This document shows, in pieces, positions 1-64,000 of a DNA stretch of 64,000 nucleotides. Below the pieces are notes generated by a model that worked only from the letters and a program-made list of their open reading frames with translations, was not told where the DNA came from and did not search any database. Source of the stretch: Aminobacterium sp. MB27-C1 (GTDB lineage: Bacteria > Synergistota > Synergistia > Synergistales > Aminobacteriaceae); contig NZ_CP133089.1 of NCBI RefSeq assembly GCF_030908405.1, positions 868,001 to 932,000 on the forward strand. Reading direction: 5' to 3'. Position numbers and translations under genes: made by a program. Numbering within the stretch: the stretch's first letter is position 1; each line of letters starts with the position of its first letter.

Positions 1-435
1 GCGAGAAAGGGAGAATTTATAAAATGTCCTCTTTTAATTTTTTTAGATGAAGCACATAATTTTTTAGGGAAAAATATTGGAGGGGAAGATTCTTATGCTA
101 AATTGGATGCATTTGAACTCATTGCTAAAGAGGGACGAAAATTTGGGTTAAATATATGTTTAAGTAGCCAGAGGCCCAGAGATATTACTGAAGGGGTCTT
201 AAGCCAAATAGGGACATTGATTGTTCACCGTCTTACAAATGATCGAGATAGGGATATCGTTGAAAGGGCTTGTGGAGAAATTGACAAGATGGCTTCTTCT
301 TTTCTACCTAGTTTGGAGCAAGGAGAAGTTGCTATTATCGGTAGTGATTTCCCTATTCCACTGACAGTAAATGTAATGCGTCCTGAAATAGCTCCTGATT
401 CTTCAGGGCCAGATTATCAGAACTGTTGGCGCTAA
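1..435 (+). CDS. HerA/DUF87-like ATPase, C-terminal part (5' end outside window)
   Basis: The frame is open from base 1, so only the last 144 residues are visible. A Walker B strand with acidic pair (LLIFLDEAHNFLG) is followed by a sensor-like segment (LSSQRPRDITEGVLSQ) and the arginine-containing HRLTNDRDRDIVERA stretch. This order is typical of the C-terminal half of HerA/VirB4-class hexameric DNA-translocating ATPases. Such proteins act on DNA ends, often with the nuclease NurA, or in phage-defence modules; which applies here cannot be seen because the partner genes would lie upstream. A hairpin terminator follows the stop codon, so this is the last gene of its transcript. Confidence 0.75.
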   Translation, partial: ARKGEFIKCPLLIFLDEAHNFLGKNIGGEDSYAKLDAFELIAKEGRKFGLNICLSSQRPRDITEGVLSQIGTLIVHRLTNDRDRDIVERACGEIDKMASSFLPSLEQGEVAIIGSDFPIPLTVNVMRPEIAPDSSGPDYQNCWR

Positions 436-449
436 AAAGTTTTACATTT

Positions 450-490
450 AATAACACCACTATACAATATATTAGTGGTGTTATTTTTTA
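450..490 (+). terminator. Rho-independent terminator after the HerA-like gene
   Basis: A 13-bp perfect inverted repeat (arms AATAACACCACTA at 450-462 and its complement at 473-485) is followed by a run of T. The remaining gap up to carD holds only a possible promoter. Confidence 0.85.
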
Positions 491-609
491 TTCTATGGAG
501 TGAAAAAGAAGCAGGAATATCTTGTATGTTTCCAATTTTATATCGCTAAATAATAGTAAGGTTGCCCCTTTGTATGTATTCAGATAAATAGAATAATTTT
601 CTGCCTACA

Positions 610-639
610 TTTACTTCCAAAAATGTACTAAAATATACT
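610..639 (+). promoter_or_regulatory. Possible promoter of carD
   Basis: TTTACT at 610-615 and TATACT at 634-639 are separated by 18 bases, about 70 bases upstream of the carD start. It fits a sigma-70-type promoter by eye, with a moderate -35 box. Confidence 0.45.
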
Positions 640-707
640 AGAGTTGCTTAATTTTAACGAACGTACCCATCTATGGATAATGAACGGACTTTGGGAGGTA
701 ATGTGAA

Positions 708-1241
708 ATGTATCAGGTAGGAGATTTAATTTTTTATGGCAACACAGGAGTATGTGAAGTTAAGGGTATTACAACACGAGATGCAGGAAAAGCAAACGAT
801 AAAGAACTCTATTATGTCTTAGAACCCGTGTATCAGAACTGTAAAATATTTATTCCTGTTAATACAACTGAAGTATTTATGCGTCCTGTTATTTCTAAAG
901 ACGAAGCTAAACAGCTTATTGATACGATTCCTACTCTTCAGGTAGAAACATATGAAGACTATACTTCAAGTCAACTTACAGAATGTTATGAGTCTTTAAT
1001 TAAAACACACGATTGTGCTGACTTAATAGAATTGACGATGTCTATTTATACGAAGAAGCAGCTTGCTGACCAAAAGAAACATAAATTTGGGGCTATTGAC
1101 GATAAATTTATGAAACGTGCAGAAGATCTGCTTTTTGGAGAACTAGCAATAGCTCTTGATATTCCAAAAGAGAAGGTGCCTGAATATATAGCCAAAAGAG
1201 TTGGCAGAAAAAATAGAGCTAATAAAAATGAATATAATTAA
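708..1241 (+). CDS. carD: CarD-family transcription regulator
   Basis: A 177-residue protein whose N-terminus (YQVGDLIFYGNTGVCEVKGI) matches the CarD/TRCF RNA-polymerase-interacting fold. The rest is a helical C-terminal domain with basic residues near the end (KRVGRKNRANK). CarD proteins bind the RNA polymerase beta subunit and stabilise open complexes at rRNA and other promoters. The length is normal for the family. GGGAGG lies 9 bases before the ATG. It appears monocistronic, between a terminator and the oppositely oriented diguanylate cyclase gene. The stop codons of the two genes are only about 12 bases apart and I see no hairpin between them. Confidence 0.88.
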   Translation: MYQVGDLIFYGNTGVCEVKGITTRDAGKANDKELYYVLEPVYQNCKIFIPVNTTEVFMRPVISKDEAKQLIDTIPTLQVETYEDYTSSQLTECYESLIKTHDCADLIELTMSIYTKKQLADQKKHKFGAIDDKFMKRAEDLLFGELAIALDIPKEKVPEYIAKRVGRKNRANKNEYN

Positions 1242-1253
1242 TTTTCTCTAGTT

Positions 1254-2348
1254 TTACCATGCTATTTTATTTTTCCCTGCATTTTTAGCGTCGTAAAGCA
1301 GCATGTCTGCTCTGTGAATAAGAGATTGTAACGTATCTCCTTTTTGGAGGAATGTTATTCCTCCACTAATGGAGATGGTTTTATCTTTTTCAGCTATATT
1401 CTGTAATATTTTTTCTCTAAATCGCTCTGCTGCCTTTACGGCGTTGCCTAACGGTGTTTCCGGAAAAATAACTAAAAATTCATCGCCTCCATATCTTCCC
1501 AAGAGGTCAGTTTCCCTGAATGTTTGTTTCATTGTTTCCGTCGCTTTTATGATTATTCGGTCTCCTTCCTGGTGTCCGAATGTGTCGTTTATATTTTTGA
1601 AGCCATCCATGTCAAATATTCCCACAGATAAAGGTGTTTTATAGCGATTAGCTCGTCGTATTTCTTCTTCCAACCTTCTACAAATATGTTTATGGTTAAA
1701 AAGATCTGTCATTCCATCTTTAATAGACAGATTTTTGAGTGTCTGAATTTGTTTGTCGATAATTTTCTTATTCATAAAGGTTTTGGTTTTCATTTGATAG
1801 GTCAACCTGGAAATGACAAGAGCCAAAACCAACGCAGCGAAAGAATTAAAAATATGATTTCGCGCAATAACGGGGTTATGCTGAAATTTAGGAAGAAAAG
1901 TGACGAAAATCCATTGAGCTGCACTAAAGATAGCAATCATATGAGGAAATGGGATATAAAAAAAGGACGCAATGCAGAAAAGAACAATTACATATACTGT
2001 AATGGTTCCAGTATAAATTTGATTGGCAAAACTTAGCATTACTGCAAAGGTAAGAAGTCCTAAGAAATAAAAAAATAAGAACCAGGAAGAATATCGAGGT
2101 AATTTTTCATTTTTTTTATTATTGAAATAGATTATTACGGGTAGAAAAACAATATAGATAAGAAAAAGAGTCACATACAAAGGGATATAACAAGAGAGAC
2201 CAGCCTTATAGACATAGCCAAATGCCATGCTTTCAATAAGCAGTCCTAAAAGGCTGAATATAAGAATGTGGTGTATGTTTTGTTGCCAAAGAAAAAAGCG
2301 TAGTTCCTCACGATAATCATTTGTTGAATTTTGCCGCAGATTTTTCAT
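1254..2348 (-). CDS. Membrane-bound diguanylate cyclase (GGDEF)
   Basis: The N-terminal half holds about six hydrophobic segments, then a short linker and a GGDEF domain with an intact signature (GGDEF at about residues 287-291). An inhibitory I-site RETD lies exactly five residues before it. The protein should make cyclic di-GMP from two GTP and be product-inhibited; no EAL domain is present. I start it at the ATG at 2348 because GGAG lies 8 bases upstream, giving 364 residues. In-frame TTG and ATG codons further upstream (2402, 2393) lack a ribosome site. The membrane region resembles MASE-type sensors, but its ligand is unknown. It could influence the Tad pilus genes further on, but nothing in the sequence links them. 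Confidence 0.88.
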   Translation of the reverse strand: MKNLRQNSTNDYREELRFFLWQQNIHHILIFSLLGLLIESMAFGYVYKAGLSCYIPLYVTLFLIYIVFLPVIIYFNNKKNEKLPRYSSWFLFFYFLGLLTFAVMLSFANQIYTGTITVYVIVLFCIASFFYIPFPHMIAIFSAAQWIFVTFLPKFQHNPVIARNHIFNSFAALVLALVISRLTYQMKTKTFMNKKIIDKQIQTLKNLSIKDGMTDLFNHKHICRRLEEEIRRANRYKTPLSVGIFDMDGFKNINDTFGHQEGDRIIIKATETMKQTFRETDLLGRYGGDEFLVIFPETPLGNAVKAAERFREKILQNIAEKDKTISISGGITFLQKGDTLQSLIHRADMLLYDAKNAGKNKIAW

Positions 2349-2488
2349 TAAGTAATCTCCATTAAAAAGACATTCTAACTCTGCTAATTCCATTTTACAC
2401 AAAAGATTGTTAATTATAAACGCCTATTTAAGAATTTAATGATTTTCCCCTAAATGTAACAATTTCCTTCAAGTCAGTAGATTCCACC

Positions 2489-2516
2489 TTGACGAGTATA
2501 TATAAAACTTTATAAT
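2489..2516 (+). promoter_or_regulatory. Promoter of the tetR-RND efflux operon
   Basis: TTGACG (2489-2494) and TATAAT (2511-2516) are separated by 16 bases, a near-consensus promoter immediately upstream of the inverted repeat at 2528-2549. Confidence 0.75.
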
Positions 2517-2527
2517 ACCTACCGTTG

Positions 2528-2549
2528 AATATGACTATTAAGTCATATT
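2528..2549 (+). promoter_or_regulatory. Likely TetR operator (inverted repeat)
   Basis: AATATGACT and AGTCATATT form a perfect 9-base inverted repeat around a 4-base centre. It lies 12-33 bases after the -10 box, over the expected transcription start and 5' leader, where a bound repressor would block the promoter. Assignment to the adjacent TetR protein is inference from position. Confidence 0.6.
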
Positions 2550-2584
2550 TTTGGCCTTATAGTCAAAACGACAGGAGGATGTGG

Positions 2585-3223
2585 ATGTCTCAGCTTCAGA
2601 AAAAAAAGAAACAGATGTTAAATGACCTTATGCGTGAGACGCTATATAAGTCAGCTCGCACCGTTATAGAGGAATATGGTTGGAAGGGTACAACTATGGA
2701 AAGAGTTGCACTTGAGGCAGGAATTGCAAAGGGCACGGTTTATAACTATTTCAAAAATAAAAGAGAATTAATGCGTTTTGTTATGGAGAAGCATGTTGAA
2801 CCTCTTAACAAAGAGATTGAATTTATTGTAAATCAAAAAATATCTTCTATGGCTAAAACATTAGCTCTCATAATAGAAACAGTAACAGTAGGGATGGTGA
2901 GAAACAAAAGAATAATTTCATCAATGATACTTGCTTTCCATGAAGATGTAGATCTACGCCGTGATTTTGATCCTAAGATTCATCCTTTAGAGCAAACGCA
3001 ATTGGCTATAGTAAAAATTATTGAAAAAGGCATTCAAAATGGAGAGTTTCGTTCCACTATGGATGCTATGTTAGCTGGGGCAATGATACATGCCCTTTTT
3101 ACAGGTCTTTCGCGTCAAATCGCTTTAGGCTTGATCGATGTTACAGAAGAAAAAATAGCACAGGATGTTACATCATTTGTGCTACGTGGTTTATTAGCTT
3201 CGCCTGAAGGAGGAACACTATGA
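2585..3223 (+). CDS. TetR/AcrR-family repressor of the adjacent RND efflux operon
   Basis: A 212-residue TetR-type regulator. The N-terminal helix-turn-helix is clear (TTMERVALEAGIAKGTVYNY, then FKNKRELM), followed by a helical ligand-binding domain. The start at 2585 is chosen because AGGAGG lies 6 bases upstream; the longer frame from 2525 has no ribosome site and would overlap the operator. Its stop overlaps the pump gene start (ATGA), so regulator and pump are made from one transcript and probably autoregulated. The inducer cannot be read from sequence. Confidence 0.85.
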   Translation: MSQLQKKKKQMLNDLMRETLYKSARTVIEEYGWKGTTMERVALEAGIAKGTVYNYFKNKRELMRFVMEKHVEPLNKEIEFIVNQKISSMAKTLALIIETVTVGMVRNKRIISSMILAFHEDVDLRRDFDPKIHPLEQTQLAIVKIIEKGIQNGEFRSTMDAMLAGAMIHALFTGLSRQIALGLIDVTEEKIAQDVTSFVLRGLLASPEGGTL

Positions 3224-6200
3224 AGATAACAGACTTCTCTTTACGCAGACCTGTTACTGTATTAATAGGAACATTTGCTCTTATCTTTTTCGGTTTATTG
3301 GCGATGAAAAACATGGGAATGGAGCGAGTTCCTGACGTTGACTTCCCCCTTGTTGCCGTTTCGACGACAATGCAGGGAGCAAGCCCGACTGTTATGGATA
3401 ATGACGTAACAGACGTTTTGGAAGAACAGTTAAATACTATTTCAGGAATAGAGAATATCAGGTCAAATACATATGAAGGTCGCTCTATCATTTTAGTCGA
3501 GTTTGAGTTGGGGCGAGATATAGATGCGGCGGCGGCAGATGTTCGAGACAAGGTTAATCTGGCTGTTTCCGATTTGCCGGAAGAAGCAGAAACACCCATT
3601 GTCCAAAAATTCAATGCTGGTGACAGTCCGATTATTACGTTAGGTATTACAGGGGCAGCTTCGTATAAAGAGCAGTCGCATTTTGCAGACAAAGTAGTGA
3701 AAGAGCGTTTGCAGACTATTGATGGTGTTGGTAGTGTTGATACTATAGGACTTCGCGAACGTGAAATACGAGTTTGGCTTGATCCTGCTCTTTTGGAATC
3801 ACGTAATTTAACAGTTAAAGACGTAAAAGATGCCATAAAAGATAAGCACGTTGAACTTCCTGCTGGGCGTCTCGAATCTGACCGTAGAGAATTGAGCATA
3901 CGCCTTGAGGGTGAATATGGGTCTGTTGAAGAGCTTGAGCAACTTCCTATAGTTTCACGACACGGGGCTGTTATACGTTTACGAGATGTGGCCAGAGTCG
4001 AAGATGGATACGAAGATGTGCGCTCTATAGCGACGTATAACGGGAAACCGGTTATACTTCTTGAAATCCTTAAGCAGCGAGGAGCAAATGAAGTTGCTTT
4101 GGCAGATGGTGTGTATAAGGAACTTGATTCCCTCAAAAAACTAGCTCCATCAGATGTCAATATTGAAGTCTTGTCTGATACTTCTTCATTCGTTCGTAAA
4201 TCTATGGCCGGAGTCGGAAGTGATACTCTTATAGGTATTGGTCTTTGTTCTCTTATAATGCTTTTCTTTTTGCGAACGATGCGGGCAACCTTTGTAACAA
4301 TTGTAACAATTCCAGTCTGTTTGCTCGGTAGCCTTATTATTCTTAAGGGGCTTGGCGTTACGATTAATAACTTGAGCATGATGGGACTCTCTTTAGCTGT
4401 AGGTATGGTCGTTGATGCAACTACAGTTGTTCTTGAAAATATTCATAGGCACCTTGAAAATGGCAAATTACCCATGGAAGCGGCATCACAAGGAACGAGC
4501 GAAGTAGGTTTTGCCGTTTTGGCAGGAGCTGCGACGACAATATGCGTTTTTGCCCCTGTCGCATCAATGGGTGGCGTTATTGGTCGTTTCTTTTATGCCT
4601 TTGGAATCACAGTTGTTTTAACTATTGCTATTTCACTTGTTCTATCTTTGACATTGACTCCCTTTTTATGTTCAAGAATACTCCGTAAAGATCGTCCTGG
4701 AAAAGTAGCTCTTAAAATTGAAGCTTTTCTGGAATGGCTGGAAAATACCTATCGGAAGTGGCTGGGACGTTGTCTGAGACATCGATTTATTGTTTTGGCT
4801 GGTGCAGTAGGTATCTTTGCTTTAGGTATCTTTATGGCAGGATTGCTGGGCACAGGGTTCTTCCCAAACGAAGATAGAGGCGATTTTGCAATCAGGTTTG
4901 AGCTTCCAGCTGGAGCATCCCTTGATGAGGGCAAAAGATTTTTAGACGAGATTGGTGAATCTGTTCGTCTCTATCCTGAAGTTGCATATACCTATGGGAC
5001 CATAGGTTCAGGGATGGGACAAGAGGTAAACAAAGGAAAACTTAATGTTACATTGGTTCCGAGAAATAAACGCGCTTCGTCTACGGAAGTCATGGGAAAG
5101 ATGAGAAAACAATTTTCTACTTATAAAGATGTTCAACTTACATTTGGTACGTGGGGATCTGATATTAGTATTACACTTGTAGGTCAAGATACCGAACAAT
5201 TAGATGCTGTAGCTCAAAAGATGAAGAAAGATATTGAAAAAGACGGTCGCTTAACAGACGTTTCTACTGACGTTCGACTTGATAGCCCCAGAATTAATGT
5301 AGAAATAAACAGAGGGCTGGCAGATGAATTGGATGTAAATGTTCGAGATCTTTCTCAGGAGATACAGGCTTATTTCGGCGGAGTCAAATCGGGTGTTATG
5401 AAAGATGGTGGGTATCGCTATGATATCCGTCTGAGAGCAGAGGAAGAATATAGGCGTAACATCCAGGATATTCAGAATATAGCTTTTAAAGATGGAAATG
5501 GAAATCTCATAAAAGCGCCAGGTCTTGTTAAAGTTAAAGAGGGGCAAGGTCCTACTCTTGTAAAACGTTATAACAGGCAACGTTCTTTAACAATTACTGC
5601 GAATGCAACGGGAATTTCTTCAGGTGAAGGTGTAACTCTCGTAATGGATTCCTTTAAAAAATATGCACCTTCTGATGGCAGTGTTCGTGTTATTCCAACT
5701 GGCGTTTCGAAGCATATGAAAGAAAATTTTCAAGAACTTTTCAAAGCTCTTGCTATTGCCATTATTTTGGTTTATATGGTTATGGCAGTACAGTTTGAAT
5801 CTTTCATCTATCCTTTAATGGTTATGTTTTCATTACCCCTTGCAACGACAGGTGTTTTTGGAATCCTCTTAGTTACAGGCATGGACTTAGATATGATGAG
5901 TTTCATGGGAATTATTTTGCTCGTCGGTATTGTCGTAAACAACGCCATTATATTGGTCGATTTTGCTAACCAACGCCGAGCTGCTGGTTATGGTCGATTG
6001 GAAGCTATGCAAGAGGCTGGACCTTTACGCCTGAGGCCAATACTTATGACAGCGCTCTCTACATCTATAGCGGCTATTCCCATCGCCTTGGGGCTCAGTG
6101 AAGGCGGAGAGATACGACAGCCCATGTCTACAGCTGTTATAGGAGGAATGCTTACATCGACATTCCTGACACTGTTTGTAATTCCGGCAGTCTACGTTAT

Positions 6201-6291
6201 TTTAGGTGATGCCAAAGAGAAAATAGCGCAGATTATTGTACGTTTGACAAAAAAGTCTACGGTGACGAGTATGAGTGGAGGGGAAAAATGA
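3220..6291 (+). CDS. RND-family efflux pump, inner-membrane subunit (HAE1/AcrB-like)
   Basis: At 1023 residues it has the full AcrB-type length. One membrane helix at the N-terminus (after FSLRRPVTVLIG) precedes a large periplasmic region. Two clusters of membrane segments follow, including VVDATTVVLENI in the first and GIVVNNAIILVDFANQRR in the second. These are the usual helix 4 and helix 10 signatures, with a single acidic residue where AcrB has an Asp pair. It should export drugs or metabolites by proton antiport as a trimer. The next two genes supply the outer-membrane channel and adaptor. The order pump-channel-adaptor is less common than adaptor-pump-channel. Confidence 0.92.
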   Translation: MKITDFSLRRPVTVLIGTFALIFFGLLAMKNMGMERVPDVDFPLVAVSTTMQGASPTVMDNDVTDVLEEQLNTISGIENIRSNTYEGRSIILVEFELGRDIDAAAADVRDKVNLAVSDLPEEAETPIVQKFNAGDSPIITLGITGAASYKEQSHFADKVVKERLQTIDGVGSVDTIGLREREIRVWLDPALLESRNLTVKDVKDAIKDKHVELPAGRLESDRRELSIRLEGEYGSVEELEQLPIVSRHGAVIRLRDVARVEDGYEDVRSIATYNGKPVILLEILKQRGANEVALADGVYKELDSLKKLAPSDVNIEVLSDTSSFVRKSMAGVGSDTLIGIGLCSLIMLFFLRTMRATFVTIVTIPVCLLGSLIILKGLGVTINNLSMMGLSLAVGMVVDATTVVLENIHRHLENGKLPMEAASQGTSEVGFAVLAGAATTICVFAPVASMGGVIGRFFYAFGITVVLTIAISLVLSLTLTPFLCSRILRKDRPGKVALKIEAFLEWLENTYRKWLGRCLRHRFIVLAGAVGIFALGIFMAGLLGTGFFPNEDRGDFAIRFELPAGASLDEGKRFLDEIGESVRLYPEVAYTYGTIGSGMGQEVNKGKLNVTLVPRNKRASSTEVMGKMRKQFSTYKDVQLTFGTWGSDISITLVGQDTEQLDAVAQKMKKDIEKDGRLTDVSTDVRLDSPRINVEINRGLADELDVNVRDLSQEIQAYFGGVKSGVMKDGGYRYDIRLRAEEEYRRNIQDIQNIAFKDGNGNLIKAPGLVKVKEGQGPTLVKRYNRQRSLTITANATGISSGEGVTLVMDSFKKYAPSDGSVRVIPTGVSKHMKENFQELFKALAIAIILVYMVMAVQFESFIYPLMVMFSLPLATTGVFGILLVTGMDLDMMSFMGIILLVGIVVNNAIILVDFANQRRAAGYGRLEAMQEAGPLRLRPILMTALSTSIAAIPIALGLSEGGEIRQPMSTAVIGGMLTSTFLTLFVIPAVYVILGDAKEKIAQIIVRLTKKSTVTSMSGGEK

Positions 6292-7586
6292 GATATGCAA
6301 AAAGAACAGCTTTAGTTTTTATGCTGCTATTGTTAATGGGGCAGATTGGATGGGCAGCCTCTGAGAATAGTATGGTCTTGACATTAGAAAAAGCACTTTC
6401 TATAGCGGAAGAGCAAAACTTGGATATCCTCTCAGCTCGCCAGGAACTTATTCGTGCTGGAGGAAAACAGGTAGAGGCAAAAGCCGGAGGACTTCCTTCA
6501 TTAGATGCTGGGGCTACCTATACACGTAGAGAAAAACCTGATGCTGGTTCGGATGAAGAAAATGTAAATACTGCTTCTTTAACACTAACTCAACCTATAT
6601 ATCAGGGCGGACGGATCACGGCAGCAAAGCGTCAGGCATCCATAGAACAACGGCAAGCTGAGTTTTATTACAAAGAAGTATTTGAACAGGTTGCTTTGAA
6701 TGTCTACAATCGTTTCTATTCCGTATTGCTTGAGAAGGAAAATGTTAAGACAGCTGAGGATGCACTCCTTTTTGCGGAGAAATATTTAGAGGAAGTCAAA
6801 AAGAAGAGAGCCTTGGGCTTAGCGACAGGATTAGAGATTACACGTGCGGAGAAACAGCTGGCTGAAAATAGAACGGGCTTGATCCGTGCAAATAATAATT
6901 TGGAAATAGCTAAAATAAATTTGCTTGAATTGCTGAATATACGACCGGAAACATCATATGAAATAGAAGGGGCGCTTTCATACAATCCTATTGAAGGGGA
7001 TATGGAATCCTCTTTAACGAAAGCTCTTTCGTCTCGTGCCGATTATCAACGAGCAGAACTACAGGTTAATGTTGCCGATCAGCAGATTGAAATAGCGAAA
7101 AGTGGCATGAGGCCATCTGTATCAATAAAAGGTACATATCGGTATGATGACCCTGAACAAACTCTTTACAATAGTAAAGATACATGGCAGGCAAGTATCA
7201 ATGTTGATATTCCTGTTATGGATAGTGGCCTTACGCATGGTAGAGTTGTGCAACAGAAGGCTGTGCGAGAACAAGCTGTTCATGCTGTAAACAAAAAGGA
7301 AGAGAGTATTCTTACAGAAGTAAATAGTGTTTATCTTGATTTAGAAACGGCATCGCAGGTTGTGGAAGAGGCTCAGATCAACTTGGAACTCGCAAAAGAG
7401 ACATTGCGCTTGTCTGAGGTGGGATATAGAGAAGGGGTAGGCATTCAATTAGATGTATTGGATGCACGGGCTTCTTTAACGAATGCTCGTCGAGAGTACT
7501 CTTCTGCTGTAAAAGATTATGCCTACGCTATAGTACGTTTACGCAAGGCTGAGGGCATTTTAACTGAAGAACCAGTTCTTCCTTAA
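6288..7586 (+). CDS. TolC-family outer-membrane efflux channel
   Basis: A 432-residue protein with a signal peptide (hydrophobic core FMLLLLMGQIGWA) and two tandem outer-membrane-efflux repeats rich in long helices, for example LNVYNRFYSVLLEKENVKTA and the related later segment. This is the typical layout of TolC/OprM proteins that form trimeric beta-barrel/alpha-barrel exit ducts. The start overlaps the pump stop by 4 bases (ATGA), and GGAGGGG precedes it. Its presence shows that the organism has an outer membrane. Confidence 0.9.
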   Translation: MRYAKRTALVFMLLLLMGQIGWAASENSMVLTLEKALSIAEEQNLDILSARQELIRAGGKQVEAKAGGLPSLDAGATYTRREKPDAGSDEENVNTASLTLTQPIYQGGRITAAKRQASIEQRQAEFYYKEVFEQVALNVYNRFYSVLLEKENVKTAEDALLFAEKYLEEVKKKRALGLATGLEITRAEKQLAENRTGLIRANNNLEIAKINLLELLNIRPETSYEIEGALSYNPIEGDMESSLTKALSSRADYQRAELQVNVADQQIEIAKSGMRPSVSIKGTYRYDDPEQTLYNSKDTWQASINVDIPVMDSGLTHGRVVQQKAVREQAVHAVNKKEESILTEVNSVYLDLETASQVVEEAQINLELAKETLRLSEVGYREGVGIQLDVLDARASLTNARREYSSAVKDYAYAIVRLRKAEGILTEEPVLP

Positions 7587-7609
7587 AAAGACTAAGGAGT
7601 GATTCAATA

Positions 7610-8773
7610 GTGCGGTCTACAAAAAAAATACTAATTGGCGTTATCGTTATCCTTCTCGGTGCCGGCTTCTTTGTTTTTGGCCCGTTGAGAAATAGACCAG
7701 AAGCTTCTCAAGACACTTCCTCCGCACTTTCAACAGCGGCAAAAGTATCTGTGATGTCTGCGAAAAAAACACCTGTCCTTCGTGATGGTTTTGAAGAGAA
7801 CAGTACAATAGAGGCTATTGAAAGGGTCGTTGTCTATCCAAAAGTTACAGGACGCCTTGAATCTCTCAAGGTAAGCCAGGGTGATTTGGTGCAAGCAGGC
7901 CAAACGATAGCTGTTCTTGACCATAGAGACATTGATGCCCAAATTTCTTCGGTAAAAGCAAGTATTATTGTGGCAGAAGCTCAGGTTGCTGAAGCACGGG
8001 CGGGGCTTGATAATGCCAAAATAGAGAGAGAACGTTATCAGCGACTTTTAAAGGAAGGCTTCTCGACTCAACAGCAGCTTGATGCTAAAGAGACAGCCTA
8101 TCTCCAGACAGAGGCCAGATATAAGTTGGCAGAGGCGACTGTTCTCCAAGCGCGTTCAGAGCTAAAAAATCTTGAGGTTAAACTTTCTGAGTATTATATA
8201 AAGGCTCCAATATCAGGAACAGTATTAAATGATTACTCCCATACTATTGGAACAATGATGAGCCCTTCTGTTGCTGTTGTCGAAATAGCAGATATGGGCA
8301 CACTTAAGGCCGTTGTCAGAGTACCGGAGTCACGAGCTTTTGGTCTCTCTTCAGGAATGAAGGGGCTTGTTCGCAGCGATGGCCTTGGCAACAAAGTTTT
8401 TGAGGGAACAATAGCTCGGGTAAGCCCCTATGTAAAAGAGGACACGAGAACAGTACAGGTTGAAGTGTTTATAGATAATAATCAAAATGGGGTATCTCTT
8501 CGACCTGGAATGTTTGCTCGAGTTTTCTTAATACGACAAGAGGCAAAAGATGCTTTAGTTGTTCCTTCTGATGCTCTGATAGAAGGTGAAGAGGGAGTAG
8601 CGTTACGACTTGTTAAAGACGAGCAGTTGCGAATAATTCCTGTAAAGTTGGGAATACGAACTGACTCTACCGTTCAAGTTACGGAAGGTTTGTCTGAAGG
8701 AGATTATGTTGTAGTTGCTGGTGGCAAGCTTCTTAAAGACGGCGATAAGGTAGAGTTTTCAGTAAGGGAATAA
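7610..8773 (+). CDS. RND efflux periplasmic adaptor (membrane fusion protein)
   Basis: A 387-residue HlyD/AcrA-type adaptor. It has an N-terminal membrane anchor (ILIGVIVILLGAGFFVFG), a lipoyl half-motif (GRLESLKVSQGDLVQAGQ) and an alpha-helical hairpin at about residues 115-190. The second lipoyl half (IKAPISGTVLN) and beta-barrel and membrane-proximal domains follow. It bridges the pump and the TolC-like channel encoded just upstream. The start is GTG, with AAGGAG about 10 bases before it. A strong hairpin after the gene ends the operon. Confidence 0.9.
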   Translation: MRSTKKILIGVIVILLGAGFFVFGPLRNRPEASQDTSSALSTAAKVSVMSAKKTPVLRDGFEENSTIEAIERVVVYPKVTGRLESLKVSQGDLVQAGQTIAVLDHRDIDAQISSVKASIIVAEAQVAEARAGLDNAKIERERYQRLLKEGFSTQQQLDAKETAYLQTEARYKLAEATVLQARSELKNLEVKLSEYYIKAPISGTVLNDYSHTIGTMMSPSVAVVEIADMGTLKAVVRVPESRAFGLSSGMKGLVRSDGLGNKVFEGTIARVSPYVKEDTRTVQVEVFIDNNQNGVSLRPGMFARVFLIRQEAKDALVVPSDALIEGEEGVALRLVKDEQLRIIPVKLGIRTDSTVQVTEGLSEGDYVVVAGGKLLKDGDKVEFSVRE

Positions 8774-8810
8774 TTCTTCTTAATTTTATATAGACTCTTA
8801 ATAGCAAAAT

Positions 8811-8862
8811 AACAAAGCTCTCTGGGTAGATTTTCGTAGCTTCCCAGAGAGCTTTGTTGTAG
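8811..8862 (+). terminator. Strong hairpin terminating the RND operon
   Basis: A 16-bp perfect stem (8811-8826 with 8843-8858, AACAAAGCTCTCTGGG and complement) follows the adaptor gene. The trailing T tract is interrupted by G, so termination efficiency is uncertain. Confidence 0.7.
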
Positions 8863-8900
8863 TATTGGGTATCATCTTTTCTGGAGGTTTATTGCGAATA

Positions 8901-10607
8901 ATGAAACGGTTTTCTTCGTTTTTGTTACTGTTTGTCTGGGGGATTCTTTTGTGTGTGTCGCCTGCTGCAGAAGGGGCTGTTACTTTAAAGGAAGAAAAAA
9001 AGTATGATCCCATAGAAGTTTTGCAAGCGCTCAATTATTGCACCTATTCACTGAGCAAAATTGTTTCATACAATGATCGTGTTGTCCTCTCGTTTGAGTA
9101 TGACAATATCATAAATAACTTGAACTTAAATGCTATTCCTGACGAAGATATTGTTAAACTTCTGGCCAAACTTATGGATACGCTTAAAGATGAAATTATT
9201 TCTGAACGTAAACGTGAGCGTATAGAGAAGAGCTATCAGAGAAAATTGGAACGTACATTATATAACCTTCTTGCAGGGGTAAAGCTTTCCCCGCAAAGTG
9301 TAGTGTCTGCTGCCGTAAGTGCGGTTTCCTCAATGGGCTCTATGTATGTGAACTATCAACGACAGATAGAGGAGTACTTGAGCGAAAATGAAGAAATGAT
9401 CGAAGCTCTCGACGATGAAAAGCTCAACTCGATTAATGCGATACGAAAAGATTTGTTAACGGCATCGTGGAATATAGTAAAAAAATATAATATTGATGAT
9501 CAGTACAGATTGACAGAAAAACAGATCAATGAGTTTGTAGAAAGTGTGAAATCAGGGGGAGAAGAAGTTCAGCATCGAAAATTGGCGCGACTTCTTCGTG
9601 ATAATGTTGCTTTTCAGTACTTCCCTCCCTTTTGGTATTATTATGCTCTTTCCAACAAGGAGAACGAGACGTTTTTCCTTGATTGCACGGATAAGTTTTT
9701 ACAAACACACCGACCTATCTTCAGAAAGGATCCTCTTTGGGCGAGCGTCTTGATGGAACGTCTACGTTTGCAGAAAAAAGCGGATTCCAAAAACAGTGAC
9801 GATATTCAAAGTGTAAGGGAAGATTTAGAGCAAATAATAAACCAGTCAAACAATTCAGATTGGCAGAATTTCCTTTTTGTCGGGTTAACATATGCCCAAA
9901 TTGGTATGTTGGAAGAAGCCCGCGAAAACTTGCAACGTAATATTGACAACGGATATGAGGTGTCTCTGAATGGTCGACTGCTTGCAGAGCTCTTGCTGGA
10001 TGGCGGAGATATAAAGGAGTTCAATACAACTCTCAATAAAATGCTCAACGACACTCGAGTTGTGAATAGCGACAAGCTCTATCTTATTGGTCGATGCCGT
10101 AACGCAACCTATCTAAATAGATTTAAGAATGAAATTTCAGAAATCCGGCTTATTGCTATGAACGAGGCTGCCGTTACGGAGCTTATGAGTCCTACATATC
10201 TTTTAACGATACCTAACAAGTGGCTTATTGAAGACGCTCCTTTTGATGTGAGGATCTTTAACGAAAATATGGATAAATCCCATCATTATGAATCTCTTGA
10301 TGATCCGGAGCTTATCATAAGCACAAAGAAAAAACGTGTGGCGATTAAATTTCCCGAAGCAGATCATACAATAGCGAGGAAACCTGAGAAGAATATTTCA
10401 GTGAATATAAAACACCCATTGATAGATATGACGTTGAATTATGAGTTAGAGAAAAAAGACGTGGGGCGGTCTGCAAAAACATTAATTGAGGCTTTCGTTC
10501 CTTTTTATTCCGAAGTTTTGGGCACATATCGTTTAAAAGAGATAGTTTTTATGGATGATAAGTATGTTTTTACTCCTAAGGGAGTAATTGCTGAGAATAA
10601 AAATTGA
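8901..10607 (+). CDS. Secreted protein of unknown function with helical repeats
   Basis: I do not recognise a family. The ATG at 8901 starts a clear signal peptide (MKRFSSFLLLFVWGILL, cleavage near SPAAEGA). GGAGG lies 13 bases upstream; a TTG at 8892 is the alternative start. The mature part of about 540 residues is charged and mostly helical in appearance. A TPR-like stretch occurs at about residues 330-390 (GLTYAQIGMLEEARENLQRN, then LLAELLLDGGDIKEFN). The C-terminal 120 residues look beta-rich. No catalytic motif or membrane anchor is visible. It stands alone between two terminators. Periplasmic or surface location is inferred from the signal peptide. Confidence 0.6.
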   Translation: MKRFSSFLLLFVWGILLCVSPAAEGAVTLKEEKKYDPIEVLQALNYCTYSLSKIVSYNDRVVLSFEYDNIINNLNLNAIPDEDIVKLLAKLMDTLKDEIISERKRERIEKSYQRKLERTLYNLLAGVKLSPQSVVSAAVSAVSSMGSMYVNYQRQIEEYLSENEEMIEALDDEKLNSINAIRKDLLTASWNIVKKYNIDDQYRLTEKQINEFVESVKSGGEEVQHRKLARLLRDNVAFQYFPPFWYYYALSNKENETFFLDCTDKFLQTHRPIFRKDPLWASVLMERLRLQKKADSKNSDDIQSVREDLEQIINQSNNSDWQNFLFVGLTYAQIGMLEEARENLQRNIDNGYEVSLNGRLLAELLLDGGDIKEFNTTLNKMLNDTRVVNSDKLYLIGRCRNATYLNRFKNEISEIRLIAMNEAAVTELMSPTYLLTIPNKWLIEDAPFDVRIFNENMDKSHHYESLDDPELIISTKKKRVAIKFPEADHTIARKPEKNISVNIKHPLIDMTLNYELEKKDVGRSAKTLIEAFVPFYSEVLGTYRLKEIVFMDDKYVFTPKGVIAENKN

Positions 10608-10623
10608 TTTTAACCTTTTTTTA

Positions 10624-10660
10624 CGAGAGGCCGTTGAAAAACGGTCTCTTTTGTTTTTTC
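10624..10660 (+). terminator. Rho-independent terminator
   Basis: The stem AGAGGCCGTT/AACGGTCTCT (one G-U pair) with a GAAA loop is followed by TTTTGTTTTTT, directly downstream of the unknown secreted protein. Confidence 0.85.
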
Positions 10661-10674
10661 TCTTTTATTTTAAA

Positions 10675-10703
10675 TTGACAAACCATCTAGAAGAATCTAT
10701 TAT
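10675..10703 (+). promoter_or_regulatory. Strong promoter of the aminotransferase-TRAP-CoA transferase-thiolase operon
   Basis: TTGACA (10675-10680) and TATTAT (10698-10703) with a 17-base spacer is an almost perfect housekeeping promoter. It leaves an untranslated leader of roughly 210 bases before the first gene. Confidence 0.8.
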
Positions 10704-10846
10704 TAACGAAGGAAAACCTTCATAAATAAAAAAATTAGTAGTCATTACTTCTCATGTTAACCTTCTTTATCTATATTTTATTCCTGCTTAATTTTCTACG
10801 TAATGTTTCGTATCGTTTTATCCTAATTATTTAGTTAAGGGATTTT

Positions 10847-10877
10847 CTCTGTGAGTTCCGGCCGGACGAGAACAGAG
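10847..10877 (+). other. Leader hairpin/palindrome upstream of the catabolic operon
   Basis: CTCTGT and ACAGAG enclose a GC-rich self-complementary TCCGGCCGGA core, unlike the AT-rich surroundings, about 45 bases before the first start codon. It may be an operator or an RNA structure. The rest of the 10704-10920 leader shows nothing I can name. Confidence 0.35.
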
Positions 10878-10920
10878 GTAGTTGGAATGTGTATTAAAAC
10901 ACAGAGAGGGGATGGTTTGC

Positions 10921-12270
10921 GTGCCAGAATATGGGGCGATGATTCCTCGTAGCTACAAAACTGCCCTTAAAAAAGCTGTTAGAGGCGAAGGAATATACCT
11001 TTTTGATGAGGATGGAAAAGCCTACATTGATGGGTGTAGTGGAGCATTGCTTTCCAGTGTAGGCCATGGAAACAAAGAGATAGCTGATGCTATATACAAA
11101 CAGCTTACTTCTCTTGAGTTTGCCCATCCTTCACGGTGGTATAACGAGGCCACTATGGAAGCGGCTAAAGAAGTTGCTTCGTTTGCGCCAGAAGGGCTTA
11201 ATTATGTTTGGCTTGTCAGTGGTGGCAGCGAAGCTATCGAATCGGCGCTTAAATTGGCAAGACAATATTTCGTCGAACGTGATGGAGAGAGTTCTTCAAA
11301 ATATGTCATGATTGCTCGTTGGAACTCCTACCATGGAAGTACCATAGGAACTATGGGGTTAGCAGGTAGCATGGCTCGTCGTAGAACTTTTTATCCCTTG
11401 TATCAGGATTATCCCAAAATATCTTCACATTATTGTTACCGTTGTCCTTATGGCTTGTCATATCCTTCTTGTGATATTCGTTGCGCTCACTCACTAGAAC
11501 ATGAAATCAGAAGAATAGGAGCTCAATATGTTGCCGCTTTTGTGGCAGAACCTATTGTAGGTTCCACTGTTGGTGGACTTCACCCTCCTAAGGAATATTG
11601 GCCAATTATTCGCGAAATCTGTTCTAAATACGATGTTTTGCTTATTGCCGATGAAATTATGACTGGAATTGGTCGTACAGGTGCTAATTTCTGCCTGAAT
11701 CATTGGAACGTTATTCCCGACATGATTTGTTCTGCAAAAGCCTTGTCAGGAGGGTACTCACCAGTAGGAGCTCTTATAGCCAAAGACGAAATTGTTGAGA
11801 TATTGAAACAGGGAAGCGGTGCTTTTCAACATGGTCATACCTATAACGCCAATCCAGCCACAGCTGCTGCTGTTACTGCAACTCTCCGTTTGATACAGCG
11901 AGAGAAGTTGGTAGAAAATGCACGCATTCAGGGAGATCGATTCTCAAAGAAACTAGAGTCTCTGTATAACATCCCTATCGTTGGAGAAGTAAGAGGAATG
12001 GGGCTCATGAGAGGCGTTGAAATTGTTGCAGATCAGAAGACACGCGAGGCCTTCCCATCTTCAGTAAACGCGGCTGGTGTTGCGACCGGAGAGTGTCTGA
12101 AACAGGGACTTGTTGTTTATCCAGGGCGGGGACAAATAGATGGAGTAGAGGGAGACCAATTTTTAGTTGCGCCTCCTCTCATAGTGACAGAGAACGAAAT
12201 AGATGAAATTGTTGTGCGTTTGGAGAAAGGATTGAGGGCAGCAAGCGAAAAATTGTTGTCTGGTTTGTAG
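10921..12270 (+). CDS. Class III (omega) aminotransferase, PLP-dependent
   Basis: About 449 residues. Fold-type I class III hallmarks are present: LVSGGSEAIESALKLAR for phosphate binding, IADEIMTGIGRTG with the PLP-binding Asp, and SAKALSGGYSPVGA with the Schiff-base Lys (about residue 273). Such enzymes move the amino group of omega-, beta- or alpha-amino acids to a 2-oxoacid. A CYRCP-x8-C-x3-C segment (about residues 172-188) adds four closely spaced cysteines. The GTG at 10921 is preferred because GGGG lies 9 bases upstream; the ATG at 10912 touches that site. First gene of a six-gene operon with importer, CoA transferase and thiolase, so it probably deaminates the imported substrate. Confidence 0.85.
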   Translation: MPEYGAMIPRSYKTALKKAVRGEGIYLFDEDGKAYIDGCSGALLSSVGHGNKEIADAIYKQLTSLEFAHPSRWYNEATMEAAKEVASFAPEGLNYVWLVSGGSEAIESALKLARQYFVERDGESSSKYVMIARWNSYHGSTIGTMGLAGSMARRRTFYPLYQDYPKISSHYCYRCPYGLSYPSCDIRCAHSLEHEIRRIGAQYVAAFVAEPIVGSTVGGLHPPKEYWPIIREICSKYDVLLIADEIMTGIGRTGANFCLNHWNVIPDMICSAKALSGGYSPVGALIAKDEIVEILKQGSGAFQHGHTYNANPATAAAVTATLRLIQREKLVENARIQGDRFSKKLESLYNIPIVGEVRGMGLMRGVEIVADQKTREAFPSSVNAAGVATGECLKQGLVVYPGRGQIDGVEGDQFLVAPPLIVTENEIDEIVVRLEKGLRAASEKLLSGL

Positions 12271-12310
12271 GGTAAGAGTCGAGGGCCTAAAGTTAAAGGA
12301 GGGTATGTGT

Positions 12311-13264
12311 ATGAATAAGAAATGGATAGCCCTGATAGCTGTTTTAGCTCTTGTAGTATTTGGAAGTGCCGCAACAGCTGTAACATTTATTACTATCGGT
12401 TCAGGTGGAGTTGGAGGAACGTATTATCCCCTAGGTGGGGCCATGGCTGAAATATTGACGAAAGCCAACATTGGTATCAAAGCTACATCCCGTTCAACTG
12501 CGGCTTCCAAAGAGAACTGCCGCCTTGTTGCTTCTGATAAAGCCCAGATAGGAATGTCTATGGGATCGACTTTATATCAGGCCTATACGGGAACCGAAGC
12601 ATTCGGGCAAGATGGAAAACTTCCTTTAAGGATTCTTATGCATATGTATCCTGCCCCTCAGCATCTTGTAACAACAACTAAAACAGGGATAAAATCTTTT
12701 GAAGACATTAAAGGGAAAAAAGTTTCTCTTGGAGCTCCTGGTGGTGGAGACCAGATTTTAAGCCGAATTATTCTTGAAACTGCTGGAATAGATCCGGACA
12801 AAGATTTACAAAAACAACAGTTGACTCAGCCTGAAGGTGTTATGGCACTGAAAGATGGAAATGTTGATGCTGTCTTTTGGAATTTTGCAGCTCCAGGCTC
12901 TGCTGTATTAGAGGTTGCTGCTGTTCGCGATATCGTACTCATTCCTCTTCCTGAAGAGCTCGTTAAAAAGGTAGTTGAAACCCATCCATTCCTTTTCCCA
13001 TATACCATAACCAAAGGAACATACCCCGGCATAGACAAAGACATAATGACTGTAGCAGATGGTAACTTCCTTGTTGTTCATGAGAATATGCCCGAAGAAT
13101 TGGGGTATAACTTGGTTAGCACAATTATAGGAAATGCCAAAGCTTTCATGGATATTACTCAGCAGGCATCTCACTTTGTACCAGAAGAAGCGAGCGTTGG
13201 AATTATTCCATTTACATCTGGTTCAGTGAAATATTTCAAGGAAAAAGGCATAGAGGTGAAATAG
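12311..13264 (+). CDS. TAXI-family TRAP transporter substrate-binding protein
   Basis: A 317-residue periplasmic binding protein. A signal peptide (WIALIAVLALVVFGSAATA) is followed by the typical TAXI opening ITIGSGGVGGTYYPLGGAMA and later KVSLGAPGGGDQIL. TAXI proteins deliver organic or amino acids to a fused TRAP permease, which is the next gene. The second ATG at 12311 is used because AAGGAGGG lies 7 bases upstream; the ATG at 12305 is too close. A hairpin lies between this gene and the permease gene. Confidence 0.92.
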   Translation: MNKKWIALIAVLALVVFGSAATAVTFITIGSGGVGGTYYPLGGAMAEILTKANIGIKATSRSTAASKENCRLVASDKAQIGMSMGSTLYQAYTGTEAFGQDGKLPLRILMHMYPAPQHLVTTTKTGIKSFEDIKGKKVSLGAPGGGDQILSRIILETAGIDPDKDLQKQQLTQPEGVMALKDGNVDAVFWNFAAPGSAVLEVAAVRDIVLIPLPEELVKKVVETHPFLFPYTITKGTYPGIDKDIMTVADGNFLVVHENMPEELGYNLVSTIIGNAKAFMDITQQASHFVPEEASVGIIPFTSGSVKYFKEKGIEVK

Positions 13265-13276
13265 GTCTCTTTTACT

Positions 13277-13301
13277 GCGGGGGAGAGTCTCTCTCTCCCG
13301 C
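13277..13301 (+). other. Intercistronic stem-loop between binding protein and permease genes
   Basis: An 11-bp stem (one G-U pair) with a 3-base loop lies between genes of the same operon and has only a short T stretch after it. It could act as a partial terminator or as a 3' stabiliser giving more binding protein than permease. Confidence 0.65.
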
Positions 13302-13330
13302 CATTTTGAGATGAGACTGGGGAGGGAAAC

Positions 13331-15277
13331 ATGATGACAAATCCTTCAATACCGCCGCAGAACATTCAGCCAGTAGATGTAGATGTAAAAAAACGAGAAC
13401 TTCACGGCTGGCAATATTGGATTGTAGCTGCTCTAGCCCTGTCGGCATCTGTTTTTCACCTCTATACGGCTGTTTTTGGGTTACGTTCAGCTATGTACCA
13501 GAGAAGTATCCACTGGCTTTTTATGGGAGCGTTAATGTTCCTTTTATATCCCATATCGAAAAAAAGGCCAAAAAATCGTATTGATTGGTGGGACTGGATT
13601 TTTGCAGCACTGCTCATCGTTGGTTGTCTCAACATTATTTTGAATTGGGAAACCATTACTATGCGTGAAGGTGCACCTATTACTTCAGATATTTACTTAG
13701 GATCGATGATGATCCTCCTCGTTCTTGATGGAACGAGACGGTCAATGGGACTACCCTTGCCAATTATGGCGACAATTGCGATGATTTATGCCTTTTTAGG
13801 CCCCTATTTCCCGGGGATTTTAGCTCATGGAGGCTTTGCGCTCGATGAAATCGCGCCGTTCCAGTATTTACGAACCGATGGTATATTTGGCGTTCCCTTA
13901 GGTGTTTCAGCATCATTTATATTTCTTTTCGTTTTGTTTGGAGCTGTTCTTAAAGTGTCGGGAGCTGGACAGTTTTTTATAGATCTTTCGATTGCACTGA
14001 CTGGTAAAAGCCGCGGAGGTCCAGCAAAAGCGGCAGTGGTTGCCAGCGCTCTCATGGGAACTGTCTCGGGAAGTTCTGTTGCCAACACGGTGACGACAGG
14101 AGCTTTTACTATCCCTCTCATGAAAACGGCAGGATATAGCTCAGAATTTGCAGGTGCAGTTGTTGCCGCTTCTTCAACAGGAGGTCAAGTTATGCCGCCT
14201 GTCATGGGGGCAGCCGCCTTTATTATGGCTCAATTTCTTGGTATTTCGTATTGGGAAATAGTGGTTGCAGCGGCTATACCAGCGGCACTTTATTTCTTCT
14301 CAATTTGGGCCATGGTGCATTTCAGAGCAGGGAAAAAGGGTATAAGGGCGATGACCAATGAAGAGGTTCCTCCTATATGGCCTGTCTTAAGAGAAGGCTG
14401 GCATCTATTAATACCTATCATTACTCTCATAGGTTTTTTGGCAACAGGATATTCTGCTGTAAAGGCCGTTTTCTGGTCGATTGTCTGTCTGATTGGAGCC
14501 TCATGGTTAGGAGAAAAGAAATATCGTATGACACCGCAACGAATACTTAATGCTCTTATTGACGGAGCTATTGGCGCAGTCGATGTCGCTGCAGCTTGTG
14601 CGTGTTCTGGCATTGTCATTGGAGTTATTGGTATAACCGGAGTTGGGCTTGCATTCTCTTCTTTTGTTATGAGCCTTTCTCACGGAATACTTCCCTTGGC
14701 ACTTCTATTGACAATGATCGGATCAATTATTCTCGGTATGGGAGTTCCTACCACAGCACAATACATCATTACATCAACACTCGCCGCTCCAGCGTTGGCT
14801 CAAATGGGGGTTCCCATGATGTCTGCTCATTTATTCTGCCTTTATTTTGGAGTCTTGGCAGATGTAACACCTCCAGTAGCTTTGGCTACATATGCTGCTG
14901 CTGGTATAGCACGTTCCAACGCTATGAAAACAGGATTTACGGCCCTTGTCGTTGCTGTGGCAGGATTTATTGTCCCATATATGTTTGTGTATAACAGCTA
15001 TCTTCTTTTCCAGGGCAGCCTTATAAAAATTATTATTGGCTGTGCAACTGCTTTCCTGGGAATAATAGGGTTGGCAGCAGGTGTTCAGGGGTTCTTTGTT
15101 ACTCATCTTCCAATTTGGGGAAGAGCTGCGTTGCTTGCGGTTCCTTTCTTGTTAATTCATCCAACCCTAATAGCCAATGTCGTTGCTGTTGCTATCGTTG
15201 CGTTTATGTTTATTACTCAGAAACGCAGAGCATCTCGTGTTGTCTCACCTATTTTAGAGAACACGGAACAACAATAA
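13331..15277 (+). CDS. TRAP transporter fused permease (TAXI type)
   Basis: A 648-residue polytopic membrane protein with about 16 or more hydrophobic segments. It combines the small DctQ-like and large DctM-like subunits in one chain, as is usual for TAXI systems. Conserved DctM-type stretches include GTVSGSSVANTVTTGAFTIP and GMGVPTTAQYIITSTLAAPA. With the preceding binding protein it forms a cation-driven high-affinity importer. GGGGAGGG lies 4 bases before the first of two adjacent ATG codons; the second (13334) would work equally well. Substrate is not shown by sequence; the operon suggests an amino acid whose carbon skeleton becomes a beta-oxoacid. Confidence 0.92.
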   Translation: MMTNPSIPPQNIQPVDVDVKKRELHGWQYWIVAALALSASVFHLYTAVFGLRSAMYQRSIHWLFMGALMFLLYPISKKRPKNRIDWWDWIFAALLIVGCLNIILNWETITMREGAPITSDIYLGSMMILLVLDGTRRSMGLPLPIMATIAMIYAFLGPYFPGILAHGGFALDEIAPFQYLRTDGIFGVPLGVSASFIFLFVLFGAVLKVSGAGQFFIDLSIALTGKSRGGPAKAAVVASALMGTVSGSSVANTVTTGAFTIPLMKTAGYSSEFAGAVVAASSTGGQVMPPVMGAAAFIMAQFLGISYWEIVVAAAIPAALYFFSIWAMVHFRAGKKGIRAMTNEEVPPIWPVLREGWHLLIPIITLIGFLATGYSAVKAVFWSIVCLIGASWLGEKKYRMTPQRILNALIDGAIGAVDVAAACACSGIVIGVIGITGVGLAFSSFVMSLSHGILPLALLLTMIGSIILGMGVPTTAQYIITSTLAAPALAQMGVPMMSAHLFCLYFGVLADVTPPVALATYAAAGIARSNAMKTGFTALVVAVAGFIVPYMFVYNSYLLFQGSLIKIIIGCATAFLGIIGLAAGVQGFFVTHLPIWGRAALLAVPFLLIHPTLIANVVAVAIVAFMFITQKRRASRVVSPILENTEQQ

Positions 15278-15293
15278 AAGGGAGGTTCGGCAT

Positions 15294-16001
15294 ATGCCCA
15301 AAAAAACCATTAAACCTGTTATGTCAGCAGAAGAGGCAATTCGCTATGTAAAGCCGGGAGCTTCGCTGATGGTCGGAGGGTTTAATTACGGAGGAGTTCC
15401 TTACACCTTAGTGGATGCATTGGCTGCTTCGAAAACAAATGATTTACACTTGATTTCCAATGATACTTTATATGCCAATGATAAATATCCAGAAGGTATT
15501 GGACAAGGCCAGCTCGTTGTTAATGGTCAGGTTCGTAAAGTTACAGCTTCTCATATCGGTTTAAATAAAGAGACGCAACGTCTTTTTAATGAGAATAAGT
15601 TAGAACTTGAACTTGTTCCTCAAGGGAGCTTTGTTGAACGTATCAGAGCGGGAGGTTTTGGATTAGGAGGCGTATTGACGCCTACCGGAGTAGGAACGTG
15701 TTATGAAGAAGACAAACAAGTAATAGAAGTGAATGGTAAACGATACATTCTTGAACTCCCCTTGCGGGCTGATGTTGCTTTTATTCGGGCGTATCGTGCT
15801 GATCGTTGGGGGAATTTAACGTATTTTGGAACGAACCGGAATTTTAACCCTGTTATGGCAACGGCAGCAGATATTGTCATAGCAGAAGTTGATTCCATTG
15901 TTCGTGAAGGTGAAATTGACCCTAACGATGTTGTTACACCTGGAATTCTGGTAGATATTCTCGTGCTGAAAGGAGATGGATACTATGCTTCCAGAACTTG
16001 A
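15294..16001 (+). CDS. 3-oxoacid CoA-transferase family, subunit A
   Basis: A 235-residue family I CoA transferase alpha subunit. It has the N-terminal ASLMVGGFNYGGVPYTLVDAL glycine-rich segment, and GGFGLGGVLTPTGVGT followed by RADVAFIRAYRADRWGNLTY. With subunit B it would transfer CoA from a donor such as acetyl- or succinyl-CoA to a free acid. The frame overlaps subunit B by 17 bases, suggesting coupled translation in equal amounts. Related acetate/acetoacetate and glutaconate transferases cannot be separated by sight; the thiolase next door favours a 3-oxoacid. Confidence 0.88.
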   Translation: MPKKTIKPVMSAEEAIRYVKPGASLMVGGFNYGGVPYTLVDALAASKTNDLHLISNDTLYANDKYPEGIGQGQLVVNGQVRKVTASHIGLNKETQRLFNENKLELELVPQGSFVERIRAGGFGLGGVLTPTGVGTCYEEDKQVIEVNGKRYILELPLRADVAFIRAYRADRWGNLTYFGTNRNFNPVMATAADIVIAEVDSIVREGEIDPNDVVTPGILVDILVLKGDGYYASRT

Positions 16002-16689
16002 TGAAAAGGTAGTGCGAGAACGAATTGCAAAACGAATAGCCCTTGATTTTGATAATGGTGCCGTTGTCAATCTGGGCATAGGTATTCCTACGCTTGTTTC
16101 AGATTTCATCCCTCATAGTGTTAGGGTAATCATGCAGACAGAAAATGGAGTTGTTGGTGCAGGTCCAGCCCCAGAGGAACACGATCTTCGCTTTATAGGA
16201 GCGGGGGGACGAGGATTAAGCCTTATTCCAGGATCATCAATAGTTTCGAGCGATATGAGTTTTGGTCTCATTCGAGGTGGTCATCTCGACGCCACTGTTT
16301 TGGGTGCATTAGAAGTTGATGAAGAAGGCAATTTGGCAAACTGGTGGATTCCGGGAAAACTCATCCCAGGGATGGGTGGAGCCATGGATCTCGTATCCGG
16401 AGCAAGAGCTGTCTATGTCGCCACAACGCATTTTGATAAGAAAGGACGGTCAAAACTTGTAAAGAAATGTGCTCTTCCTCTTACAGGGGCAGGCGTAGTT
16501 TCTACAATTGTGACTGAGTATTGTGTTGTAAGAAAGCGCGACGGGCACATGGTGTTAACAGAGATAGCTCCCAACGTGGATGTTAATGAATTGCTGGAAA
16601 AAACAGCTATGAGTTTTGAGGTGAGCAGTGATCTTTGCTTAATGAAAGGCATTGAAGAAGAATGTTGTTGCGAGGAGGCATCGAAATGA
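15985..16689 (+). CDS. 3-oxoacid CoA-transferase family, subunit B
   Basis: A 234-residue beta subunit carrying VVNLGIGIPTLV and the QTENGVVG motif, whose Glu (about residue 53) is the catalytic residue that forms the enzyme-CoA thioester in family I transferases. The ATG at 15985 has AAGGAG 9 bases upstream; the ATG at 15976 abuts that site and is unlikely. The C-terminus contains a CCCEE cluster of unknown meaning. The stop overlaps the thiolase start (ATGA). Confidence 0.9.
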   Translation: MLPELDEKVVRERIAKRIALDFDNGAVVNLGIGIPTLVSDFIPHSVRVIMQTENGVVGAGPAPEEHDLRFIGAGGRGLSLIPGSSIVSSDMSFGLIRGGHLDATVLGALEVDEEGNLANWWIPGKLIPGMGGAMDLVSGARAVYVATTHFDKKGRSKLVKKCALPLTGAGVVSTIVTEYCVVRKRDGHMVLTEIAPNVDVNELLEKTAMSFEVSSDLCLMKGIEEECCCEEASK

Positions 16690-17867
16690 CAAAGGCTGTT
16701 ATTCTGAGTGCCTGCCGAACTCCTGGCGGAAAATATGGAGGATCTTTAAAATCTTTTGAAGCTCCTGATCTTGGAGGCGTAGCTATAGCTGAAGCCGTAA
16801 AACGATCTGGTGTTAAAACTGATGATATTTCAGAAGTAATTATGGGAAATGGCTGGCAGGCAGGTGTAGGAGCCAATCCCGCTCGTATCGCTATGGTCAA
16901 GGGAAAATTACCGCAAGATATTCCGTCATTTACCGTGAATAAACGGTGTGGCTCGGGTTTGCGGACTATCATGCTTATAGCTGACCGTGTCCGTCTTGGA
17001 GATATTAATGCTGGAGTGGCAGGGGGAATGGAAAGCGCAACGAATACTCCTTATCTCCTTCCCGATGCACGCTGGGGCCATAGAATGGGGGAAAAGAAGG
17101 CTTTAGATGTTTTACATCAGGATGGTTTTGTGTGTCCCGTGGCAGGAGCCCTCATGGGGACACTAACAGAACGCCTGGTTACGGAATATAATATATCGAG
17201 ACAAGAACAAGATGAATACGCTTTGCAAAGTCATCAAAAGGCAGTTCGAGCTATGGAAGAGGGCTTGTTCGCAGAAGAAACTGTGTCTTTAACCTATCGT
17301 GATCGTAAAAAAGGTGAAATCGTTGTAGACCGTGAAGAAATTCCAAGAAAAGATACCTCTCTTGAAGCTCTTGGCCGTCTTCCTGCTATCTTTAAAGAAA
17401 ATGGAACAATTACCGCAGGAAGCAGCTCAGCTTTATGCGACGCTGGCAGTGCTGTTGTCGTAGCGAATGAAGAGTGGGCCAAGCAACAAGGTCATAAGCC
17501 AATAGCGCGAATTTTAGGGTATGCAAATGCGGCTCTTGACGCTGGCTTGTTTGGAATAGCGCCAACTGTTGCCATGCCTAAAGCTCTTGAAATGGCGAAT
17601 CTAGCCCTTGAAGATATGGATCTTATCGAGATCAATGAAGCATTTGCTGCGCAGGTTATAGCTTGTCATAGAGTTCTTCCCTTTAACATGGAGAAACTTA
17701 ATATTCATGGCGGAGCTATAGCATTGGGGCATCCCATAGGAGCTACAGGGGCTAGAATCCTTACTACATTGCTTTACGCACTCAAGACAGCAGACAAAGA
17801 ACTTGGCATTGCCAGTGCATGCATCGGTGGAGGGCAGGCAGTAGCGATGGTCGTGCAACGATTTTAA
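16686..17867 (+). CDS. Acetyl-CoA C-acetyltransferase (thiolase)
   Basis: A 393-residue thiolase with all active-site parts: nucleophile Cys88 in VNKRCGSGLRT, NEAFAAQVIACHR, GGAIALGHPIGATGAR with His at about 349, and the second Cys at about 379 in SACIGGGQA. Reaction: cleavage of a 3-oxoacyl-CoA with CoA to acetyl-CoA plus a shortened acyl-CoA, or the reverse. Downstream of a CoA transferase and an aminotransferase in a fermenter, the cleavage direction is the natural reading. The start has GAGGAGG 7 bases upstream. Last gene of the operon; a terminator follows. Confidence 0.93.
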   Translation: MTKAVILSACRTPGGKYGGSLKSFEAPDLGGVAIAEAVKRSGVKTDDISEVIMGNGWQAGVGANPARIAMVKGKLPQDIPSFTVNKRCGSGLRTIMLIADRVRLGDINAGVAGGMESATNTPYLLPDARWGHRMGEKKALDVLHQDGFVCPVAGALMGTLTERLVTEYNISRQEQDEYALQSHQKAVRAMEEGLFAEETVSLTYRDRKKGEIVVDREEIPRKDTSLEALGRLPAIFKENGTITAGSSSALCDAGSAVVVANEEWAKQQGHKPIARILGYANAALDAGLFGIAPTVAMPKALEMANLALEDMDLIEINEAFAAQVIACHRVLPFNMEKLNIHGGAIALGHPIGATGARILTTLLYALKTADKELGIASACIGGGQAVAMVVQRF

Positions 17868-17900
17868 AATACTTTACAAAAATTAGCTAGTTATAAAAAT

Positions 17901-17945
17901 AAAAAGACTTCTGTTTTCAAATTGAGGCGGAAGTCTTTTTTTGTT
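17901..17945 (+). terminator. Rho-independent terminator of the thiolase operon
   Basis: The 11-bp stem AAAAAGACTTC/GAAGTCTTTTT is followed by further T residues. Confidence 0.85.
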
Positions 17946-17957
17946 GTACCACTCACC

Positions 17958-17966
17958 TGATATAAT
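17958..17966 (+). promoter_or_regulatory. Extended -10 promoter for the two-component pair
   Basis: TGATATAAT is an extended -10 box (TGn plus TATAAT) with no good -35 at the right distance. It lies 150 bases upstream of the kinase start. Confidence 0.5.
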
Positions 17967-18116
17967 GACAATAACCATATTATCCCGAATATTAAAAATT
18001 AAATTCCTTATTAATGCTAGGTAAAATTGTTCATGAGTTTTAGATGAAATAGTTGCGCAAAATGTCTGTTTTTATTAAAATAAAATAAATTCTTCCGTTT
18101 GAAGGTGGAGGCTCAT

Positions 18117-19262
18117 ATGAAGGATGACACGATTTATACCAAGTTAAAAAGCATTCATAACAAAGTACAGGGGTATATCGCATCCAACCTATCAAGCGTT
18201 TCTGGTATTCGACATGAAGAAACCCAGAGGCTTAAAGAAGTGCGGGAAAAACTCGAATACATTCAGAAAAATATTTATGAAACTATTGAAGCTTCTGACA
18301 AAACGGAGCAGGCTTATAAAAGTGCTCGTCAACGTTTAGTTGATGCTACACGTGATGAAGATGAGAAGTCTCAGCAACAAGCTTATGATCGTGCCGAGCA
18401 GCTTATGAAAATGCAGGCCACCTTAGAAGAACGTGAGCGTAGCTTACGTCAACAGCGTGAATACTTAATGAAAGAAGAACGGGAAATCATACAATCCCTT
18501 GCACGCAGTGACGAAATGGCCAATAAGTTTCGTTTGGCCCTTGAACTTTTGGAAGACCAAGCTGTAAATGCTATGTTAGGTGCAGATAGCGAGAAAAGCT
18601 TTAAAATTCTTGCGGCAGCTTTCAGCTTAGCTGAAAGGGATAGTAGGGCGTTGGCCAGAGATCTTCACGATGGCCCCGCACAGAAGCTTTCAGGAGCAAT
18701 TATGCTTTATGATTTAGCAGAACGATATATTGAAACTGGGAAAAATCATGAAGCAATAGAAGAGCTTCGCAAAGTAAAGAAACAGATGCAAGAGGCAATG
18801 GCGGATATTCGTACCTTCCTTTTCCAGATTTATCCTCAAGGTCTTGAAGAGGGGCTTGATGTAGCCCTTCAAAGATATGCGAAACAGGCAAGTGATCGTT
18901 ATGGGGTAGAAATATCTTTTCAGGCTTCCGGAGATATTGTGAGTATTCCAATGGCTCTGCGCAGCAATCTCTTTAGAGTCATTCACCAAGCTATGGACAA
19001 TGCTATACAAAAAGGGGACGCAAAGAACGTCAAGATTGCTCTCAGCGCTGGGACAGATGCTTTTAGTGCCAAAATCAGTGACGATGGCAAAGGCTTTGAC
19101 GTTGAAGAAGCAAAAGCTGATGCCAGAGAACGAGGATCTTACGGTTTAATGAACATGGAAGAAAGAACGCGTCTTTTTGGAGGAAATATCTCTATCGATA
19201 GCTCCCCTGGCAGGGGGACCACCGTCTCAATGAGAGTGCCAATTCCGGAGGATGATTATTAA
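18117..19262 (+). CDS. Cytoplasmic sensor histidine kinase, DegS/NarL-group (HisKA_3)
   Basis: 381 residues with no membrane segment. The first half (about residues 20-160) is a long coiled coil rich in Lys, Glu, Gln and Arg, as in DegS. The phosphoacceptor motif LARDLHDGPAQKLSGA is followed by a HATPase domain (ISDDGKGFD, GSYGLMNMEERTRLFGG). It should autophosphorylate on the His and pass phosphate to the adjacent response regulator, whose start overlaps its stop (TAATG). GGTGGAGG lies 5 bases before the ATG. It senses a cytoplasmic or cell-envelope cue of unknown kind. The pair lies directly upstream of the pilus genes. Confidence 0.87.
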   Translation: MKDDTIYTKLKSIHNKVQGYIASNLSSVSGIRHEETQRLKEVREKLEYIQKNIYETIEASDKTEQAYKSARQRLVDATRDEDEKSQQQAYDRAEQLMKMQATLEERERSLRQQREYLMKEEREIIQSLARSDEMANKFRLALELLEDQAVNAMLGADSEKSFKILAAAFSLAERDSRALARDLHDGPAQKLSGAIMLYDLAERYIETGKNHEAIEELRKVKKQMQEAMADIRTFLFQIYPQGLEEGLDVALQRYAKQASDRYGVEISFQASGDIVSIPMALRSNLFRVIHQAMDNAIQKGDAKNVKIALSAGTDAFSAKISDDGKGFDVEEAKADARERGSYGLMNMEERTRLFGGNISIDSSPGRGTTVSMRVPIPEDDY

Positions 19263-19939
19263 TGGGAAAAATTACTGTAGTCATAGCAGATGATCATAAC
19301 CTTTTTCGAGAAAGCGTTAGAAAAGTTCTTGATATGGAATCTGATATTGAGGTTATAGGAGAAGCACGAGATGGGCAAGAGACTATAGAAGTTGTTGAGC
19401 GTATGTCTCCACAAATTGTTATGCTTGACATCCGTATGCCAAAATTTGATGGCATAGAAGTAGTCAACAAATTACGTGAAAAGGGAGTAAATTGTGCTTT
19501 TGTCATTATCACTGCACTTGATGGTGAAAATCAGATAACGCGTGTATCAAGAGCAGGTATTCAAGGGTATGTCTTAAAGTCATCGGGATTGGCAGAGCTT
19601 CTTACTGCGCTACGAATTGTTGCTTCTGGTGGTCGTTATGTAGATCCTCAAATAGCCTCAAAACTCCTCTCTTCTTTTTCTCCCCATGCCGAATTTAAAG
19701 AGAAAATTGAAACTTTGACACTCAAAGAGAAACAAATCCTCTATTGGATCTCCCATGGACTCTCTTCCCGAGAAGTAGCAAAACGAATGATCCTTTCAAA
19801 TAAAACAGTACAAAATCATATGAGCCAAATATTGAAGAAACTTGAAGTACAAGAAAAAGGCCAGGCTGTTGCCCTCGCATGGAAATGGGGATTGCCTGAG
19901 CATGCACCATCAGAAATTATGGATTCTGCTGGCGAATAA
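19262..19939 (+). CDS. NarL/DegU-family response regulator
   Basis: A 225-residue regulator. The receiver domain has the acidic pair at residues 10-11, phospho-acceptor Asp56 (MLDIRMP) and Lys106 (YVLKSSG). A LuxR-type helix-turn-helix follows (TLKEKQILYWISHGLSSREV, NKTVQNHMSQILKKL). Partner of the DegS-like kinase with which it overlaps by one base. The pilin gene begins 200 bases downstream on the same strand, so pilus control is a reasonable guess but is not shown. Confidence 0.9.
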   Translation: MGKITVVIADDHNLFRESVRKVLDMESDIEVIGEARDGQETIEVVERMSPQIVMLDIRMPKFDGIEVVNKLREKGVNCAFVIITALDGENQITRVSRAGIQGYVLKSSGLAELLTALRIVASGGRYVDPQIASKLLSSFSPHAEFKEKIETLTLKEKQILYWISHGLSSREVAKRMILSNKTVQNHMSQILKKLEVQEKGQAVALAWKWGLPEHAPSEIMDSAGE

Positions 19940-19968
19940 GTAAGAAAATATATACTTCTTCCCCTTAT

Positions 19969-19991
19969 CCATTGGGACTTTTTCCCAATGG
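19969..19991 (+). terminator. Stem-loop after the response regulator
   Basis: CCATTGGGA/TCCCAATGG is a perfect 9-bp stem with a 5-base loop but no T tract, so it may be a weak or factor-dependent terminator. The remaining gap to the pilin gene holds no promoter I can defend. Confidence 0.45.
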
Positions 19992-20137
19992 CATGGGTTA
20001 ACTTTCCCTTCATTTTGATGAATTTCACTTTTTTTTCATGAAACTTAAGATATAAACAAGCGGGGATTAAGCATTTATTATTATTGTAAAACAGTAGCAA
20101 AATATTCTACGTTAGGAGAGAAGGGGAGGGAATATAA

Positions 20138-20308
20138 ATGATAGAAAAACTTCGTAACCTCGTGTGGGATGAGGAAGGCCAGGGGATGGTGGAATACGGA
20201 TTGATTATAGCATTGATATCTATTGCTGCTATAGTTGCGATTACTGCTATAGGCCCAAAAATTAACACAGCTTTTACTAAAGCTAATAATGCATTACCTG
20301 CAGAATAA
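20138..20308 (+). CDS. flp: Flp-type major pilin (56 residues)
   Basis: A short gene starting ATG at 20138 with GGGGAGGG just upstream. The product is a class IVb Flp prepilin. It has a short basic leader ending in Gly14, then QGMVEYGLIIALISIAAIVA with the required Glu at +5 and Tyr at +6 after the predicted cut, and a single hydrophobic helix. The tail is short (KINTAFTKANNALPAE). It is the structural subunit of the Tad pilus, cleaved by the prepilin peptidase encoded next. The palindrome directly after it probably isolates its high expression from the assembly genes. Confidence 0.93.
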   Translation: MIEKLRNLVWDEEGQGMVEYGLIIALISIAAIVAITAIGPKINTAFTKANNALPAE

Positions 20309-20340
20309 CGATTAAATATAACGCAATATTCTATATTTTT

Positions 20341-20376
20341 AGAAACAAAGGGCAGGTTAACCTGCCCTTTGTTTCT
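20341..20376 (+). terminator. Perfect 36-base palindrome between pilin and assembly genes
   Basis: Bases 20341-20376 are a perfect inverted repeat (18 bases each way, arm start AGAAACAAAGGGCAGG). Only a weak T stretch follows, and no obvious promoter lies between it and the peptidase gene, so it likely works as a partial terminator with read-through. Confidence 0.75.
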
Positions 20377-20394
20377 AAAACGGGAGGAGCTTCT

Positions 20395-20871
20395 ATGGAA
20401 TGGGCAACTTTAGTAATTTTATGTTGGGCAGGTTTTTATGATCTCAAATATAAAAAGGTTCCTAATTGGCTCACATATGGGGTGCTCTTTGCAGCGTTGC
20501 TCTTTCATGGTTTCCAGGGTGCGTTTATGCCCTCTCTTTTAGGTGGTTTGTTGGGATTAGGATGGTTCCTTATTCCGTATATGCTGGGAGGAATGGGGGC
20601 TGGAGACGTTAAGCTTTTAGCTGCAACTGGGGCAGTAGTAGCTTGGCCTGGGGCTTTGTATGTTGTTTTATATTCATCTATTGTTGGTGGCCTTTTAGTT
20701 CTTGTTTTGGCTTTTAAAGATGTTGATTATAAAAGTGTTTGGTTAGCGTTAGCAGGTGGCGCGGGTAAGTTTTTCAAGAGTATATGGATATCAGGGCGAG
20801 AGCATAGAAAAGAAAAAGTTCCTTACGCACTTTCTATCGCTATTGGGTATGCTCTGTATCTCCTGCTATGA
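20395..20871 (+). CDS. tadV: Prepilin peptidase (TadV/CpaA, A24 aspartic protease)
   Basis: A 158-residue membrane protein with about five hydrophobic segments. Both catalytic Asp motifs of the A24 family are present: an Asp in FYDLKYKKVPN and the GAGDVKLLA motif. The N-terminal methylase domain found in PilD is absent, as is usual for Tad systems. It removes the leader from Flp and the pseudopilins TadE and TadG. GGAGGAG precedes the ATG. Confidence 0.92.
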   Translation: MEWATLVILCWAGFYDLKYKKVPNWLTYGVLFAALLFHGFQGAFMPSLLGGLLGLGWFLIPYMLGGMGAGDVKLLAATGAVVAWPGALYVVLYSSIVGGLLVLVLAFKDVDYKSVWLALAGGAGKFFKSIWISGREHRKEKVPYALSIAIGYALYLLL

Positions 20872-20885
20872 GCGGGGGTGATGAA

Positions 20886-21284
20886 ATGAGAAAAATATTG
20901 AAAAAACGAAGTAAAGGGCAGGCACTTGTTGAATTTGCGTTAGTGCTGCCCCTTTTGCTTCTTCTCGTGATGGGAATTATAGATTTTGGTTTGATCATGC
21001 AACAATATTTAACTTTGCAGCATAGCGTTCGAGAAGGAGCTCGCATGGCTTCTGTTGGCGGTAATGACACCGATGTTATCAGCAGAGTTGAAGAAATTTT
21101 AGCTTCACGTTGGGCAAGTGATGAGGTTACCGTAAATGTGGCAAAGACCAATAAGGGAACCTATGAAGAATCTGTTGTAACAGTAAATGCTCCTGTTGCG
21201 TTTATAACACCTCTTGGGTCTTTTGTGGAGGGGCTTGTGCCTAATTGGCAAGCGCAAGCCGTGGCCGCTTTTAGATCGGAGTGA
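20886..21284 (+). CDS. tadE: TadE-like pseudopilin
   Basis: 132 residues. The TadE signature KGQALVEFALVLPLLLLLVM has Glu at the +5 position of a prepilin-type cut (G/QALVE), then a single hydrophobic segment and QHSVREGARMASVGG. I start it at the ATG at 20886 (GGGGGTG 5 bases upstream), although an in-frame ATG at 20868 overlaps the peptidase stop. It assists pilus assembly in the inner membrane. Confidence 0.9.
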   Translation: MRKILKKRSKGQALVEFALVLPLLLLLVMGIIDFGLIMQQYLTLQHSVREGARMASVGGNDTDVISRVEEILASRWASDEVTVNVAKTNKGTYEESVVTVNAPVAFITPLGSFVEGLVPNWQAQAVAAFRSE

Positions 21285-21289
21285 GAGAA

Positions 21290-22312
21290 ATGAGAGAAAA
21301 GAACCGAAAGGAAAATTTTAAACGAAGTCGGGGAGCTGTTCTTGTGTGGGTAGCTGCCAGCATGGTGGTGTTATTTGGTGCAGGTGCTCTTACTTTAGAT
21401 TACGGTCGTCTTGTTATGACTCGCTGGCGTCTTCAGACAGCTGCTGATGCAGCAAGTCTTGCTGGGGCGTGGGAACTTGGAAATGCTATGGCAAGTCAGA
21501 CTCTTCGAGAAGCAAGTGCTACGCAAGTTGCTGCTGAAGTCGCTACTGATAACAAATCAGAAGGAAGTTACTCTGTAGATTTTCCAGATGCGCTTACATG
21601 TCGTGTAACGGCGCAAGAGATAGTTGGCATGACTTTTGCCCGCATCTTGGGCATAACGTCTAGTGCTGTTTCTGCCCGTGCCGCAGCGCAAATTTCATCG
21701 GCCTCTTCTTCTATAGGATTACGTCCGTTAGGCATAGAAGAGCCTGAAACAGGATTTGTTTTTGGAGAACAGTATCTTTTAAAAATTGGTCCTCATGATC
21801 CTTCTGATCCCGAAGACCCAGGGTATCAGCATCACGGGAATTTTCATGCTCTAGCTTTTGGTGGAAAGGGCGCAAATAATTTTAGAGAAAAACTAAAATT
21901 TGGTTACGATGCCATTGTAAAAGAGGGCATGATGGTTACAACCGAACCTGGAAATATGTCTGGCCCAACAGAAGATGGTATCGATTATATTATCGCTCTT
22001 GAAATCATCAAAGAAGGTGTGGATTATATTCTTGATGAAGACGGACGTATTTCATGGGATTGGTATTCAACCCATCTTGATGATTTATACGAAAGCCCAC
22101 GATTGATTACTTTACCTGTCGTTGCAGGTTGGGAGGTATACGGACGCAAAGAAGTGGAAGTTGTGGGGTTTGCCAGTTTCTTTCTTGAAGGGGTAGAGGG
22201 TACCGGTAAAGATTCACGAGTTATTGGCCGTTTTGTGGAAAGAGTTATTCCAGGCAGTTCTGGTGGTGGAAGTGGCTCTTTTGGCGCTTATTCAGTTAGT
22301 CTAATTCAATGA
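21290..22312 (+). CDS. TadG-like pilus assembly protein
   Basis: A 340-residue protein. It has a short basic N-terminus and the RGAVLVWVAASMVVLFGAGA membrane segment, followed by DYGRLVMTRWRLQTAADAAS, the typical TadE/TadG N-terminal region. A large extracytoplasmic domain without a recognisable von Willebrand motif and a glycine-serine-rich end (SSGGGSGSFG) complete it. GGAG lies 8 bases before the ATG at 21290; a GTG at 21281 overlapping the tadE stop is the alternative. The role in Tad pilus biogenesis is taken from the family and the location. Confidence 0.8.
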   Translation: MREKNRKENFKRSRGAVLVWVAASMVVLFGAGALTLDYGRLVMTRWRLQTAADAASLAGAWELGNAMASQTLREASATQVAAEVATDNKSEGSYSVDFPDALTCRVTAQEIVGMTFARILGITSSAVSARAAAQISSASSSIGLRPLGIEEPETGFVFGEQYLLKIGPHDPSDPEDPGYQHHGNFHALAFGGKGANNFREKLKFGYDAIVKEGMMVTTEPGNMSGPTEDGIDYIIALEIIKEGVDYILDEDGRISWDWYSTHLDDLYESPRLITLPVVAGWEVYGRKEVEVVGFASFFLEGVEGTGKDSRVIGRFVERVIPGSSGGGSGSFGAYSVSLIQ

Positions 22313-22327
22313 AGGTGAGGTGAGGAC

Positions 22328-23191
22328 GTGAAAAAGAGAGGAATTTTCTTAGTAGTTTCTTTGTTATTAGGAATTATGGCAGCTTTTTTAGTATATCAGC
22401 AGATCCGTAGTTACAAACTAAAGATTGCCCGGGCAGAAAGAGAGCTTATTTCTGTTGTGGTGGCAACACGTCCCAAAGATGCTTTTTCTATTATTACATC
22501 CGAAGATGTAAAGACTGTTAGAATGCCAAGAAGCAGCATTCCTGCAGATGAAGTGTTATCTTTAGACGAAGTTGTCGGAAAAGCTTCTATGATGGAGCTC
22601 TCAACTGGCGATCCTGTATTAAAAGGGAAATTGTCGCTAGATCCTGAGAAGCTTGGAGTAGCATTTCAGCTTCCAAATGGTCGCGTAGCTATAGCTTTAC
22701 CTATTGATGAGGTACGGGCTACTGGAGGTCTTCTTCGCCCAGGTGATTACGTTGATGTTTTCCACGTTTACAGAGAGAAAGATGAGGTTAGCCCTACATC
22801 TCGTCTTCTTCTTTCTCGGGTAAAGGTTCTCGCTATTGGTGGAGTTATGGGACGTAAAGAAGAGAAAGAAACAAATAAAGAAAAACAAATGGTGGCACAA
22901 ACAGCGGTAGTAGAAGTTTCTCCAGAAGAAGCGGCAGTGGCAGCCTGGGCGCAGAGTCTCGGCAATTTATGGTTGGCCTTACGTCCGGCTCATGAAGAGA
23001 CACAGACCCCCCTAGTTGTGTATAAAGGGCCCGGAAACTCCAATTCACCGAAAGGTGTGGCCGAGGCAGCCCCAATGAAGTCTGTTGTTAAAAGAAGTGT
23101 ACCTGCCATACCTAAGGGCTGGAAAATAGAAATGATTCAGCCTGGAAATATAACAACAGTAACAGTTTCTCCTGATGGGAGGTCTCGTTGA
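22328..23191 (+). CDS. cpaB: Flp pilus assembly protein CpaB/RcpC
   Basis: 287 residues with an N-terminal membrane anchor (GIFLVVSLLLGIMAAFLVYQ), a SAF-type domain (VVVATRPKDAFSIITSEDVK) and an RcpC-type region (VAIALPIDEVRATGGLLRPG, then DYVDVF). CpaB lies in the periplasm and works with the secretin. The start is GTG at 22328, preceded by GAGGTGAGG. Translation is coupled to the secretin gene through a TGATG overlap. Confidence 0.88.
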   Translation: MKKRGIFLVVSLLLGIMAAFLVYQQIRSYKLKIARAERELISVVVATRPKDAFSIITSEDVKTVRMPRSSIPADEVLSLDEVVGKASMMELSTGDPVLKGKLSLDPEKLGVAFQLPNGRVAIALPIDEVRATGGLLRPGDYVDVFHVYREKDEVSPTSRLLLSRVKVLAIGGVMGRKEEKETNKEKQMVAQTAVVEVSPEEAAVAAWAQSLGNLWLALRPAHEETQTPLVVYKGPGNSNSPKGVAEAAPMKSVVKRSVPAIPKGWKIEMIQPGNITTVTVSPDGRSR

Positions 23192-24345
23192 TGACTCGTC
23201 TCGTTAGAAAGATAAGCACTTTTTTTGTTATAGCGTTAGTAGTAGCTCTTTGGGGGGGTATTCCAGCGGTAGCTGCAACTTATCATCTTGATGTGGGAGA
23301 CAGTGCTGTTCTTAAATATCAGAATGTAAAGAGAATGTCGGTAGGAAATCCAGATGTTCTTGACGCTGTTCCTTTGGATAATAACCAAATTCTGCTTACC
23401 GGGAAAATCGAAGGCGGAGCTGCTCTTATAGTGTGGGATGTCAAAGGAATGCATATGGAAAAGATTCTCGTCCATCCTTCAACAGATGCCCCTTCGTGGG
23501 AGCTAAAGGAATTGCTGAAAGCAGAAAATGTTGATGTTACCGTTCGCGGAGGTGCTGTTGTTCTTGAAGGTAAAGTGAAAACTCCAAGAGATCGCATACG
23601 AGCTGTTGCTATAGCAGGTGCTTTTGGTGAAAAAATAATAAATTTGTTAGAAGTTGAAGACGCTCCTCAGATAAAGCTTCGTGCCATTGTTATGGAGCTT
23701 AAAAAGCAAGATGGGGATAAACTTGGCTTGAAAAGTTTAGAGTATAACGATAATCATTTTTGGGGCATTTTTGATTTCAATCCAGATAATGCTCACGTTA
23801 TCGATTACACACAGAACAATGATTTGCCAACAAGCATCAATGCAGTAATCAACGCTCTTATAGAGAATAAGCAAGCTAAAATTCTAAGTAAACCCTACCT
23901 ATCTACGTTAAGTGGAGAAGAAGCTTTTCTCAATGTAGGAGGAGAGATTCCCGTTCCAGTGGGAGTGGATAACAACGAGATTAAAGTTGAGTGGAAACCA
24001 TACGGAGTGATTATGAAATTCACGCCAGAACTTGATGGACTTGGTGAAATTTGGCTGACATTTGAAGCAGAAGTTAGTGAAATTGATTGGGAGAATGCCG
24101 TTGAAACTGAAGGCATAAAGATCCCAGCTATTCGAAGTCGAAAAATAGCGAACAAGGTACGTTTGGCTCATAATGAGTCTCTTGTTGTTGGTGGTTTACT
24201 TGACAATAAGCAATCAAAATACGTAAAGAAGATTCCGTTGCTTGGCGATATTCCTATTATTGGACAGCTGTTTAGAAGTAAAGAGTTCACGAACGATGAG
24301 ACAGAACTCGTGATCACAGTGACACCGGAGGTGGTGGGCCTATGA
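23191..24345 (+). CDS. cpaC: Tad secretin (CpaC/RcpA, type II/III secretin family)
   Basis: 384 residues. A signal peptide (TFFVIALVVALWGG-like core) is followed by an N-terminal domain with YHLDVGDSAVLKYQNVKRMS, a BON-like middle (DVTVRGGAVVLEGKVKTPRD) and the secretin core. The core holds ILSKPYLSTLSGEEAFLNVG, EIPVPVG and LVVGGLLDNKQSK, and ends with KIPLLGDIPIIGQLF. It forms the outer-membrane pore for the pilus. GGGAGG lies 8 bases before the ATG, which overlaps the cpaB stop. Confidence 0.92.
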   Translation: MTRLVRKISTFFVIALVVALWGGIPAVAATYHLDVGDSAVLKYQNVKRMSVGNPDVLDAVPLDNNQILLTGKIEGGAALIVWDVKGMHMEKILVHPSTDAPSWELKELLKAENVDVTVRGGAVVLEGKVKTPRDRIRAVAIAGAFGEKIINLLEVEDAPQIKLRAIVMELKKQDGDKLGLKSLEYNDNHFWGIFDFNPDNAHVIDYTQNNDLPTSINAVINALIENKQAKILSKPYLSTLSGEEAFLNVGGEIPVPVGVDNNEIKVEWKPYGVIMKFTPELDGLGEIWLTFEAEVSEIDWENAVETEGIKIPAIRSRKIANKVRLAHNESLVVGGLLDNKQSKYVKKIPLLGDIPIIGQLFRSKEFTNDETELVITVTPEVVGL

Positions 24346-25457
24346 TTCGAGTATTCATAGTAGATGATGATTCTGTAACAAGAGATGTTATTCGCGGTAT
24401 GTTGCAGATGGAGCCGGATGTGGAAATTATAGGGGAGAGCGATCGACTTGAAGGTGTGATGGAGACTGTCACTCGATTGAGGCCGTCTGTTCTTCTTCTT
24501 GACGTTCAGCTTCCTGATGGAGATGGGCCGGAATTAGCTGAAAAATTGGCAGAAATGCCTGTCCACCCAGGGATCATTATGATCTCTGTGCAAAAAGACG
24601 TTGCGTTTTTGCGAAAAGCTATGCAGGCTGGCGCACGTGACTATTTGTTGAAGCCTTTTACGAGCGCTGAACTCGTAGATGCCATTAGACGCGTCAATAC
24701 AGAAACTCTTTCAAAAGGTGGCACACGTCAGGCTGAGAGAATTGCTATTTGGAGTTGCCGAGGTGGCGCCGGAGGTTCATCTTTTTCTATATCTTTAGCA
24801 TCTCAATTGGCCATGATGGGCAAACGTACGGCTCTGATTGACGGCGATCTCTATATGGGTGACGTGGCCTTTCTTTTAAATACACCCTATGAATTGAGTT
24901 GGACAAACTGGGCAAATGAATGTCTTAGCGGAGTAGCCGATGGTGAACGTTATCTTGCTCTGGGGCCTAACAACCTCATGATTATGCCAACAGCTAAAAA
25001 TCCTGTACAGGCCGAACTTATCAAAGCGGGAATGGCAGATCGCTTGATTCAATCTCTTTCTGATCGTTTTGACTATATATTTGTCGACTTGCACCGTAAT
25101 CTTGACGATATAAGTGTCGAACTTGCTGAAGGATGTCAACGTTTATGGCTTGTATCAGATTGTACCTGTACTGGCGTAAAAAATTTACATTTGGTTTCGG
25201 GTCTTCTCGATCAGTTACGTATTCCCTGGATTGAAAGAGCTGTCATTTTAAACCGAGTTGAACGAGAGCATCGTTCTATAGTAGAAAAAATTGATAAGGA
25301 ATATACAGTAAAAGGTATTCTTCCCTTCGAATCAAAGCTTGAAAACGGGTGGCTAAGGGGGGAACCGCTTATTATCGACCAGCCTCGGGCAGCCTACTCG
25401 AAGATAATACGAGAGATAGCTTCTGCTCTTGAGGTGCGAGAGAAGGTGACAAGCTAA
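24342..25457 (+). CDS. cpaE: CpaE/TadZ-like localisation ATPase with receiver domain
   Basis: 371 residues. An intact receiver domain at 1-115 has acidic residues at 8-10, Asp54 and Lys104. A ParA/MinD-like ATPase domain begins near 132. Its P-loop is degenerate: CRGGAGGSS at 139-147 has Gly where ParA proteins have the invariant GK(S/T) lysine, although IDGDLYMGDV of the next strand is kept. TadZ/CpaE proteins place the pilus machine at the pole, and weak or absent ATP hydrolysis is known among them. The start overlaps the secretin stop by 4 bases. Confidence 0.87.
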   Translation: MIRVFIVDDDSVTRDVIRGMLQMEPDVEIIGESDRLEGVMETVTRLRPSVLLLDVQLPDGDGPELAEKLAEMPVHPGIIMISVQKDVAFLRKAMQAGARDYLLKPFTSAELVDAIRRVNTETLSKGGTRQAERIAIWSCRGGAGGSSFSISLASQLAMMGKRTALIDGDLYMGDVAFLLNTPYELSWTNWANECLSGVADGERYLALGPNNLMIMPTAKNPVQAELIKAGMADRLIQSLSDRFDYIFVDLHRNLDDISVELAEGCQRLWLVSDCTCTGVKNLHLVSGLLDQLRIPWIERAVILNRVEREHRSIVEKIDKEYTVKGILPFESKLENGWLRGEPLIIDQPRAAYSKIIREIASALEVREKVTS

Positions 25458-26800
25458 TGAGCCTTTTACGACGTTTGGCTGGTGATACAGCAGGTCAGCG
25501 GCGAGGTCGAGGATCTGTTTCCGAGTTATATCGTGAAACTCATCGTCGTATCTTATCTCGGTTGGCTGATGAAGTTGATATGGAAGAAATAGCGGCTCAG
25601 CCTGATTGGGGTAAATCATCCTTGGTTAAAGAACAGATCACCCTTGAAATTCAATCTATGCTTGAGGAAGTTAAAGGCCTTAATGCGGCTGAATTAAGCC
25701 GTCTTGAAGACGACCTTTTAAATGAGGTTTTTGGGTATGGACCGATTCAACCCTTATTAGACGATGATACAGTGACAGAAGTAATGGTAAACGGTTGCGA
25801 TATGGTGTATGTAGAACGGTGGGGCAAAATAGAACCTGCGGATGTTTTCTTTAATGACGACAATCACATACGCCGGATTATTGATAAAATTGTTGCCCCA
25901 TTAGGCCGTCGTATAGATGAGGCGTCACCTATGGTCGATGCCCGTTTGCCTGACGGTTCACGTGTCAATGCTGTTATTCCGCCTATTTCCATTGACGGGC
26001 CGACGTTGACAGTTCGAAAGTTCAGACGGGAACCTTTTTCTGCCCAGGATCTTATTGCTTTAGGTACGCTTTCAGATGAATCCGTGAGTTTTTTGCGGGT
26101 AGCAACTGAAGCTCGGTACAACATTCTTGTTACAGGTGGAACTGGTTCGGGTAAAACGACAACGTTAAATGTACTTTCAAGTTTTATACCGAATCGAGAA
26201 CGTATAGTCACTATAGAAGATGCGGCAGAGTTAAGTATGCAACAAGACCATGTTGTTCGTATGGAATCTCGTCCTGTAAATATAGAAGGAACGGGAGCTG
26301 TAACTATACGAATGCTTGTGAGGAACTCGCTCCGTATGCGTCCCGATCGAATTATCGTAGGTGAGTGTCGCGGAGAAGAAGCTTTCGATATGCTTCAGGC
26401 TATGAATACTGGTCATGATGGCTCTTTAACCACTCTTCATGCTAACTCACCGAGAGATGTTCTCTCTCGTCTTGAAAGCATGGTTCTTATGGCGGGGATG
26501 GAATTGCCTATACGGGCTATTCGTGAGCAGATATCGTCAGGTATAGATCTTATCGTTCATCAGGAACGACTGAAAGATGGTTCTCGTCGTGTTCTTACAA
26601 TTTCAGAGATAACAGGTATGGAAGGTGACACGATTCAGATGCAAGATCTCTTTACTTTTAACCATCAAGGTTTTGACGATGCGGGGCGAGTTCGAGGAAA
26701 TCTTGATCCAACGGGTATTCAACCCCATCGTAGCTATAAATTTGATATGGCTGGGGTAACATTGCCAAAAGATATTTTACGGGCCAAAAGGGGGAGTTAA
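25457..26800 (+). CDS. cpaF: Tad secretion ATPase (CpaF/TadA)
   Basis: A 447-residue type II/IV secretion ATPase. It has an N-terminal CpaF domain, Walker A GGTGSGKTT at 227-235, the Asp-box-like TIEDAAELSM, and Walker B region RPDRIIVGECRGEEAFDMLQ followed by the His-box TGHDGSLTTLHANSP. It powers pilus extrusion, and perhaps retraction, as a hexamer at the inner membrane. The start overlaps the cpaE stop (TAATG). Confidence 0.95.
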   Translation: MSLLRRLAGDTAGQRRGRGSVSELYRETHRRILSRLADEVDMEEIAAQPDWGKSSLVKEQITLEIQSMLEEVKGLNAAELSRLEDDLLNEVFGYGPIQPLLDDDTVTEVMVNGCDMVYVERWGKIEPADVFFNDDNHIRRIIDKIVAPLGRRIDEASPMVDARLPDGSRVNAVIPPISIDGPTLTVRKFRREPFSAQDLIALGTLSDESVSFLRVATEARYNILVTGGTGSGKTTTLNVLSSFIPNRERIVTIEDAAELSMQQDHVVRMESRPVNIEGTGAVTIRMLVRNSLRMRPDRIIVGECRGEEAFDMLQAMNTGHDGSLTTLHANSPRDVLSRLESMVLMAGMELPIRAIREQISSGIDLIVHQERLKDGSRRVLTISEITGMEGDTIQMQDLFTFNHQGFDDAGRVRGNLDPTGIQPHRSYKFDMAGVTLPKDILRAKRGS

Positions 26801-26802
26801 GC

Positions 26803-27732
26803 ATGGGAGGGATACTCTTTGCTTTGGTAATAGGTGTGCTTCTCTTCTTAATGGCGGTAGGGCTTTCTATGATCTGGATTGGAGAAGAGACAGATCAGGT
26901 TTCACGTACGGAATCATGGTTTACGCGAGGGCGAGAACAGAAAAAAGTTGACGATAAAAAAGTTTTTGCAAAACATCTTACATCCGATGCTTTTCTTAAA
27001 AAAATGGAGGCAGACCTTATAAAAGCAGATATGCCTCTTAAACCACAGGAAGCTTTACTCATATGGCTTGGCATTCTTATCGTCATTCCTTTTCTTCTCT
27101 TTATAGTACGAGGCCCCTTTGGGTTGGCTGTCGGGTTGGTTGGGGCTATTGTAACCCCTATTTTTGTTGCTAGAGTTCGTAAACAAAGAAGACTTCATAA
27201 ATTTGAGCGCCAAATACCTCCAATGCTTGATATGATTTCTTCTGGATTGCGGGCTGGTTTTAGCTTTTTACAGTCTTTACAGAATACGGCGTCACAAATG
27301 GAAGCGCCTCTAGGGGACACGTTACAACAGGTTGTTGCAGAAATTTCTTTGGGTTTAGATCTTGAAGACGTTCTTAACCGTTGGGTTGATCGTGTTGGAA
27401 GTATGGATCTTGAGTTAGTAGTAACATCCATTCTTATTCAAAAAGAGATTGGTGGAAATTTGGCTAAAATTTTAGAGAATATAGCACGTGTTATGCGTGA
27501 TCGGCAGGATGTGGCCGCTCAAATGAGAGCATTGACGTCGCAAGGGCGCCTTGAGGGACTCATTATCTCTATACTACCTGTAGCTATGGCCGTTATTATT
27601 AATCTTATGAACCCGGGTTATTTAACTCCTCTTTTCACCACGCCTACAGGACAGAAAATGTTGGGAGTAGCTGTTTTCTTTGCTTTTGTTGGAATCCTGA
27701 TTATACAACGTATTGTTAAACCTCGTTATTAA
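26803..27732 (+). CDS. tadB: Tad inner-membrane platform protein TadB
   Basis: 309 residues. Membrane segments lie at the N-terminus, near the middle (LLIWLGILIVIPFLLFIVRG) and at the C-terminus, with a T2SF (GspF-like) domain between them (PPMLDMISSGLRAGFSFLQS). It anchors the ATPase and forms the membrane platform together with TadC. GGGGGAG lies before the ATG, 2 bases after the cpaF stop. Confidence 0.93.
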   Translation: MGGILFALVIGVLLFLMAVGLSMIWIGEETDQVSRTESWFTRGREQKKVDDKKVFAKHLTSDAFLKKMEADLIKADMPLKPQEALLIWLGILIVIPFLLFIVRGPFGLAVGLVGAIVTPIFVARVRKQRRLHKFERQIPPMLDMISSGLRAGFSFLQSLQNTASQMEAPLGDTLQQVVAEISLGLDLEDVLNRWVDRVGSMDLELVVTSILIQKEIGGNLAKILENIARVMRDRQDVAAQMRALTSQGRLEGLIISILPVAMAVIINLMNPGYLTPLFTTPTGQKMLGVAVFFAFVGILIIQRIVKPRY

Positions 27733-27744
27733 GGAGGTGGAGAC

Positions 27745-28632
27745 GTGGAGTTTCTTGTTATTGTATTTTTAATGCTCATAGTTACGCTAGGAATTTTTCT
27801 GGTTCTCAATACAATTTCTCCTCAAAAAGCGGATTCTTTTGACAGAGCAGCGCGTTTTACGGGGGAAGAGGAAGAAGAAATTGCTACGTTCAAAGAGCGA
27901 GTTGTCGATCCTTTTCGCGTCAAAATAAGCCGTGTTGGTCGTTTCTTCTTTCCAAATGAGGCGATTGCCCGTATGGACCGATATTGTCTTTTCGCCGGCC
28001 GCCCTATGGGAATACGGGGGGAGGTTCTTGCCGGTCTTAAGGTATCATTTGCTTTGATTTTTGCTATGATAGCTGCTTTTCTTCTTCCTGCACCATTACG
28101 TATTACCGGGGCGCTTATTCTTGGTGCTTTAGCTTATCTTATTCCAGGAATATGGATTAGCGGCAAAGGTAAGGAGCGGCAGACACAGGCTCGAAATCAG
28201 CTTCCCGATGTTATGGATCTTATGGTAGTAAGTGTAGAGGCTGGTTTAGGCCTTGATGCGGCTATGTCTCGTGTGGCAGATCGTCTGCGTGGCCCAATGG
28301 GTGAGAATTTTGCACGTGCTCTTCATGAGATTAGTTTGGGAGAAAATCGTCAAAAGGCACTTCATGGCATTACGGAAAGATTGCCTATCGAAGAAGTGCG
28401 TCATTTTGTTACAAGTCTTATTCAGGCAGAAGAACTCGGTGTCTCAGTCAGTGATGTATTGCGCAGTCAAGCAGGAGCTTTAAAACGTTTCCGCCGTCTT
28501 AAAGCTGAAGAACATGCTCGGAAGGCTCCTATTAAGATACTTTTTCCCATGATTCTTTTTATCTTCCCATCACTTTTTGTCGTTATCCTGGGCCCAGCTT
28601 TCATATCGATTATGGAAGCCTTTGCAAAATAA
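27745..28632 (+). CDS. tadC: Tad inner-membrane platform protein TadC
   Basis: 295 residues with the same T2SF architecture as TadB: an N-terminal helix, a central hydrophobic pair, LPDVMDLMVVSVEAGLGLDA and a C-terminal helix (FPMILFIFPSLFVVILGPAF). GTG start with AAGGAGG 8 bases upstream. Last recognisable Tad gene of the cluster. Confidence 0.92.
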   Translation: MEFLVIVFLMLIVTLGIFLVLNTISPQKADSFDRAARFTGEEEEEIATFKERVVDPFRVKISRVGRFFFPNEAIARMDRYCLFAGRPMGIRGEVLAGLKVSFALIFAMIAAFLLPAPLRITGALILGALAYLIPGIWISGKGKERQTQARNQLPDVMDLMVVSVEAGLGLDAAMSRVADRLRGPMGENFARALHEISLGENRQKALHGITERLPIEEVRHFVTSLIQAEELGVSVSDVLRSQAGALKRFRRLKAEEHARKAPIKILFPMILFIFPSLFVVILGPAFISIMEAFAK

Positions 28633-28638
28633 TGGACA

Positions 28639-29016
28639 ATGGATATTAGAAGGTTTAGAAATAAACGCCCATATAAAATCTTGAATTCAAGAGGAGATGT
28701 TATATTCTCTCCTCTCTATTTTGCTGATTCTTTTTCCTCTCGATTTATGGGACTCATGTTTGTTCCCCTACCCAATCTCCCGTGGGGAATCATTTTGAAG
28801 CCGTGCAATGCTATACATACCATAGGAATGCGTTTTAATCTCGATGTTTTTTTTCTTGATGACAACAATCAGGTTTTAGAAATACGGCGCGATGTAACTC
28901 CATGGTCGTTATGCAGGAATAAAAAGGCACGAAGTGTCTTGGAATGCCCCGCAGGGAATATTCCCTTAAATGAAATTAATATAGGGAGTCAAATCTTTTT
29001 TGAAGATTCTTTTTAA
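28639..29016 (+). CDS. DUF192 family protein
   Basis: A 125-residue protein with the family core: SRFMGLMF, then CNAIHTIGMRFNLDVFFLDD and ARSVLECPAGNI. DUF192 proteins are small beta-barrels, often exported and of unknown function. Here there is no signal peptide. It follows tadC by 6 bases without a clear ribosome site, so it is probably translated by coupling. DUF192 genes are often found near tad loci, but its role there is not established. Confidence 0.8.
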   Translation: MDIRRFRNKRPYKILNSRGDVIFSPLYFADSFSSRFMGLMFVPLPNLPWGIILKPCNAIHTIGMRFNLDVFFLDDNNQVLEIRRDVTPWSLCRNKKARSVLECPAGNIPLNEINIGSQIFFEDSF

Positions 29017-29023
29017 CCCCCCC

Positions 29024-29051
29024 TTTTCAAATAAGAAAAGTAGTTTATAAT
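29024..29051 (+). promoter_or_regulatory. Possible promoter of the Tudor-motif protein gene
   Basis: A perfect TATAAT at 29046-29051 with a weak TTTTCA 16 bases upstream, about 40 bases before the start codon. Confidence 0.5.
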
Positions 29052-29089
29052 GTCCGCACAGAACGTTATACCAGAGGATGGTGAGTCGC

Positions 29090-29956
29090 ATGACGACCGG
29101 AACGAGAGAAACACTGAAAGAGCTTTCTCTGGACATTGTGCGGAAGTATATGGAAGATAACAACTTCGAAAACATCGCATTACTTGAGGGAGCAACCATA
29201 GTTCATAATATTTACGGAGAAGGTGAAATAGTAAAAGGGGAAATATCCGATAAGGGAATAGCATATCTCCACATTGAATTTAAAGATCACTCCAGCGGCG
29301 CAGCTCTCCTTAAAAAATTCCCCACAAAAAATGTAGTAGAAGCTTTCTTTTCACGTCTTCATATCGCTCCTGAACTTTACTCCAAAATTTGTCCAGAAAA
29401 ACCATGTGATGAAACAGAAAAACGATCTCCTCTCGAAGAGCGGTCAATTCACACCCGGGTACTCGATACAACAGAAACTAATGACGCTGGGAGGTCTCGG
29501 CAGGATATTTTAAAAGAATGCCGAGCTGGAGATCTTGTGCATTTTGTGGCTGAAGAAAAAATGATATTCGTAAAAACCGAGCAAGATGAAATTATTGGCT
29601 TTTTACCAGAAGAAGTAACAGCTCTTGTTCTGCCTGCTATGGAAAAAGAGTTACCAGTTGAAGCCATAATAACGAGCATCCCAAGAGAAGGAATGCCTCG
29701 TAAAAAAGGTTGTCGTCTTGAGGTTTATTTGAATCTTCCTGGTCGAGAAAGGCCAAGCTTGAAAGATTTGGCGGAAAAGAACAGAGGAGGAGAGAAAAAT
29801 CCTCAAGGTGACGATAATGATGCGGTAAGCCCTGAAGAGCGCTCTTGGAACGATCTGGGAGCTGACATAGATGACATGGGTAACGACGACATGGATGTAG
29901 ATATTGATCCATGGGAGGGGTATGAAGGCTTCGAAGATTCTGGTTATGACTCTTAA
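29090..29956 (+). CDS. Unknown protein with a UvrD-C/Tudor-like motif and acidic tail
   Basis: 288 residues, no named family recognised. Residues about 28-85 read GATIVHNIYGEGEIV, a spacer, LHIEFKD and LLKKFPTKNV. This pattern (G-x-V-x-H-x2-Y/F-G-x-G-x-V, then a strand and a late Lys) is that of the C-terminal Tudor-like domain of UvrD/PcrA helicases and of CarD-type folds. Residues about 140-220 form a beta-rich domain (AGDLVHFVAEEKMIFVKTEQ, IIGFLPEEVTAL) with some HIRAN-like flavour. The last 60 residues are very acidic. The start at 29090 is chosen over 29078, which abuts GAGG. A nucleic-acid or polymerase-binding role is a guess. Confidence 0.5.
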   Translation: MTTGTRETLKELSLDIVRKYMEDNNFENIALLEGATIVHNIYGEGEIVKGEISDKGIAYLHIEFKDHSSGAALLKKFPTKNVVEAFFSRLHIAPELYSKICPEKPCDETEKRSPLEERSIHTRVLDTTETNDAGRSRQDILKECRAGDLVHFVAEEKMIFVKTEQDEIIGFLPEEVTALVLPAMEKELPVEAIITSIPREGMPRKKGCRLEVYLNLPGRERPSLKDLAEKNRGGEKNPQGDDNDAVSPEERSWNDLGADIDDMGNDDMDVDIDPWEGYEGFEDSGYDS

Positions 29957-30012
29957 GGTGGTATAGTTGTAGTATAAAGTTGTTTATATTGCTTTAAGAG
30001 GAGTGAAATGGC

Positions 30013-31194
30013 GTGTTACGTGTCAAGGAAATACTCGAAATTCCTTGCATGGAGGAATCTATTGTTATAGCGGGGGAACGGGGATTAAACAATCCTGTTC
30101 TCTGTATAGATGTATTAGAGGTGCCAGATGCGGACCAATGGGTGACGCCTGGCACCTTTCTTCTAACAACAGCATACGCCTATAAAGAAGATGTTTCCCG
30201 TTTAGAACGACTGGTGCGTCTTCAAGCTGAAGGTGGCGCTTCCGGCATGGGAATAAAGTTGGGACGCTTTATTCAGGAAGTGCCCCAGGAAGTTTTAAAA
30301 ACAGCTGAAAAAATGGGGTTTCCCATTATTTTATTACCCCCTAAACTTCCCTATGTTCCTGTGATTAAAAAGGTCATGTCTCTTATTTTTGAAAGAGAGC
30401 GTCTCCTTAAGGGGGCTTTAAATAAGCAAGATGTACTAAGACATATGATCGAAGACAACATTTCTCTAGAGGAAAATATAGATTTACTGAAACAACTTAA
30501 TTTATCTCCTTTGGATTTGTGTTGTTTCATGCTTTTAGAAATTCCTAATAATGGTGGAGTTCATAACGTTGTTATTTGGGAACTTGTAGAAAAGATAAAG
30601 GTAAAGTGGCAGGATTTCTTTCTTGTTCAATTTGAAAACATGCTTGGTCTTCTCTTTGTGGTGCAAGATGAGACAAGGTTCTCTGCTGTTAAAGAGTTGG
30701 CTCAGAATGTAGCTTTGTCTTTCCAATCTGAACCAGAGTTACGTTGTGTGAGCATAAGTGGGCTGCATACTCTTGAAAAGGGGATAAAGAAAGCCTATAG
30801 AGAGGCGTTTTTTACTCTTAAAGTTGTGAAGAAGCTTATGAACCAAGAGTCAGGTTTTGTTGATTTTGATAGTCTGCGTCATCTTTCTTTTTGGTATACC
30901 CACCCCGATAGAAAGGAACTTGTTCTAACAAGTCGATTGATACTTGACCCTATTTTAATTTACGATAAAAACAATAATGGTTCTTTGTTACAAACACTTA
31001 AAGTCTTTTTACTAATGGATCGTAATCAGAAAAGAACAGCCGAAGCTTTGCATCTACACAGAAATTCATTGCGTTATCGTTTAAATCAAATAGAAGAAAT
31101 TTTCGGATCTGATATATTTTCTGGTTTTAAGCTTCAAAAACTCTTTTTTGCACTTATCACGTATACACTTCTTGATGATGAAGTTCTTATATAA
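30013..31194 (+). CDS. PucR-family transcription regulator
   Basis: 393 residues. The N-terminal PucR domain (about 1-125, including VTPGTFLLTTAYAYKED and MGFPIILLPPKLPYVPVIKK) is followed by a GGDEF-like degenerate middle. A C-terminal PucR-type helix-turn-helix comes last (NQKRTAEALHLHRNSLRYRL, then NQIEEIFG). PucR proteins usually activate neighbouring catabolic genes for purines, hydantoins or amino acids. GTG start with GAGGAG about 9 bases upstream. The catabolic cluster begins 230 bases downstream on the same strand and is its probable target. Confidence 0.88.
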   Translation: MLRVKEILEIPCMEESIVIAGERGLNNPVLCIDVLEVPDADQWVTPGTFLLTTAYAYKEDVSRLERLVRLQAEGGASGMGIKLGRFIQEVPQEVLKTAEKMGFPIILLPPKLPYVPVIKKVMSLIFERERLLKGALNKQDVLRHMIEDNISLEENIDLLKQLNLSPLDLCCFMLLEIPNNGGVHNVVIWELVEKIKVKWQDFFLVQFENMLGLLFVVQDETRFSAVKELAQNVALSFQSEPELRCVSISGLHTLEKGIKKAYREAFFTLKVVKKLMNQESGFVDFDSLRHLSFWYTHPDRKELVLTSRLILDPILIYDKNNNGSLLQTLKVFLLMDRNQKRTAEALHLHRNSLRYRLNQIEEIFGSDIFSGFKLQKLFFALITYTLLDDEVLI

Positions 31195-31223
31195 ACACTT
31201 TGTGCATTGAGCATAAAGTGTTT
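31193..31223 (+). terminator. Hairpin after the PucR gene
   Basis: A 13-bp stem with one G-U pair (31193-31205 with 31211-31223) starts within the stop codon. T-rich sequence follows but without a clean T run. It separates the regulator from the catabolic cluster. The 31224-31427 gap contains no convincing promoter by eye. Confidence 0.6.
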
Positions 31224-31427
31224 ACCCTTTCTTTGTGTATCAATTCCATTGTTTCCTTTTCTTTTGAACGGTATAAATGTGTGTGTAAATTTCCAGAATA
31301 GTGTTTTTTAAATTGAATATGTTCTCGGTACGTTTCCTGAATATATAACTGCGGATTTAAAAAAATACGCGGACAATTGTGTTTTTGACTTTAAATTTAA
31401 GCACATAAAATTAAAGGAGGGAAAAGT

Positions 31428-32987
31428 ATGAATGAACGCAAGAAACACGTCAAAGCTTTGGAACCACGCACTCTTATTTTAAGTTTAATTGTTTCGGTTC
31501 TTTCCGCTATTATCTGTATGCAAATCATCTCAAGAATAGGTATTACACCAAATACCTCAATTATAGGGGCCATTGTTGCAATGACTCTTGCACGGATTCC
31601 TTTATCATTTTTAAAAGATTTTCGTTCTCTTGATCGGCAAAATTTAGTTCAAACCATGACTTCTGGCGCAGGTTTTGCTGCGGCAAATTGTGGGTTGCTT
31701 TCAGTTGGGATTATGTATGTATTTGGCACTCCCAAATTAATACTTCCAATGTTGATTGGGTCTGGTCTCGCTACCCTAATAGGAATGCACTTTGTTTATA
31801 AAGTCTACGACTCTGACCTTTATCCTGCGGCAGGAGCATGGCCTCCTGGCGTTGCAACAGCTCAAGCCCTTATCGCTGGAGATGAAGGCGGGAAAAAAGC
31901 ACGCCGTCTTTTAGAAGGAGTTCTTGCTGGTGTTGTGGGACGCCATTTTGGGCTTCCTATGGCTGGCATTGGAATAGTCTTTATTGCTAACATTTTTGCC
32001 ATGTCTGCTCTTGGTGTCGGACTTGTGATCCGTGGATACTCCGGAACATTATTTGGTTTCGATCTAGGTAAAACGTATATTCCTCATGGAGTCATGATTG
32101 GGGCGGGTGTAGTTTCTCTTGTTCAGGCTCTTGCTATTATTTTCCGCAGGGGTTCTTCGTCTCGTAATAATAGTGACGGACCTCTTCCCACTGTTTCTCA
32201 TGAAAAAGTAAAACAAACAATTTTCTTCCATACCTTCCTTTTCGGTTTGGGAGCTATCGTTTTGGCTCTTCTAAGCGGTATTTGGGCTGAAATGAGTGTT
32301 GGGAAATTGGTTTTATGGATTGTCTGGACAACCTTCTCTGCCATTGTTGCACCTATTCTTGTTGGCTTAAGCGCTATGCACTCAGGATGGTTCCCGGGGT
32401 TTGCCATCAGTGTTATTTTCTTGAGCCTCGGACTCTTCATGGGCTTCCCTGGAGCTCCCCTTGCCCTTTTAGCTGGATATGTTGCAAGTACGGGTCCTTG
32501 TTTTGCTGATATGGGTTACGACCTCAAGACTGGTTGGATTATTCGTGGAGAGGGAAAAGATTTGGAGTATGAATTAGATGGACGGCGTCAACAGGCGATA
32601 GCAGAAATTGTAGGTGGTTTTGTCTCTGTTGTAACAGTCTTTTTCCTTATGAAGATGCATTTCAGATTGGATATGTTACCTCCAGTAAGCAGAGTTTTTG
32701 CAGCGACAGTACAGGCAGGAGCTAATCCAGATATCCTTCGTCAATTACTCATGTGGAGCGTTGTTGGAGCGATCATTCAGGCTATAGGTGGGGCTAAGCG
32801 TGCTATAGGAATTCTTTTTGCTACGGGTCTTCTTATCAAGAGTCCCTTATATGGAATTGGAGTGCTAGCTGCTGTCATTTGCCGTCTTATTTGGGGTACC
32901 AAATGGATGGAAATGCGAGAAGCAGGTCTTATCGCAGGAGACGGCATTTACGGATTTATTTCTGCAGTTGTAAGAAGCTTTATGTAA
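31428..32987 (+). CDS. OPT-family (oligopeptide/YSL-type) transporter
   Basis: A 519-residue polytopic membrane protein with about 14 hydrophobic segments. OPT-superfamily features include LYPAAGAWPPGVATAQALIA, FGLPMAGIGIVFIANIFAMS and TYIPHGVMIGAGVVSLVQ. Members take up oligopeptides, metal chelates or related small molecules using a proton gradient. AAAGGAGGG lies before the ATG. First gene of a seven-gene co-directed cluster of hydrolases and proteins of unknown function, so it most likely imports their substrate. Confidence 0.85.
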   Translation: MNERKKHVKALEPRTLILSLIVSVLSAIICMQIISRIGITPNTSIIGAIVAMTLARIPLSFLKDFRSLDRQNLVQTMTSGAGFAAANCGLLSVGIMYVFGTPKLILPMLIGSGLATLIGMHFVYKVYDSDLYPAAGAWPPGVATAQALIAGDEGGKKARRLLEGVLAGVVGRHFGLPMAGIGIVFIANIFAMSALGVGLVIRGYSGTLFGFDLGKTYIPHGVMIGAGVVSLVQALAIIFRRGSSSRNNSDGPLPTVSHEKVKQTIFFHTFLFGLGAIVLALLSGIWAEMSVGKLVLWIVWTTFSAIVAPILVGLSAMHSGWFPGFAISVIFLSLGLFMGFPGAPLALLAGYVASTGPCFADMGYDLKTGWIIRGEGKDLEYELDGRRQQAIAEIVGGFVSVVTVFFLMKMHFRLDMLPPVSRVFAATVQAGANPDILRQLLMWSVVGAIIQAIGGAKRAIGILFATGLLIKSPLYGIGVLAAVICRLIWGTKWMEMREAGLIAGDGIYGFISAVVRSFM

Positions 32988-33001
32988 AAGGAGATGTTTA
33001 G

Positions 33002-33658
33002 ATGGAGCATTCACGTCGTCGAATAGCTCTTATTCGGGTCTTGACTTCAAGGGATCCGCAGGTGTTGGAATCACATGGAAAAATTTTGATGGCTCTTTTC
33101 CCTGAATGGGATGTGTGCTCTTACTGCATTCCAGATCAACCGGAAGGCATACATGATGAAGAAACTAAAAAGAGAGCTCTCCCTAAAATTGAGCGACTGG
33201 CTTTTTCTCTTTTGCCTGAAAATTTTGATGGAATTATCGTAAGTTGTGCAGACGATCCAGCAGTAGAGAGTTTGCGACGGCAACTTTCTATTCCTGTAAT
33301 AGGGGCGGGGCGTTCCACAGCTCTTCTTGCTCTTGGAGTTGGAAGACGTGTTGGTGTTATTGGCATAACAGATGAAACTCCAGCAGGAATGAAAGATATT
33401 TTGAAAGATTTTTTAATAAAAGAAATACACCCAAAAGAAGTTCATTCTACTCTTGATCTAATGACTCGTGAAGGAAGAGCTGCTGTTTTGAAAGAAGCAA
33501 TGAATTTAAAAAAGGAAGGCGCTGATGTCATCGCATTGGCTTGTACGGGTATGTCTACGGTTTCTTTAGCATCGGAAATAAAAAAAGAGGTCAATATTCC
33601 TGTTATAGATCCTGTAAGTGCTGAGGGAGCATTAATGTGGGCTACGTTGGGGTTTTAA
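33002..33658 (+). CDS. Asp/Glu/hydantoin racemase family protein
   Basis: 218 residues. Two catalytic-type cysteines sit in the family positions: Cys82 in IIVSCADDPAV and Cys181 in ALACTGMSTVS. A racemase fold is repeated in the two halves (IPVIGAGRSTALLALGVG, IPVIDPVSAEGAL). It would interconvert D and L forms of an amino acid or a hydantoin by a cofactor-free two-base mechanism. AAAGGAG lies before the ATG. Clustered with DUF917 and peptidase-like genes, which favours a hydantoin, cyclic amide or amino-acid substrate. Confidence 0.82.
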   Translation: MEHSRRRIALIRVLTSRDPQVLESHGKILMALFPEWDVCSYCIPDQPEGIHDEETKKRALPKIERLAFSLLPENFDGIIVSCADDPAVESLRRQLSIPVIGAGRSTALLALGVGRRVGVIGITDETPAGMKDILKDFLIKEIHPKEVHSTLDLMTREGRAAVLKEAMNLKKEGADVIALACTGMSTVSLASEIKKEVNIPVIDPVSAEGALMWATLGF

Positions 33659-33676
33659 ACAAATGGAGTTGATGAA

Positions 33677-34750
33677 ATGTCTCAAACAGTTTTGAAGAAG
33701 GAACATGTAGAAGCTGCTGTATTAGGTGGTGCCGTTCTTGGTGGCGGTGGCGGCGGAGCTATGGAACGAGGTCTTGATTTAGGGTGTTTAGCTGTTCAAA
33801 TGGGACGTCCCATTCTTATTGATGCTGAGGATTGTTGTGATGAAAACATTCTCGTTACCTGCTCTGGTGTAGGTGCGCCGGCAGCAAAGGAGGCTTTTGT
33901 TTCTCCACGAGCCTATTGGAGAACAATCGATTTGCTTCAGACACACAATAAAGAGCAAATAGGCGGTCTTATTACTAATGAGTGTGGCGGAAATGCAGTA
34001 GTAAATGGTTGGCTTCAAGCCGCTCTTTTAGATTTACCCATAGTTGATATTCCCTGTAACGGTAGAGCTCATCCTACAGGAGTAATGGGATCAATGGGGT
34101 TACAAAAAGATAAAAATTACGTGTCAATTCAGGCTTTTGCCGGAGGGAATCCAGATAACAATACATATGTAGAGGGATGTGTTTCTGGAGGACTTGCCGA
34201 GACATCTGCTCTAGTTCGCCAGGCAGCCGTTCAGGCTCGAGGTCTTGTTGGTGTAGCTCGTAACCCTGTAAAAGCTTCTTTTGCCAAAATGAATGGAGCT
34301 CCAGGAGGCGTAGCAATGTCTATAAAGTTAGGGCGAGCTATGTTGAATGTAAAAGATAAGGGAGCGGAGAAGCTTGTTTCTTCCGTTGTAGAGTTTTTAG
34401 GGGGAGAGATTATTACGCGCGGGACTGTTCAAAATCTGGAGCTTGAGACAGCAGGAGGTTTTGATGTGGGGCGTGTGGATATAGACGACATTGCTCTTAC
34501 TTTCTGGAATGAGTATATGACCCTCGAAAGAACAAATGGAGAACGTCTGGGTACGTTCCCAGATCTTATTATGACAATGGATGGGCATTCAGGCATGCCA
34601 GTAACCAGTGCAGAAATAGAAAAAGGTCAATCTATTTATGTTATTACGGTTCCCAAAACAAATTTATGTTTAGGTGAAGGAATGCGCTGCATAGATCTTT
34701 TACGCGATGCAGAACGCATTATCCATAAAGATATATCGTCGTATCAATAA
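33677..34750 (+). CDS. DUF917 family protein
   Basis: A 357-residue protein with the hallmark glycine run near the N-terminus (AVLGGAVLGGGGGGAME) and later GGLITNECGGNAVVNGW, NGRAHPTGVMGSMG and DVGRVDIDDIAL. I place it in DUF917. Part of that family is described as S-methyl-thiohydantoin desulfurase-like and other members occur beside hydantoinases. The protein lacks a signal peptide. GGAG lies 8 bases before the ATG. Activity here is inferred only from family and neighbours. Confidence 0.75.
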   Translation: MSQTVLKKEHVEAAVLGGAVLGGGGGGAMERGLDLGCLAVQMGRPILIDAEDCCDENILVTCSGVGAPAAKEAFVSPRAYWRTIDLLQTHNKEQIGGLITNECGGNAVVNGWLQAALLDLPIVDIPCNGRAHPTGVMGSMGLQKDKNYVSIQAFAGGNPDNNTYVEGCVSGGLAETSALVRQAAVQARGLVGVARNPVKASFAKMNGAPGGVAMSIKLGRAMLNVKDKGAEKLVSSVVEFLGGEIITRGTVQNLELETAGGFDVGRVDIDDIALTFWNEYMTLERTNGERLGTFPDLIMTMDGHSGMPVTSAEIEKGQSIYVITVPKTNLCLGEGMRCIDLLRDAERIIHKDISSYQ

Positions 34751-34764
34751 AAGGAGTGGTGAGT

Positions 34765-35700
34765 ATGTCATTTACTAGAACTCTTGAAGCTTTAGACCTT
34801 CTTGATCGCTCAGATGTGAGCGGTGAAATGGTAAAAGATGTTTTTCTTAAAGCTGGAATTAAGGAAGTAGAAGTAAAAAAAATTGAAGGTCCCAAGGGAC
34901 ATACAGATTTTATAAAAGCGGTTATTCCTGGGAGTCACGGAAAGCGCATGAATGGAACGGCTCCCACATTAGGTATCATTGGTCGACTAGGCGGAATAGG
35001 TGCCCGTCCGGAGCGTATTGGACTTGTTTCTGATGGAGATGGAGCAGTGGCTGCTGTCGCAACGGTTTTAAAAATGGCAAAGATGCTTTCTGTTGGCGAT
35101 GTACTTCCTGGAGATGTCATAATTTCTACCCATATTTGTCCCGATGCTCCCACTCAGCCTCATGAACCTGTGCCTTTTATGGGATCCCCTGTTGATATGA
35201 CTACAATGAATCAGCAAGAAGTTGATCCTGAAATGGATGCTATTTTAATTGTGGATACTACTCGTGGCAACAGAGTCATAAATCATAAAGGGTTTGCTAT
35301 CTCTCCCACCGTTAAAGAGGGATATATTTTGCGAGTAAGTGAAGATATTCTTTCTATTATGGAAATCGTTACAGGAGAGCTTCCAGTTGTTTTTCCTCTT
35401 ACTATCCAGGATATTACACCTTATGGCAATGGCCTCTACCACTTGAATAGCATATTGCAACCTTCAACTGCGGCTAAGGCCCCATGTATTGGAATTGCTA
35501 TTACGTCTCATTCTGCTGTTCCAGGGTGCGCTACAGGTGCAAGTCATGCAACAGATATAGAACAGGTCGTTCGTTTTAATATTGAGGTAGCCAAGAATTT
35601 TACTAGAAAGAGCTGTTCTTTTTACAACACAAAAGAATTCGAATTGCTTATTGATTTATACGGTCCTATGAATCATTTTCAGACTGCTGGTAAAAAATAG
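34765..35700 (+). CDS. DUF1177 family protein
   Basis: 311 residues, strongly resembling DUF1177: IIGRLGGIGARPERIGLVSD, VIISTHICPDAPTQPHEPVP and GIAITSHSAVPGCATGASHA. The conserved His, Cys and Asp residues in these segments suggest a metal or nucleophile centre, but no reaction is known to me. The ATG at 34765 has AAGGAG 8 bases upstream; a GTG at 34756 is the other possible start. The gap after the DUF917 gene is 14 bases. DUF1177 genes commonly accompany AroM and OPT genes in anaerobes, as here. Confidence 0.78.
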   Translation: MSFTRTLEALDLLDRSDVSGEMVKDVFLKAGIKEVEVKKIEGPKGHTDFIKAVIPGSHGKRMNGTAPTLGIIGRLGGIGARPERIGLVSDGDGAVAAVATVLKMAKMLSVGDVLPGDVIISTHICPDAPTQPHEPVPFMGSPVDMTTMNQQEVDPEMDAILIVDTTRGNRVINHKGFAISPTVKEGYILRVSEDILSIMEIVTGELPVVFPLTIQDITPYGNGLYHLNSILQPSTAAKAPCIGIAITSHSAVPGCATGASHATDIEQVVRFNIEVAKNFTRKSCSFYNTKEFELLIDLYGPMNHFQTAGKK

Positions 35701-35703
35701 ATA

Positions 35704-36540
35704 ATGTATAAAGCTCAAATAACATTGACTGTTCCAATGGGAAAACGGCTGATTGCGAAAGCAATCGCCGTTCTTCCTGAAGTACAAAGAGCGTTTAGAG
35801 AAGGTCGGATTCTTTTAAAAGGGGGAACGACAGTTTCTGCAGTTGCTGAAGAGCTTGTTGGTTCTCCCTTGCGGATTAGCGGAAGAGTTACACCTCGCGG
35901 AACGGTATCGTGCAATAAATCTCTCCCATCTTTCCCTCATAGTATTCTTATTTATAACGGACAAATTCAGAACGTTGACCAATGTCTATCACAAGTTGTC
36001 GCTGAAATGAATGCTTCCGATATAGCTATATGCGGGGCTAATCTTGTTGATGTGCACAAACAGGCAGCCATGATGGCAGGAGCACCTCTGGGAGGTGTCC
36101 CCGGGCAGGTGATTTCCACTTTGCGATCTGAAGGAATTATTACTTATATTGCGGCTGGGCTTGAGAAGTTTGCTCCCTGTTTTCTTGATGAAGCCATACT
36201 TGAAAGCGGACGGAAAAAAATCAATACATCTATGGGCATGTCGGTAGGTCTTATCCCTGTTCCAGGTTGTGTCGTAAGTGAAATTGAAGCTTTTTCAATC
36301 CTTGCATCTGTGAAAGCATACATTATTGGCAGGGGGGGAATTAGTGGAGCAGAAGGGGCTACAACGTTTGTCATAAGTGGGGAAAAAGACGAGGTCAAAA
36401 AAATTATTAATATCATTTCTGTTTTGCCAGAAGTTCCTGAAAGTGGGAGTGATGGTTCCCTCGATGAATGTTTACATGGGGGCCCGGGGTGTAAAAGTCA
36501 TCTGGGATGTTGGCACCGTGATCGTATATTGAAGAGGTGA
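35704..36540 (+). CDS. Conserved-looking protein of unknown function with C-terminal Cys/His cluster
   Basis: 278 residues that I cannot assign to a family. The start (YKAQITLTVPMGKRLIAKAI) precedes glycine-rich segments (ILLKGGTTVSAVAEELV, AGAPLGGVPGQVISTL, GRGGISGAEGATTFVISG) suggesting an alpha/beta enzyme. The end carries CLHGGPGCKSHLGCWH, a Cys-x6-Cys-x5-Cys-Trp-His pattern that could bind metal. There is no signal peptide or membrane segment. It begins 4 bases after the DUF1177 stop without a clear ribosome site, so translational coupling is likely. It overlaps nothing downstream; AroM starts 5 bases after its stop. Confidence 0.6.
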   Translation: MYKAQITLTVPMGKRLIAKAIAVLPEVQRAFREGRILLKGGTTVSAVAEELVGSPLRISGRVTPRGTVSCNKSLPSFPHSILIYNGQIQNVDQCLSQVVAEMNASDIAICGANLVDVHKQAAMMAGAPLGGVPGQVISTLRSEGIITYIAAGLEKFAPCFLDEAILESGRKKINTSMGMSVGLIPVPGCVVSEIEAFSILASVKAYIIGRGGISGAEGATTFVISGEKDEVKKIINIISVLPEVPESGSDGSLDECLHGGPGCKSHLGCWHRDRILKR

Positions 36541-36545
36541 TACAC

Positions 36546-37217
36546 ATGAAACGAATTTTGGGAACCGTAACTATAGGCCAAGCTCCGCGAGTAGATATAA
36601 TTCCAGATATCTTGCCTATTCTAGGGGAGAATCTAAATGTTGTTGAATCTGGTGCTTTAGATGGTTTGACGAAAGAAGATATTGCAAAAATGGCACCTCA
36701 AAAGGGAGATTACGTTCTTGTAACGAGAATGAAAGATGGGACTTCGGTTACAGTTGCAGAGCGTTATATCACACCTAGAGTTGAAGAGAAAATTCGAGAC
36801 CATTTCCAACATAATATTCCTGTTGTTCTTCTCCTTTGTACCGGTGAATTCCCTTCTTTTGGTGAAGAGGGACTTTTGATTCGGCCTCAACGTATTCTTT
36901 ACAATGTAGTACAGGCAGTGGCTGAAAATAGAAAATTAGGTGTCATTACTCCTTCTGAAGATCAGATAGCACAATCTAAGAAAAGGTGGGAAACTGTGTC
37001 AGGAAGAGTATCAGTTGTTGCTGCTTCTCCATATGCAGACTCTTTGCAACTTGATAATGCTATAGAGAAGCTACAAGAATATAATCCAGATATAGCTATT
37101 ATGGATTGCATGGGCTATACAATAAAAATGCAGCAGAAAGTAAGAGACAGCCTTGGAAAACCTGTATTTCTAGCTCGAAGTGTTGTGGCCAGAGTGATTA
37201 AAGATATGTTTGGATAG
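36546..37217 (+). CDS. AroM-family protein
   Basis: 223 residues matching AroM: TVTIGQAPRVDIIPDILPIL near the start, VESGALDGLTKEDIAKM, VVLLLCTGEFPSF, and AIMDCMGYTIKMQQKVRD near the end. AroM folds like Asp/Glu racemases and keeps two cysteine sites (LLLCTGEF, MDCMGY), although its reaction is unknown. GAGGTG lies 6 bases before the ATG at 36546. A second racemase-like fold in one operon with the bona fide racemase-family gene is notable. Confidence 0.8.
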   Translation: MKRILGTVTIGQAPRVDIIPDILPILGENLNVVESGALDGLTKEDIAKMAPQKGDYVLVTRMKDGTSVTVAERYITPRVEEKIRDHFQHNIPVVLLLCTGEFPSFGEEGLLIRPQRILYNVVQAVAENRKLGVITPSEDQIAQSKKRWETVSGRVSVVAASPYADSLQLDNAIEKLQEYNPDIAIMDCMGYTIKMQQKVRDSLGKPVFLARSVVARVIKDMFG

Positions 37218-37230
37218 GGGGCAAGGGTAA

Positions 37231-38184
37231 ATGGATTTTGAGAAAATGATTAATGTGTCGAAGTGCCTTCTCACAGATAATATGGGACTTCGTCGAGAAG
37301 AAAAATTATTGATAATATGCGATAGCAAGACTGTAAATATTGCTAAAAGTCTTTTTGAGGCGGGGCAATTACTAGGAAGCGAATCTCTTCTGGTTCAAAT
37401 TTCGCCTATGAAAAAAAATGGAGAGGAACCATCTGCACGTGTGCGTGAATTGATGTTAGCTTCAGATGTTGTCATTATTCCTACAAGTAAGTCTATGACT
37501 CATACCCACGCCAAAAAAGATGCATGTGCTGCTGGAGCTCGTGTTGCTACCATGCCTGGAATTACTGAGGATATGTATTTTAATGGGCCTATTACTGCAG
37601 ATTATAAAGAAGTTGAAATTTTAACAAAAAAACTCACATCTCTTCTTGACAAGGCTAAAGAGGCTGAGATACGAAAAGACGGCTGTTCCCTTACGTTGTC
37701 TCTTGACGGGAGAAAAGGTATTCCGAGTACAGGTGTATATCGGGAAAAAGGGCAAGCTGGCAACTTACCATCTGGTGAAGCTTTTATTGCTCCCGTTGAG
37801 GGTAGCGCTTCAGGAGAAGTTGTTATCGACGGTTCATTTGCTGGAATTGGAGTCTTAAGTGCTCCCTTGAAACTTTTTTTTGAGAAAGGGCAGCTTGTCG
37901 ATGCGAAGGGTCCTGAGCGTCAAAAACTCTTTGACCTTCTGGGAGATAATCCTTTGGCAAGAAATGTAGCTGAACTTGGAATAGGAACTAATAATAAAGC
38001 TCGAGTCACAGGGGTTATTCTCGAAGATGAAAAAATATATGGAACTGTACATATTGCCCTTGGCAGTAACGATACCTTTGGAGGAACAGTTGCGGCAGGA
38101 ATCCATGTAGATGGAGTAATTACCAACCCTGAACTTTACATTGATGAAAAATGTATTCTTTCTGAAGGCAAAATCCATATTTAA
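37231..38184 (+). CDS. M29-like (aminopeptidase T-type) metallopeptidase
   Basis: 317 residues, somewhat shorter than the roughly 370-410 of classical M29 enzymes. The second half has the expected metal-ligand landscape: GNLPSGEAFIAPVEGSASGE, VAELGIGTN, YGTVHIALGSNDTFGG and IHVDGVI. The first half (LLIICDSKTVNIAKSLFEAG, ASDVVIIPTSKSMTHTHAKK) matches the N-terminal domain. It would release N-terminal residues from peptides or open amide bonds in a related small molecule. GGGCAAGGG precedes the ATG. Last gene of the cluster; a strong terminator follows. Confidence 0.7.
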   Translation: MDFEKMINVSKCLLTDNMGLRREEKLLIICDSKTVNIAKSLFEAGQLLGSESLLVQISPMKKNGEEPSARVRELMLASDVVIIPTSKSMTHTHAKKDACAAGARVATMPGITEDMYFNGPITADYKEVEILTKKLTSLLDKAKEAEIRKDGCSLTLSLDGRKGIPSTGVYREKGQAGNLPSGEAFIAPVEGSASGEVVIDGSFAGIGVLSAPLKLFFEKGQLVDAKGPERQKLFDLLGDNPLARNVAELGIGTNNKARVTGVILEDEKIYGTVHIALGSNDTFGGTVAAGIHVDGVITNPELYIDEKCILSEGKIHI

Positions 38185-38202
38185 CTATATTATTTTGTTT
38201 CA

Positions 38203-38234
38203 GAAGGCGGGAATTCAGTTTCCCGCCTTTTTTG
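38203..38234 (+). terminator. Rho-independent terminator of the OPT-DUF917-DUF1177 cluster
   Basis: The stem AAGGCGGGAA/TTCCCGCCTT with a short loop is followed by TTTTTG. Confidence 0.9.
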
Positions 38235-38287
38235 TTAAAATAGATAAGTTAACGTCGACTTTAATAAAAAAAAGGAGGTAGGTTTGA

Positions 38288-38377
38288 ATGGACGACGTTC
38301 CTGGTAGCAGTACATGTTTAAAATCTGCTGCGTTATTCAAACAGACCTCTACACGTCACTTTTTTTCAGAGGTCTGA
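38288..38377 (+). CDS. Possible 29-residue leader peptide upstream of mgtE
   Basis: An ATG with a strong ribosome site (AAAGGAGG, 9 bases upstream) opens a frame of 29 codons ending 34 bases before the mgtE start. The peptide starts MDDVPGSSTCLKSA and has no membrane segment. Its last third overlaps the alternative hairpins at 38339-38386, so ribosome position could decide which hairpin forms. Similar leader-peptide control of magnesium transporter genes is known in enterobacteria (mgtL, mgtP). Homology is not claimed. No promoter could be found between the upstream terminator and this frame. Confidence 0.45.
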   Translation: MDDVPGSSTCLKSAALFKQTSTRHFFSEV

Positions 38378-38386
38378 GGTCTGTTT
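38339..38386 (+). promoter_or_regulatory. Two mutually exclusive hairpins before mgtE
   Basis: AAACAGACCTC (38339-38349) is perfectly complementary to GAGGTCTGTTT (38376-38386), while the overlapping AGACCTCT (38343-38350) pairs with AGAGGTCT (38368-38375). A repeated GAGGTCTG unit creates the choice. This is the layout of an attenuator or translation switch, 26 bases before the mgtE start. Confidence 0.55.
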
Positions 38387-38411
38387 AGACACTGAAAAGG
38401 AGTGATATCCG

Positions 38412-39788
38412 ATGAATATGTCATTAGGCCAAGCTCTGCAAACTTTTCTGCTGAGCAAAGATTTCTCTTTGATTAAAGATTTTTGTATCTCAAACCATCC
38501 TGCAGTTGTTGCCGACTTTTTATCCCCACTGAAGCCTCAAGAGATATGGTCAATTCTTTCCATTCTCAATCCTCAGAAGAGGGCAGAAGTCTTTTGCCAA
38601 ATAGATGAAGATAGGCAAATTACTTTAGCCAGTCAATTGGCGAGACATGATCTAGCAGCTTTAGTTACAGATATGTCTTCTGATGATAGAGCTGATTTGT
38701 TTAGGCGCTTACCAGAAGCAACGCAAAAGATACTCTTACCAGCCCTTGCCCAGGCAGAGCGAGACGATATTAGACGTCTTGTTTCTTATGCAGAAGGCAC
38801 ATGTGGTTCTGTTATGACTTCCGACTACGCAACACTACCTGAGAATATAACAGTAGCTCAAGCTATTGAAGAACTACGCAGAGAAGCTCCAGATAGAGAA
38901 ACTATTTATTATATTTATGTTTTAGGGGAGCAGCGTAAGTTATTGGGTTTTGTGTCGTTAAAAGACCTTATTGTTTCTTACTCTGCTCTCAACGTTGCTG
39001 ATATTATGCATCGTGACCTTATCTTTGTAAAAGCAAATGATGACCAAGAAGAAGCAGCCAGAAAAATCGCTAAATATGATCTTCTTGCTTTGCCTGTTGT
39101 TGACGAAGCAGGTTCCTTAGTTGGAATTATTACACATGACGATGCCATTGATATTATTACTCAAGAACACACAGAAGATATGGAAAAACTTATGGCCATT
39201 GGTGGGCGACATGACGTAGGTACATATTTAAAGACATCTGCTTTTGAACACTTCAAAAATAGAGTTTTTTGGGTTGTTGGGCTAGCTGCGGTAGGACTTC
39301 TTTCTGGTATGGTTATTCACCGTTTTGAGGCGACCTTGGCTCATTTTATGATTTTAGCGTTGTATTTGCCAATGCTTACAGATAGCGGTGGAAATACTGG
39401 TAGCCAGGCTGCAACTGTAATAATACGGGCGTTGGCACTTCGCGAAATTAAAATAAAGGATATTTTTAAAGTTTTGCTAAAAGAGTTAAAAGTATCAGTT
39501 ATGCTCGGTGTTATTTTGGGAGGACTTTCTTATGGGAAAGTTCTTTTCTTATCTAAAGATTTGATACTACCTGTAGGAATGACTCTTCCTATGATAGCTA
39601 CGGCTATCGCTATGGCACTGATGATACAAGTTGTAACCTCTACATTGATAGGTGCTCTCTTGCCCATGGGGGCAGTTTTTCTGGGATTTGATCCCGCTAT
39701 TGTTGCGAGCCCAGCATTAACAACAATAGTGGATATAACTGGTCTGTTGATCTATTTTAATATTACACGAATGATCTTAGGGCTATGA
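38412..39788 (+). CDS. mgtE: Magnesium transporter MgtE
   Basis: 458 residues in the MgtE order: N-terminal helical superhelical domain (about 1-130), two CBS domains (about 135-255), a linker helix, then five membrane segments. The pore signature YLPMLTDSGGNTGSQAATVI is present. In the family the cytosolic domains bind magnesium and close the channel when it is plentiful. AAGGAG lies 9 bases before the ATG. Transcription appears separate from the upstream peptidase cluster because of its terminator. The leader features at 38288-38386 suggest additional control. Confidence 0.95.
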   Translation: MNMSLGQALQTFLLSKDFSLIKDFCISNHPAVVADFLSPLKPQEIWSILSILNPQKRAEVFCQIDEDRQITLASQLARHDLAALVTDMSSDDRADLFRRLPEATQKILLPALAQAERDDIRRLVSYAEGTCGSVMTSDYATLPENITVAQAIEELRREAPDRETIYYIYVLGEQRKLLGFVSLKDLIVSYSALNVADIMHRDLIFVKANDDQEEAARKIAKYDLLALPVVDEAGSLVGIITHDDAIDIITQEHTEDMEKLMAIGGRHDVGTYLKTSAFEHFKNRVFWVVGLAAVGLLSGMVIHRFEATLAHFMILALYLPMLTDSGGNTGSQAATVIIRALALREIKIKDIFKVLLKELKVSVMLGVILGGLSYGKVLFLSKDLILPVGMTLPMIATAIAMALMIQVVTSTLIGALLPMGAVFLGFDPAIVASPALTTIVDITGLLIYFNITRMILGL

Positions 39789-39830
39789 ATAAATTTTAAT
39801 AAAAAGACATACAGAAAACCTATTTTATGT

Positions 39831-39943
39831 TAGAATAAGGCATATTCGAAAAAATTATATTAGGCCAAAACGATCTCCCCCCCCTTTTGGATTTCTTTTG
39901 GTCGTGGTATTTTAGAGGCTCTGTATGTGAGAGCCTCTTTTTG
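39831..39943 (+). ncRNA. Candidate small RNA or structured 3' region after mgtE
   Basis: A possible -10 box TAGAAT (39831-39836; only a weak CATACA 17 bases upstream) is followed by about 100 bases ending in a clear terminator. The segment holds CCAAAA at 39865-39870 that can pair with either of two TTTTGG copies (39885-39890, 39896-39901), with a run of eight C at 39877-39884 in the loop. It may be an independent small RNA or simply the mgtE 3' untranslated region. The rest of the 39789-40147 gap holds the terminator and a downstream promoter. Confidence 0.3.
39914..39943 (+). terminator. Rho-independent terminator downstream of mgtE
   Basis: The stem AGAGGCTC/GAGCCTCT with a 9-base loop is followed by a T run, 125 bases after the mgtE stop codon. 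Confidence 0.85.
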
Positions 39944-40011
39944 TTGCCTGTTTACAGAATATTTGGATTTTACCCATTAAGTCGAATAGCGCTCTTATTT
40001 TCAATTTGCTA

Positions 40012-40040
40012 TTGACTTACATTAGTTGCACTAGCATAAT
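40012..40040 (+). promoter_or_regulatory. Promoter of the peptide ABC transporter operon
   Basis: TTGACT (40012-40017) and CATAAT (40035-40040) are spaced by 17 bases, about 100 bases before the binding-protein gene. Confidence 0.75.
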
Positions 40041-40147
40041 TGTTTATTGCAAAAAAGCCTGCCAACACCCAAAAAGTGTAGTGTTTCCAATATTGAATAA
40101 GAATATGAATTTTTAGAGAAGCAAAATAATATGAAGGAGATGAAAGG

Positions 40148-41671
40148 ATGAAAAAGGGAAAGTTTTTTAGTCTTACTGTAGTCGCGATTTTAGTCGCATT
40201 ATTCTGTGTTGCTTCTGTTGGCTTGGCAGCAGAGAAAAAAGACACCTTGGTGGTAGCTAATATTTATGATGCAAAAACTCTTGATCCTCAAGCTACCAAT
40301 GACGTTGCATCTTCTGGAGCTATGATGCAGATTTATGAAACACTTGTTGCGCTTGATGATGATAACAACGTTGTTCCTCAGCTTGCTGAAAAGTGGGAGA
40401 AACTTGATGACCTTACATACAAGTTTTATCTCCTGAAGGGTGTTAAATTCCATAATGGTGAAGAACTTAAGGCTAGCGATGTGAAATACACTATCGACCG
40501 TGCCATGTCTCCCAAGGGTGCCGCTATTCAGAACTATTCTGGAGAAGTCGAGAAGGTTGAAGTTCTTGATGATTATACATTGATTATCAAGACCAAGAAA
40601 CCGTCCACCCCCTTCCTTGCCTCTCTGAGCCACACATGGGGCAGCATTATGAATGCTAAAGCAGTTGAAGAGGCTGGAGATAACTATGGTATGCATCCAA
40701 TCGGAACCGGCCCCTTTAAGTTTTTAAGCTGGGCAAAAGGTGATCGTTTGACCCTTGAGCGTTTTGAAGACTTCCATGGTAAGAAACCTGCCTATAAGAC
40801 CCTTGTTATGCGTTCTATTACAGAGCCCACAAGCCGTACAATCGAGCTTGAGAGCGGAGCTGTAGATATCGCTTATCAGATCACAACTAATGATATTAAG
40901 AGAGTTGAAGAGAACCCTAACCTCAAATTGATGAGAGTTATGGATAACTCCACATCATATCTTGGCTTTAACTGTGAAAAAGCTCCTTTCGATAACGTGA
41001 AAGTTCGCCAGGCTATCAACCTTGCTATTGATACAGTGGGTATTAACAAAGCTGTCTATCGTGGAATAGGACAGGCTCCAACTGGACCAATTGCTCCCAA
41101 TGTAAAATACTTTGATAAATCACAGCCTGTACATGAGCAGGATATGGAGACAGCTAAAAAGCTTCTTGAAGAAGCTGGCTACAAAGATGGATTCAAAGCT
41201 CAGATCTGGACAAATGACAAGAAAGAAAGAGTTGACATGGCTACCATCATTCAGAGTCAGCTTTCTGAGATTGGCATTGATGTTGAGATTAAAGTTCTTG
41301 AGTGGGGAGCTTATCTCGATGGTTTGAAGGCCAAACAGCATGATATGTTCATCGTTGGCTGGGTTTCTACAGTTCCAGATCCTGAATTTGCCGTTGGTGG
41401 CGTTTTCCACTCTTCCATGAAAGGTAAAATGAACTTCTCTTTCTTTGGAGATCCTAAAGTTGACGAACTTATTGAAAAAGGTAAAACTCTTCCTGATGGT
41501 GCAGATCGTGAAGCTGTGTATGTTGAATTGCAGAAAGAGCTTAATGAAAAACGCCCCTGGGTTTACCTTCTCAATGATGAGCAGATCTGTGGAATGCAGA
41601 AAAATGTAAAAGGATTCAGACCCAGTCCCAGAGGATATCACGAGCTTTACAACGTCTATTTTGAAGACTAA
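40148..41671 (+). CDS. Peptide ABC transporter substrate-binding protein (family 5, DppA/OppA-like)
   Basis: 507 residues. The signal peptide (SLTVVAILVALFCVASVGLA) ends with a small-residue cleavage site rather than a lipobox. The mature protein opens TLVVANIYDAKTLDPQATND, and family 5 landmarks follow (YKFYLLKGVKFHNGEELKAS, YGMHPIGTGPFKF). It captures di- or oligopeptides in the periplasm. AAGGAG is found upstream of the ATG. The following permease and ATPase genes complete the transporter. A hairpin after the stop probably keeps its mRNA more abundant than the rest. Confidence 0.93.
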   Translation: MKKGKFFSLTVVAILVALFCVASVGLAAEKKDTLVVANIYDAKTLDPQATNDVASSGAMMQIYETLVALDDDNNVVPQLAEKWEKLDDLTYKFYLLKGVKFHNGEELKASDVKYTIDRAMSPKGAAIQNYSGEVEKVEVLDDYTLIIKTKKPSTPFLASLSHTWGSIMNAKAVEEAGDNYGMHPIGTGPFKFLSWAKGDRLTLERFEDFHGKKPAYKTLVMRSITEPTSRTIELESGAVDIAYQITTNDIKRVEENPNLKLMRVMDNSTSYLGFNCEKAPFDNVKVRQAINLAIDTVGINKAVYRGIGQAPTGPIAPNVKYFDKSQPVHEQDMETAKKLLEEAGYKDGFKAQIWTNDKKERVDMATIIQSQLSEIGIDVEIKVLEWGAYLDGLKAKQHDMFIVGWVSTVPDPEFAVGGVFHSSMKGKMNFSFFGDPKVDELIEKGKTLPDGADREAVYVELQKELNEKRPWVYLLNDEQICGMQKNVKGFRPSPRGYHELYNVYFED

Positions 41672-41729
41672 AAGTTCATGGTGGTAGTGCCTCGTTATTG
41701 TTATTTCTTAAGTTTTTGAGTTTAAATTA

Positions 41730-41763
41730 ATGGTTGCAGGAGCTGAAATGTTCCTGCAACCAT
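41730..41763 (+). other. Intercistronic stem-loop after the peptide-binding protein gene
   Basis: A perfect 12-bp stem (ATGGTTGCAGGA and complement) with a 10-base loop lies between the binding-protein and permease genes and has no T tract. Expected role: partial termination or protection of the upstream mRNA. Confidence 0.7.
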
Positions 41764-41784
41764 CGTGTTTCAGGAGGAAAACGG

Positions 41785-42714
41785 ATGCTCAAGTATATTT
41801 TTAAGCGAATTATATCTCTTATCCCTGTTCTTATAGGAGTCGCTTTCATCGTCTTCTCTCTGCTTTATTTCACGCCTGGTGATCCGGCCAGAATGGTTCT
41901 TGGTGATATGGCTACAGAAGAAGCTCTTCAGGCGTTTAGAGAGACAGAAGGGCTAAATGACCCCTTTATTGTTCAATTTGGCAGATATCTGTATAAAGCG
42001 ACTACTCAAGCAGATATTGGCCGTTCATATGTGACCAAAAGACCTGTAACAAACGAAATAATGACAGTTTTCCCAGCTACATTGAAACTTGCTGCCTTTT
42101 CTATGTTTCTTGCAGTTATTTTTGGCATTCCCTTCGGAATAATTTCTGCTATAAAACAATACTCGTGGTTTGATTCGATAACTATGATATTTGCCATGAT
42201 TGGAATATCCATGCCTGTCTTCTGGTTAGGTGTTTTGCTTATACTTTTCTTCTCAGTTCGGCTTAATTGGTTGCCATCGTCAGGATTTGGAACTTTTAGT
42301 GCCATGATCCTGCCTTCTATTTCATTGGCTGCACAAGGAGTAGCAATTGTTACTCGTATGACACGTTCGACGATGCTAGAGGTTATACGACAGGATTATA
42401 TTCGTACCGTACGAGCAAAGGGCCAAAAAGAATCACTGGTCATTTGGCGTCATGCTTTGCCGAATGCCTTGATTCCCGTTATCACAATTGCTGGTATTCA
42501 GTTTGGTCAGCTTTTAGGCGGAGCTGTTTTGACAGAATCAATATTCTCTATTCCTGGAGTTGGGCGTTTGATGGTAGAAGCTATTAAAATGAGAGACTTC
42601 CCAGTTGTGCAAGGTGGAGTTTTGTACATTGCCGTAGCTTTTAGTTTGGTCAACCTCCTTGTGGATTTGATTTATGCATGGATCGACCCGCGCATAAAAG
42701 CTCAGTACAGATAA
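41785..42714 (+). CDS. Peptide ABC transporter permease (DppB-like)
   Basis: 309 residues with six membrane segments. It starts MLKYIFKRIISLIPVLIGVA, the usual DppB opening, and includes TPGDPARMVLG and the EAA-loop region IRTVRAKGQKESLVIWRHAL that contacts the ATPases. CAGGAGG lies 8 bases before the ATG at 41785; the open frame extends upstream through the hairpin but has no ribosome site there. Confidence 0.94.
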   Translation: MLKYIFKRIISLIPVLIGVAFIVFSLLYFTPGDPARMVLGDMATEEALQAFRETEGLNDPFIVQFGRYLYKATTQADIGRSYVTKRPVTNEIMTVFPATLKLAAFSMFLAVIFGIPFGIISAIKQYSWFDSITMIFAMIGISMPVFWLGVLLILFFSVRLNWLPSSGFGTFSAMILPSISLAAQGVAIVTRMTRSTMLEVIRQDYIRTVRAKGQKESLVIWRHALPNALIPVITIAGIQFGQLLGGAVLTESIFSIPGVGRLMVEAIKMRDFPVVQGGVLYIAVAFSLVNLLVDLIYAWIDPRIKAQYR

Positions 42715-42728
42715 TCGGAGGGTACACG

Positions 42729-43592
42729 ATGAGTCAGATGAAAAAGAGAAAAATGGGGAACTTCGGAGAAATTATGCGTCGTTTAAAGAAGAACCGTCTT
42801 GCCATGTTTGGTTTAACAATAGTTGTTCTTCTCTTCATTACGGCGCTCTTTGCTGATTTTATTGCTCCATACAGCTATGCAAAGCAGCATTTAAGCGATG
42901 CCTTCCAAGCTCCCAACAGTAAATATATTTTAGGAACAGATGAGTTTGGTCGTGATATTTTCAGCCGTATTGTCTATGGATCTCGAATTTCCTTACAGGT
43001 AGGATTTATAGCAGTTGGATTGGCTGTTGTCGTTGGTGGCTTCTTGGGAGCAGTATCCGGCTTTTATGGTGGAAAAATTGATAACCTTATTATGCGGGCA
43101 ATGGATATATTGCTTTCCATTCCTCAAATTCTATTGGCCATTGCTATAGCGGCATCTTTAGGGCCTGGACTTTTCAACCTTATGATTGCCGTAGGTATTT
43201 CCTCGATTCCGAGCTATGCTCGAATTGTGCGCAGCGCTGTTTTGTCAATTCGCAACCAGGAGTTTGTTGAAGCAGCTAAAGCGATGGGATCAAGTGATTT
43301 TAGAATTATTATGAAGCATATCCTGCCAAATAGTATGGCACCCATTATTGTTCAGGCAACTTTAGGAGTAGCTTTTGCCATTTTAACGGCAGCTGGTTTA
43401 AGCTTCATCGGGTTAGGAATTCAGCCTCCCATGCCAGAGTGGGGAGCCATGCTTTCGGGAGGACGAGGTTATATTCGTGATTATCCATATATGACCCTTT
43501 TCCCTGGTTTGGCGATTATGATTACCATTCTTGCTTTGAATTTCCTTGGTGACGGTCTTCGCGATGCCTTAGATCCGAAATTAAAGCGTTAG
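42729..43592 (+). CDS. Peptide ABC transporter permease (DppC-like)
   Basis: 287 residues. A DppC-type N-terminus (RRLKKNRLAMFGLTIVVLLF) precedes ILGTDEFGRDIFSRIVYGSR and an EAA loop (EFVEAAKAMGSSDFRIIMKH). Heterodimer partner of the preceding permease. CGGAGGG lies 6 bases before the ATG at 42729. Confidence 0.94.
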   Translation: MSQMKKRKMGNFGEIMRRLKKNRLAMFGLTIVVLLFITALFADFIAPYSYAKQHLSDAFQAPNSKYILGTDEFGRDIFSRIVYGSRISLQVGFIAVGLAVVVGGFLGAVSGFYGGKIDNLIMRAMDILLSIPQILLAIAIAASLGPGLFNLMIAVGISSIPSYARIVRSAVLSIRNQEFVEAAKAMGSSDFRIIMKHILPNSMAPIIVQATLGVAFAILTAAGLSFIGLGIQPPMPEWGAMLSGGRGYIRDYPYMTLFPGLAIMITILALNFLGDGLRDALDPKLKR

Positions 43593-43611
43593 AGTAAGAG
43601 AGGGACGTTTT

Positions 43612-44604
43612 ATGACAGAAAAAAAAGATTTTTTACTGGATATACAGAATCTTACAGTTCATTATGAAACTGATAGCGGTGTCGTTCATGCAGTTGAAGG
43701 ATTGAATCTTCAGCTTGGACATGGTGAGTCATTGGGTTTTGTCGGCGAAACAGGAGCAGGAAAAACTACAACCGCTTTAGCGATTATGCAGCTTATTCCA
43801 AATCCCCCCGGAAAAATTCTTAATGGCAACATCATTTTTGATGGCCAGAATTTAAATACATTGAATGAAGAAGAGAAACGCCACATTCGAGGTGGCAAAA
43901 TAGCAATGATTTTCCAGGATCCCATGACATCTCTTAACCCTGTCATCCCTGTTGGAGAACAGATTGCTGAAATGATTGAATTGCACCAGAACGTAACAAA
44001 AGATGAAGCTTTTAAAAAAGCAGTTCAAATGTTAGAACTTGTGGGAATCAGGCCGGAACGTGCGAAAGATTTTCCCCACCAATTCAGTGGAGGAATGCGT
44101 CAGAGAGTGGTTATCGCTATTGCTCTAGCATGTGATCCTACCCTTCTAATAGCTGATGAACCGACAACAGCTCTAGATGTTACTATACAGGCTCAGGTTT
44201 TGGAACTAATGAAGGAGCTTAAGAAAGAATTCAACACTTCCATGATCATGATTACCCATGATTTAGGAGTTGTGGCTGAGATTTGCGATAAAGTAGCCAT
44301 TATGTATGCAGGAAGTGTCGTGGAGTATGCTGATACGCGTGTTCTTTATACGAATCCGCTGCACCCATATACCAATGGCCTTTTTAACTCTATTCCTGAT
44401 CTTGATGAAGATGAGGAAGAATTGAAGGTTATTCAGGGACTAATGCCAGACCCAACGAACTTGCCTTCTGGGTGTACATTCCATCCTCGATGCCCTCTGG
44501 CTCAACCTGAGTGTTCACAAAAGAAGCCAGAAATGATCGAGATTGAGCCTGGACATTTTGTAGCGTGCCCCGTTTGTTGCAACGCTTTTGTGAAGAAGGG
44601 GTAG
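43612..44604 (+). CDS. Peptide ABC transporter ATP-binding protein (DppD-like)
   Basis: 330 residues with Walker A GETGAGKTT, Q-loop IFQDPMTSLNPV, signature FSGGMRQRV, Walker B LLIADEPTTALD and the switch His in ITHDLG. The C-terminal oligopeptide/dipeptide extension carries cysteines (SGCTFHPRCPLAQPECS) typical of DppD/OppD and often linked to an iron-sulfur cluster. Confidence 0.94.
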   Translation: MTEKKDFLLDIQNLTVHYETDSGVVHAVEGLNLQLGHGESLGFVGETGAGKTTTALAIMQLIPNPPGKILNGNIIFDGQNLNTLNEEEKRHIRGGKIAMIFQDPMTSLNPVIPVGEQIAEMIELHQNVTKDEAFKKAVQMLELVGIRPERAKDFPHQFSGGMRQRVVIAIALACDPTLLIADEPTTALDVTIQAQVLELMKELKKEFNTSMIMITHDLGVVAEICDKVAIMYAGSVVEYADTRVLYTNPLHPYTNGLFNSIPDLDEDEEELKVIQGLMPDPTNLPSGCTFHPRCPLAQPECSQKKPEMIEIEPGHFVACPVCCNAFVKKG

Positions 44605-44615
44605 GAGGAAACAAG

Positions 44616-45590
44616 ATGAATGGAAGCAGAGAAAAATTAATTGAAGTCAATCACTTGAAAAAGTATTTCCCAACAAAGAAAGGGATGCTTCACGCAGTAG
44701 ACGATGTGTCGTTTTTTGTTTACGAGGGGGAGACTCTTGGATTAGTTGGGGAATCTGGATGCGGTAAATCAACATTGGGACGCGTTATGATCCGCCTTCT
44801 TGACGCTACTGATGGAGAAGTTATCTATAGAGGGGAAAATATTTTAAAGTACAACAAGAGACAGATGAAAGATCTGCGAAAAGATGTTCAGATTGTTTTC
44901 CAAGATCCATATTCATCTCTTAACCCTCGTCTTTCTGTATCAGAACTCATTGCTGAACCGTTGATCGTTAATAACGTGTATAACGGATCAAAGGCAGAGC
45001 GTGATGCTCGTATTCGCACTCTCATGGATACGGTAGGTCTGGCACAACGCCTTGTTCATGCCTACCCTCATGAGCTTGATGGTGGTAGACGTCAGCGAAT
45101 TGGTATAGCACGTTCTTTGGCGTTGGATCCAGATTTCATAGTTCTCGATGAACCTGTTTCGGCCCTTGATGTATGTATTCAGGCTCAGATTTTGAATCTG
45201 TTGAATACCCTTAAAAAGGAAAAAGGATTTACCTATATTTTCATTGCTCACAACCTCAGCGTTGTAAAGCACGTTTCTGACCGTATAGCTGTTATGTATT
45301 TAGGAAAGATCGTAGAGCTTTCAGATTATCGCACTGTATTTGCTGATCCTCTTCATCCTTATACGCAAGCTCTTCTTTCCGCTATACCTATTCCGAAGGT
45401 GGATCAACAGAGAGATCGAATTATTCTCGAAGGAGATGTTCCAAGTCCTATCGAGCCGCCTGAAGGATGCCGTTTTGCTGGTCGTTGCCGTTATAGGAAA
45501 GATATTTGTTCTCAAAAAACACCGGAGCTTCGGGAAATAGAAAAAGGACATTTTATAGCTTGCCATTTTGCCCGAAACCTTTCGATGTAG
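44616..45590 (+). CDS. Peptide ABC transporter ATP-binding protein (DppF-like)
   Basis: 324 residues. Walker [22 protein letters not shown] and Walker [17 protein letters not shown] are standard. The signature reads [10 protein letters not shown] instead of the usual LSGGQ-type sequence: Asp replaces Ser in the C-loop. This unusual substitution might weaken ATP hydrolysis at the site that loop completes. The C-terminal Cys-containing extension ([17 protein letters not shown]) is present. GGAGG lies before the ATG at 44616. Confidence 0.92.
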
Positions 45591-45608
45591 TTTATACGGA
45601 GGTGTTTC

Positions 45609-46646
45609 ATGTTGCGTATTGATATGGGGTATGTAAATTCACTTATGCTTGAGCTTTTGTCCATTCCTTCTGTAGGTGGAGATTGTGAAGAGGCAATGGC
45701 AAGAGTGGAAGAGGAATTCAATCGTTTTAATATTTCTGTAAGCCGTACAAATAAAGGCGCACTCATAGGAACAATGAAAGGAACAGATGACGATCACCAT
45801 GTTCTTATTGCGTCTCATGTAGATACCCTTGGAGCTATTGTGCGTGAAATAAAAAGTAACGGACGCCTTAAAATGCTTCAGATAGGTGGCTTTGCCTGGA
45901 ATTCAGTGGAAGGGGAAAATGTTCTTGTCAGAACAATGGATGGAACAGAATATTCTGGTTCCATTCTTCCTTATAAAGCTTCAATACACGGTTTTTCAGA
46001 CGAAGTACGTGATATGAAACGTGATGACGACTCGATGGAACTTCGTCTTGATGAGCTTGTGAAGACAAAAGAAGACGTTTTGAATTTAGGAATTCATGTT
46101 GGTGACCTTATCTTCTTCCAGCCACGAGCGGTTATTACCCCTTCTGGTTTTGTGAAATCTCGCCATTTAGACGATAAAGCGTGTGTTGCCCTCATGTTCG
46201 GAGCTATCAAATCCCTTTGCGATGAGGGAAAAATGCCATCTCGCACCACTCATTTTTACGTTACCAATTACGAAGAGATGGGACATGGAATTTCGCGTAT
46301 TCCTGAGAAAGTTACAGAATTTGCAGCTCTGGATATAGGCATAGTTACAGAAGCATCTGCTTCAGAAGAGACAGCTGTAACTATTTTGGCCAAAGATAGC
46401 CGCACTCCCTATGACCTGTCGTTCAGAAAGCGTCTTGTCGCTTTAGCTGAAAAGTATGGAATCGACTATAGAGTGGATGTTCACTATCGTTATGGAAGCG
46501 ACGCGAGTATTGCAGCCATAGCCGGATTCGACGTTAACTTTGCTTGTTTCGGCCCTGGTGTTGATGCAACGCATCATTATGAACGTACTCACGTAAAGGC
46601 GATAGAAGAGACTGCCAAACTTCTTACTGCTTACATAAGCGATTAA
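45609..46646 (+). CDS. M42-family metallo-aminopeptidase
   Basis: 345 residues. M42 metal and catalytic positions are present: His-Asp in IASHVDTLGA, the bridging Asp in SRHLDDKACVALM, the Glu pair in NYEEMGHG, Asp in LDIGIVTEA and the late His in DATHHYERTH. These enzymes form large tetrahedral complexes that trim short peptides. GGAGG lies before the ATG, 18 bases after the ABC transporter operon, so imported peptides would be cleaved by it. Confidence 0.88.
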   Translation: MLRIDMGYVNSLMLELLSIPSVGGDCEEAMARVEEEFNRFNISVSRTNKGALIGTMKGTDDDHHVLIASHVDTLGAIVREIKSNGRLKMLQIGGFAWNSVEGENVLVRTMDGTEYSGSILPYKASIHGFSDEVRDMKRDDDSMELRLDELVKTKEDVLNLGIHVGDLIFFQPRAVITPSGFVKSRHLDDKACVALMFGAIKSLCDEGKMPSRTTHFYVTNYEEMGHGISRIPEKVTEFAALDIGIVTEASASEETAVTILAKDSRTPYDLSFRKRLVALAEKYGIDYRVDVHYRYGSDASIAAIAGFDVNFACFGPGVDATHHYERTHVKAIEETAKLLTAYISD

Positions 46647-46688
46647 TTACCAAAAAACGATATTGGATATTAATGGAGGATTGAAAAT

Positions 46689-47915
46689 ATGTCTTCAGTT
46701 GTCGAGCGTTTTTTACATTACGTATCCTTCGATACCCGGGCGATAGAAGAATCAGGTAACGTTCCCAGTTCTGAGGGGCAGTTTGATCTCGCCAATGCCG
46801 TTGCAGAAGAAATGAAAGCACTTGGCATGGTTGATATCTCTGTTGATGAACACGCTTACGTTATGGGAACTCTCCCTGCAAATACAAAGAAGGCAAACGT
46901 TCCTTCTGTTGGGTTTATTGCTCACCTTGATACCTCTACAGAAGTAACTGGTGCAAATGTTAAGCCCAGAATAGTAAAAAATTATGATGGGGAAGATATT
47001 GTCCTTAATGGAGAACTTAACGTTGTTCTTTCTACGAAAGATTTCCCTGAATTGAAAAATTACAAGGGAGAAGATCTTATTGTTACCGATGGAACCACTC
47101 TTCTTGGTGTAGATGACAAGGGGGGCATGGCTCAGATTATGGCAGCAGTAGAGTATTTTACAACTCATCCAGAAATTGAGCATGGTCCGATTAAAGTTTG
47201 TTTTACTCCAGACGAAGAGATTGGTCATCAGGCTGTGTTACTTGACCTTAACGCTTTTGGCGCAGATTTCGCTTATACAGTCGATGGGGGACCTGTCGGG
47301 GAGCTTAACTTCGAGACATTCAATGCCGCGAAGGCTGTTATAACGATTCATGGACGTAATGTCCACCCAGGAACGGCTAAAAACAAAATGGTTAACGCTG
47401 CTCTCATCGGGACTGAATTTGCTGCTATGCTTCCCACAGAAGAAACTCCTGAGAAGACAGAGGGATATGAAGGCTTTTATCATCTTATTTCCTTCAGCGG
47501 TGATGTCGAAAAGGCCGAATTACAGTACATTATTAGAGATCATGATTGGGATAAGTTCCAAAATCGTAAAGCTTTTGTCGAAAAAGCTGCACAGAAACTA
47601 CAGGAGAAATATGGTTCTCACGTTTTAGAGTGTGTTCTTTCAGATCAATATTACAACATGGCTGATAATATTAAAGAAGCCATGCATATTGTTGAAACTG
47701 CTCAGCAAGCGATGAAAAATGTTGGTATAGAGCCGATTATTGTTCCTGTACGTGGTGGCACTGATGGCTCAAGCCTTTCTCACCGTGGTCTCTTGACTCC
47801 GAACCTTTTTACTGGCGGTCATAATTATCACGGACGTTTTGAATATGTTCCTGTTTTTGCCCTTGAAAAGGGAGTCGAAGTGATTGTTAATATTCTAAAA
47901 CTTTACGCGGAGTAG
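46689..47915 (+). CDS. pepT: Peptidase T (tripeptide aminopeptidase, M20B)
   Basis: A 408-residue enzyme with the expected metal ligands: VGFIAHLDTST, LLGVDDKGGMAQ, CFTPDEEIG, VDGGPVGELNFETFNA and the late GGTDGSSLSHRGLLTPNLF with HNYHGRFEYVPV. It removes the N-terminal residue of tripeptides in the cytoplasm. ATGGAGG precedes the ATG. It ends the run of peptide uptake and hydrolysis genes. Confidence 0.95.
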   Translation: MSSVVERFLHYVSFDTRAIEESGNVPSSEGQFDLANAVAEEMKALGMVDISVDEHAYVMGTLPANTKKANVPSVGFIAHLDTSTEVTGANVKPRIVKNYDGEDIVLNGELNVVLSTKDFPELKNYKGEDLIVTDGTTLLGVDDKGGMAQIMAAVEYFTTHPEIEHGPIKVCFTPDEEIGHQAVLLDLNAFGADFAYTVDGGPVGELNFETFNAAKAVITIHGRNVHPGTAKNKMVNAALIGTEFAAMLPTEETPEKTEGYEGFYHLISFSGDVEKAELQYIIRDHDWDKFQNRKAFVEKAAQKLQEKYGSHVLECVLSDQYYNMADNIKEAMHIVETAQQAMKNVGIEPIIVPVRGGTDGSSLSHRGLLTPNLFTGGHNYHGRFEYVPVFALEKGVEVIVNILKLYAE

Positions 47916-47955
47916 TTTGGCAACGAAAGAGTGTAATATACAATAACAAAACAAC

Positions 47956-47994
47956 AAAAGGGAAGCTTTTACTTACAAAAAAGCTTCCCTTTTT
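47956..47994. terminator. Bidirectional terminator between pepT and the minus-strand operon
   Basis: The stem AAAAGGGAAGCTTTT/AAAAGCTTCCCTTTT has T runs in both directions and can serve both converging transcripts. Confidence 0.9.
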
Positions 47995-48011
47995 ATTACA
48001 ATTGTTGATAC

Positions 48012-48740
48012 TCAAATACGTGAAGATTCGACAATAAGTTTTTGGAATAAAGGAAGCATGGTATCTGAAGAAGAAAGCATCATTTCCGGATGCCACTGCA
48101 CTCCAACAACGAATGGGTTGTTTTCTTTTTCTATAGCTTCAACAATTCCATCAGCTGCACAGGCTGTGACTTTAAATCCTTTTGCGCATTGTTTTATACT
48201 TTGATGATGGTAGCTGTTAACCGGAATTTTTTGTGAAAACAGAGATGAAAGTATAGACTCAGATTCAATATTGATTGTATGTGTAGCATTTCCTCTGAGC
48301 GCTTTTTGAGAGTGTTTGACAAAAAAATTCGGGTCAGAAGCTATGTCCTGATATAAATTCCCTCCAAAAGCCACGTTGAGAAGTTGTGCCCCCTTGCATA
48401 TTCCCAAGAAAGGTTTACCTGCATCTACAGCGGCTTTCACAGAGGCCAACTGGGAGCGATCAATAGACGTGCAGATAAATTCAAGTTTATTATGTGGTTC
48501 CTCACCATAAAGAAGTGGATCAATATCATATCCGCCCGAGGCAAGCACCCCATCTACAGTAAGTGGAAGTTCCTTCGCCAATTCGAGATTGTCTACCACA
48601 GGCAAAATAAGAGGAATGCCACCTGCTTTTTCTATAGCACGAATATAATCTGTATTGACATAGCTTCGTTCTAATCCATACATGCTGTCGTTCTTATCAA
48701 AAAGGATATTACCTATTATTCCTATAACGGGTTTTTTCAT
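48012..48740 (-). CDS. Gamma-glutamyl-GABA hydrolase-like class I glutamine amidotransferase (C26)
   Basis: 242 residues. Nucleophile Cys115 in FLGICKGAQLLNVAFGG, and the His217/Glu219 pair in VQWHPEM, complete the triad. Family cues are GVLASGGYDIDPLLYGEEP and VNSYHHQSIK. The family (PuuD-like, peptidase C26) cleaves gamma-glutamyl amides. Last gene of a minus-strand operon; its start overlaps the preceding stop by 4 bases. Confidence 0.85.
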   Translation of the reverse strand: MKKPVIGIIGNILFDKNDSMYGLERSYVNTDYIRAIEKAGGIPLILPVVDNLELAKELPLTVDGVLASGGYDIDPLLYGEEPHNKLEFICTSIDRSQLASVKAAVDAGKPFLGICKGAQLLNVAFGGNLYQDIASDPNFFVKHSQKALRGNATHTINIESESILSSLFSQKIPVNSYHHQSIKQCAKGFKVTACAADGIVEAIEKENNPFVVGVQWHPEMMLSSSDTMLPLFQKLIVESSRI

Positions 48741-50035
48741 TGACGTATTCCTTCCTTTTGTGAAAGAGCCTGTATCGTATTGAAGAGAAGAGTTACTCCA
48801 ATAGGTAAAGAGGCTTCATCAATATCAAAGTATTCATTGTGATGTCCTGCCGTTAGTGTAGAGCCTACAATAATATAGGTAGCTTCTCCGCCATGATCTT
48901 GAACTCTTTTCATCATCCACGTAGCATCGTCACTTCCACCAGAAGGAGTATTTCTCTCTATTTCTTTGATTCCTTTTATCTTGGAAGCTTCAGAGACTAT
49001 AAGATCTACAAGATCATCACTGCTGCGAGTGGTTGTAGCTGCGCCTGTTTCCTTAATACTACTCGTAATGCCGTACATTGTAGCAGCTCCATCGATGATC
49101 TCACAGGCTCTTTTATAAACATATGATGCTATCTCTTCTGTTTCTCCCCGAGTTTCTACCTTCATGATAGCTTTGGGAGGAATAACATTTCTTCCTTCTC
49201 CTGCCTGGAGAACACCAACATTAACACGTGTCATGCCTTTTGAATGAGGAGCAATTGCATGAAGATTTAGCGCTGCGGAACAGGCGGCTAGAAGTGCATT
49301 TTTACCATTTTGCGGAGCGGCTCCGGCATGGGACGAAACTCCGGTGAATTGAACGTCAAATTTTGTTGTGCAGAGAAAACCATAAGCACCGGCAGTTATT
49401 TTCCCCGTAGGATTGGGCATCCCAAGATGAACAGCTATAAAGTAGTCGCTGTCATCAAGAATCCCCTTATCAGTAATGGCTTTAGCACCTCTGACTCCCT
49501 CTTCTGCTGGCTGAAAAATAAGCTTTATTTTGCCAGTAAGGGTTTCTTTATGTTCCATAAGAAGCTCTGCAAGTCCGAGTCCCATGGCGGTATGACCATC
49601 ATGCCCACAGGAGTGCATTGCTCCAGGATTAACAGATGCGAAGCCTTCTTTTACAGGGCGGTGTTTAGGATCTTTTGTTTCAGAAACGTCTACTGCATCA
49701 AAATCGAAGCGGAGTGATGTTGTTGGACCCGAACGTTTCGTATCGAGAATAGCGACTACCCCGGGATGACGATCCATTTTTTCGATCCACTTTTTTATCG
49801 CACCTTGTTCTATAGCACGTTCGATGTGTTTGTCTATTTCTTTTTCTTCTGGTCGACCCATTACAGATGCAAATTCGAATATTGATGATCCAAATAAAAG
49901 ATCTTTATAGCCTAGTTTGTCGAGGTATTCTGCTACGAGAGAGGCCGTTCTGAACTCCGTCCAGGCCGTTTCAGCATATTTATGAAAATCACGGCGATAC
50001 GCAATAATTTTCTCAGTAAGTGTTTGAGAAATCAT
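48737..50035 (-). CDS. M20-family amidohydrolase (AbgA-like)
   Basis: 432 residues. Metal ligands are seen in MHSCGHDGHTAMGLGLAELL, the catalytic Glu pair in IFQPAEEGVRGA and the C-terminal His in AGHHNEYFDID. A lid domain lies between. An insertion of about 60 residues after the N-terminus (GRPEEKEIDKHIERAIEQGA region) is characteristic of AbgA-type aminobenzoyl-glutamate hydrolases. It probably hydrolyses N-acyl or aryl amino acids. It overlaps both neighbours by 4 bases (ATGA). Confidence 0.85.
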   Translation of the reverse strand: MISQTLTEKIIAYRRDFHKYAETAWTEFRTASLVAEYLDKLGYKDLLFGSSIFEFASVMGRPEEKEIDKHIERAIEQGAIKKWIEKMDRHPGVVAILDTKRSGPTTSLRFDFDAVDVSETKDPKHRPVKEGFASVNPGAMHSCGHDGHTAMGLGLAELLMEHKETLTGKIKLIFQPAEEGVRGAKAITDKGILDDSDYFIAVHLGMPNPTGKITAGAYGFLCTTKFDVQFTGVSSHAGAAPQNGKNALLAACSAALNLHAIAPHSKGMTRVNVGVLQAGEGRNVIPPKAIMKVETRGETEEIASYVYKRACEIIDGAATMYGITSSIKETGAATTTRSSDDLVDLIVSEASKIKGIKEIERNTPSGGSDDATWMMKRVQDHGGEATYIIVGSTLTAGHHNEYFDIDEASLPIGVTLLFNTIQALSQKEGIRQ

Positions 50036-51231
50036 TTTTGAACCTCCATAAGTTTGAAAGCGGCGAGAACAAGATATCTGACGCCATAGGGCAATGCTGC
50101 TTCATCGGGTAAAAACTGGTTGTTATGAAGCTTAGGCATTTCCTCCAGAGGGACATCAGTAGGACGGCAACCAATCCAGGCAAAGGCTGAAGGAACCTTT
50201 TCGCTGAAGAAAGCAAAATCTTCTCCCCCTAAGTCAGGCATCGCTATTTCTATAAGATTCTCTTCTCCTACAAGTTCGAGAATAGCTTGGCGAGCAATAT
50301 CTGCAACGAAAGTATTGTTTTGAAGTGAAGGGTAACCAAATTTGTAGTCGACAGTAGCTTCGGCACCGATTCCTTGAGCTGCCCCACTAACGGCACGTTC
50401 AATCCAAGCTGGCATTTGCTTTCGTGTCTCAGGGTTGAATGTGCGCACTGTCCCATCCAGTTTAACATCCTCAGGAATAATGTTATATCGAGTTCCGCCG
50501 TGTATTGTGCCTATAGTGATGACAGCTTGATCAAGAGGACTAACATTTCTGGAAATAATGGCTTGTAAGGCGTTGATAACCTGAGCTGATGCAACTATGG
50601 CATCGACTCCGAACTGGGGAGTAGAGGCATGCGCAGATTTACCCTTGAGGTTGATATTCAGTCTGTCAGAAGCTGCTGACATGGCTCCATTCCTTATGCC
50701 TACTTGTCCTGTAGTCAGTGTCGGCCATACGTGTACGCCAAGCATATAATCAACTTTAGGATTTTCAAGTACTCCGTCACGAATCATTCCCGGAGCGCCC
50801 CCGGTTGGGCTATTTTCTTCGGCTGGTTGGAAAACAAATTTTATCGTTCCTTTAATATCTTTTCGTAACTCTGAAAGAACGTGTGCTGCACCAAGCAACA
50901 TAGCTGTATGTGAGTCGTGACCACATGCATGCATTACCCCCATGTTCTGTGATGCAAAAGGAACATCTGTTTTTTCCTCTATGGAAAGAGCGTCCATGTC
51001 AGCCCGAAGGGCTATAACAGGGCCACTTTCATTGCCATGCAGTATCCCGACTACACCAGTTGTTCCGATTTCTGTTTGTACATCAAGATTGAGAGATTTT
51101 AGAATGGAAGCGACCTTTTGAGCTGTCTTGAATTCCTGGTTGCTTAATTCAGGATGGGCGTGAATCTCTTTCCAGTAACTAAGATATGTTTCCCTAAAGC
51201 GTTTTTCCAACTGTTGGATATATTCAAGCAT
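50032..51231 (-). CDS. M20D amidohydrolase (N-acyl-L-amino-acid hydrolase-like)
   Basis: 399 residues. The M20D motif set is complete: RADMDALSIEEKTDVPFAS, VMHACGHDSHTAMLLG, FQPAEENSPTGGAP and LGGEDFAFFSE. Members deacylate N-acetyl or other N-acyl amino acids, including indole-acetyl conjugates. AGGAGG lies 7 bases before the ATG. First gene of the three-gene minus-strand operon of amide hydrolases. Confidence 0.9.
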   Translation of the reverse strand: MLEYIQQLEKRFRETYLSYWKEIHAHPELSNQEFKTAQKVASILKSLNLDVQTEIGTTGVVGILHGNESGPVIALRADMDALSIEEKTDVPFASQNMGVMHACGHDSHTAMLLGAAHVLSELRKDIKGTIKFVFQPAEENSPTGGAPGMIRDGVLENPKVDYMLGVHVWPTLTTGQVGIRNGAMSAASDRLNINLKGKSAHASTPQFGVDAIVASAQVINALQAIISRNVSPLDQAVITIGTIHGGTRYNIIPEDVKLDGTVRTFNPETRKQMPAWIERAVSGAAQGIGAEATVDYKFGYPSLQNNTFVADIARQAILELVGEENLIEIAMPDLGGEDFAFFSEKVPSAFAWIGCRPTDVPLEEMPKLHNNQFLPDEAALPYGVRYLVLAAFKLMEVQK

Positions 51232-51336
51232 ACAAAAACCTCCTCATTTTTGCATGATAGAGAAAAGGTTACCTAATAGAGCTTATTATTTTATCATGGT
51301 CGATTGGTTCCTCCTAACTTTTCAGTTTTGTTTGTA

Positions 51337-51365
51337 TTGTCTTTGGTGCCAGTATCAATGATAAT
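51337..51365 (+). promoter_or_regulatory. Possible promoter of the PEBP gene
   Basis: TTGTCT (51337-51342) and GATAAT (51360-51365) have a 17-base spacer, 25 bases before the start codon. The shared 158-base region also must hold the promoter of the divergent amidohydrolase operon, which I could not locate. Confidence 0.5.
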
Positions 51366-51389
51366 AAAGAAAAGAAAGGGGTGGAAAAA

Positions 51390-51848
51390 ATGGAATTGCA
51401 CTGCTCTGATTTCGAACATGAGGAAATGATGCCCCGACAGCATGGGCGTTCTTTCGATAATAAGGTTCCGTCTTTTTCATGGGAACATGTTCCTGAGAAC
51501 ACAAAAAGTTTTGCACTTGTATGTCATGACCCTGACGCTCTTTCGGGGACGTGGATTCATTGGGTTGTTTATAATATCCCTTCTGATTTACGAAGTCTTC
51601 CCAATGATTTAGGACGGGCCGTCGAAGCTGCTAATGGAGTTTGTCAGGGGCTGAATAGCTGGGGCGAGGTTGGATATGACGGGCCACAACCTCCATCTGG
51701 GTCTGGAATCCATCGTTACTTTTTTACCCTTTATGCGTTAAATACATCTTTTGATTTCAAAGGTGAGGTTCCCCTTCATGTACTGACTGAAGCTATGAAA
51801 GGACACGTTCTTTCTCAGGCAGAATACATGGGACGTTTTGGGAAATAG
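51390..51848 (+). CDS. PEBP-family protein (YbhB/YbcL type)
   Basis: 152 residues with the bacterial phosphatidylethanolamine-binding-protein pattern: PSFSWEHVPENTKSFALVCH, DPDA, WIHWVVYNIPSD, GYDGPQPPSGSGIHRYFFTL. No signal peptide, so cytoplasmic. Bacterial members have no settled function. AAAGGGG lies 8 bases before the ATG at 51390; a GTG at 51381 is less likely. The SRP RNA promoter follows after 10 bases. Confidence 0.88.
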   Translation: MELHCSDFEHEEMMPRQHGRSFDNKVPSFSWEHVPENTKSFALVCHDPDALSGTWIHWVVYNIPSDLRSLPNDLGRAVEAANGVCQGLNSWGEVGYDGPQPPSGSGIHRYFFTLYALNTSFDFKGEVPLHVLTEAMKGHVLSQAEYMGRFGK

Positions 51849-51858
51849 AGGAGTCAGG

Positions 51859-51887
51859 TTGCCAGCATTGGAAAAGGCTGATAAAAT
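51859..51887 (+). promoter_or_regulatory. Promoter of the SRP RNA gene
   Basis: TTGCCA (51859-51864) and TAAAAT (51882-51887), spacer 17, place transcription start at about 51894-51895, exactly where the RNA's terminal helix begins. Confidence 0.8.
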
Positions 51888-51894
51888 ACCCTTT

Positions 51895-52024
51895 GGCGGT
51901 CTTCTCCAGGAGATTCAGCCCTGTGCGGCAAAACACCGCGAATCCTGTCAGGCCCGGAAGGGAGCAGCAGTAAGCGGAGCGTTTTGGGTGCCACAGGAAG
52001 CTGGGTCTCCTAGAGAGGACCGCC
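51895..52024 (+). ncRNA. ffs: Bacterial signal recognition particle RNA (4.5S-type)
   Basis: The near-invariant SRP domain IV core is present at 51947-51975 (GTCAGGCCCGGAAGGGAGCA followed by GCAGTAAGC), the binding site for Ffh. The ends pair (GGCGGTC at 51895-51901 with GACCGCC at 52018-52024), as do the adjoining bases (CTTCTCC and GGAGA-type segments), giving one long rod of about 130 nucleotides without an Alu domain. It guides membrane-protein translation together with Ffh. The 5' and 3' ends are inferred from pairing. No T-run terminator was seen after it. Confidence 0.93.
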
Positions 52025-52050
52025 GTTATATATATTATCTGAAAGAAAGC

Positions 52051-52398
52051 TTACACCTCTTCGTGGTCTTCTTCCGGCACTACGTCTTCTTTGAAGACCA
52101 TCCCTGCAGGAGCAATATCTATTAATGCTTCTATCAATTTTTCAAGATTATCGAGATCAGGGTCTTTAGCTTCATGAACACAGCGATTGATGTAGTTCTT
52201 TAAAATTTCGATACAAGCTTTTTGCATGGCTTTTCTTGCGGCAGAAAGTTGCAGAAGAACTTCATAACAAGGCTTTTCTTCTATGATCATTCTCTGGATG
52301 CCTCGCAATTGTCCTTCTACGCGGCGTAATCTGTTGAGCATAGCTTTCCCAGCTGGAGACATATCGTCCAGCTTTTTGATAAGGGAATTTTGTGTCAT
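52051..52398 (-). CDS. CsoR/FrmR/CstR-family regulator (DUF156) without the metal-ligand histidine
   Basis: A 115-residue all-helical repressor-type protein with RLRRVEGQLRGIQRMI at its core. Two of the three CsoR copper ligands are present, Cys44 and Cys73, at the canonical spacing of 29. The residue at the histidine position, 25 after the first Cys, is Tyr69. The Cys-x-Cys pattern without His is that of persulfide-sensing CstR-like proteins rather than copper-sensing CsoR. GAGGAGG lies 7 bases before the ATG. No copper or sulfur gene lies next to it in the window. Its 3' end faces the SRP RNA. Confidence 0.85.
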   Translation of the reverse strand: MTQNSLIKKLDDMSPAGKAMLNRLRRVEGQLRGIQRMIIEEKPCYEVLLQLSAARKAMQKACIEILKNYINRCVHEAKDPDLDNLEKLIEALIDIAPAGMVFKEDVVPEEDHEEV

Positions 52399-52501
52399 TT
52401 ATAATCCTCCTCAGTAAACATTTGTTTATAGAATTTATCTATTCAACAATACAGGGTATATGCAAAATCCGCAACATAGTAATTGCAAAACCTGCAAAAT
52501 G

Positions 52502-52531
52502 TTGAAGGAGTATTGCGAAATGTGATATACT
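52502..52531 (+). promoter_or_regulatory. Promoter of the rpsB operon
   Basis: TTGAAG (52502-52507) and TATACT (52526-52531), spacer 18, with a TGTGA-like extension before the -10 box. Confidence 0.7.
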
Positions 52532-52536
52532 CTCCG

Positions 52537-52654
52537 GTGGCCCATATCACACACATAAACTGATGGGAGTAGGGGTGCCTTTGAAGCTGCGAAGGTTCTG
52601 CTTCCAGGGGATGTTTGTGGAGGGAAAAAACCATTTTATTAGGAGGGGTTTACT
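52537..52654 (+). promoter_or_regulatory. Structured 5' leader of rpsB, candidate S2 autoregulatory site
   Basis: About 118 untranslated bases with self-complementary parts. GAAGC/GCTTC encloses a 12-base loop (around 52584-52605), and CACATAAAC near 52553-52561 can pair, with one bulge, with GTTTGTG near 52612-52618. Ribosomal-protein leaders of this kind often bind the encoded protein. I cannot match it to a described S2 leader by eye. Confidence 0.4.
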
Positions 52655-53455
52655 GTGTCAGTAGTAAGTATGAAGCAGCTTCTTGAGTGCGGTGTTCACT
52701 TTGGACATCAGACCAGACGTTGGAACCCGAAGATGAAGCCATATATCTTCACAGAGAGAAACGGTGTCTATATTATCGATTTGCAGAAAACAGTGAGAGG
52801 CCTTGAAAAAGCATATAGCTTTGTGCGGGAAATCGCGCAGAATAATGGCTCTATCCTCTTTGTTGGAACAAAACGTCAGGCTCAGGATACTATTCGTGAA
52901 GAAGCCGAGCGTAGTGGACAGTATTACATCAACCAGCGCTGGCTTGGTGGTTTAATGACGAACTTCGCTACGATTCGCAAACGCGTTAATCGTATGATCG
53001 AACTTCGTAAGATGGCAAGCGAAGAATCATGGAGCAATCTTTCCAAGAAAGAAATCGCACTTCAGAAAAAAGAATTAGCAAAACTTGAGAAGTACTTAAG
53101 TGGTATTGCTGGGATGAAAGCGCTTCCAGATGCCCTTTTCCTTATTGATCCTCGCCGAGAAGAAATAGCAATTCTCGAAGCAAAGAAACTGGGAATTCCT
53201 GTTATCGCTATTGTTGATACAAACTGCGATCCTGAAGTAGTGGATTTCCCTATCCCTGGCAATGATGATGCTATTCGTGCCATCAAATTGATTTCTGGAT
53301 TAATGGCTGATGCTATGATAGAAGGGCACCAGGGTGAAGATGCTCTTGCTACTGGCGCAGTTGAAGAAGGGGTAGAAGTTTCTGAGGAAGATATTATATC
53401 TGTTCGCGAACGACTTCATGAAGTGTACGACGATACAGATGAAGTGGAAGAATAA
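52655..53455 (+). CDS. rpsB: 30S ribosomal protein S2
   Basis: 266 residues. Diagnostic S2 segments are [38 protein letters not shown] and [20 protein letters not shown]. The last 35 residues form a family-typical acidic extension. GTG start with AGGAGGGG upstream. It is followed after 21 bases by tsf, the classical arrangement. Confidence 0.98.
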
Positions 53456-53476
53456 TTAAGGGAGGACGTATTGAGC

Positions 53477-54073
53477 ATGGCAGAGATTAGTGCATCTGCG
53501 GTAAAGGAACTTAGAGAGCGTACCGGTGCAGGTATGATGGATTGTAAACATGCTCTGACTGAGACGCAGGGTGATATGGAAAAAGCTATTGACTACCTTC
53601 GTGAAAAGGGAATAGCCAAAGCTGCTAAAAAGGCTACACGTAGTGCTAAAGACGGAAGAGTCTTCTGCTATCTTCATACAAATGCAAAGATAGCTTCTAT
53701 GGTAGAACTTAACTGCGAAACTGATTTTGTCGCAAAGACCGATGAATTTCAGGAGCTTGGACACGAGTTGGCAATGCAGATTGCTGCTTCTGCTCCGCTG
53801 TATGTTTCTTCTGAAGAAGTTCCAGCTGATGTTATTGAAAGAGAAAAAGAAATTTATCGTCAGCAGGCAATGGAAGAGGGGAAACCTGCAAATATAGTTG
53901 ACAAAATTGCCGAGGGTAAAGTTCATAAATATTTTGAAACAACTTGCCTTCTCGATCAGGCCTACATTAGAGATGGAGATAAGAAGATAAACGATCTCAT
54001 TATTGAACATATTGCCAAATTGGGCGAAAATATAAAAGTTGGACGAATCGCCCGCTTTGCTATTGGCGAATAA
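53477..54073 (+). CDS. tsf: Elongation factor Ts (short form)
   Basis: 198 residues with the EF-Ts signatures [18 protein letters not shown] and [16 protein letters not shown]. It promotes GDP-GTP exchange on EF-Tu. The length matches the short type lacking the duplicated C-terminal core, as in Thermus and some other phyla. The ATG at 53477 is 11 bases from GGGAGG. A TTG at 53471 is closer to ideal spacing and cannot be excluded. Confidence 0.96.
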
Positions 54074-54080
54074 TAAAAGT

Positions 54081-54121
54081 AAAAGGGGCGAGGCCAAAAT
54101 AAAGACCTCGTCCTTTTTTTT
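54081..54121 (+). terminator. Terminator between tsf and pyrH
   Basis: The GGGGCGAGG/CCTCGTCC stem with G-U pairs is followed by eight T. pyrH begins only 30 bases later without a visible promoter, so read-through is expected. Confidence 0.8.
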
Positions 54122-54151
54122 GCCTTAAATTTCTTTCGGAGGCGTATAACC

Positions 54152-54883
54152 ATGGTAAAAAGAATATTACTGAAACTTTCAGGTGAAGTACTTGCCGGTT
54201 CAAAAAGTTTTGGATTGGATTTAGAGGCAATACGTTCTATATGTGAAGAAATTGCAGATGTTGCCAGGGCTGGGGTAGAAATTGCCATGGTCGTTGGTGG
54301 TGGCAATATGCTTCGAGGAAGAGATGTTCAAACAATGGGTATAGAAAGAGCTCAAGCCGATTCTATGGGAATGCTGGCAACTATTATTAACGCGCTGGCA
54401 TTACAGGATGTGCTTGAGAAGCTCGGGGTTCCTACAAGAGTTCAGACAGCTATAGAAATGCGTCAACTTGCAGAACCCTATATCAGAAGACGGGCTATAC
54501 GCCATCTTGAAAAGGGAAGAATTGTGATTTTTGCGGGGGGAACTGGTTCCCCTTATTTTTCTACAGATACAGCAGCAGCTCTTCGTGCAGCCGAAGTTGG
54601 CGCAGATTGCGTGTTGAAAGCTACAAAGGTAGATGGTATATATAGTGCAGATCCAGTTAAAAACCCTGATGCGGTCCTTTTACATAAAATTACATATATG
54701 GAAGCTCTTCAAAAACAACTTGAGATCATGGACGCCGCGGCTTTTTCGCTTTGTATGGAGAACCATATCCCTATAGTGGTTCTAAATGTTTTGAAAAAGG
54801 GCAATTTGGGTGAATTTTTAATTCACGGGAAGAAAATAGGAACGATAGTATCTACGGGGGAGGAGGAGTTTTACAGTGCCTAA
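54152..54883 (+). CDS. pyrH: UMP kinase
   Basis: 243 residues of the amino-acid-kinase fold: [46 protein letters not shown] and [18 protein letters not shown]. It phosphorylates UMP to UDP as a hexamer. CGGAGG precedes the ATG. The pyrH-frr pairing after rpsB-tsf is the conserved bacterial order. Confidence 0.97.
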
Positions 54884-55436
54884 ACAAGAGATTAAGACTA
54901 TGAAAGACAAGATGGACAAGGTTATTGATCATTTGAAGGAAGAGTACATCGGTATTCGTACAGGACGGGCTCATCCAGGTTTGGTAAGTGACATTAAAAT
55001 TGACTACTACGGAAGTCAGACACCTATTAAACAATTGGCCACTATTTCTGTTCCAGAAGCCCGACAGATTGTTATTGCTCCTTTTGATAAATCCGTACTT
55101 AAAGGAATTGAAAAAGCAATACAGGCTTCATCTTTGGGTATTAACCCTCAAAATGATGGAGAAAATGTTCGCCTTACATTGCCAGAGCTTACAAAAGAGC
55201 GGCGTGTAGAGTTATCTAAAGTTGTGGCTAAATATGCTGAAGAGGCAAGAATAGCTGTTCGAAACCTTCGCAGAGACAGTAATGATGTTCTTAAAAAAAT
55301 GGAAAAAGATTCTACCATTAGCGAAGACGACTTGAGAAAATATACAAAGGAAGTTCAGGATATTACTGACGACTACATAAAAAAAATAGACGAGATACTT
55401 AAGTCCAAAGAAAAAGAAATAATCGAAGGCGACTAG
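54876..55436 (+). CDS. frr: Ribosome recycling factor
   Basis: 186 residues, typical RRF length, with [40 protein letters not shown] and [20 protein letters not shown]. It splits post-termination ribosomes with EF-G. GTG start with GGAGGAGGAG 7 bases upstream, overlapping the pyrH end by 8 bases. Confidence 0.97.
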
Positions 55437-55445
55437 AAAAAATAT

Positions 55446-55478
55446 AAGCCCCCACTTTAAAAGCGGGGGCTTGTTTTT
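55446..55478 (+). terminator. Rho-independent terminator of the rpsB-frr operon
   Basis: AAGCCCCC/GGGGGCTT with additional inner pairing is followed by TGTTTTTT. Confidence 0.9.
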
Positions 55479-55500
55479 TATGTAGTTAAGTAGCGTTTTC

Positions 55501-56802
55501 TTAGAAGAAAATTTCCTTCAACAAAAAGACGACAAAAAGGAAAATCATCATCGGGCTGACTTGATGCTTTTTGCCTGTCATGTACTTAATGATTACAAAA
55601 CTGATGACTCCAAACTCAATTCCTGCAGCGATGCTGTAGCTAAAGGGCATGGTAAAAATAGCTATGCAAGCCGGAACGAGATCTGTCCATTCTGCAAAAT
55701 CGAATTGTTTTAAACTCATTGTCATGAAAATTCCGACCATAACCAGAGCTGGAGCAGTAGCACACGCTGGAACAACTGCAACGAGCGGACTGAAGAAAAG
55801 GGCAAGAAGGAAAAGTACGGCAGTTGTTAATGCAGTGAGGCCTGTTCGTCCACCTTGTTCTACGCCGCTGGCACTTTCAACGTAAGAAGTTACTGTAGAT
55901 GTCCCCAAGATTGCTCCCGCAGATGTTCCAATAGCATCAGCGAGAAGCGCTTCTTTTGCTCTGGGAAGCTTGCCTTCAGAATCAAGCATTCCTGCGCGAT
56001 TTGTAACTCCTACGAGTGTTCCGACAGTATCGAAAAAGTCAACAAAGAAGAAAGTGAAGACGACAATCCAGAAGTTAGGGTTCATGAATGAAGAAAAATC
56101 AAGTTGAGCAAAGATAGGAGCAAGAGAGGGAGGCATAGAGATAAGCCCCTTGGGCATGGCTGTAACACCTAAAGGGATACTGATAGCTGTAATGATGAGT
56201 ATTCCCCAGAGGATAGCTCCTCGAACACGTCGAGCTTCCAAAATAACCATAATGAAAAATCCTAAAATAGCTAAAAGAGAGGTAGAACTTTTTAGATTTC
56301 CCATTCCGACAAGAACTGCGTCATTATTGACAATGATTCCAGCACTTTGAAGACCAATAAATGTGATAAAGAGGCCGATTCCAGTAGAAATACCAATTTT
56401 AAGAGAGGTGGGGATAGCGTTAACAACGCCTTCTCGTATACGAGTCAATGTGAGAAGTATAAAAATAACGCCTTCAGTAAAAATAGCGGCTAATGCTGTT
56501 TGCCAACTGATTCCCATTCCGAGAACAACACCAAAAGCGAAAAATGCGTTAAGTCCCATTCCTACCGATAAAGCGATTGGATAGTTCGCTAAAAAAGCCA
56601 TAAGAAGAGTAGCAAAAGCACTTGCTACACATGTCGCTGTCATAACTGCTCCGAAAGGCATTCCAGCCTTTTCCATAATGCTTGGATTAACAAAAATAAT
56701 GTATGCCATCGTCATGAAAGTCGTTATTCCAGCTAAAATTTCTGTACGGACGTCACTACCAGCCTCCCGCACTTTAAAATATCTTTCGAGCCACGAAGCC
56801 AT
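55501..56802 (-). CDS. NCS2/AzgA-like purine permease
   Basis: 433 residues with about 12 or more membrane segments. AzgA-group features are VRTEILAGITTFMTMAYIIF, VNPSIM, SVGMGLNAFFAFGVVLGMGI, SLKIGISTGIGLFITFIGLQ and VDFFDTVGTLVGVTNRAGML. It imports adenine, guanine or hypoxanthine with protons. I start it at 56802, where GGGAGG lies 8 bases before the ATG; the open frame continues 29 codons upstream through the promoter. The 5' leader is too short for a purine riboswitch. Confidence 0.92.
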   Translation of the reverse strand: MASWLERYFKVREAGSDVRTEILAGITTFMTMAYIIFVNPSIMEKAGMPFGAVMTATCVASAFATLLMAFLANYPIALSVGMGLNAFFAFGVVLGMGISWQTALAAIFTEGVIFILLTLTRIREGVVNAIPTSLKIGISTGIGLFITFIGLQSAGIIVNNDAVLVGMGNLKSSTSLLAILGFFIMVILEARRVRGAILWGILIITAISIPLGVTAMPKGLISMPPSLAPIFAQLDFSSFMNPNFWIVVFTFFFVDFFDTVGTLVGVTNRAGMLDSEGKLPRAKEALLADAIGTSAGAILGTSTVTSYVESASGVEQGGRTGLTALTTAVLFLLALFFSPLVAVVPACATAPALVMVGIFMTMSLKQFDFAEWTDLVPACIAIFTMPFSYSIAAGIEFGVISFVIIKYMTGKKHQVSPMMIFLFVVFLLKEIFF

Positions 56803-56857
56803 TTTTACATCCTCCCATTTAGATTTAAATTGATTAAAATAATTGAGAACAGAAGGA

Positions 56858-56886
56858 AGTATAATCCAAACTTTTACAAAATTCAA
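56858..56886 (-). promoter_or_regulatory. Promoter of the purine permease gene
   Basis: On the minus strand TTGAAT (56886-56881) and TATACT (56863-56858) are separated by exactly 17 bases. Confidence 0.75.
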
Positions 56887-56909
56887 CACGTTAAAGTTAA
56901 GCTGTAAGT

Positions 56910-56937
56910 TTGACCATACCTGCTAAAATATTAACAT
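56910..56937 (+). promoter_or_regulatory. Possible promoter of the 2-hydroxyacid dehydrogenase gene
   Basis: TTGACC (56910-56915) and TAACAT (56932-56937) with a 16-base spacer, divergent from the permease promoter. Confidence 0.5.
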
Positions 56938-56967
56938 AAGTTTCTATGTTTATTGGGGGTGACTTTT

Positions 56968-57951
56968 TTGGTTTTACCGAAAGTCTATATAACGCAGCGC
57001 ATTCTTGAAGAAGGCCGCCAGTTACTTGATGGCAGGGTTGATTATAGAATGTGGGAGGGGGATGGCGCTCCCGACCGTGAAACCTTGTTACGAGAGGTAG
57101 AAAACGTAGATGGTCTTTTATCGATGCTTGCTGATACTATTGATGAAACGTTGTTTAGGAAGGCGCCACGTCTTAAAGTTGTCAGTCAACATGCAGTGGG
57201 ATACGACAATATTGATGTAGATGCCGCAACTCGTCATGGTGTTTTGATCTGTAATACTCCGAATGTTTTGACTGATGCAACGGCTGATTTGGCGTTTACG
57301 TTACTTTTGGCAGTAGCTCGTCGACTTGTTGAATGCGGAGGCTATTTGCGCAACGGTCAGTGGACTACGTGGTATCCAGATATGTGGTTGGGAATGGATA
57401 CCGCAGGTAAAAAGTTGGGTATTATTGGTTTTGGCCAGATTGGTCAGGCAATGGCTCGACGTGCTAAGGGGTTTGGAATGTCTATTTCTTACTATAACCC
57501 TTCTGCTAAACCGCAAGCCGAGAGGAAATTGAACGCTAAGCGTGTTTCCCTTGAAGAGTTGCTTCGCACTTCTGATTACGTATCAATTCATTGCCCATTG
57601 AATGATAATACGCGAAAATTAATAGGCGAAAAAGAATTGAAAATGATGAAGTCTACAGCCATTCTTATTAACACGTCTCGTGGTCCTGTTATAGATCAGC
57701 AAGCCTTATATAAAGCATTATCGGAGAAATGGATATGGGGGGCAGGACTTGATGTATTTGAGAAGGAACCCGTTCCTTTAAACGAGCCATTGCTCACACT
57801 TCCAAATGTAACTGTGATGCCCCATATGGGCAGCGCGACATATGATAGTAGAGGGGGAATGAGTCGTCTTGCAGCTCAAAACCTGCTTGATGCACTCGAA
57901 GGTCGCTACCCAGCCCATGTTGTGAATTCTTCTCTTTTAGATAGAGATTAA
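56968..57951 (+). CDS. D-isomer-specific 2-hydroxyacid dehydrogenase
   Basis: About 327 residues. The NAD-binding motif GIIGFGQIGQAMARRAKGFG and the catalytic set are all present: Arg in INTSRGPVIDQQALY, Glu in LDVFEKEP and His in MPHMGSAT. The close match to the glyoxylate/hydroxypyruvate reductase branch (SQHAVGYDNIDVDAATRHGV) suggests reduction of small 2-oxoacids with NAD(P)H. The likely start is TTG at 56968, 5 bases after GGGGGTGA; no ATG is available near it. It stands alone. Confidence 0.87.
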   Translation: MVLPKVYITQRILEEGRQLLDGRVDYRMWEGDGAPDRETLLREVENVDGLLSMLADTIDETLFRKAPRLKVVSQHAVGYDNIDVDAATRHGVLICNTPNVLTDATADLAFTLLLAVARRLVECGGYLRNGQWTTWYPDMWLGMDTAGKKLGIIGFGQIGQAMARRAKGFGMSISYYNPSAKPQAERKLNAKRVSLEELLRTSDYVSIHCPLNDNTRKLIGEKELKMMKSTAILINTSRGPVIDQQALYKALSEKWIWGAGLDVFEKEPVPLNEPLLTLPNVTVMPHMGSATYDSRGGMSRLAAQNLLDALEGRYPAHVVNSSLLDRD

Positions 57952-57978
57952 CTAATATAATTATAGAAGCTAATTAAA

Positions 57979-58010
57979 AAGGAAGGGATCTCAAAAGAGA
58001 CCCCTTCCTT
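57979..58010. terminator. Hairpin between converging dehydrogenase and aminotransferase genes
   Basis: AAGGAAGGGATCTC/GAGACCCCTTCCTT (one mismatch) with an AAAA loop and AT-rich flanks can serve both strands. Confidence 0.75.
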
Positions 58011-58039
58011 AAATATTTTATGAATGATAGTGGTATTTT

Positions 58040-59230
58040 TTATTGAAGTTCTTCAAGGAATTCTTTGAGTCTTCGCATTCCTTCGCGAATTTCTTCTGCC
58101 GAATTCGAGTAAGAAACGCGCATATTCCCAGGAACCATAAAGGCTCTTCCTGGTACGCCTGCAACATATTTACTCTCTAGAAGGGCAGTGCAGAAAGAGC
58201 TATCATCTGTAATGACTGTATCTCCATGCTTTTTGCCGAAAGTCTTCTCTACGTTAATCCATACGTAAAAAGCACCTTCTGGTTCTTGAAACTGGATATG
58301 GGGCATTTCTTTAAGAAGATTGATGATGATATCTCTACGTTTGCTGAATTCATCGTGCATTGCTACGACATCATTTTCTGCCTCTCGGAGTGCTCCAAGA
58401 GCTGCCCACTGAGCTACTGAGCAAGCATTTGATGTCAAATGTCCCTGGAAGGAGCCCATTTTAGCAATCACATCAGTTGGGCCTAAGGCATAACCAATGC
58501 GCCATCCTGTCATGGCAAAGGCTTTACTTACGCCATTGATAATGATGGTGATATCTTTAGCTTCTGGGCAGACATTGAGAATTTGATGATGTTTAGCTTC
58601 TCCATATACAAGTCTTTCATAAATTTCGTCATAAATGATCGCTATATTATTCTCTACGGCAATTTCTGCAAGTCCTTTAAGTGTCTTTTCATCATAAATA
58701 GCGCCAGTTGGGTTGTTGGGAGTATTTATCATCATGCAGCGTGTTCGTGGAGTAATAGCTTTGCGAACCACATCAAGGTCTGGTACATAGCCAGTGTTAG
58801 ATGTGTCAATAAGAACTTCTTTTCCTTCAAAGAGGCGAATTTGTTCAACATAGCTTACCCATGCAGGGGTAAAGACTAATACTTCGTCACCTGGATCAAT
58901 AAGACAACCGAGAGCTTCATAAAGAAGGGGTTTTGCTCCAGCACCTACCAAAACCTGATTGCTTTCGTATGTAAGCCCGAAATGATTCTTGTAGTATTCA
59001 CATGCAGCGTCTTTAAGTTCGGGGATACCAGAAGCCGGGGTGTAATGGGTTTGTCCCTTCTGCATGGCTTCCTCAGCGTATCGCAGCGCTGATGACGGGG
59101 AGGGAAAATCAGGCTCTCCTGCTCCGAAAGAAATCACAGGTTTTCCTTCACGTTTTAGTGCTTTGGCTTTAGCGACGACGGCGAGGGTAGCTGAGGGTTC
59201 CATCCTGCGTGCCCGTTGAGAAATATGCAT
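58040..59230 (-). CDS. Class I aspartate-type aminotransferase (PLP-dependent)
   Basis: 396 residues. Fold-type I features are SFGAGEPDFPSP, INTPNNPTGAIYD, DEIYERLVYG and Schiff-base Lys236 in GVSKAFAMTGWRIGY; the C-terminal Arg lies in MRVSYSN. It resembles the AspC gamma subgroup of thermophiles and anaerobes, which use aspartate or aromatic amino acids. AGGAG lies 10 bases before the ATG at 59230. A GTG just upstream (59233, spacing 7) could be the true start and would add one residue. Confidence 0.92.
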   Translation of the reverse strand: MHISQRARRMEPSATLAVVAKAKALKREGKPVISFGAGEPDFPSPSSALRYAEEAMQKGQTHYTPASGIPELKDAACEYYKNHFGLTYESNQVLVGAGAKPLLYEALGCLIDPGDEVLVFTPAWVSYVEQIRLFEGKEVLIDTSNTGYVPDLDVVRKAITPRTRCMMINTPNNPTGAIYDEKTLKGLAEIAVENNIAIIYDEIYERLVYGEAKHHQILNVCPEAKDITIIINGVSKAFAMTGWRIGYALGPTDVIAKMGSFQGHLTSNACSVAQWAALGALREAENDVVAMHDEFSKRRDIIINLLKEMPHIQFQEPEGAFYVWINVEKTFGKKHGDTVITDDSSFCTALLESKYVAGVPGRAFMVPGNMRVSYSNSAEEIREGMRRLKEFLEELQ

Positions 59231-59319
59231 CACATATCAACTCCTGATTTTTATAGTAGAGATATACTCTGTATAAGGTATTATACCGGTCTTATCTTAA
59301 GACAGCTAGTGCTTGTTTA

Positions 59320-59348
59320 TTGCTCATATCATGGGGCAATGTTAGAAT
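59320..59348 (+). promoter_or_regulatory. Promoter of the hpf gene
   Basis: TTGCTC (59320-59325) and TAGAAT (59343-59348) with a 17-base spacer. Confidence 0.7.
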
Positions 59349-59381
59349 AAAGACGATTAGAGCAAGATTGGAGGGATGTAT

Positions 59382-59921
59382 ATGGACGTACGCTTTGTAG
59401 CACGAAATGCTATTATTGACGACGAGCTCCGAGATTATATGAGAGGAAAGGTTTCAAAACTAGATAAGTTTTTTAACCGGATCCTTGATAATCAGGTGTT
59501 GGTGAGCTTTGGTCGGGGGATGCACAACGTTGAAATAACCTCCAACGCTAATGGTGTAATAATGCGAAGTGAGGAAAGTGCGCCGGATATGCGGAAGGCC
59601 TTCGATAAGGCACTAAAGAATATCGAACGTCAGATTAAACGTCATAACGCCTATCTCAAAGACAGAGCACAGTTACGTACCCATGATGTTTCTTTTAATC
59701 TCGAAGGCTTTTCTGAAAGTGAACCATCGGTGTCTGTAGAGGAAGAAATAGTAAAAGTGAAGCGTTTCCCTCTTCGTCCCATGACAGCTAAGGAAGCAAC
59801 GATGCAGATGGATCTTCTTGGACATGAGTTTTTCCTCTTTAAAAACGTAGAAACTGGAACAGTTAATGTAGTGTATAGACGTAAAAACGGAGGGTTCGGA
59901 CTTCTCGAACCTATCGACTAG
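59382..59921 (+). CDS. hpf: Long-form ribosome hibernation-promoting factor
   Basis: 179 residues: an N-terminal S30AE domain (about 1-100, with VRFVARNAIIDDELRDYMRG and FDKALKNIERQIKRHNAYLK) and a C-terminal dimerisation domain (KVKRFPLRPMTAKEATMQMD). The latter makes it the long form that pairs 70S ribosomes into 100S particles. The ATG at 59382 is 6 bases from GGAGGG; the ATG at 59376 abuts it. Confidence 0.93.
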   Translation: MDVRFVARNAIIDDELRDYMRGKVSKLDKFFNRILDNQVLVSFGRGMHNVEITSNANGVIMRSEESAPDMRKAFDKALKNIERQIKRHNAYLKDRAQLRTHDVSFNLEGFSESEPSVSVEEEIVKVKRFPLRPMTAKEATMQMDLLGHEFFLFKNVETGTVNVVYRRKNGGFGLLEPID

Positions 59922-59952
59922 TGTCGTAATAGGTTTTCTGTAAAAAGTGCAG

Positions 59953-59981
59953 AAGGCCCCCCATTTTGGGGGCCTTTTTTT
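59953..59981 (+). terminator. Rho-independent terminator after hpf
   Basis: AAGGCCCCC/GGGGGCCTT hairpin followed by TTTTTTT. hypA starts 28 bases later with no room for a promoter, so some read-through is implied. Confidence 0.92.
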
Positions 59982-60008
59982 CTGTTACATGTGTTTGGAG
60001 GGGTTACT

Positions 60009-60371
60009 ATGCACGAAATGTCTCTTGTCGAGTCGGTGATAGAATCTCTACTTCAGCTCAAAGAACAATATGGTTGGGAACGCGTAGAAAAAGTAACCCT
60101 CCATGTCGGTGCGATGCGTCAGGTTATTCCTGATGTCATGATTTTTGCCTATCAGATAGCGACAGAACATACTCCCCTAGAAGGTTCCAAAATGGAAATA
60201 ATCGAAGTACCAATGCATTTCCGATGTAAAAAATGTCTTAAAGAATGGGGAGAAGATCAAATGGACTTTGTCTGTCCCTTTTGTGGTGGTTTTGACGTAG
60301 ATGTTTTATCTGGCATGGAGTTGGATATTGAGTCAGTGGAGGTGCAGGAGTGTCATGGCGAAAGTGTATAA
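60009..60371 (+). CDS. hypA: Hydrogenase/urease nickel incorporation protein HypA
   Basis: 120 residues. The invariant N-terminal MHEMSLVESVIESL provides the nickel-binding His2, and two zinc-type pairs CKKC and CPFC follow (about residues 74-95). It delivers nickel to [NiFe] hydrogenase maturation with HypB, encoded next. GGAGGGG lies 5 bases before the ATG. No hydrogenase structural gene is in the window. Confidence 0.93.
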   Translation: MHEMSLVESVIESLLQLKEQYGWERVEKVTLHVGAMRQVIPDVMIFAYQIATEHTPLEGSKMEIIEVPMHFRCKKCLKEWGEDQMDFVCPFCGGFDVDVLSGMELDIESVEVQECHGESV

Positions 60372-61014
60372 AATTAAGCAATCGGTAATGGCAGCTGATG
60401 AAGAATATGCTCGTCGTATGCGTGAGGAAACTCTTCGTCGAGGGATTCTCGTTATCAATATTATAGGTTCACCTGGAGCAGGTAAAACCACTCTCCTTGA
60501 AGCTACCAAAAAGAAGGCTTCTTTTAGATTCGCTGTTATTGAAGGTGACATTGCTACGTCGAGAGATGCCGAACGCTTGGCAAAATTAGAAGTACCAGCT
60601 ATTCAGATCAATACCCATGGCGGGTGTCATCTTGAAGCGAATTTGGTTAGTGAAGCATTTAAAGAGCTTCCTCTTGATAATCTTGACGTTATTTTTATAG
60701 AGAATGTGGGAAACCTTGTTTGTCCGGCAGAGTTTGATATAGGAGAAGACATGAAAGTGGCGGTGAGCAGTCTTCCTGAGGGTGCTGATAAACCCCTTAA
60801 ATATCCTCATCTTTTTTCTGAAGCAAAGGCAGTGCTTCTGACGAAGATGGATTTGGTACCCTACATTCCTTTTGATATGGACTTATATAAAAATGATTTA
60901 AAGCATCTCAATCCTAATGTGAATTATATTGAGGTGGAAGCTTTGCAGGGTAAAGGGATAGATGAGTGGGTACGTTTAATCGAATCATGGATAAAGGAGA
61001 AACGTTCTGTATGA
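60355..61014 (+). CDS. hypB: Hydrogenase nickel incorporation GTPase HypB
   Basis: 219 residues. P-loop GSPGAGKTT (38-46), IEGDIATSRDAERL, the metal motif HGGCHLEANLV and LLTKMDLVPY identify HypB. It lacks both the N-terminal CxxCGC nickel site and any His-rich stretch, leaving the minimal G-domain form that uses the inter-subunit Cys/His site. It overlaps hypA by 17 bases. Its stop overlaps the helicase start. Confidence 0.93.
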   Translation: MAKVYKIKQSVMAADEEYARRMREETLRRGILVINIIGSPGAGKTTLLEATKKKASFRFAVIEGDIATSRDAERLAKLEVPAIQINTHGGCHLEANLVSEAFKELPLDNLDVIFIENVGNLVCPAEFDIGEDMKVAVSSLPEGADKPLKYPHLFSEAKAVLLTKMDLVPYIPFDMDLYKNDLKHLNPNVNYIEVEALQGKGIDEWVRLIESWIKEKRSV

Positions 61015-62993
61015 CTGTAGCTGATTCTATATTAGATAAATTAAATCCTAGACAACAGGAGGCTGTACATTACTGTGATGGCCCCCTCTTAGTCTTAGCA
61101 GGAGCAGGAAGCGGTAAGACAAGAGTCTTAACCCATAAAATTGCTTATTTGATTGAAAAGGGATATGCGTCTCCATCTGGGATTTTAGCTGTAACGTTTA
61201 CGAATAAAGCAGCTAGAGAGATGAAAGAGAGAGTCGAAGCCATTTCTGGAGAGAAGGCCTCGGCAATGCAGGTTAGCACCTTTCACTCTTTTGGCTTGCA
61301 CTTCCTTTTTCGCAATAGTGACCAATTGGAATTTATTGGTTTGAAAAGGGGATTTGCTATTTTTGATCGCAACGATAGCCGAGCTCTTGTCAAGAAAGTG
61401 ATGGAAGATCTGAAACTGGATCCTAAACAAATTGACCCAACGCACGTTCTTGATCGTATTTCGAAGGCAAAGACTGATGGTGACCCGAAAACCCTTGAAC
61501 CTGTTGGGCTTGAAGGAATAGAACATGAAGTATATAGAAAATATAATGATGAACTTCGTCAACAGAATGCAGTAGATTTTGACGACCTTCTTATTTTGCC
61601 TCTTCATCTTCTAACAGCGGATCAGGATTTGTGCAAAAAGGAACAGGCCCGTTTGGAATGGGTTCTTGTTGATGAATACCAGGATGTTAATAAACCCCAA
61701 TATCTGCTCTTACGCCGTTTAATCGGAACGTCAGGCCATATTATGGTTGTGGGTGATCCTGACCAATCCATATACGGTTGGCGTGGAGCCGATATGACAA
61801 TGATTCTAAATTTTGAGAAAGACTTCCCCGCTGCAAAAGTTGTTGTTCTTGACCAGAACTATAGGTCTACAGGTAATATATTAAAAGCGGCAAATTCGGT
61901 CATTCTCAGCAATATCCGAAGAAAACAGAAGAATCTTTGGACTGCCAGAGATATGGGAGAAAAAATTTATGTGCTTCTCTCTCCTAACGAGTATAAAGAA
62001 GCGGATTTCATCGTATCAGAAATTAAAAAATTACATGATTTCCGAGGCTATAAATATGGAGACATGGCTGTTTTATATCGAATAAATGCAATGAGCCGTA
62101 TTTATGAGCAAAAATGTATTGAAAAAGGAGTTCCTTATAGAGTAGTGCGAGGAACAGCTTTCTATGATCGTAAAGAAATTAAAGATGTAATATCCTTTAT
62201 GCGGTTGGCTGTCAATCCTCTTGATGGAGCATCACTTTCGAGAATAGCAAACGTTCCTACACGTGGCCTGGGGAAGAAAAGTTTAGAAAAGCTTTCTTCT
62301 ATATTGGCCTCCTTCCCAGCGATGGAAGCAGAGCAAGTATGGTCTGTTCTTTCTTCGGGGAAAGATTTAGATTTGACAGGTAAAGCTAAAACAGGCGCTA
62401 TGGAGTTAGCTACACATATGGAAAACATCTTAAGAAAATCCGGATGTTTCCGCGATGTTCTTCTTTACATTCTTGATAGCATAGGGTATGAAGATCAATT
62501 AAAGAAAGATGACCCAGATGGTTGGGAAGAGCGAGTTGAGAATATCAGGGAATTAGGTTCGTTAATTTCTACTGGTGGAGATTTAGCTGAGGTCTTGGCG
62601 GAAGTAGCTCTTTTTACAGATTTTGAAACAACTGATATGGACGATATGGGGGCTGTTAATTTCCTTACGTTACATGCCGCGAAGGGATTGGAGTTTCCCG
62701 TAGTTTTTCTTGTCGGACTCGAAGAAGCTATTTTCCCTCACTTTAAATGTTTAGAAGATCAAGATAGTCTCGAAGAAGAACGACGCTTGTGCTATGTTGG
62801 TATGACACGGGCAGAAGAGAAATTATATATGACTGGAGCGCGAAGTCGGCGCCTTTTTGGAACCGTTTTCCGTAATGGCCTTTCCCGTTTTTTATGGGAG
62901 ATTCCAGACGGGACCAAAAATGTTGATGATCGGGGCGAGGAGGAGATGTCCTATGCTAGTTTTGGGCGTGACAGGAGACGTTGGGGCTGGTAA
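61011..62993 (+). CDS. UvrD/PcrA-type DNA helicase lacking the usual C-terminal Tudor-like region
   Basis: 660 residues of superfamily 1A. Visible motifs include LNPRQQEAV, Walker A AGAGSGKTRV (30-39), VTFTNKAAREMKERV, VDEYQDVNKPQ, GDPDQSIYGWRGADM and LTLHAAKGLEFPVVFLVGLE with VGMTRAEEKLYM. It unwinds DNA 3' to 5' in repair or replication. PcrA and UvrD usually reach 720-740 residues and end in a Tudor-like polymerase-binding domain; here the chain ends about 60 residues after motif VI with a short basic tail (GRDRRRWGW). ATGA overlap with hypB, and a 41-base overlap with coaE. Confidence 0.92.
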   Translation: MTVADSILDKLNPRQQEAVHYCDGPLLVLAGAGSGKTRVLTHKIAYLIEKGYASPSGILAVTFTNKAAREMKERVEAISGEKASAMQVSTFHSFGLHFLFRNSDQLEFIGLKRGFAIFDRNDSRALVKKVMEDLKLDPKQIDPTHVLDRISKAKTDGDPKTLEPVGLEGIEHEVYRKYNDELRQQNAVDFDDLLILPLHLLTADQDLCKKEQARLEWVLVDEYQDVNKPQYLLLRRLIGTSGHIMVVGDPDQSIYGWRGADMTMILNFEKDFPAAKVVVLDQNYRSTGNILKAANSVILSNIRRKQKNLWTARDMGEKIYVLLSPNEYKEADFIVSEIKKLHDFRGYKYGDMAVLYRINAMSRIYEQKCIEKGVPYRVVRGTAFYDRKEIKDVISFMRLAVNPLDGASLSRIANVPTRGLGKKSLEKLSSILASFPAMEAEQVWSVLSSGKDLDLTGKAKTGAMELATHMENILRKSGCFRDVLLYILDSIGYEDQLKKDDPDGWEERVENIRELGSLISTGGDLAEVLAEVALFTDFETTDMDDMGAVNFLTLHAAKGLEFPVVFLVGLEEAIFPHFKCLEDQDSLEEERRLCYVGMTRAEEKLYMTGARSRRLFGTVFRNGLSRFLWEIPDGTKNVDDRGEEEMSYASFGRDRRRWGW

Positions 62994-63834
62994 GTCTACT
63001 GTAAGTCGAATCTGGAAAAGCCTTGGTGCAAGTATTATTGATGCAGACGTCTTGGCGCATGAAGCGTGGAAGGATTCCACTGTTTTAAGACGAGCAAGTG
63101 AGAGATGGGGAAGCCAGGTTCTTCTTTCTAACGGACAGATTAACCCTTCTGCTGTAGCATCAATTGTTTTTTCTGACTCCTCTGAATATGAATGGGTATG
63201 TTCTATGCTTCACCCTACAATTCGCATGGAAATGGAGCGACAAGTAACGTCTTTAAATGGATGGGTTGTTGCCGAAATACCGCTTCTTTTTGAAAACGGC
63301 GTTCCATGGTGGATTGACTTTACTGTCTATGTTACAGCTCCCCTTGAGCTGCGTCTTGCAAGAAATGAAGTTCGAGGCTGGACGAAAGAGGAGATAGAAC
63401 GTCGAGAGCGGTTTCTTCGCAATGCTGATGAGAAAGCGGAAGAAGCCGATTTAGTTGTGAGAAACGATGTTTCTATTCATGATCTTGAGCAAAGTCTAAG
63501 CCGATATGCTGCTATGTTTAAAAAAATGGCAGCTTTTTGTGAAATCAGAGCATATTCTTCCCATGAACTTATTCTTCGTAAAGCGGCCATACGGCTAGGA
63601 GCATCAGGTCTCGTGTCAAGAATTGAAATCGAGCCTTTGACGAATGCTCTTGTGCAAGGCGGAACTCTTTCCATGGGCAAGCGGTATATGATGCGTGGCT
63701 ATTCATGTGAATTTCATTGGCCTTCTCTCGAAAAAATGTTATATGAAGAAAGTATTGAAGACGCTGAATGTTACGCTCTTCGTCGGTTATCTCGACCTCT
63801 TAGAAATAATCTGGTGGAGGAAATTGTCGGGTGA
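62953..63834 (+). CDS. coaE: Dephospho-CoA kinase with an extra C-terminal domain
   Basis: 293 residues. Residues 1-190 are a normal CoaE: P-loop GVTGDVGAGKST, IIDADVLAHEAW, VVAEIPLLFENGVPWWIDFT and RERFLRNADEKAEEADLVV. It catalyses the last step of coenzyme A synthesis. Residues 191-293 are additional. The segment FCEIRAYSSHELILRKAAIR, then VSRIEIEPLTNALVQGG and a late ALRRLSRPLRNNLVEEIVG, looks like an alpha-beta ferredoxin-like fold and faintly like CutA1. GGAGGAG lies 7 bases before the ATG at 62953. Confidence 0.88.
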   Translation: MLVLGVTGDVGAGKSTVSRIWKSLGASIIDADVLAHEAWKDSTVLRRASERWGSQVLLSNGQINPSAVASIVFSDSSEYEWVCSMLHPTIRMEMERQVTSLNGWVVAEIPLLFENGVPWWIDFTVYVTAPLELRLARNEVRGWTKEEIERRERFLRNADEKAEEADLVVRNDVSIHDLEQSLSRYAAMFKKMAAFCEIRAYSSHELILRKAAIRLGASGLVSRIEIEPLTNALVQGGTLSMGKRYMMRGYSCEFHWPSLEKMLYEESIEDAECYALRRLSRPLRNNLVEEIVG

Positions 63835-64000
63835 AAATAATAACGAGTCATATGGGCAATGATTTTGATTCTATAGCGAGTATGGTTGCTGCGTCGAAGC
63901 TGTATCCTGATGCTGTTCTTTCTTTATCCGGATCAACCAGTAGAACTGTGCGCGACTTTTTAAGGAAATTCCCTCAACGTTGGCCCATCGTGACTCCCCG
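63831..64000 (+). CDS. N-terminus of a DHH/tRNA-nucleotidyltransferase-type protein (3' end outside window)
   Basis: A GTG start overlapping the coaE stop (GTGA), with GGTGGAGG upstream. The 56 visible residues include KIITSHMGNDFDSIASMVAA and SKLYPDA, followed by LSLSGSTSRTVRDFLRK. This is the beginning of a DHH phosphoesterase domain, as found at the front of the DHH-CBS-poly(A) polymerase/CCA-adding fusion proteins of several anaerobes. The rest of the gene is not available, so the fusion itself is inference. Confidence 0.6.
   Translation, partial: MKIITSHMGNDFDSIASMVAASKLYPDAVLSLSGSTSRTVRDFLRKFPQRWPIVTP

Follow-up and report, generated by a model that had tools for sequence, protein, structure and literature searches.

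In the 64,000-nucleotide stretch of the Aminobacterium sp. MB27-C1 genome analyzed here (the window), a regulator gene is followed by seven tightly packed genes whose combination raises two questions: whether they form a single unit, and on what kind of compound such a unit would act. An earlier note, made from the sequence alone, had proposed that they import a small peptide-like or cyclic (hydantoin-like) molecule, epimerise and open it, and release amino acids by an undescribed route.

Architecture of the operon and its flanks

The host belongs to Synergistota and has a genome of 2.43 Mb in a single contig. Positions 30013-38184 of the window hold eight plus-strand open reading frames, namely a PucR-type regulator gene followed, in this order, by genes for an OPT family importer, a hydantoin-racemase-like protein (Race), a DUF917 protein, a DUF1177 protein, a 278-residue orphan, AroM and an M29-like peptidase; the order and positions agree with the earlier note, and so do the families assigned by Pfam and NCBIfam searches. 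The gaps among the seven genes are 14, 18, 5, 3, -4 and 13 bases, five of them within the range of 3-18 described before and the remaining one really a 4-base overlap. The regulator (30013..31194, + strand; PucR N-domain PF07905 and HTH_30 in Pfam) is likely an activator of the operon. Both hairpins mentioned in the earlier note were recovered. The first, in the gap between pucR and the OPT gene (31192..31224, + strand; AU-rich, 14 bp, -17.3 kcal/mol, z -6.2), has no clean T-run and is a candidate weak terminator or mRNA end signal; a comparison of this gap with Rfam gave no match to a riboswitch or other known RNA. The second is a strong intrinsic terminator at the operon end (38202..38231, + strand), where a 12-bp hairpin (-19.8 kcal/mol, z -5.7) is followed by a T-run.

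In a sister species, the segment 29957..38391 is missing between the same two neighbours. In the window, the left neighbour occupies 29078-29956, homology resumes at 38392 and the right neighbour, mgtE, begins at 38412; in the sister genome (L141, reverse complement), the left neighbour ends at 10367 and mgtE starts at 10652, with about 285 bp between them. Because of this empty site, the region from pucR through the M29 gene forms a single gain/loss unit, and pucR, which is missing there, belongs inside it. Loss in the sister species is as possible as gain in the lineage of the window.

Several other features were observed nearby. A short leader 5' of mgtE (ATGGACGACGTTCCTGGTAGCAG...; window 38232-38411) is kept in the sister genome (10500-10651, reverse complement); it had no match in Rfam and could act as a leader-peptide or Mg-responsive element. 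Positions 40148-47915 hold a full Dpp-type ABC operon (substrate-binding protein, two permeases and two ATPases) and then M42 and PepT-like M20 peptidases, which, with the OPT operon just upstream, makes this region a peptide-use hotspot. On the minus strand, 48012-51231 encodes a PuuD-like class-I glutaminase-type hydrolase and two M20 amidohydrolases resembling AbgA/AbgB, as judged by eye. The bacterial small SRP RNA (Rfam RF00169) lies at 51912-52010.

Conservation, spread and mobility of the gene set

The DUF1177 query had at least 584 relatives, and occurrence was counted in the best 80 loci, which cover Bacillota, Synergistota, Pseudomonadota, Actinomycetota, other bacterial phyla and Archaea. 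All these counts are minima from loci picked by DUF1177, several of which end at contig ends. AroM was present in 69 of the 80 loci, the racemase in 46 and DUF917 in 38. An importer of either type was found in 62 loci, OPT in 45 and Dpp permease in 20. With regard to peptidases, M29 occurred in 43 loci, M20 in 12 and PepE in 9; the type varies, yet one peptidase is usually present. A same-strand PucR regulator lay near 33 of the loci and an IclR regulator near 24. Importers were distributed as OPT alone (42), Dpp alone (17), both (3) or neither (18), so that the two are nearly exclusive (Fisher p 2e-5, a value that ignores shared ancestry) and the Dpp ABC transporter takes the place of OPT in other lineages. 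Since two unrelated oligopeptide importers fill one slot, there is good evidence that peptide-like uptake belongs to the function of the module.

In a less biased test, independent searches of 399 genomes of one class found DUF1177 in 42 genomes, AroM in 37 and the B subunit gene of cyclodipeptide oxidase (CDOB) in 6. DUF1177 was found in 35 of the 37 AroM genomes, an overlap of 35 compared with approximately 4 expected (hypergeometric p about 7e-40 with the centre genome left out and shared ancestry ignored). In the same genomes, AroM matches lay within 1 kb of a DUF1177 gene in 23 of 42 cases and within 12 kb in 35 of 42. Thus, the grouping of AroM and DUF1177 is far beyond chance. The earlier note had staked its proposal on these genes staying together across genomes, and they do, except for the 278-residue protein, which was present in only 8 of the 80 loci and stands outside the conserved core. 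This co-occurrence and the gap at the corresponding place in L141 bear out the view that the seven genes form one catabolic unit.

Within the phylum, 27 of 188 genomes carry DUF1177, the two other genomes of the genus being without it, and none was detected in E. coli by DNA similarity. On a conjugative plasmid of Klebsiella pneumoniae (NZ_CP057460.1, L157), a variant with PepE, in the order IclR-OPT-DUF1177-AroM-PepE-racemase, lies between transposase genes, and other plasmid copies are present in Paenibacillus, Planococcus and a haloarchaeon. It is well established that the module is real, conserved and mobile, and that it spans bacteria and archaea. As for the copy in the window, no foreign base composition was seen, GC and GC3 of the operon being those of its flanks, and no obvious terminal repeats were found at the island edges in the short sequences compared. 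OPT and AroM trees placed this copy beside other Synergistota. A recent jump from Bacillota was considered and, given these trees and the GC/GC3 values, is not supported.

Protein families and their predicted activities

The OPT family importer (31428..32987, + strand; 519 aa; PF03169, E 1e-18, 67.5 bits against a cut-off of 25.8) is predicted to bring in a peptide-like substrate, and relatives of the OPT/YSL type carry metal chelates. The next protein, Race (33002..33658, + strand), belongs to the Asp/Glu/hydantoin racemase family (PF01177); its nearest PDB entry is the hydantoin racemase of P. horikoshii (2eq5, E 5e-65), and its catalytic-type cysteine pair, C82 and C181, is invariant in 16 sequences. 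AroM (36537..37217, + strand; PF07302) is an orphan protein of E. coli. As a single sequence it retrieved nothing useful from the PDB; its profile had a sole match, again 2eq5 (E 0.009). When aligned with the racemase (hhalign probability 96.5), C101 of AroM falls on C82 and C191 on C181, and both AroM cysteines are invariant in 21 sequences. Race thus has the two cysteines of the racemase superfamily, and AroM has both the homology and the two cysteines, which suggests that AroM would be a second epimerase of the module; a similar view had been drawn from predicted structures (PMC11055893).

The DUF917 protein (33677..34750, + strand; S-Me-THD family, PF06032/PF20906) is a candidate ring-opening enzyme. 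The earlier note had called part of this family desulfurase-like, and the family assignment holds; the name desulfurase is not transferable, because the protein reached 290.5 bits against a curated cut-off of 440 (NF058529) and 258 against 450 (NF058532). A weak match to 2o3i was the result of the PDB comparison.

For the DUF1177 protein (34756..35700, + strand; PF06675, E 6e-134), a literature search brought up a single paper, which was not relevant. Against the PDB, its single sequence gave nothing useful and its profile only chance-level matches to RNase P protein. Its AF2 model (pLDDT 87) matched M28/M17/M20 peptidases in Foldseek (E about 1e-8, probability 1.00), with 1cp7, 1amp and 4h2k at E values of about 1e-8 to 1e-7 and TM of about 0.5. 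D93, H126, C128, H136, E155, D167 and H229 are invariant and could form a metal site. In an hhalign comparison with M20 that was not significant, D93 and D167 fell at ligand positions, E-E read A-P and no H-x-D was present; the proposed ligands are tentative for that reason. The protein is thus a candidate amidohydrolase on the basis of its model, and its hydrolase activity is uncertain because the H-x-D and E-E motifs typical of M20/M28 enzymes are not recognisable.

The M29-like metallopeptidase (37231..38184, + strand; Peptidase_M29, PF02073) has 317 aa and a short N-domain. E183, E248, H274, H292 and D294 are invariant in 21 sequences, and E183, E248 and H292/D294 are in register with PepS; the E, E, H and H-x-D residues are the metal ligands of M29 aminopeptidases. 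The protein was also aligned with NicX, a dioxygenase that belongs to the wider family. We regard the protein as a candidate terminal dipeptidase or aminopeptidase.

Finally, the 278-residue orphan (35704..36540, + strand), which carries a KGGTTVS motif, had no match in Pfam, NCBIfam or PDB sequences. Its AF2 model is of moderate quality (pLDDT 75), and a weak Foldseek match to ribose-1,5-bisphosphate isomerase/eIF2B (E 7e-5, TM about 0.35) makes a NagB/eIF2B-like (ISOCOT-type) fold possible. Among the loci examined, it occurs in Synergistota and clostridial-type lineages, which we regard as anaerobic, and in some cases its gene is located away from the core of the operon. It is an optional accessory.

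Function of the operon and its relation to known systems

Cyclodipeptide oxidase (CDO) is encoded by genes for a nitroreductase (CDOA) and a DUF6092/PF19585 protein (CDOB), and complete Bacilli versions of the operon also carry it. CDO lies directly 3' of M29 in full PucR-Race-OPT-DUF917-DUF1177-AroM-M29 operons (loci L057, L062/L152 and L148), and L151 has the complete set, CDO included, in a changed order. Among the 80 DUF1177 loci, CDO was in the same stretch in only three; the nitroreductase and DUF6092/CDOB genes adjoin the full operon in L052, L057 and L062. Of the regions found independently through CDO, L148 and L151 hold the whole gene set, L149 holds PucR, Race, AroM, M29 and CDO, and L150 has AroM alone beside CDO. 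All five independent CDO-positive genomes contained DUF1177 and AroM (p about 1e-5, ignoring shared ancestry). A search of the window's own genome for CDOB (PF19585) gave no match; the CDO companions racemase, DUF917, AroM, OPT and peptidase are all in the window, and they occur together in the CDO-bearing relatives. In a Clostridium-labelled MAG (L154), Thermococcus (L153) and Symbiobacterium (L156), CDO belongs to a different cluster, where no DUF1177 was seen and which has Dpp ABC, DUF917-like, M29-like or racemase-like genes, a parallel CDO module.

From the gene set, its unity, the importer swap, the CDO linkage, the folds and the conserved residues, we infer the reactions and the substrate. 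The best explanation, to which we give a probability of about 0.48, is that the operon is inducible and lets the cell take up and degrade cyclic dipeptides (2,5-diketopiperazines) or close relatives. PucR would switch the operon on, and OPT, or Dpp ABC in other lineages, would import the substrate. Race and AroM, each with its cysteine pair, would epimerise acidic C-alpha positions and make either stereoisomer usable; DUF917 and/or DUF1177 would hydrolyse the ring amide; and the linear dipeptide would be cut by the M29-like enzyme or, in other copies, by M20 or PepE, into amino acids, which the Synergistota host may ferment. Aerobic Bacilli add CDO; anaerobes like the host do without it and often have the 278-residue orphan. 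The sequence of import, epimerisation, ring opening and peptidase action in the earlier note is the most natural reading. As for the substrate, cyclic dipeptides are favoured over plain hydantoins because of the linkage to CDO, Dpp transporters and PepE/M20/M29 peptidases. The closeness of Race to a hydantoin racemase likewise speaks for a cyclic compound, and the peptidase fold of the DUF1177 model and the cysteine pair of AroM speak for ring opening and epimerisation. In addition, breakdown of cyclo(Asp-Phe), cyclo(Asp-Asp) or cyclo(Ala-Ala) by unassigned enzymes is on record for strains of Paenibacillus and Bacillus (PMC3852281), and Paenibacillus, some members of which attack cyclo(Asp-Phe) and cyclo(Ala-Ala), is rich in module clusters. 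Against the cyclic-dipeptide reading stand the unrecognisable M20/M28 motifs of DUF1177, the lack of CDO in the window genome, its presence in only 3 of the 80 DUF1177 loci and the hydantoinase-type genes beside some copies; moreover, CDO clusters may alter cyclic dipeptides instead of breaking them down. It is rather doubtful that the boldest form of this reading holds as a whole, namely a mobile nutrient pathway for cyclic dipeptides across bacteria and archaea, in which Race and AroM would be epimerases, DUF1177 a new metal-dependent diketopiperazine-opening amidase, and the CDO-free anaerobe variant would bring a new 278-residue enzyme family.

The main rival, a pathway for hydantoins or cyclic ureides, seems unlikely. 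Substituted hydantoins would enter through OPT/ABC and be racemised at C5 by Race and AroM, DUF917 would yield N-carbamoyl amino acids by ring opening, and the carbamoyl group would be taken off by DUF1177 or an M20/nitrilase enzyme. The proximity of Race to 2eq5 and of DUF917 to thiohydantoin desulfurases agrees with this, PucR regulators have a known connection with the use of allantoin, and a module of hydantoinase (HyuA), NCS1 permease and nitrilase (CN-hydrolase) adjoins loci L011, L019, L020, L075 and plasmid L160. However, of the 80 loci only 6 had HyuAB and 5 had NCS1 and nitrilase; importers of oligopeptides and peptidases (M29, PepE) occur much more often, and the core has no carbamoylase. 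A clearly improbable alternative is that the operon acts on linear peptides whose bonds or stereochemistry are atypical (isoaspartyl, D-amino acid or N-acyl-aspartyl) and whose D residues the racemases would repair before cleavage by DUF1177 and M29/PepE/M20; it would accommodate the Asp/Glu racemase superfamily membership, the PepE (Asp-X dipeptidase family) of the enterobacterial form and the aspartoacylase-family and ArgE/DapE-type enzymes of other forms, and leaves the CDO linkage and the hydantoin-type DUF917 enzyme unexplained, with PepE in only 9 of 80 loci. Least probable is a role in altering, detoxifying or making a small molecule derived from a peptide (a signal, metallophore or antibiotic), in which OPT would take up a metal chelate and not a nutrient, as its OPT/YSL relatives and the biosynthetic CDO of Streptomyces might suggest, since the operon has no synthetase gene, its importer, several hydrolases and regulator look catabolic, and Dpp replaces OPT.

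If the cyclic-dipeptide reading is true, the purpose of many non-biosynthetic cyclodipeptide oxidases would be explained. The module offers a short, conserved list of candidate enzymes for cyclic-peptide breakdown, suggests roles for three families (DUF1177, AroM and the 278-residue orphan), and is carried by culturable hosts such as Paenibacillus, Bacillus and Kosakonia, which makes the question testable.

Compared with known systems, the operon shares with Hyu pathways a Cys-pair hydantoin-racemase-like enzyme and a candidate ring-opening enzyme, whereas it has an oligopeptide importer and a peptidase instead of HyuA/HyuB, a dihydropyrimidinase-type hydantoinase and a carbamoylase. DUF917 shares the two-domain family of the S-Me-THD desulfurases (NF058529, NF058532) over its whole length, but scores under their cut-offs in an operon without ergothioneine-type genes. 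Similarly, the DUF1177 model has the fold of M28/M17/M20 metallopeptidases without detectable sequence homology or their canonical motifs. The closest relatives are the CDO clusters without a synthase (non-CDPS), around which a 2024 survey (PMC11055893) found hydantoin racemase (PF01177), DUF917, AroM, OPT, dipeptide ABC transporter, EamA and peptidase genes enriched; it proposed purine metabolism or biosynthesis for them and described CDO as a biosynthetic enzyme in Streptomyces. The full Bacilli operon ends in CDOA-CDOB, whereas the window copy has no CDO. The module was thus partly anticipated, and the claim of an undescribed route holds in that no described route was found, although the survey had noted racemase, DUF917, AroM and OPT around CDO. 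Its main text is without DUF1177, and it describes no 278-residue family. To this picture our analysis adds DUF1177 as a core member with a peptidase fold in its model, the exchange of OPT for Dpp importers, the alignment of the two AroM cysteines with those of the racemase, and a variant that lacks CDO and brings in a new orphan.
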